Below are positions 1-24,483 of a stretch of 24,483 bases of DNA, piece by piece. The notes beneath the pieces were generated by a model. The model did no database searches. It was given only the letters and a program-made list of their open reading frames with translations, and was not told the DNA's origin. The stretch lies in the IMG/VR virus record IMGVR_UViG_3300006802_000541, positions 1-24,483 of that record. One strand, 5' to 3'. The position numbers and the translations under genes were made by a program. This stretch comes from a virus. Numbering within the stretch: position 1 is the stretch's first letter; each line of letters opens with the position of its first letter.

Positions 1-3000
1 ATTCATCTGTTTCACTATTAATATATTCAAACAGAATAATCAAAGATTTGTTTCTAAATTCTACCAGTTCATCAATATAAATTTGTTCGTTTAAGGCTCT
101 AACTATCCAACGTGTTTCTTCACTTGGATATTCGTCAAATGAATTAGTGTCAAAGAAATTGTCCCCGAATCCTGTTTTGCCTGCGGCATAATCCCACAAG
201 TAAGTTTTAAATTTAATCGTACCGTTTTGTAATCCAATTCTAGTCCAAACACCCATGCCATCGTAGCGATACATTTCCCATTTACCTTCACCGTTTTCTT
301 CAACAGTGACGATAGTATTTCTTGTAACGTTTAATGTTGCTAAGTCTGCATACATAGGTACAGTTCTAGTAGACTTAGTATTATTATTGTACTGAATTTC
401 GTTTGATGTTGTTGGCAACCACCAGTTAATGTATTCCCAATAATCTGGGGTGTTATAAAATTCTCCTGTTTGGAATAAGAACGATGCTTCTCGTCTAGTT
501 TCTGCAATAGGATACTGTGCAAGAATAGTGTTTGCGTATTCTAAGTAATTCTTTAGTGCAAAGAATCTATTAAAGAAGAAACTTTGTCTTGGTCTTGCTA
601 ATACGCCTGACTGCACTGCCTTTGGTAAGTATGGGTTAGGAACAACTCCGCCTACCTCATCAACACCTGACATAGAATCTAACATTCTATCGTATAGACC
701 TTCTGGTCTATTAGTTGCAGTTTCTGGTCCGAACTTGGGTAATCCCGGTAAGAAATCATCAGGGTAATCTGTTCTAATTAAATTAAATTCTTGGTGAGGT
801 TCTGCATCACTCAATCCTGTAGCGAATCCTATATGAAATACACTGTCATTAACATTTGTATAAGGTTGTGTATTGTATAAACCAAATGTATTTGGTAGTA
901 GTGGGGCAACAAAAGGTATACCAGAATTTTTAGGCATTGTGATATATCTTTGAAGAATGCCGTCGCTTAATGTTTTTCCTAACTGGTTATTTACTTGTCC
1001 TGTATTACGAACCCAATAGTACCATACGGGCTCAACTACACCTGATGCGTTAAGTTTTGACTGAACACAGAATTTTTGTGAATCTTTAGGTTGTCCTGTG
1101 CCTGTGTATGCTCCGGGTGGTTGTTTACTTTCTACCCAAGTATACACGGCAACGTCTGACCCTGGGAAAACTTGTCCCCATATCTTGCTGTTATATACTA
1201 TATCATTTTGATGATAGTTTAACCATCTTACTTTGCTAGTATCAAACCATAATTGTCCAACTTGATTCTCTCCCCATAACATACCAGAACTAGATTTTTT
1301 CGTACCGTCTGAATTGTATGTTGCAGGATCAATCATAGAAACATAATCTAAATTTTGTCTTACAGCACCACACATTTTGTTTTGTAGAGGATCTATGTAA
1401 TCTAAGTTAACTAATGTGTTATTTGTTTCCGCACTATAAATTTGCACATTTTGTATTTTGTCAATGTCTACAACCGGTGCTGACTCTCTAAATATACTCC
1501 AGTCTTTTAGACCGGTAGAATTAATGTAAACATTTATCTGCCCACCGATATCTGCGTATGATAAATCTGGTGTGCCTATAACTACATGGTTATCATTGAA
1601 ATCAAGTGCTGTGCCATAATTAGGTTGGTATCCGTAATTTTCATCAAGGGAGTTGCAGTGCTGTGCGTAAACAAATTGTCCAGGGTCTGCAACACTACCG
1701 TTGTAGTTTGCAAGATAATCAAACATATAAACTGCGCCGGCATTTGGATAATCATCTACGAATTGTGTTGCATTGTTATCAAATACAGTGTCATTGTGAA
1801 TATTTTCATCGTCAAAAAAATCAAACGTAGTACCTAAATACCTTGTTCCTGCAGGAGCAGAAATTACTACAGAATCACTTTCGTTAAATTTAATTGTATT
1901 ACCAAACAATGTCCTAGTCGCACCGTGCGGTGGTAAGATTGTTTGTGTTTCTGTATATAATTGAATACCTAACTCAGCAAATACACTGTCATCAGTTTGT
2001 TGTAGAGTTAATCTTTGGTTGACAGCACTTATATCGGCTGATATAATTGAGATTATGAGTTTGTTATCACTTGCGGAAGCCGTCACATTAGTAATAGCAT
2101 TATTGTTAATCTGGCTTGCAACTTGTTGTGCAGTGCTTCCAGCGGCTACAGGTATGCGGTAACCATTAATTAATAATACGCGGTTGCTTGTTAAAGAAAC
2201 TTCTGAAGTTCCTACGACTGAACCGTATTTTGCTCCGCCGTCAGTATAACGATGGACAGCACCATCTGTTATGTTTTGACCAGTACCGACAATTTCACCT
2301 GGTGCACCAAACAATATCTCATTTGAAGTATAGGTCATATCATTATCATAACCAAACTGAACACCAACTCTTGTTTTATTTCCCGCATTAACTGTTTGGG
2401 CCCACTGAAACTTATTACTTTCTAAGGTGAGTATGTCCCCTGCTCTTAATATAGAATAATATCTAATATTAGTTCCAACAACAGCATAAGTGTTATCATT
2501 TACTATTGTACTGTTTACTTGTGCCGTAATTGCTTCCGACTGCACGTATGCAGTAAACGTTACACTAGGCGCATCTGTGAGTGTCACAGTGGTCGTTGTA
2601 GAACGAGTTGTCTTTAAAGATATTGTATTACCAGCAATATCTTCAATATAATAAACTGTTGAAGATGATACTCCAGAGTCACCAAAATCAGATCCGTCAA
2701 ATACAACTGGATCATTGACATTCATACCAGTAGTTGATGCGAGTGTAATATAATTTGATGCAACTACTGTTGCTGAACTACTTGTTACTGTGGGCGCAAA
2801 TGTTAATGGGAATTGCTGATATTGATCTACACCATTAGTATATTGCGACTCAATATTTTGTACTAATCGCTGGTAAATATATCCGGAACCATAATTAGTT
2901 AGTGAATTAGGGCCTGTTTTATATGGTGAGCCAACGGCTAGAGTTGCGCCTGTATAGTCAGTAGATACTGAGAAACCAAAATTGTCGCCGGCAGTTGCAC

Positions 3001-6000
3001 CTTGAAGTGTGCCGTCGATAATGATAGGTGTAGTATCATAACTTGCTAAATTAGCAGTACCTGTACCTGATCCTGAGCCAGTAGCAATAAATGTAATCCC
3101 CACCTTGCCTTCTACTGCACCTAATGCTTCCCAATCAGTGTCGCCTACGCTAGTAATTTCATAAGTTTCGCCAGGAGTAAAGAAGCCTGCTTCAAACGGA
3201 ATTCTTTGTTTGCGATATACATAAACTTTATTGTCTACTGGATAACCTACAAAGATCCAATTTTTATCTTTTGAAATGTAAGCATCTTGTCCTACGCCAC
3301 TTGGCACAGAAATAGCAGGTTGATATTCTATTATATCATCTGTTAACACTGTATTGTTTAGTGTGTAAATATGTAATCTGGGTGTCCCTGTAGGTTCTGT
3401 CACAACATAAATGTTGTCTGCGTGTGCAATGCGTGTACCAAAAGAAGGACCACCGGTTAATAAACTTCCGGTGTCCTCATCATAACGCTGAGAATTTGCA
3501 TTGTATCCATAACGATAAACTTTTCCAACATCAGCATCACCGATGAGGTAACCCATTCTTGGACCGTATGCTACTGAACTACCAAATGACTCTCCATCAA
3601 TTCTGTCTAATTCTTCTAATTGTGCAAAGTTGATAGATTTTCGATAAACTGCCCATCCGCCATTAACACTTTCGTCAACCCAAATAGTATTTTTAACGAA
3701 CTCTGCTTCAAGTAAATCTGTGTCATTAATATCAGATGGTTTGTTAACTCTTTGTTCTATAAATGTTAAGCCAATGCCTTGCAGTCCAGTTCGACTTTCA
3801 GAATTATCTAATGTTAAATTAATGTTGATGGTGTATATATTTACTACGTCAGTTACAAGATAATAACCGTTAACTTCGGGGCCCAAACCTATAAAGCATA
3901 CAGGGTCTAATTTTTCAAGTCCGTGTGCTTTATTGAATGTAATTTGAGTTGATTGGGATCCTAAACCTTGTACTCTATCTACAATGCCTACTGTTTTCCA
4001 AGTATAAACTCTCCACTTGTTTCTAAAATTTGCTAACCAAGCATAATCTCTTACATAAAAATTATCAATCGGAACTCTTAAACCATTTGAATTTCTAGCG
4101 GTACGCAAGTCTGAAAAATAATATGCCGCCATACGCACATCTTCCCAATTGACATATCCTGCACTTGGGTATAATTGTTCTGTATCATCATAATTTGTTG
4201 TCAGTAATATATTAGGATCACTAACAGGTCTAGCATAATTATATAAATTGTAAATAGGTACTTCTTGCATTGCTCCTGCAGTTGGAGTACCGTTTGTCAA
4301 ACTTACGATTCCAGGATTACCTGTTAAATCAGATTGGTTAATTCTAAAATCAACAAAGTTGTTGTTTAAAGTACCACCGAACTGTCCCGACAAGATAGCC
4401 CAGTTTTCATAAACATCATAATCAATACCGCCCTGTGGTAAATTTGCGCCTTTGAATGCAGAAACAGCGTTTGGAGTACCTTTGTTCTTAATTAAGTTTT
4501 TGTAAACGTTAACTTGTGTAATGTCAGTCAAATCTACAAGAGCAAGATAATCTCTTGGTCTGTAACCAATCAATGAAAACGATAACTGATCTGCGTCTTG
4601 TTCTAAGTTTGCTGTATTAGTGTTGTAATACAATGTTTGTTCATAAGAACGTGTTGATGAGTTTGGCAACAAGCCTTTTTGTATCTCGTCATAATCTGTA
4701 ACAAGCCATTCAGTTTCTTGGAACTTAGATGCAGCCTGAACTGTTTTTAATGCAGTCCAGTATTTGTTTTTGTAGGTAACGATCATGCCTTTAGCATATT
4801 TTTTACCAACTGCCCAAGGTTCAATATTGTCCTGATTTAAAATAAATCCAGAAGCAAACATTGTACCGTTCCACTCTGCTGTTTTAACTCCTCGCATATA
4901 GATACGGTTTTGACGTAAACCAGTAGTTAAGTTGTATATAACATCGTTAAACACGGTTACGTTATCAAATACGATACCATGTTCAAAATTACTTAAATTA
5001 ACCTGTAAATATGACATTGCATCACCGCTGTTCAATGTTTTTACATTGAATTTAGTGTCTAAACGTGTGATTGCAAGTTCACTCAACTTAATAGGATATA
5101 AATTTTGATTTAATATAAAATTATTTTGCGTAACTGTAAGAGGCTGAACTATTAAACTTTCTTTATCAATTGTTAAGTTCTGTGCGGCTGGGTTTAAAGT
5201 AATAATTGATCCATTTTCCCAACCTGTTTGTGCCCAGTATAAAAATTCTTTAGTAATAAAGTCCCAGTTAATTTCTACACCGGAGTTAATTTCATCAAAT
5301 AGCATACCTTTACGTTGAAGATAAGCAGAGTATCCCCCTAAAAATGTTGCTACTTCCTGAGGAGTGTAAAATATAGTACCATACGGTACTAATGTTTCCT
5401 GAATAGCCGTTGTTGTGTATTCGTTTGGTACTTTTACAGTAATTTCATCTACGGTAATTTGTCTGTTGTCGCCGTTGTTAACCGGTTTATCAATAATAAA
5501 GTATGCTTGACTTTGAGAATTACCGTATACTCTCCAACCATCGGTTGTAATTTGTACTACGACAGCAGAGTATTTGAGTGTGTCTTCTGGTTGGTTATCA
5601 TGTAGTAACACAGAATAACTTTCATCAGGAATTAACAATGACGCATTATTAGAATTAGGTGTTCCTTTTTCAACAAAGAATTTTAATAGTGTTTTATCAC
5701 TATAACCAGCAAGACGATAGATTAATCGAACATCTAAGTTATCAAGTAACGAAGTAATAGAGGTAGTAGCATCAACTCCTCTGACTTTTTCGTAATCAAC
5801 AATCCAGTTTAAGTAACTAGTCTTAGGCGTGCCGGAACCATATACCTCAACGTCACTAATAATTAAGTGTTGTCTATTATCTACTAGATACTGATTAAAT
5901 TCTGTATTATACTTGTAATTGTCTAGGTCTACTGCTAAATTAAATAACTGTGCAGGTCTAGTTAATGCAAATAATTTTACAAGATCAAATGGCCATGTAG

Positions 6001-9000
6001 AACTTCTTCTATAAGATAACTCTGCTGATGCAATATCACCTACTTTCCAATCTCGTCTAAATGTATTAGAGTTATACTGTCCTATAATAGCATCTAGCGG
6101 CGAACGTAAATTACCCTGTTCGTCTACTGGTATAATTTTGCTTAATCCAGGACGTGCAACGTTTTCGTTAGTAATTGGGTCACCGTTATTCCAAATATAA
6201 CCTGCTTCTAAATCTGCCCACAAGATATCGTTGTTACTTGTGTATGGTGCAGGACCATAACGATCTGTCCACCAACTTGGCATATTAGCAAAACCTAACA
6301 TTTCCCATGGCGCAGTATTTGGTTGGAATGAATCATAGAAGAATTTGTACAACCCTCTCCAGTAACCTTGATATACTGGTGTGTTTGTTAACTTGTTACC
6401 AGATGCTGTATAGTTGTAACTAAATTGATTTCCAGTAGAATAACCTTGTTGAGTTTTATAATTAATTCTATTTGAGCCTGCCCAGTTTAAGAACATAGGC
6501 GAGTACATCTTTAAGAAATCTTCATTAGAATAGGTGCCTTCTCTAAAGAAGCCAGGCATAACTTCATATTCTTTGATAGGAACTTCAGTTGACAACTTAA
6601 TGTTGTTATAAACTCTTTGTTCAAATTCAAGTAACAGTTGATCTCTAAAATCTGTTAAGCCATATTCGGTGCTATACTCTCCATAAAGAGTCGTGTATGA
6701 CCCGTCATGACCTTGAATTACGTAAGTTGGTGCTGAGTAATTAGAATCTAAAATTACTTGTGGGATAAACTTAGGATACATGCCCAACTTAGTTGGTGTA
6801 TTAGGTACGTATGATCCATATGTTTGATTATATTCTTTTACAGTAATTACATCATTTGGTTGTAATGCTACAGTGACATTTAATGAAGGTGCTGTTGTAG
6901 AAATAGTGTAATCTCTATCCTTAATTAACTGCGTAGTAACTTGTGTCCCATTAACAACGGTTGTTTTATATACCAAAACACCACTGTAGTTTGCAGTTGT
7001 AAAATCGTAAATTTTTGTTAATGGATAAACTGATTCTTGTAGAGCATTAGCAAACGTATAATTGTTTGATTGATATGGTGCTTGTGAGGGCATCATATCG
7101 CTCCAAAAGAACGGATCTAAATCTGACTTAGAAGAGGTTACTGCATCTAATGTTTGATCTAAAATATAAGAAGCAGAAAATCTTTGTTGCCAATCGATAC
7201 CTGATGCAGTTTTAACTAACAGTTGTTTATATTGTACATATGCTTCACTGTTAAATTGTAACGCATCAAAAATATTATGCTCAGACTTACGCAAGAAGGT
7301 ACCGGGCAATACTAATGATGCAGAGTTTTGTATGATTTTTGTACCGTATGGTATAAGATTGCCTAAATCTCTGTAATTGTTTGAACCAAATATTGCTCCT
7401 TCTATACCGGGAGCGTTAACAAATATATTTTGATACTGTGATCTAATTTCGCCAATATTAATTTCTGTTAAATCTTCATTAAATGGATTATTATTTAAGT
7501 TAATAGGAACACCGTAGTATGCATTGGCGCTAACTTGATTACTTAATAATAAGATTTGAATAGGTGTATCTTCAGTTGGTGCTGTGTTTAAAGTTACAAC
7601 TGTAGAGTTGCTTGTTCTAGTAACTGTATAATCTGATGGTAGCACAAACACATTATTTAAATAAACTTGTATTGCAGGCCATTTAGCAGTATTTTCAGGA
7701 TCATCTGGTACAACAGCAATATCACAAGTAAATTGGGCTGTGGTCCCTTTTGTATATTCTAGTTCAAATATTTGATATTGAACTGAGGGGGCAACGGCTG
7801 TTTGCCAACCCAATTTCCTTGTAAAATCTATATTACTTGTGTAATCATATATGTAACCAGTATTAACTTTTTGTTCAACAGGTTCTGTCCCTGTAACATA
7901 AGAAAAACTTTGACTGTTTAATGCGACATCAAAACTAATATCACCTACGTTATCAATATTAGAATAACTTAGAGGAAAACCTAATATAGAATCGTTTGCG
8001 CCAGTGCCAACACCGTATGCAAATAATTTATTACCTACAAATGATGTGCCTTGATAGTAATCTGCGTCTCCGAATGAAATACCGTTGCTGTCAAATACAT
8101 CAAACAATGGTGCTTGATTAACTGTTAGTTTTTGTTGTGCTTCTGACCAATATTGACCATCAAACCAGAATGTTGAACCTTGATAATTGTAGCCACGTAA
8201 AGATACTGTTTGATCGTTTTCCTCAACTGGACTATCTTCTGCTTCTGTCAATGTTATTACTGCTGGACCCGTAGAAGTTAGTTTTGAAAAGCCAACAACC
8301 CAAATTTTATTTCTAACATTAATATTAGTGTCTGCCGCAAAAACAACCCTGGCGCCTGAAAACAGTGCGTATTGGTCAACAGTAGTGTCAGTACCTACGA
8401 TAGACGCATTTGTTGTACTAGCAAAAGTAGTTGCATCACTCCATGAAACTTCTAAAATAGTATTTGTACCAGCAATGTCTATACTATCAATTTGTGTATT
8501 TCTTGGTAAAATATTTGTAGAGTCTGTAATATACATACCAACTTGAAATACAGTATGTACATTCGCTGTTGGGATTGTAATATTTGTTACAGTCCCGGCT
8601 GTTACAGCATTGATAGTAGCGGTATAATCCGTGTAGGTTTCAACATCTGGATAATAGTTTTGTTGGTTTGCTACTTTTGTAAATGCATTAGTTGTTCTAG
8701 TGTCGATAAAGTCAATTGGGTTTTTAGAAGCCGCACCAGAATTAAAAAGTTTTAAATTTGGATAAAACTCAATGATAGGACGCTTTGCTTTATTTGTTCC
8801 AGTAGCATACGTTGTTATAATAGTTGGGTCTTCGTTATACTCTGCTGTCGCATTAATAACATCAATGTGGAACCATCTGTTTGATCTAGACCAAGCATTG
8901 TTATTGATAGAGTTTCTAGCGATTGTAATATAATCTGGATCAATAGGTATAAACAATTCTGTATCAAAATTACCGATTGAGTAAGGAAGTATATCGTATG

Positions 9001-10750
9001 GAATATAGTTAGCGCCAGTAAAATCTTCTGGGCACAACAATGTATCAGTTGGAATAAGTTGTATGCTAGTTCCAACTCCCTCTACATAATATTCCCCGTC
9101 TAAGTAACTAGCAGGAACTACATCTCCATCAAATTGTACTTTTAAGCCATTAGTAAAAGTTACACCATTAGTTGATGTGAATGTTTTTTGTCCTAAAATA
9201 TCTTCATTAACATTTAACGTGTTTGTTAAATTGCTTTCAACTAATCTAATAACACCTACTTTATTTGGATTTGTTCCATCCTGATAATACAACGTGTCTA
9301 ACGGTGCAGATAGATATGGAATTCGTAATATCAGCCCTGATGTGCTTCTATAAAAACTTAAACCAACATACTCTGTGCCATAAACAGCAGTAATTTTTTC
9401 TTCTGTTGGGATAACACCAGCTGGTATTAATCTAATTGTAGGGTTTGTAGGATCCCCCACATATGTTATAGTATAAAAGTTTTCTGCTACAACTGAATAA
9501 AAACCTTCTTCAAACAAACCTTCATTTACATTTGCTTCCATCTCACCTGTGTCAGCAGTTAGGGCAAGAGTAGCACCGCCTAATGTTTCACTAATTGTGA
9601 ATGTAGTTGAAGATATAATATCTTTAACATAATAGATTGTGTCTACATCTAAACCACCTAACAATGGAAGACCGTTTGGTTGTGTAAATGTAACTGTTTG
9701 ATTTTCTATTAACGCTGATGTGTCACCAGATGCGAGTACTAACTGTGATGTAGTAGTTTGATCTATTGACAAAGTAACTGGTGCTACAAGTTCAGGAGCC
9801 ACTAAGTTTACATCATAGTTTGCTCCATTTTCATCAAAGAATGACTGAACAAAACCAACTTCTTCAGGATCTTCTGTATTATAAAACATTACAGTTAACC
9901 CTTCTAGCGATGTTACACCATCGATGTCTCCAATCTCTGATAATGTTTTTCCGTTAATATCTACAAATAAGTCAGTAGAAACAACATCTACTGTGTTGTT
10001 GCCGGGAAAAATATATTGATCTTGGGCTGAACGGCTAGGTACTGTAAATGTTACGTACCCTTGATTAGCACCGTTATTAGAAACACCTAATATGTCTCTT
10101 GTATATTCATTACCATTATATCCTGTTACGCCAGGTACCCCTTGAATCCAAAACTGAGTTTCTTGGTTGACTGCAAATCTATAAGTGCCGCCACGCAACA
10201 TCGTAATTGTGGGATTGAGAGTACCTGAAGCCGCGCCAGAAGTTCTGATGTTGTATGCTTGTGGCAAATCTGATACAACATAGTCTGTTTCAGCAAATAC
10301 AGTTGCACTTGCTATAGTAACAACAGGCGGGCCTTCTGGAATCCAATAGTATTGATTAAAGTTAATTGCCTTATCTAAATTTGTAAACGAATCCCAAGAA
10401 TAAAATTCACTTTTAAATAGTTTAGAATTATCAACTGTCACCCCGCCCTTTAATTTAAGAGCATCCAACATACCTGGATAAGTAATAAAGTCTTGTGCTA
10501 CTGATTGATTTTCTTTTAAGAAAGCAATACCCGGCGCTAATTGATAATCTGTTCTAGTTTTTGTAGGCTCTGTTACGTAATAGTCATTTGCATTAACACC
10601 ATAACCAAATTTACTACCTACATAACCTTGCAGTGTTTCGTTCTTTGGTGGGTTAACTAGTTGGTCAAGGGTCGCTCCTAAAAACTGTGCATTTGAAGGA
10701 GTTTTAAATATCTCTGGTAGAAACTCAAGTGTTCTAATTCTATGACTCAT
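1..10750 (-). CDS. Giant virion structural protein downstream of gp6, probably baseplate-associated (3' end outside window)
   Basis: The frame opens at ATG 10750-10748 and, translated by hand, stays open to base 2, giving at least 3583 codons. AAAGG lies 7 bases before the ATG, and the gene starts 10 bases after the gp6 stop. The N-terminus (MSHRIRTLEFLPEIF..., then ATLDQLV near residue 30 and NQYYWIPEGPP near 128-138) resembles the very large structural proteins that follow gp6 in marine T4-like phages; this is recalled similarity, not a search. Position matches T4 gp7/gp8, so a peripheral wedge or host-contact role is inferred. Along the chain are many beta-rich segments, a small domain present twice (about residues 351-398 and 2675-2725), and seven FG-GAP-like blades (about 2386-3076). 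No signal peptide, membrane segment or enzyme motif was recognised. No frameshift was detected: codon phase checked at several points stays consistent. Confidence 0.85.
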   Translation of the reverse strand, partial: MSHRIRTLEFLPEIFKTPSNAQFLGATLDQLVNPPKNETLQGYVGSKFGYGVNANDYYVTEPTKTRTDYQLAPGIAFLKENQSVAQDFITYPGMLDALKLKGGVTVDNSKLFKSEFYSWDSFTNLDKAINFNQYYWIPEGPPVVTIASATVFAETDYVVSDLPQAYNIRTSGAASGTLNPTITMLRGGTYRFAVNQETQFWIQGVPGVTGYNGNEYTRDILGVSNNGANQGYVTFTVPSRSAQDQYIFPGNNTVDVVSTDLFVDINGKTLSEIGDIDGVTSLEGLTVMFYNTEDPEEVGFVQSFFDENGANYDVNLVAPELVAPVTLSIDQTTTSQLVLASGDTSALIENQTVTFTQPNGLPLLGGLDVDTIYYVKDIISSTTFTISETLGGATLALTADTGEMEANVNEGLFEEGFYSVVAENFYTITYVGDPTNPTIRLIPAGVIPTEEKITAVYGTEYVGLSFYRSTSGLILRIPYLSAPLDTLYYQDGTNPNKVGVIRLVESNLTNTLNVNEDILGQKTFTSTNGVTFTNGLKVQFDGDVVPASYLDGEYYVEGVGTSIQLIPTDTLLCPEDFTGANYIPYDILPYSIGNFDTELFIPIDPDYITIARNSINNNAWSRSNRWFHIDVINATAEYNEDPTIITTYATGTNKAKRPIIEFYPNLKLFNSGAASKNPIDFIDTRTTNAFTKVANQQNYYPDVETYTDYTATINAVTAGTVTNITIPTANVHTVFQVGMYITDSTNILPRNTQIDSIDIAGTNTILEVSWSDATTFASTTNASIVGTDTTVDQYALFSGARVVFAADTNINVRNKIWVVGFSKLTSTGPAVITLTEAEDSPVEENDQTVSLRGYNYQGSTFWFDGQYWSEAQQKLTVNQAPLFDVFDSNGISFGDADYYQGTSFVGNKLFAYGVGTGANDSILGFPLSYSNIDNVGDISFDVALNSQSFSYVTGTEPVEQKVNTGYIYDYTSNIDFTRKLGWQTAVAPSVQYQIFELEYTKGTTAQFTCDIAVVPDDPENTAKWPAIQVYLNNVFVLPSDYTVTRTSNSTVVTLNTAPTEDTPIQILLLSNQVSANAYYGVPINLNNNPFNEDLTEINIGEIRSQYQNIFVNAPGIEGAIFGSNNYRDLGNLIPYGTKIIQNSASLVLPGTFLRKSEHNIFDALQFNSEAYVQYKQLLVKTASGIDWQQRFSASYILDQTLDAVTSSKSDLDPFFWSDMMPSQAPYQSNNYTFANALQESVYPLTKIYDFTTANYSGVLVYKTTVVNGTQVTTQLIKDRDYTISTTAPSLNVTVALQPNDVITVKEYNQTYGSYVPNTPTKLGMYPKFIPQVILDSNYSAPTYVIQGHDGSYTTLYGEYSTEYGLTDFRDQLLLEFEQRVYNNIKLSTEVPIKEYEVMPGFFREGTYSNEDFLKMYSPMFLNWAGSNRINYKTQQGYSTGNQFSYNYTASGNKLTNTPVYQGYWRGLYKFFYDSFQPNTAPWEMLGFANMPSWWTDRYGPAPYTSNNDILWADLEAGYIWNNGDPITNENVARPGLSKIIPVDEQGNLRSPLDAIIGQYNSNTFRRDWKVGDIASAELSYRRSSTWPFDLVKLFALTRPAQLFNLAVDLDNYKYNTEFNQYLVDNRQHLIISDVEVYGSGTPKTSYLNWIVDYEKVRGVDATTSITSLLDNLDVRLIYRLAGYSDKTLLKFFVEKGTPNSNNASLLIPDESYSVLLHDNQPEDTLKYSAVVVQITTDGWRVYGNSQSQAYFIIDKPVNNGDNRQITVDEITVKVPNEYTTTAIQETLVPYGTIFYTPQEVATFLGGYSAYLQRKGMLFDEINSGVEINWDFITKEFLYWAQTGWENGSIITLNPAAQNLTIDKESLIVQPLTVTQNNFILNQNLYPIKLSELAITRLDTKFNVKTLNSGDAMSYLQVNLSNFEHGIVFDNVTVFNDVIYNLTTGLRQNRIYMRGVKTAEWNGTMFASGFILNQDNIEPWAVGKKYAKGMIVTYKNKYWTALKTVQAASKFQETEWLVTDYDEIQKGLLPNSSTRSYEQTLYYNTNTANLEQDADQLSFSLIGYRPRDYLALVDLTDITQVNVYKNLIKNKGTPNAVSAFKGANLPQGGIDYDVYENWAILSGQFGGTLNNNFVDFRINQSDLTGNPGIVSLTNGTPTAGAMQEVPIYNLYNYARPVSDPNILLTTNYDDTEQLYPSAGYVNWEDVRMAAYYFSDLRTARNSNGLRVPIDNFYVRDYAWLANFRNKWRVYTWKTVGIVDRVQGLGSQSTQITFNKAHGLEKLDPVCFIGLGPEVNGYYLVTDVVNIYTININLTLDNSESRTGLQGIGLTFIEQRVNKPSDINDTDLLEAEFVKNTIWVDESVNGGWAVYRKSINFAQLEELDRIDGESFGSSVAYGPRMGYLIGDADVGKVYRYGYNANSQRYDEDTGSLLTGGPSFGTRIAHADNIYVVTEPTGTPRLHIYTLNNTVLTDDIIEYQPAISVPSGVGQDAYISKDKNWIFVGYPVDNKVYVYRKQRIPFEAGFFTPGETYEITSVGDTDWEALGAVEGKVGITFIATGSGSGTGTANLASYDTTPIIIDGTLQGATAGDNFGFSVSTDYTGATLAVGSPYKTGPNSLTNYGSGYIYQRLVQNIESQYTNGVDQYQQFPLTFAPTVTSSSATVVASNYITLASTTGMNVNDPVVFDGSDFGDSGVSSSTVYYIEDIAGNTISLKTTRSTTTTVTLTDAPSVTFTAYVQSEAITAQVNSTIVNDNTYAVVGTNIRYYSILRAGDILTLESNKFQWAQTVNAGNKTRVGVQFGYDNDMTYTSNEILFGAPGEIVGTGQNITDGAVHRYTDGGAKYGSVVGTSEVSLTSNRVLLINGYRIPVAAGSTAQQVASQINNNAITNVTASASDNKLIISIISADISAVNQRLTLQQTDDSVFAELGIQLYTETQTILPPHGATRTLFGNTIKFNESDSVVISAPAGTRYLGTTFDFFDDENIHNDTVFDNNATQFVDDYPNAGAVYMFDYLANYNGSVADPGQFVYAQHCNSLDENYGYQPNYGTALDFNDNHVVIGTPDLSYADIGGQINVYINSTGLKDWSIFRESAPVVDIDKIQNVQIYSAETNNTLVNLDYIDPLQNKMCGAVRQNLDYVSMIDPATYNSDGTKKSSSGMLWGENQVGQLWFDTSKVRWLNYHQNDIVYNSKIWGQVFPGSDVAVYTWVESKQPPGAYTGTGQPKDSQKFCVQSKLNASGVVEPVWYYWVRNTGQVNNQLGKTLSDGILQRYITMPKNSGIPFVAPLLPNTFGLYNTQPYTNVNDSVFHIGFATGLSDAEPHQEFNLIRTDYPDDFLPGLPKFGPETATNRPEGLYDRMLDSMSGVDEVGGVVPNPYLPKAVQSGVLARPRQSFFFNRFFALKNYLEYANTILAQYPIAETRREASFLFQTGEFYNTPDYWEYINWWLPTTSNEIQYNNNTKSTRTVPMYADLATLNVTRNTIVTVEENGEGKWEMYRYDGMGVWTRIGLQNGTIKFKTYLWDYAAGKTGFGDNFFDTNSFDEYPSEETRWIVRALNEQIYIDELVEFRNKSLIILFEYINSETDE
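1525..3595 (-). repeat. Seven FG-GAP-like beta-propeller blades inside the giant protein
   Basis: Seven degenerate repeats of the pattern FG-x-S/x-V ... (L/V)xVGxP ... G-x-(V/I)-Y-(V/R)-Y can be read at about residues 2386-2416 (GESFGSSVAYG), 2430-2460 (GPSFGTRIAHA), 2470-2505 (KNWIFVGYPVDNKVYVY), 2588-2630 (GDNFGFSV, LAVGSPY, SGYIY), 2792-2842 (FGYDNDM, ILFGAPGE, DGAVHRY), 2944-3012 (LFGNTIKF, VVISAPAG, AGAVYMF) and 3038-3076 (YGTALDF, VVIGTPD, GQINVYI). FG-GAP repeats build seven-bladed propellers in integrin alpha chains and related adhesins, so one closed propeller is inferred. Blades are separated by inserted segments. Fold prediction has not been done. Confidence 0.6.
2575..2725 (-). 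repeat. Small beta domain, second copy (VYYIEDI type)
   Basis: About residues 2675-2725 of the giant protein contain VVFDGSDFGDSG, then TVYYIEDIAGNTISLKTT and a Thr-rich strand. The layout matches the copy near residues 351-398 (TIYYVKDIISSTTFTIS). The copy sits between propeller blades 4 and 5. Function is unknown; such modules recur in marine phage structural proteins as far as I recall. Confidence 0.45.
9555..9700 (-). repeat. Small beta domain, first copy (IYYVKDI type)
   Basis: About residues 351-398 of the giant protein read VTFTQPNGLPLLGG, then TIYYVKDIISSTTFTIS and GGATLALT. The order (FT..., a Gly-rich turn, T(I/V)YY(V/I)xDI, a Thr/Ser-rich strand) is the same as in the copy about 2300 residues downstream. 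It is annotated as a divergent protein-level repeat; DNA identity between the two copies is not obvious by eye. Confidence 0.45.
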
Positions 10751-10760
10751 CTACATACCT

Positions 10761-13700
10761 TTAAGACTTTAATGTGTCTGGCGTAAGTGCCGCTACGATA
10801 ACAATGTCATTAGTAGTTGCCGCATTAGCAAATATTTCATACGGTTTGCATTTGATTTCATACAAGTCTCCAAATTGTGATTCTGGATCGTTTGGAACTA
10901 ATACCACCGAACTTAGATATTCTCCTAACTGTTCATGTAAGTATGCACTTAACTCAGAGAAAAAGAACGTGTCTCCAAAATTCCAATAGTTAATATCAAA
11001 ATATGCATCCATAGCCGTTAACACAGCACTTCTAATTTCACTGTTACTGGCGTTTGTGTTCGTTGCTTTGACTACTTTGATAGTTGCTCTAAGAGCCCTG
11101 TCTGCTTTTTCACCAAACAACGGTTTAAACGTAACACTATTTAATATCACTGAATCTGACAACATTTTATAGTTTTGAATCAATGGATATTCAGCACTTA
11201 ATTGATTAAGTGTAGGTTCTGTTGGTTTTTTAACAGTGTTAGTTGTATCTTTAATCCAGTTTTGGTAATCTGTGTAATAAGCATTTGTAACCAAATACAA
11301 ATCAATAATGTTTGTTGTTGCTGGATCAATACGTGTTGTGTTGTTTGCATTATGTCTATATTGGAAAGACAAGCCTTGTCTACCTGGTTTTACTGAATAA
11401 TCTGTTTGTTCGATCAACACATAATAAGGTGTTACTATTGTAGGATCTTGTACAGTTTTATAAAAAAGATTATCTGTGTAAGCATAAAATAATGTTCCTA
11501 CCGGATATTCATATTTTACAACTTCAATTTGATTTTTAGTAGCATACGTATAAACAACATCTGTACTAGGTACAATTAGTTCTCTTGTTAAATTGACAGG
11601 GTCGGTTATAGTTCTAAAGAATACATACACACCTATATTAGCACCGTTATTAACATAACCGGTAATGTCGTTAAAGAAGTCAGGATCTAAAATTAATTGA
11701 CGATTGTTTACATCGGTCGCCGCAACTTCAACTTGAAAGTCATTTACATAACCGTCGCTTTCAACTGTTTGTCCTAAAATGTTAACTTTGGTATCTGTGC
11801 CTAATGCAGTACTAGATCCAAACTGTGAATTAATTCCTAACACATTAATAAAATCTTGTATAATTTTTCCAGTAAACGGATCGTATACTAATTCGTTTGG
11901 ACTAAAAGTAAAACGAATGTCGTCTGCACTACCAAAATAATAAGTCAATGATTTATATGTTACTGTATATCTATTGTCTCCTAAACTAGTAAATTTAACA
12001 AAATAGTTTGGATCAGTATATGTACTGATTGACCAACGTTCTTGGTTAACTAATAAAGAGTTATTAAAAACTAATGTAAAATCCTGTTGTAATTCTATCT
12101 TTAAAATACATTCTTGTATAATCTGCGGTGACAATGAGTTATCAAAAACTGGAATGATCTGTGATAATATTACTCCGTCTGGTACATAACCATTAACGGT
12201 TACTGGACCCTGTCCGTTTGCAAATGTTCCATTGCCGTTATTGTTACCATCACCGACAATATTAAGAACAGTAGACCAAATATAAGTAGATTCTCCGGGG
12301 CCGGGTACGCCAACAAGTAATCTATTATTACTATCAAAATAATAACCAGTAGGTGCAGTGAATTTTAATATTGCGCCTGCTGTTACATATTTTGCATTAG
12401 TAGTTGTGAATGTACCTAACGGAGCTGGATTTTCTACTTCGCCAGTAAGTGAATATAAGTAACCGGACTCATTAGCGGCATCTACAGAACTTACTTTCCA
12501 ATATAGTGCAGGATCTCCTGTACCTGGATATGCATATCTAGTGTAATTTTGAATATAATATTGTGTTGCTCTGTTTAATGCTAATACAGATGCTAAATCG
12601 TCAGTAAAAAATTGAATAATATCACTTGTGTTTTGTACTTGCAGTGTTAAATATCCATCTGTATCACTTTGATACAATGCACCGTCACTACCAAAAGAGT
12701 TTGTACTAGAATATTTTCCAGTTGGATCTAACAAATCTAAATTTTTAGAAATACCAATAGAACTTCTGTTTACTGCTTTAGATTTAATAATTGAATTATA
12801 AAGTGTATAAGGGAAGTTAGTATAATCTTCTCCATTTACCATTCTATTTTGTGTGTAGTATCTTGTTGGTGCACGTTGCTTGATAGAATCTAACGACTCT
12901 CTAGCCTGTGCATTAGAGACTGTAAGCGGCAAGGTTAAAGACATTGTTAAAGTTTCTCGTCTACCTCTTCTACTAATATATGTAATTGCCACTGAAATAC
13001 CGTTCATTTCAGAAGGATCAATTTGATATGTTAGTGCATTACTTGATCTTACATATGCTCTAAAATTACCAACAGGTATCTCTGAGAATACTCCATCACC
13101 AAACACATAAGTTACTTGATCGTTTGTGCGGGAGTTTACAGAGAATATCTTTTTATTTGATGATTCTGTTTGTAAGTAGGCATCTGAATAAACATTATCG
13201 ACTTGTTTCCATAATGTTCTCGTATCATCGGAATTAAGTTGGTATAACCATGTATCAGTCTCATTTATTCCATTGACATCAATATCTTGGGTTTCATTTG
13301 ATATTGCTTGCTGAAAAGTAAAATCATTTGTTTGCAATGTTCCCTGTTTAAAATAAAACATAAAACCTGTATTAGGACTTCCAAAACCTAACCCGTCATT
13401 TCTTAGTAAAATATTCATTGTGCCGCTAGGTGTAGGGGGAATTTCATAAACATAATCTTCATTTAATGATGTGGCACTTACTAATTCAAAATTCATTGAT
13501 TGTGCATCAACTACAGAAGTGAACGGTATAATTGGTAAACTACCTTCTGGAATACGCATTGTGTATTCTGAAGTTTGTACGCCCATAATATCTGCTGAGT
13601 TTGCAGGTCTGCCAATTTTTTGTGAATCTATGAAGGTAGCATTTAGTACAGAATTAAATTGATCTTGCCACATATTATTTGCAGGATCATTCCAAACAAT

Positions 13701-14123
13701 AGTTTTGTTGCTTAGGCTTGCCCCGTTCATGTCGGTGACATTTTCTGTTGTTCTGAGTGCTGTGACTTTCATATAGCCAGATGCACATGTATTTCTTTTT
13801 GGAGTATAACTTACTAAGTCTGCAAGTTTGATAACTGAATCTCTACGTTCAGCAGTATCAATAAAGTTTTCTCTGGTGTTTAAGTCATTTCTAAACGCAA
13901 GACCTTGGCCCATAAAAGCCATAACATCAAGCAGAGCAATAAACTCTGATGATTCAATATAATCGTTATACGTTTCTGGATAATATAAACGTATGTAATC
14001 AATAAAACTTTTGCGTAGGGTTTCGTAGTCGTAACTTCTGAAATCCGCTTCTCTAAACGTCTGATAGATTGCTTTCCAGTCGTTGACTCCGAATAATCCT
14101 GATTGCCTTGAACTTGTAGCCAT
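10761..14123 (-). CDS. gp6: Baseplate wedge protein gp6 (Baseplate_J family)
   Basis: A protein of 1120 residues, longer than T4 gp6 (about 660). gp6 forms the ring that joins baseplate wedges around the hub and moves during the hexagon-to-star transition. The helical N-terminus (WKAIYQTFREADF, then YYPETYNDYIESSEFIALLDVMAFMG, here residues 46-71) has the form typical of gp6 and other J-type wedge proteins. The Baseplate_J signature follows: FGDGVFSEIPVG at residues 341-352 and RYYTQNRMVNGEDY at 421-434. The C-terminal half is beta-rich and ends with a compact alpha/beta part (FDINYWNFGDTFFFSELSAY). The start is ATG 14123-14121 with AAGAG 7 bases upstream. A GATAAATA late-promoter motif lies 21 bases before the ATG. 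It sits between gp25 and the giant gene, as expected for wedge genes in marine T4-like phages. Confidence 0.9.
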   Translation of the reverse strand: MATSSRQSGLFGVNDWKAIYQTFREADFRSYDYETLRKSFIDYIRLYYPETYNDYIESSEFIALLDVMAFMGQGLAFRNDLNTRENFIDTAERRDSVIKLADLVSYTPKRNTCASGYMKVTALRTTENVTDMNGASLSNKTIVWNDPANNMWQDQFNSVLNATFIDSQKIGRPANSADIMGVQTSEYTMRIPEGSLPIIPFTSVVDAQSMNFELVSATSLNEDYVYEIPPTPSGTMNILLRNDGLGFGSPNTGFMFYFKQGTLQTNDFTFQQAISNETQDIDVNGINETDTWLYQLNSDDTRTLWKQVDNVYSDAYLQTESSNKKIFSVNSRTNDQVTYVFGDGVFSEIPVGNFRAYVRSSNALTYQIDPSEMNGISVAITYISRRGRRETLTMSLTLPLTVSNAQARESLDSIKQRAPTRYYTQNRMVNGEDYTNFPYTLYNSIIKSKAVNRSSIGISKNLDLLDPTGKYSSTNSFGSDGALYQSDTDGYLTLQVQNTSDIIQFFTDDLASVLALNRATQYYIQNYTRYAYPGTGDPALYWKVSSVDAANESGYLYSLTGEVENPAPLGTFTTTNAKYVTAGAILKFTAPTGYYFDSNNRLLVGVPGPGESTYIWSTVLNIVGDGNNNGNGTFANGQGPVTVNGYVPDGVILSQIIPVFDNSLSPQIIQECILKIELQQDFTLVFNNSLLVNQERWSISTYTDPNYFVKFTSLGDNRYTVTYKSLTYYFGSADDIRFTFSPNELVYDPFTGKIIQDFINVLGINSQFGSSTALGTDTKVNILGQTVESDGYVNDFQVEVAATDVNNRQLILDPDFFNDITGYVNNGANIGVYVFFRTITDPVNLTRELIVPSTDVVYTYATKNQIEVVKYEYPVGTLFYAYTDNLFYKTVQDPTIVTPYYVLIEQTDYSVKPGRQGLSFQYRHNANNTTRIDPATTNIIDLYLVTNAYYTDYQNWIKDTTNTVKKPTEPTLNQLSAEYPLIQNYKMLSDSVILNSVTFKPLFGEKADRALRATIKVVKATNTNASNSEIRSAVLTAMDAYFDINYWNFGDTFFFSELSAYLHEQLGEYLSSVVLVPNDPESQFGDLYEIKCKPYEIFANAATTNDIVIVAALTPDTLKS

Positions 14124-14144
14124 AGTTATTCTCTTGTGTTAATA

Positions 14145-14152
14145 TATTTATC
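14145..14152 (-). promoter_or_regulatory. Late promoter motif GATAAATA upstream of gp6
   Basis: The minus strand reads GATAAATA (plus strand TATTTATC). T4 late promoters are TATAAATA-like, and relaxed NATAAATA forms have been described for marine T4-like phages. The motif is in the 53-base gap between gp25 and gp6, after a small hairpin and 21 bases before the gp6 ATG. That leaves room for a short leader carrying the AAGAG ribosome site. Confidence 0.7.
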
Positions 14153-14159
14153 ATTATGG

Positions 14160-14174
14160 AAAAACCGAGTTTTT
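14160..14174 (-). terminator. Small hairpin after gp25, possible weak terminator
   Basis: On the minus strand AAAAAC-TCG-GTTTTT forms a perfect 6-bp stem with a 3-base loop, starting 2 bases after the gp25 stop codon. The U-rich arm could act as the release tract, and the A/T symmetry makes it potentially bidirectional. The stem has only one G-C pair, so termination may be weak. It immediately precedes the gp6 late promoter, the usual terminator-promoter order. Confidence 0.4.
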
Positions 14175-14176
14175 TA

Positions 14177-14635
14177 TTAAACTTCAGCCGCAGACAAAGA
14201 TTCTTGGTCAAAGAATACAGCGAGATCAAGTGGGTTGTTGAAGGGATTGACAGACATTTGCATTTCTACTAAAATACCATTATCTCTGGTAACCGCAGTA
14301 ACAGTGTTGACATATAACCGAGGATCTAAAGATGCTACTCTACGAACTTCATTTTGTACTGCGTTAACTACATCTATAGTATTAGGATCAAAAACAAAAT
14401 CCCACAATATTGTGCCGTAGTTAGGTTTGCCTACTTTTTCACCCTTACGAATGTTTAATGCATTAACAAAGTCTTGTATGACTAATTGTTCATCCGTCAA
14501 GCGAAATTTCTTACCCCAAACAATACCGCCTTGGGGTATAACACCGTCACCAACGGTATTATAACGAGTAGACGTAACCGAATAAGTCCTAGTTTTGTTT
14601 GCGTTTTTTGTTGAAAATCCTATGTATGTTGGCAT
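14177..14635 (-). CDS. gp25: Baseplate wedge / sheath initiator gp25 (GPW/gp25 family)
   Basis: 152 residues, close to T4 gp25 (132). gp25 has a lysozyme-like fold without a clear lytic role; it sits in the wedge core with gp6 and gp53 and starts sheath polymerisation. The family signature is clear: IRKGEKVGKPNYGTILWDFVF (about residues 62-82), with the conserved G-(E/R)-x-x-xPxYG run, then VNAVQNEVRR (91-100) and a C-terminal strand ILVEMQMSV. The start ATG is 14635-14633. There is no convincing ribosome site upstream; the place where one should be is occupied by a GATAAATA motif filling the gap after gp5. It lies between gp5 and gp6, as in related phages. Confidence 0.92.
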   Translation of the reverse strand: MPTYIGFSTKNANKTRTYSVTSTRYNTVGDGVIPQGGIVWGKKFRLTDEQLVIQDFVNALNIRKGEKVGKPNYGTILWDFVFDPNTIDVVNAVQNEVRRVASLDPRLYVNTVTAVTRDNGILVEMQMSVNPFNNPLDLAVFFDQESLSAAEV

Positions 14636-14639
14636 AATG

Positions 14640-14647
14640 TATTTATC
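14640..14647 (-). promoter_or_regulatory. GATAAATA late-promoter motif abutting the gp25 start codon
   Basis: The minus strand reads gp5 stop TAA, GATAAATA, CATT, then the gp25 ATG. The octamer is identical to the ones before gp6 and gp48. A T4-type late transcript would start about 5-7 bases after the motif, at or just inside the ATG, so a functional promoter here would give a leaderless or nearly leaderless gp25 message. Chance occurrence in AT-rich DNA remains possible. Confidence 0.45.
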
Positions 14648-17600
14648 TTATTTTTTCTTGTATCCTGAGCCTAGATCATCATTAATAACGTTATGGTGTA
14701 ACATGTACGCTTCGTTAGTTTCACCTGCCCAGAATGCGGTGTCTCCTGCGTTGATTACTGCAACAAATTTTTCACCTACGTCTTCAATAGAAACAATCTC
14801 GTCCCAAAAAGTTTCATCATTTTTCATACAAGCAACTTCTTTACGTATAAGATTAGGGGCATCAACGAACTCTAAATCTTTAGTAAAGATAGGTGCGGTA
14901 GTAGAACACACTAATGACACCCCTGATTTAGTAAGTAATCTTACACACGGTTGCAATTCTATATAATTGAAAACCACTTTACCCATATAAGTCTCTAAAC
15001 TTGCATCACCTTTACCTAAAGAAATATTATGATCTGTGCGTAGTTGCCATGCCTGTTCTATTAATCTACTGTTAATGACAGTTGACTCTACTGCAGGTAT
15101 ATAACTTTCTAATACTACGCAACCGGCTCCACCGGGGGATGGATTAGTGTTGTCGTCAGATGGACCAGTAATATTTTCTACAGTGTTTTCTTCTACATCC
15201 GCTCCGCCTTCTTGTACGTTTTCATATGTTTTTGGTTCATATGGGTTTCTGTCTGACACTGGGCCAACTACCCATACAAATTGGGTTCCGTTGTATACCC
15301 AATACCCGGGTGCTGTTGCATTGTCAGCATTGGTGTATGGGTTGTCTCCCAAACCGTCACCGTAGTTCCAACCTGTTTCGTCAGATAAACTAGAACCCGG
15401 AGTTGCGGCATTTCCGACTCCGCCGGTGTAATTCCATGACCAATTTCCGCCACCAAGATAACCAGTTTCTTGGTTTAGATTAATTACTACACCTTTTTGA
15501 GAAAAATCGTTTGGTGTAACAATGTTTTGTGTTTCGGATCCACTACCTACTGTTGAGTTAGCATAACCACTAAAATTAAACGTTTCAGGGTTATATGCGT
15601 TATAACCAGGAGCATTAAACCATTCATTTGTCCAGCCTTCGCCCGGAGAAGTTCCTTCAGCATATACTCCTGTAGCATTTAGAATTGCATTTTGTACGGC
15701 TGCGGCATCTGCGGCAGTTGTTTCACTACTTCCATATGTTTGATTTGCATCGTTCTTAGCCGTATTTTGTAAAGTATTAAGCACTGTTGCTATCTTAGCG
15801 ATAGCCGCAGCCGTATCTGTTGTAGCGGCTCCTGCATTTGGCACTGATGGTATGGTACCAGTGGCTGTATCGTAGGCTGTCACTGCCGTTTGTAATGCTG
15901 TCACGGCTGAGTCGTAAGCAGCCTTTGCAGTTGCAATTCTTGCATCTCCTTCTGGGTAACTTGCAAGTGCTACTGAGTATGCTGATTGTGCTGTCGCTAA
16001 CGTTTCGTCTAAGGCTATAATTTCTTTGCGTTTTGATAGCAATATGTCATTAAATATTGACAATCCCATTGCTTTGTTTACGTCTGCTCTTGCTATTTGA
16101 CCTAATAGATTAGGTCTAGGGACTTGTGTCGGGCCTATTGTGTTATTAATTAATGTAGTTAGTTTACTTCTATTAAATGTGTTAATACCGATTGTTGGTG
16201 TTTTAGCATTATCTCCGGATGAGCCAGTCAATGACTTGAGTGCGGAGACAACACCTACTGCAACATCTCCGAGACCTGCGGCGCCAGTTCCTAATGCTGT
16301 TACTCTACTCTGAATAAAGTTATCTGCAAGTCCGTCTACATTACCTACGCCTGACAATAATCCCGTAACTGCATTACTAGAATTCCCTACGTCAACTCCA
16401 CTAAAGGCTTTTGTAGCAAGTTTACTAGACACTTGACTGATGAGACCGGAGGAGCCGGCCATTCCAGGAACCAGTGGATTTTTATTAACACTTCTAAGTA
16501 TGTCTGAACTGTCTACTGTCATACCTGCTATTGCACTACCGCCGGGTAAGTTTGAAATACCTGAGGCTGCGGCCGCGGCTAAGCCTGGCGCTAAACCTCT
16601 TTGAACTTGGTTTGCGGCATCAACCATTACCACACTGTTACGTGCTAGTGCTGATACGGAGCCACCCGAGGTCGCTGACCTAAGATTGCCGGCTAGAGCA
16701 GATAAGTTTTGTGGAACATTAGCAGTCATTGGTACAAAAGTTTTTGTGATTGTTTTAAATGCTGATGCTACTGGACCTAACTTGGTATCTAAAGAATTGC
16801 TAAAATTTGCCGATCCGGTTGCGGTCGAGAGTACAGAATCAGTAATAGATGCTAGTGATGCGGCAACCCCTCCTGAAGGACCCGTAAATTGTGCCTTGAT
16901 AGCACTTGCTGTTCCTTGACTAACGGCTTTTTTAATTGCATTTAAATTATTTGTTGAATTATTTCCGGCTGGGGCATATCCATTGGCTACTCGTTTAACA
17001 TTATTAATACCTGCATTTAAATCAGGTGATGATGCCGCAGCCGATACAATACCGGTCAATGCACCATACCCTTCGTTACCTGTGATCGTTCTATTTTTTG
17101 TTAATCCGGTCTGGGCTTTTTGTAAGTTAGTTACTATTGATTTACTCTGTGCAGTCGTGCTTGAAATCAAGTTATCATATGAATTTACTCCGCCTTTACC
17201 TGTAAATATATTGTTTGGCATCACTGTTCTAACAGCGGCATCGGTAAATGCACCAGTGTATGGATCTTTGGCTTTGCCTGCTTTTATTAGAGTGTTGACC
17301 ATAATGTCTGCGCCAGGTTTTAAAATTCCTCCAGCAGACAACTGAGTTGGTGTTTGTGCAAAGGAACCGATAGCCGCTGTACGTACACCTGTGACATTAT
17401 CAACATATTGCGTTGCGCCTGCTAAATTAGTTGCAACTGTTGCCGCGGCGCCAGGGCCTGCCGCCGCGAGTGTTGCCATACCACCTAGTAATGATGTAGT
17501 TGCACCTTTATCTACTGCTTTTGATACTGCGCCAACTTCTGGTACAGATGACACAGTAGCAGTTGATAATCCCGGAACCGAAGCATTAGCGGCGGCGTCA

Positions 17601-19153
17601 TCAATAAGGTCACTTACATTACTTGGGGCCGCAGCCGGTAACTGTGCATCAGCAGAGGGATCAACGTTTACATCAACACCTTGTCCTGCCATAAGCCATG
17701 GGTAATGGGCCGGAGCACGTGATGTTATACTGTCTAGTTTTCCAGGTGCGCCTGCCCATCCAACAGTAGAATCAAATAACGTATCTGGATGTTTTATAAT
17801 AGCGATCGGCTCAACTGCAACCGGAGTAACTCCGGCTTCTCCATCATTTAAATGCACCTTAGATCCATTGATATATGCTTCTCCACTTGCTTTACCAGAC
17901 CATTTACCTGCGGCTTCCATGGCAATATTTTGATCTGACTTAAATAATAAATTTTGCAGTCCATGTAATTCGTACACATCTCCTACACTTTGCTTAAACT
18001 TTTTAACTGAATTAAAGATCATATTTTCTTGTGCATTTATATTAACATCTTTGCCGGCATGTATATTAACCATATTATCAGCATGTAAATTTAAATCACC
18101 TTGCGTTCTTAAGTTAATAGAGTTTGTTGAAAATACGTCAACTGTGCCTTCTTTACCTAACTCAATATAAGATTGTCCATTAGAATGTAGAAGCATCAAT
18201 ACTTGTCCATCATCACTCATTAATATTTGATGACCTAATGCTGTACGCAGTCTAATTAATTGGTCTCTACCAATTATATCACCATCATCCATAACGAGTG
18301 AATGACCACCTCTACGTGCAACAACACGCATTGATGTGTTAAAATCATCCTCTGTGTCACCGGATTCTTTTTTGTTTATTTTTGATGCTAATGAGTTGGC
18401 GCCACCGTCTGTGAATCCACCTTCATAAATAGGTCTACCGGGTGTGCTTACACCCCAACCAACTCTACTAGTTGCTTCACGTGATGCACTAGAACCGATA
18501 GGTCCTCTGATTCTATCTCTAAGAATACCTTGCTGTTGCATAATAGATGCGGCATAACTGTGAATAGGTTTTGCCGCAGTTAGATAATCAGGCGAGTCCG
18601 CAATATCTTTGTTATTTGTATTGATGTTTGTTACTGGTAATGTCGTTGCACCACCATAACTTTGTGCTTCGCCTTCGTTTGCAATAATATTATCAGATGA
18701 TCCAATTGCAGGAATCATTTGTAATTCATCTGGATCGGGTACTGCACCTATGTAAAACCCGTAGTTTAAATCTCCGTTAACAAAAATACAAATAACTTTT
18801 GTACCTATATCAGGTGGTGCGTTCCATTGACCATAGGAACTAGGATTTGTAATATATTGCCCATATTCAGAACTAGTGACATTTCCGTTGTCATCTGTTT
18901 CTTCAGTGGGAGATGCTGTGGGTCTGACTGAGCCAAAGAACGTGTGTAGTCTTCTTACTGGAATCCAAGTGTCTCTATCTTGTGAGGCTTTATCAAATGA
19001 CTCACTAGGAAACACAAACAGTTTACCTGAGTTTGTGGGGTCAATGTTGTCCATAACAGTAGCAATAATAGGAACATTCTTAATGGTGGCGACCCCTGCG
19101 CCTGCTTCATATTTTCTTACTTTGCCTCTGGGTTTAAAAACATTTCTACTCAT
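14648..19153 (-). CDS. gp5: Baseplate spike/hub protein gp5 with long C-terminal extension
   Basis: 1501 residues; T4 gp5 has 575. gp5 trimers form the cell-puncturing needle below the hub. Residues about 25-150 are the OB-fold domain (IIATVMDNIDPTNSGKLFVF, then GTKVICIFVNGDLNYGFYIG). RRGGHSLVMDDG (281-292) is the motif that leads into the spike in gp5/VgrG proteins. Residues about 300-440 are a triple-stranded beta-helix with an 8-residue period (NLHADNMVNIHAGKDVNI near 355-372). No lysozyme domain is visible between OB fold and helix, unlike T4. After the helix come APAHYPW (480-486), an Ala/Ser/Gly-rich stretch (about 505-1030), a probable coiled coil (about 1035-1150), a Gly/Asn/Tyr/Trp-rich linker (1165-1340) and a Hint-like domain (1345-1488). 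The start ATG has AGG 7 bases upstream, and the hub stop lies 2 bases before it. Confidence 0.88.
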   Translation of the reverse strand: MSRNVFKPRGKVRKYEAGAGVATIKNVPIIATVMDNIDPTNSGKLFVFPSESFDKASQDRDTWIPVRRLHTFFGSVRPTASPTEETDDNGNVTSSEYGQYITNPSSYGQWNAPPDIGTKVICIFVNGDLNYGFYIGAVPDPDELQMIPAIGSSDNIIANEGEAQSYGGATTLPVTNINTNNKDIADSPDYLTAAKPIHSYAASIMQQQGILRDRIRGPIGSSASREATSRVGWGVSTPGRPIYEGGFTDGGANSLASKINKKESGDTEDDFNTSMRVVARRGGHSLVMDDGDIIGRDQLIRLRTALGHQILMSDDGQVLMLLHSNGQSYIELGKEGTVDVFSTNSINLRTQGDLNLHADNMVNIHAGKDVNINAQENMIFNSVKKFKQSVGDVYELHGLQNLLFKSDQNIAMEAAGKWSGKASGEAYINGSKVHLNDGEAGVTPVAVEPIAIIKHPDTLFDSTVGWAGAPGKLDSITSRAPAHYPWLMAGQGVDVNVDPSADAQLPAAAPSNVSDLIDDAAANASVPGLSTATVSSVPEVGAVSKAVDKGATTSLLGGMATLAAAGPGAAATVATNLAGATQYVDNVTGVRTAAIGSFAQTPTQLSAGGILKPGADIMVNTLIKAGKAKDPYTGAFTDAAVRTVMPNNIFTGKGGVNSYDNLISSTTAQSKSIVTNLQKAQTGLTKNRTITGNEGYGALTGIVSAAASSPDLNAGINNVKRVANGYAPAGNNSTNNLNAIKKAVSQGTASAIKAQFTGPSGGVAASLASITDSVLSTATGSANFSNSLDTKLGPVASAFKTITKTFVPMTANVPQNLSALAGNLRSATSGGSVSALARNSVVMVDAANQVQRGLAPGLAAAAASGISNLPGGSAIAGMTVDSSDILRSVNKNPLVPGMAGSSGLISQVSSKLATKAFSGVDVGNSSNAVTGLLSGVGNVDGLADNFIQSRVTALGTGAAGLGDVAVGVVSALKSLTGSSGDNAKTPTIGINTFNRSKLTTLINNTIGPTQVPRPNLLGQIARADVNKAMGLSIFNDILLSKRKEIIALDETLATAQSAYSVALASYPEGDARIATAKAAYDSAVTALQTAVTAYDTATGTIPSVPNAGAATTDTAAAIAKIATVLNTLQNTAKNDANQTYGSSETTAADAAAVQNAILNATGVYAEGTSPGEGWTNEWFNAPGYNAYNPETFNFSGYANSTVGSGSETQNIVTPNDFSQKGVVINLNQETGYLGGGNWSWNYTGGVGNAATPGSSLSDETGWNYGDGLGDNPYTNADNATAPGYWVYNGTQFVWVVGPVSDRNPYEPKTYENVQEGGADVEENTVENITGPSDDNTNPSPGGAGCVVLESYIPAVESTVINSRLIEQAWQLRTDHNISLGKGDASLETYMGKVVFNYIELQPCVRLLTKSGVSLVCSTTAPIFTKDLEFVDAPNLIRKEVACMKNDETFWDEIVSIEDVGEKFVAVINAGDTAFWAGETNEAYMLHHNVINDDLGSGYKKK
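14690..15121 (-). other. Hint-like (hedgehog/intein-type) C-terminal domain of gp5
   Basis: Residues 1345-1488 start with Cys in GAGCVVLESYIP. They continue through QPCVRLLTKSGVSLVCSTTAP (block-B-like, 1402-1422) and end WAGETNEAYMLHHN (1475-1488). The first Cys, the (L/V)xC-S-TTAP strand and the terminal HHN follow the layout of Hint domains at the ends of some phage tail proteins. The block-B His normal in inteins is absent (STTAP), and the residue after HN is Val rather than Cys/Ser/Thr. Splicing is therefore unlikely; autocleavage or a purely structural tip role is possible. Confidence 0.55.
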
Positions 19154-19155
19154 AA

Positions 19156-21315
19156 TTAACCTGCATCGTCATCCGAATTATTAGTTGTTGTTGTGTTTGG
19201 TGGATTACCATTAATCACTCCTGCTGTGCCTCTACGGTCTGTTGTTGGATCTGTTAATAATCCTGTATTAGAAGTAGTACCGCGTTTATCAGCAGTTGGG
19301 CCATTTCGGCTCATTCGTCCATGTCTTTCTTCTCTATCGTTATCATTTTCACATGCATCTGAATCTGGGAAAGTATTTATAACTGCTTCTAAATCTTGTG
19401 TAAACCTTCCTTCTGAAAAGTTACTTGTAATAGTTACTAGTCTATAACTAACACCTACGATGGTGTTGGCAACATTGTTTGGGTATTCAAAAAATAATAT
19501 TGACTCATTAATATCTAAAATGCCTGTAGGATTACCGTCTGTATCATAATCTACTGCTTCTTTAAAATCTATTTCAAAAAATACTTGTCCGCCATTTGCC
19601 GCAACTCTAAATCCATCATCTCCATAAAATCGTTGATAAACCCCATCGGTTCTGGAATCTGATACTAAAAAGTCAGGATCTCCTAATATTTTAATTTTAG
19701 CGGCGGCATATGCATCCGGGGAGTATAAACTAGTAACATAATTATTTTGTGCTTCTCTACCACCACCAACACTGTTCATTGTTGGTTCTGGTGTAGGTTG
19801 ACCAGGCTGGCTAGGCACATCTGTATCTCCCCCTGTACCAACGCCGTCAGCATCGTTTACCGTTCCTAATACTTCATTATAATATAAGTTATCTAATTGT
19901 TGTGTGTATTCTAAGATTTCTCTATTTTCACCTGTATACCAGTACTGATATCTCTTATGCGGACCGTAATAACCTATGCCGGGATTAACTACAGATGATC
20001 TAATTACTGGTGTTTGATATGTTTCAAATTTATATACCGTAGTGTAGGCCCAATCGGCAACTTTAGGATCCCATACAGCATTCTCAATTTGAGGTGTCAC
20101 GTGATACCAAGCAACTGGCTTGTTAGCTCCAGGATTGTTAGATGGTTGTTCACGTTGGGTGTCTGGAGTCGGTTGATTTGCATAAACAATTTTTAATGCA
20201 TCTCTTAGATATGTACTACCTTTAACCAATTCATCAAATACTTCTATTACAGAAGTACCCATGGGGAACGTTATAGTCCTTTTTGTAAAGTCTGGTGTTT
20301 GTGTAGCAGAATTCTCGTCTGTTGATTCGTATGAGTTGTCGATGTCCGCACCGGGGAGTTTACCTTTATCAACGTCTTCAGGTGTTATTAGCCTTGCAGA
20401 TTTTAATGCGTCCCTATCTGGGCCAATAAATTTTGCTCTAAATTGATTAGCCGTAGTACGTGAACCAGCCGATACTTCGTTTGCTTGGGCTTGGTTCATC
20501 AATGTTAAAAGACCAGTGTCGTTAACAATGTTGATTGTGTTATTATCATCAACGATCACACCAAGGGCTTCTTCAAGTGTTGCGGCTGTTATAGTGCGAT
20601 CGGCTGTCAATCTTCCTCTCTTTACACCGAATGCTTCATTTGGTGCTACTGCCGCACAACTTATATTGTATATTACAGCAGATCCTTCAATTCTAAATCT
20701 TATTGCTACAATATTAATGTCCCAATATGTTTGGAACATGTAATCTCCAGATCCATTAGGATCTAAATCAGTTCCTTCAAAATCTGTTTTACCATTTGCT
20801 ACGTATCCATTTTTGTCATAACCCAAAAATCTAACACCAATAATAAAAAACTGTCTGGATGGGTTAGTGGGAGCACCATTTGCATACGCCGTTCCTTGAT
20901 AATAGTTAGCCATTGCTTCAGACGCTTTACGCAATTTCGTAATAAAAGAAAATCCATATGGTTCTGTTATTGTGAAAGAAATATCATATGCGTTAGTTGA
21001 AGACTGTGTGGCGTCTGCTCCAACTGCTTGTTTAATTTTTAAATTATCAATATAAAAGTCGGTATTAAATTCAGGTGCTCGTTTAGATGCATTATTGTTG
21101 ACTCCACCTGATTGTGCAATTAAGTACGCACCAACATCATTGTTTGAGCCGGCTGTAGCATTTGCCAAAGCATCAATATCTTTTCTTCCAGATGCCACAA
21201 AGGCATCGTATGCATCCGGTGTAATCATATACAACGAAATTTGGTATGTGTATGACGATAACGCTCCTAGTGGATTTTTTAATCGTCTACCTGGTGCTTC
21301 TGTTCCTGTTGGCAT
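19156..21315 (-). CDS. Probable baseplate hub protein (gp27-like position)
   Basis: 719 residues. It is encoded directly before the gp5 spike, where contractile systems usually encode the hub subunit that holds the spike. The N-terminus LSSYTYQISLYMITPDAYDAF (residues 19-39) is one I associate with a conserved structural protein of marine T4-like phages. FFIIGVRFLGYD (156-167) and, near residues 610-665, YRLVTITSNFSEGRFTQDLEAVI resemble strands typical of hub proteins, in which GxFTQxL ends the last domain. The final 55 residues are Asp/Asn/Thr/Arg-rich and probably disordered. The ATG (21315-21313) overlaps the gp53 stop by one base (TAATG), with AGGA upstream, so translation is coupled. The gp27 assignment is inference from position plus weak sequence pattern; a general baseplate structural role is more certain. 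Confidence 0.6.
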   Translation of the reverse strand: MPTGTEAPGRRLKNPLGALSSYTYQISLYMITPDAYDAFVASGRKDIDALANATAGSNNDVGAYLIAQSGGVNNNASKRAPEFNTDFYIDNLKIKQAVGADATQSSTNAYDISFTITEPYGFSFITKLRKASEAMANYYQGTAYANGAPTNPSRQFFIIGVRFLGYDKNGYVANGKTDFEGTDLDPNGSGDYMFQTYWDINIVAIRFRIEGSAVIYNISCAAVAPNEAFGVKRGRLTADRTITAATLEEALGVIVDDNNTINIVNDTGLLTLMNQAQANEVSAGSRTTANQFRAKFIGPDRDALKSARLITPEDVDKGKLPGADIDNSYESTDENSATQTPDFTKRTITFPMGTSVIEVFDELVKGSTYLRDALKIVYANQPTPDTQREQPSNNPGANKPVAWYHVTPQIENAVWDPKVADWAYTTVYKFETYQTPVIRSSVVNPGIGYYGPHKRYQYWYTGENREILEYTQQLDNLYYNEVLGTVNDADGVGTGGDTDVPSQPGQPTPEPTMNSVGGGREAQNNYVTSLYSPDAYAAAKIKILGDPDFLVSDSRTDGVYQRFYGDDGFRVAANGGQVFFEIDFKEAVDYDTDGNPTGILDINESILFFEYPNNVANTIVGVSYRLVTITSNFSEGRFTQDLEAVINTFPDSDACENDNDREERHGRMSRNGPTADKRGTTSNTGLLTDPTTDRRGTAGVINGNPPNTTTTNNSDDDAG

Positions 21316-21629
21316 TATATTCCTAACACTGCTCTTAATGTGTCTAACGTGGGTATATATATTTTTAAGCCCGATACCATATTAAACATTGGGTCTGGTC
21401 CTAATTTATTTGGATTACGTGCGGCAAATACCCACCACAACCGAGAATCATTATAAAGATGCTGTGCTAACAAATCAGGTCTATATTGATATTGTGGGGT
21501 AATTTCAAATTCGGCATCTGATGACTCTTTAGGAATAAGAGGATATGGATCCATTACATCCAAATATTGTTTATTAACAACTGATGATCTTCTGTACGGA
21601 CTTGTTTTTGGATATATATCGTTAGGCAT
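21315..21629 (-). CDS. gp53: Baseplate wedge protein gp53
   Basis: 104 residues, about half of T4 gp53 (196), as in other marine relatives. gp53 clamps neighbouring wedges and contacts gp25 and gp6. The core YRPDLLAQHLYNDSRLWWVF (residues 48-67) followed by ARNPNKLGPDPMFNMVSGL and KIYIP matches the LysM-like part of gp53: aromatic WW pair, NPN turn and a final (I/V)YIP strand. It begins inside the last codons of the 26-codon mini-ORF (8-base overlap) and ends in TAATG with the hub gene. It is therefore translationally linked on both sides. GAAGAA sits directly before the ATG and AGGA is 9 bases upstream of it. Confidence 0.82.
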   Translation of the reverse strand: MPNDIYPKTSPYRRSSVVNKQYLDVMDPYPLIPKESSDAEFEITPQYQYRPDLLAQHLYNDSRLWWVFAARNPNKLGPDPMFNMVSGLKIYIPTLDTLRAVLGI

Positions 21630-21702
21630 TTCTTCTGTCCTGTGCTTGTTCTTTTATTTTATCTTTATCAACTTGTGGTTGTTGCTGTTGTGGTTGTGCC
21701 AT
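21622..21702 (-). CDS. 26-residue Gln-rich mini-protein between gp48 and gp53
   Basis: A short frame starts at ATG 21702-21700 and stops at TAA 21624-21622. It encodes 26 residues beginning MAQPQQQQPQVDKDKIKEQ and ending in a basic tail with two Arg. Evidence that it is translated: AGGA lies 8 bases before the ATG; the ATG shares its A with the gp48 stop (TAATG); and the frame overlaps the gp53 start by 8 bases. It occupies exactly the gap between two virion genes. The Gln/Pro-rich start is probably disordered, and the charged second half could be a short helix. It may make a real peptide, or it may only carry ribosomes from gp48 to gp53. No family was recognised. Confidence 0.5.
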   Translation of the reverse strand: MAQPQQQQPQVDKDKIKEQAQDRRNA

Positions 21703-22448
21703 TACCATAATCCTGGGTTTGTAGATTGTTTGCCCAGCATCAGATTTCCTGATGCATAGTCTTTAAGACTAAATCTATTACTAATGTCATTTCTACTAAC
21801 AACTGGTAAACAACTAATAGTTAATGTTATTTTAGTAGGCACGTATGTAATTTGCTGATCTTGTGTATCAGTAAACGTTGCTACTGGTCTTTTTCCACCC
21901 GGCTCTAATTGCCCGCCTATTAAAGTTAATCTGTCTGTTCCTGCAGTAGTGTCTGTGTTTGTTGCTCTAATATAATCAACGTCCTTTGGTAAGTTATACT
22001 GAAAGTTTGTAATGATTAAAGGATGACTATTAAATTGAAATGCACCTAGTCCATACATAAATGCTAACGGAGGAGGAGTTCCTATTTTTGGATTTTGATC
22101 TTGTCCATAAAACATTTTTGTCATTGCTTTGAAAAAGTGTATTACTGCCAGCAAGTAATTTGCTTCAAACGTATCCTGACAAGTAAAATCTGCTGTAATA
22201 GAAATATTGTCTACTGCACTATTTTGATAATGATGAATTTTATAGTTGCTATGAGTTGGCGCTACAGAATCATATGATGCTGTGTATGCTATGTTTACTT
22301 GCGGAGTATAAGGAAACACTACTCCATCAGTTGCTACTAATGGTTGCAATATGCCAGGAGTGTTTGGATCTTTGTACAGATAGTTTGCTCCGTCACCTAG
22401 TTTCATTCTTACACGCCAATCAGCGGCGGCATTAAATCCTTCAGGCAT
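21702..22448 (-). CDS. gp48: Baseplate tail-tube cap gp48
   Basis: 248 residues (T4 gp48 is 364). gp48 sits on the hub and, with gp54, provides the platform for tail-tube polymerisation. Recognised features are DWRVRMKLGDGANYLY (residues 10-25), VVFPYTPQVNIAYTASYD (43-60), and the central TCQDTFEANYLLAVIHFFKAMTKMFYG (about 89-115). PPPLAFMYGLGAFQFN follows, then FQYNLPKDVDYIR; this set recurs in gp48 of marine T4-like phages. The strand near residues 200-215 (YVPTKITLTISCLPV) fits the tube-like fold. It is the first gene of the minus-strand array, with GGAGAA (22456-22461) 7 bases before the ATG and a late-promoter motif about 65 bases upstream. Its stop overlaps the next start in TAATG. Confidence 0.82.
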   Translation of the reverse strand: MPEGFNAAADWRVRMKLGDGANYLYKDPNTPGILQPLVATDGVVFPYTPQVNIAYTASYDSVAPTHSNYKIHHYQNSAVDNISITADFTCQDTFEANYLLAVIHFFKAMTKMFYGQDQNPKIGTPPPLAFMYGLGAFQFNSHPLIITNFQYNLPKDVDYIRATNTDTTAGTDRLTLIGGQLEPGGKRPVATFTDTQDQQITYVPTKITLTISCLPVVSRNDISNRFSLKDYASGNLMLGKQSTNPGLW

Positions 22449-22489
22449 TGTTTGGTTCTCCGATCATTTTTATACTCATATACCTATAT

Positions 22490-22497
22490 GATAAATA
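22490..22497 (+). promoter_or_regulatory. Plus-strand GATAAATA motif facing gp55
   Basis: An exact GATAAATA on the plus strand, 15 bases from and facing away from the minus-strand copy at 22513-22520. If used, it would give a late transcript with a leader of about 130 bases into gp55. It may instead be a by-product of the AT-rich control region. Confidence 0.3.
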
Positions 22498-22512
22498 GTT
22501 TGCTACATGATA

Positions 22513-22520
22513 TATTTATC
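22513..22520 (-). promoter_or_regulatory. Late promoter motif GATAAATA upstream of gp48
   Basis: The minus strand reads GATAAATA, followed by about 64 bases of leader to the gp48 ATG with GGAGAA as ribosome site. This is the natural promoter for the whole gp48-to-giant-gene array. A second, weaker candidate (TATAAAAA, plus-strand 22467-22474) lies closer to the gene. Confidence 0.65.
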
Positions 22521-22555
22521 GAAACCAAAAAACCACATTTTTTTACCCGTAACAG

Positions 22556-22584
22556 TTGCAATGCTATTCAGCATTGCGTATAAT
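22556..22584 (+). promoter_or_regulatory. Sigma-70-type promoter of gp55
   Basis: TTGCAA (22556-22561, 4 of 6 matches to the -35 consensus) is separated by exactly 17 bases from a perfect TATAAT (22579-22584). Transcription would start near 22591, about 44 bases before the gp55 ATG. This is the form read by the host housekeeping polymerase, consistent with expression of the late sigma factor before late genes. Confidence 0.7.
22558..22577. repeat. Perfect inverted repeat inside the gp55 promoter
   Basis: GCAATGCT-ATTC-AGCATTGC: two 8-base arms with a 4-base centre. It covers the last four bases of the -35 box and nearly the entire spacer, ending one base before the -10 box. The placement suits a repressor operator; it lies upstream of the predicted start of transcription, so it would not be a hairpin in the gp55 message. 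It could also terminate read-through from upstream, though no T-run follows. Confidence 0.6.
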
Positions 22585-22611
22585 TGACACATACCAATCT
22601 TGCAATAAGAT
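22584..22611 (+). promoter_or_regulatory. Possible second, overlapping promoter of gp55
   Basis: A perfect TTGACA (22584-22589) overlaps the last base of the first -10 box. A 16-base spacer leads to TAAGAT (22606-22611, 4 of 6). Transcription would start near 22618, just before the AGAGGAAA ribosome site. The weak -10 box makes this uncertain. Confidence 0.3.
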
Positions 22612-22634
22612 TAACCAACAACAGAGGAAATTTA

Positions 22635-23573
22635 ATGGCAGTTGCAAAAAAACCAGTTAACTATTTAAATAACAAAGACATCTTAAAAGAAATCCACGCA
22701 AGCAAATCATCATATTGTTCTTTTTCAAAGAAAGAGTATCATCAATACGACATGATTATTGACACACCAGAGACCCCGCTAGAAAAGTCTCTTCCTATAT
22801 GTCTTAAAAAAGCAAGCATTCAACAAGCAAAAGAAAACAAAGCGGCTCGTTTATCAGCAGAACAAGGCTTAACAGGACAAAACAAGATTGATCCAAAAAC
22901 TATCGAAACAGATGGATTGATTTTTAGGGTAATGACTTGGGACCATGTACCGCTTGCTAAAAAGCAACCCAGAAAAATTGTTAAAAAGAAAACAGCACTA
23001 GACATCATTGACTTTGAAGATGAATTAGATCCTGCTGATTCATTGTTTGATGACTTAGAAGACAAAAAGAGCAAGAAAGAAATTGACGATTTGGTTCACG
23101 TTAAAGTTAATTTCCCTCCTTTTCAACATTATCGTTTAGATGCAGAGACTAACACCTTAACGTTAGTTGGTAAGTCACATTGGAAAGGTGGAGTCAAAAC
23201 TGGTGAGTTTACTACTAAAGCAGGTAACATCACTGACAAACTAGCACGTATGTATATCATGTTATGTGAAAAGTATGCTATGAAGTTCAATTGGCGAGGT
23301 TACACATATAACGATGAAATGCGTCAAAGTGCTATTCTACAATTAACTTATGTTGGCTTACGATTCAATGAAGCAAAATCTGCTAACCCGTTTGCATATT
23401 ATACTGCGGCTATCACTAATAGTTTCTGTAGAGTACTTAACTCTGAGAAACGCAACCAAAATATCAGAGACGACATTTTAGAAATGAATGGACTAAACCC
23501 ATCATTCACTAGACAAATGTCTGGCATGAATTTTGACAGTGCTAGTAATTTGGCAGAACAGGCAGAGTATTAA
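22635..23573 (+). CDS. gp55: Late-transcription sigma factor gp55
   Basis: 312 residues from ATG 22635, with AGAGGAAA at 22623-22630. An upstream in-frame TTG at 22584 is rejected because it has no ribosome site and lies in promoter sequence. gp55 binds host RNA polymerase core and recognises the late -10 element. The N-terminus VNYLNNKDILKEIHASKSSY (8-27) aligns with T4 gp55 (YNYVNNKELLQAI). The sigma region-2-like helices are residues 197-275: KLARMYIMLCEKYAMKFNW, RGYTYNDEMRQSAI, NPFAYYTAAITNSFCRVLNS. Between them is about 150 residues absent from T4 gp55 (185 residues), including a Lys/Asp-rich part and VGKSHWKGG (178-186), which I recall as conserved in marine T4-like gp55. The C-terminus lacks an obvious copy of T4's SLDFLYE clamp-binding tail. 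It is followed by gp47, as in T4. Confidence 0.92.
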   Translation: MAVAKKPVNYLNNKDILKEIHASKSSYCSFSKKEYHQYDMIIDTPETPLEKSLPICLKKASIQQAKENKAARLSAEQGLTGQNKIDPKTIETDGLIFRVMTWDHVPLAKKQPRKIVKKKTALDIIDFEDELDPADSLFDDLEDKKSKKEIDDLVHVKVNFPPFQHYRLDAETNTLTLVGKSHWKGGVKTGEFTTKAGNITDKLARMYIMLCEKYAMKFNWRGYTYNDEMRQSAILQLTYVGLRFNEAKSANPFAYYTAAITNSFCRVLNSEKRNQNIRDDILEMNGLNPSFTRQMSGMNFDSASNLAEQAEY

Positions 23574-23600
23574 TTTATCCGTTTTGTTTGTATTATGTTC

Positions 23601-23617
23601 TATTGTAAGTTACAATA
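23601..23617. repeat. Perfect 8+1+8 inverted repeat between gp55 and gp47
   Basis: TATTGTAA-G-TTACAATA lies in the 68-base gap between the gp55 stop and the gp47 ATG, 25 bases before the latter. As RNA it could form a 7-bp A/U-rich stem with a 3-base loop; as DNA it is a symmetric site of operator type. No run of T follows, so it is a poor terminator. No clear promoter was seen in the gap, so gp47 may be read from the gp55 promoter. Confidence 0.5.
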
Positions 23618-23641
23618 TAGCATTAATGTGGGTAACTAATT

Positions 23642-24483
23642 ATGGCTAATCTTTTTGAGAAAGCGGCAGTTTTTACAGATATACACTTTGGATTAAAAAG
23701 TAACAGTTTAATTCACAACCAAGATTGTTCTAATTTTGTTGACTGGTTTATAGAGAAAGCAAAAGAAGAAGAATGTGAAACGTGTTTCTTTTTAGGCGAC
23801 TGGAATCACCATAGATCCAGTATCAATATGCATACTATGCAGTTTGGTTTGCGAGCATTAGAAAAACTAAACAATGCATTTGACAAAGTGTATTTTATTC
23901 CGGGTAATCACGACCTTTACTATAGAGATAAAAGAGACATTCACTCTGTAGAGTGGGCTACCCATTTACCAAATATTATAATTGTTAACGATTGGTTCGA
24001 AGAAGGTGATTGTGTTATTGCTCCGTGGTTAGTCAATGACGATTATAAGCAATTAAAAAACAAAAAAGGCAAATATCTTTTTGGTCATTTAGAGTTACCC
24101 TACTTCTACATGAATGCTATGATCGAAATGCCTGATCACGGAGAACTTAACACAGATTACCTATCACAATTTGAGTGGGCATTCTCTGGTCACTTTCATA
24201 AAAGACAATCACGTAAAAATGTTTGGTACATAGGTAATGCGTTCCCACATAACTATGCAGACGCCGGTGACGATGCTAGAGGCATGATGGTACTAGAATG
24301 GGATAAAGAACCAGAATTTCATTCATGGCCTAATCAACCTAGATATAGAGTTTACAAATTAAGTGAGGTATTGGATAACCCAGAGGGCTTGCTTTTACCT
24401 GACAGCCATGTTAGAGTACATTTAGACATCGATATTTCTTATGAAGAAGCCAACTTTATTAGAGAAACATTGATACCAAAACA
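23642..24483 (+). CDS. gp47: Recombination endonuclease subunit gp47 (SbcD/Mre11-like), 3' end outside window
   Basis: 280 complete codons are visible from ATG 23642; the frame is open at the window end (T4 gp47 is 339 residues). gp47 is the nuclease partner of the gp46 ATPase, processing DNA ends for recombination-dependent replication and host DNA breakdown. Metallophosphoesterase motifs are intact: D13-x-H15 (FTDIHFG), G52-D53 (LGDWNHH), GNHD (88-91), GH at 148-149 (FGHLELP) and GHFH (183-186). These supply the metal ligands and catalytic His, so an active enzyme is expected. The ribosome site is weak (GTGGGTAAC upstream). A start at this ATG places the first motif at the usual distance from the N-terminus. 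gp46 would be expected downstream, outside the window. Confidence 0.93.
   Translation, partial: MANLFEKAAVFTDIHFGLKSNSLIHNQDCSNFVDWFIEKAKEEECETCFFLGDWNHHRSSINMHTMQFGLRALEKLNNAFDKVYFIPGNHDLYYRDKRDIHSVEWATHLPNIIIVNDWFEEGDCVIAPWLVNDDYKQLKNKKGKYLFGHLELPYFYMNAMIEMPDHGELNTDYLSQFEWAFSGHFHKRQSRKNVWYIGNAFPHNYADAGDDARGMMVLEWDKEPEFHSWPNQPRYRVYKLSEVLDNPEGLLLPDSHVRVHLDIDISYEEANFIRETLIPK

Follow-up and report, generated by a model that had tools for sequence, protein, structure and literature searches.

A predicted integrin-type seven-bladed propeller in the turn of a hairpin of a giant, baseplate-associated phage protein

The FG-GAP propeller fold is already known in viruses. Searching our structure model against the BFVD database with Foldseek, we found the same fold in a virion protein of phage S-TIM5, in the "hemagglutinin" of phage Atu_ph07 and in Mimivirus-like collagen proteins, at 9 to 13% identity to the propeller described here (17% for one protein of an uncultured phage). 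The S-TIM5 and Atu_ph07 matches are short separate proteins of ~400 aa, and none of the viral matches was seen inserted into a giant baseplate protein. Among cellular proteins, the closest counterpart is the integrin alpha head (PDB 9ef2, 4wjk, and 9ind), and in some integrins an I domain is inserted between propeller blades, a precedent for the arrangement reported below. The closest described relatives of the protein that carries our propeller are the PHROG 10938 giants of Rak2-like and related jumbo phages (PA5oct gp355, Munch gp262, and Atu_ph07 gp180), which are encoded in the same place, behind homologues of gp25 and gp6, but have no propeller: PA5oct has a near-bare hairpin at the corresponding site, Munch has ~80 aa there, and Atu_ph07 and Phosso have unrelated content. 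For the cultured members of this family, annotation goes no further than "virion structural protein" or "hypothetical." In the open literature that we searched (subscription papers and preprints lay outside the search), no paper dealt with FG-GAP propellers of phage baseplates, and none described a propeller within a baseplate giant, its insertion in a hairpin or a series of bare and decorated forms, so that these three features are apparently new.

The sequence analyzed here (the window) is a virus record of 24,483 bases. Its minus strand encodes, in order, homologues of the T4 baseplate proteins gp53, gp5, gp25, and gp6, with a 719-aa virion protein between the first two, followed by the giant open reading frame (ORF):

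21315 to 21629, minus strand: gp53-like wedge protein (phrog_7145, E = 7e-22)
14648 to 19153, minus strand: gp5-like hub protein (phrog_13211, E = 2e-31)
14177 to 14635, minus strand: gp25-like baseplate wedge protein (GPW_gp25, E = 3e-7)
10761 to 14123, minus strand: gp6-like baseplate wedge protein (phrog_10646, E = 9e-263)
2 to 10750, minus strand: ORF of the giant virion protein, 3,583 aa within the window and cut by the window end (phrog_10938, E = 3e-243)

The giant was assigned to PHROG 10938 by a profile match over its conserved core, and in the loci examined its complete relatives are 5,740 to 6,576 aa long. The annotation of the PA5oct record states that the homologue was detected by mass spectrometry. 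Together with the gene order, this supports the view that the giant is a virion component encoded beside the baseplate genes, and the baseplate association proposed in the initial annotation thus stands. A T4-type Gp23 capsid protein is encoded on each of five long contigs (128 to 361 kb) from the window protein's family, as would suit jumbo phages within the wider T4-like group. In T4, the gene directly behind gp6 encodes the wedge protein gp7, so the giant occupies an equivalent position, but gp7 has only 1,032 aa, and hhalign gave a probability of ~1% or less for homology with gp7 in every part of the giant, which should therefore not be called gp7. As an incidental observation, the last ~170 residues of the gp5-like protein (1,501 aa) recall, by eye, a Hint/intein-like domain (GCVVLESYI ... 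CSTTAPIFT ... HHNV); Pfam gave no match in this protein at E ≤ 0.05.

The initial annotation had read seven FG-GAP repeats between positions 1525 and 3595 of the window. We found seven such repeats at residues ~2380 to 3090 of the giant, corresponding to positions 1481 to 3613:

3500 to 3613, minus strand: blade 1 (residues 2380 to 2417)
3317 to 3463, minus strand: blade 2 (residues 2430 to 2478)
3203 to 3316, minus strand: blade 3 (residues 2479 to 2516)
2846 to 3022, minus strand: blade 4 (residues 2577 to 2635), the sole blade above the Pfam FG-GAP_2 cut-off
2207 to 2404, minus strand: blade 5 (residues 2783 to 2848)
1706 to 1933, minus strand: blade 6 (residues 2940 to 3015), the most conserved blade
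1502 to 1693, minus strand: blade 7 (residues 3020 to 3083)

The repeats might in principle be a chance resemblance in a beta-rich protein, and two results point that way. In the window sequence taken alone, only blade 4 passed the FG-GAP_2 cut-off (29.5 bits against 23; E = 8e-7), the motif being degenerate in blades 1 to 3, and an earlier structure model, with 12 input sequences, had a poor pLDDT of 54. The rest of the evidence contradicts this reading, which we consider very improbable. A strict FG..GAP pattern occurred three times in the region, whereas 500 shuffled sequences averaged 0.09 occurrences and never exceeded 2. Scans of viral contigs with the propeller region yielded more than 250 relatives (two scans confirmed 263 and 289 stretches, with 80 kept from each), and FG-GAP_2 matched 46 of 55 close and 40 of 45 distant relatives; once the 45 distant relatives were included in the alignment, an FG...GAP-type consensus was seen at all seven blade positions. 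Furthermore, profile-profile comparison connected all seven blades, the best partner of each scoring 51 to 94% probability (94% for blades 1 and 2, 93% for 4 and 5, 88% for 1 and 3, 83% for 2 and 6, and 70 to 84% for 5 and 7), whereas matches between inserts and blades stayed below 4% and column-shuffled controls averaged 0.7% (95th percentile, 2; a single outlier at 20.5).

An AlphaFold2 model built from 55 sequences reached a mean pLDDT of 87.4 and a pTM of 0.88, and its best Foldseek matches among solved structures were the heads of integrin alpha5 and alphaV (E values from 2e-10; TM-score to the target, ≤0.59). From the match of the model to closed seven-bladed propellers, we infer that the ring is closed. 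The assignment of residues 2380 to 3090 as a seven-bladed propeller of the FG-GAP/integrin-alpha type is thus well supported by prediction and comparison, and the fold and blade number originally proposed were borne out. As to profile families, the expected relationship held for FG-GAP_2 but not for VCBS or FG-GAP_3, neither of which gave a match in the Pfam scans; sequence searches of the PDB returned nothing useful. The predicted fold, blade number, and FG...GAP pattern are those of the integrin alpha head. The two differ in that identity is only ~10%, that the phage propeller carries inserts in blades 3 to 5, and that it is embedded in a virion protein. The integrin calcium loop DxDxDGxxD was found in none of the 55 relatives, and its absence rules out an integrin alpha subunit proper.

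Comparison with shorter members of the family showed where the propeller sits. The whole domain occupies the turn of a W-x-V-Y ... W-x-x-x-R hairpin, the arms of which flank it:

3638 to 3655, minus strand: left arm of the hairpin, WAVYRK (residues 2366 to 2371)
1481 to 1501, minus strand: right arm of the hairpin, WSIFRES (residues 3084 to 3090)

At this site, a short member reads, for example, GAWTVYRY-LSGN-WLPYRQ...KID, whereas the window reads GGWAVYRK, about 710 aa, and then KDWSIFRESAPVVD, so that the propeller stands where the short hairpin has its turn. The two ends of a propeller adjoin each other, and such a domain can therefore fill a hairpin turn without disturbing the host fold. 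The giants of PA5oct, Munch, Atu_ph07, Phosso, and SCTP-2 are homologous to the window protein on either side of the propeller but not within it. The right junction aligned at >99% probability in all five; in the same test, the left junction aligned well only in SCTP-2 and so rests on the hairpin motif. We regard the insertion site, derived from prediction and comparison, as well supported.

Across loci found through the conserved core, the stretch between two conserved anchors ranged from 196 to 1,706 aa. Among 99 distinct intervals surveyed (a biased sample, with two query proteins and 80 loci kept per search), 71 held a propeller, 16 were near-bare, and 12 had other content. In Phosso and Atu_ph07 (L017, residues 1690 to 3200, and L019, residues 1660 to 3180), the site holds ~1,500 aa rich in GxGY..AP repeats, unlike the propeller. 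The Atu_ph07 giant is thus without a propeller, yet this phage encodes a separate 393-aa FG-GAP-like propeller (A0A2L0UZX4), the protein annotated as hemagglutinin. The segment at the site in SCTP-2 (L018, residues ~2110 to 2360) resembled LamG by eye, a candidate that we dropped when Pfam gave no support at E ≤ 0.001.

An unrooted tree of the core domain, quickly computed by maximum likelihood, placed 78 propeller-bearing rows and 1 bare row on one side of a branch with support of 99 and the 27 other rows on the opposite side. The propeller label changed twice on this tree, compared with a mean of 25 changes when labels were shuffled. The propeller is therefore the mark of one uncultured phage group (78 of 79 surveyed rows), and searches for propeller relatives in cultured phages (tblastn) and in bacterial and archaeal genome contigs found none. 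Without a root, the tree cannot formally separate a single gain on one side from a single loss on the opposite side. The exceptional bare row, L184, is nested beside propeller-bearing L156 and retains the hairpin (GWAVYTYNGSTWTRTRQQSPSVD), the state that a clean loss would leave; we provisionally read it as such a loss, on the basis of a single 17-kb contig. Relatives without a propeller and the nested bare lineage together imply that the wedge can be built without the propeller.

The initial annotation had also noted extra modules between blades 3 and 4, 4 and 5, and 5 and 6. They are present there, and in the predicted strand order each of the three (residues 2517 to 2572, 2645 to 2780, and 2849 to 2938) lies between strands 3 and 4 of blades 3, 4, and 5, respectively, the middle one being made up of two modules:

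3035 to 3202, minus strand: insert A, GETYEI module (residues 2517 to 2572), ahead of strand 4 of blade 3
2537 to 2818, minus strand: insert B1, VYYIEDI module (residues 2645 to 2738)
2411 to 2536, minus strand: insert B2, VNGT..DNNYAV module (residues 2739 to 2780)
1937 to 2206, minus strand: insert C (residues 2849 to 2938), ahead of strand 4 of blade 5, with a marginal Flagellin_IN match

The suggested likeness of insert C to flagellin-IN motifs survived in part: the match lay just over the Pfam cut-off (23.0 against 22.7 bits) but recurred in only 2 of 55 relatives, so the link is weak. A B1-like module also occurs near residues 330 to 392 of the window's giant, and ~10 more copies were found in the C-terminal half of relatives (L003, residues ~4080 to 6160, with equivalents in L036, L044, L062, and L076), so that this half of the giant may form a long stalk of beta-rich repeats.

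Within the window's own family, the rapid diversification of inserts between related phages that had been envisaged was not seen: mean pairwise identity was 0.61, 0.43, and 0.49 for the three inserts, against 0.45 to 0.67 for the blades, making the inserts about as conserved as the blades. In the wider clade, the distance between successive blades at the three sites ranged from ~50 aa, which corresponds to no insert, to 412, 261, and 261 aa, respectively, and hence the inserts from nothing to some 370 aa; propellers bare at all three sites occur in L140, L222, L176, and L156, for example. Pfam placed CBM_5_12 above its cut-off in three members of the wider clade, and by eye these modules lie between blade strands, partly in 2-3 loops. 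CBM_X2 matched one member, and an endosialidase beta-barrel family matched one distant interval. The inserts of the window's own propeller gave no convincing carbohydrate-binding match in Pfam.

In the standard propeller layout, the loops ahead of the fourth strand share one face. The modules of blades 3 to 5 would then be carried on a single face and, as these blades are neighbors, would form a cluster presented by the rest of the giant. By the same layout, a second conspicuous element would lie on the opposite face:

1751 to 1834, minus strand: blade-6 loop, TTFDF.DDEN..NDT.FDNNAT (residues 2973 to 3000), conserved, with low model confidence on its own

Few parts of the family are as conserved as this loop, which is also retained in the wider clade. 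Its conservation speaks for a protein-protein interface, and the combination of conservation and low confidence when modeled alone is as expected for a loop that acquires its fold by binding a partner; it might dock to another virion protein.

We favor, at a probability of roughly 55%, the reading that the propeller is a display scaffold seated in the hairpin of a wedge-like giant, bearing modules on blades 3 to 5, docked through blade 6, and serving adhesion to the host surface, where the displayed face would contact probably glycans at adsorption. Here we infer the adhesion, the outward-facing side, and the blade-6 docking alike. Display is favored by the near-bare and filled states of the hairpin at one place and by insert sites that are bare in some members of the clade and large in others. 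For adhesion speak the CBM_5_12 modules in three members, inserts that come and go, and the apparent clean loss of a whole propeller; against it speak the conservation of the inserts within the window's own family, which bear no arms-race signature there, the failure of the window's own inserts to match any carbohydrate-binding family convincingly, and the conserved blade-6 loop with its suggestion of a protein-protein interface. Host-surface recognition, which the initial annotation had thought suitable for such a propeller, is plausible on these comparative grounds. More tentatively, a fixed site, a propeller, and lineage-specific loop modules might make up a receptor-recognition platform in the wedge itself, not in a tail fiber.

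The main rival to adhesion gives the propeller a part in assembly or architecture: it would dock other virion proteins (a tail fiber, a neighboring wedge or whiskers), with the inserts as its interface and no direct contact with the host. The equal conservation of inserts and blades within the family is in keeping with such a role, as are the status of blade 6 and its loop as the most conserved part and the recurrence of insert modules elsewhere in the giant, where they look structural. The propeller is dispensable for the wedge, however, given the many relatives that have the same core and gp6 without it and the nested lineage that apparently lost it, and the insert sites are highly variable across the clade, sometimes with carbohydrate-binding modules. 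We consider an assembly role less likely than adhesion, but a real possibility. We consider it unlikely that the propeller is an enzyme acting, for example, on a surface polysaccharide, like other catalytic viral propellers. Pfam Lactonase, a seven-bladed propeller family, did match 11 of 55 relatives, and the endosialidase match in the one distant interval may be counted with it, but the Lactonase matches were weak (best E = 8e-4), the best fold matches, integrin heads, are nonenzymes, and we identified, short of a systematic search, no known catalytic motif.

With these results, part of one of the largest phage virion proteins gains a concrete fold, an insertion site, and an evolutionary history. 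If the adhesion reading is true, a widespread uncultured group of jumbo phages would have a modular recognition device within its baseplate that uses the same fold as animal cell adhesion. The role can be tested, since nature offers experiments of its own in the form of bare, filled, decorated, and apparently lost states.

Two minor observations concern other parts of these loci. The giant ORF of one relative (L015, 2879 to 11623) ends at 2,914 aa, within the propeller region, which may reflect a frameshift, a genuine truncation or a sequencing error. In the core of the window's giant, a weak CBM_5_12 match (E = 0.006, below the cut-off) lies at residues 1979 to 2006 (positions 4733 to 4816, minus strand), and a likewise weak match occurs in PA5oct and SCTP-2.
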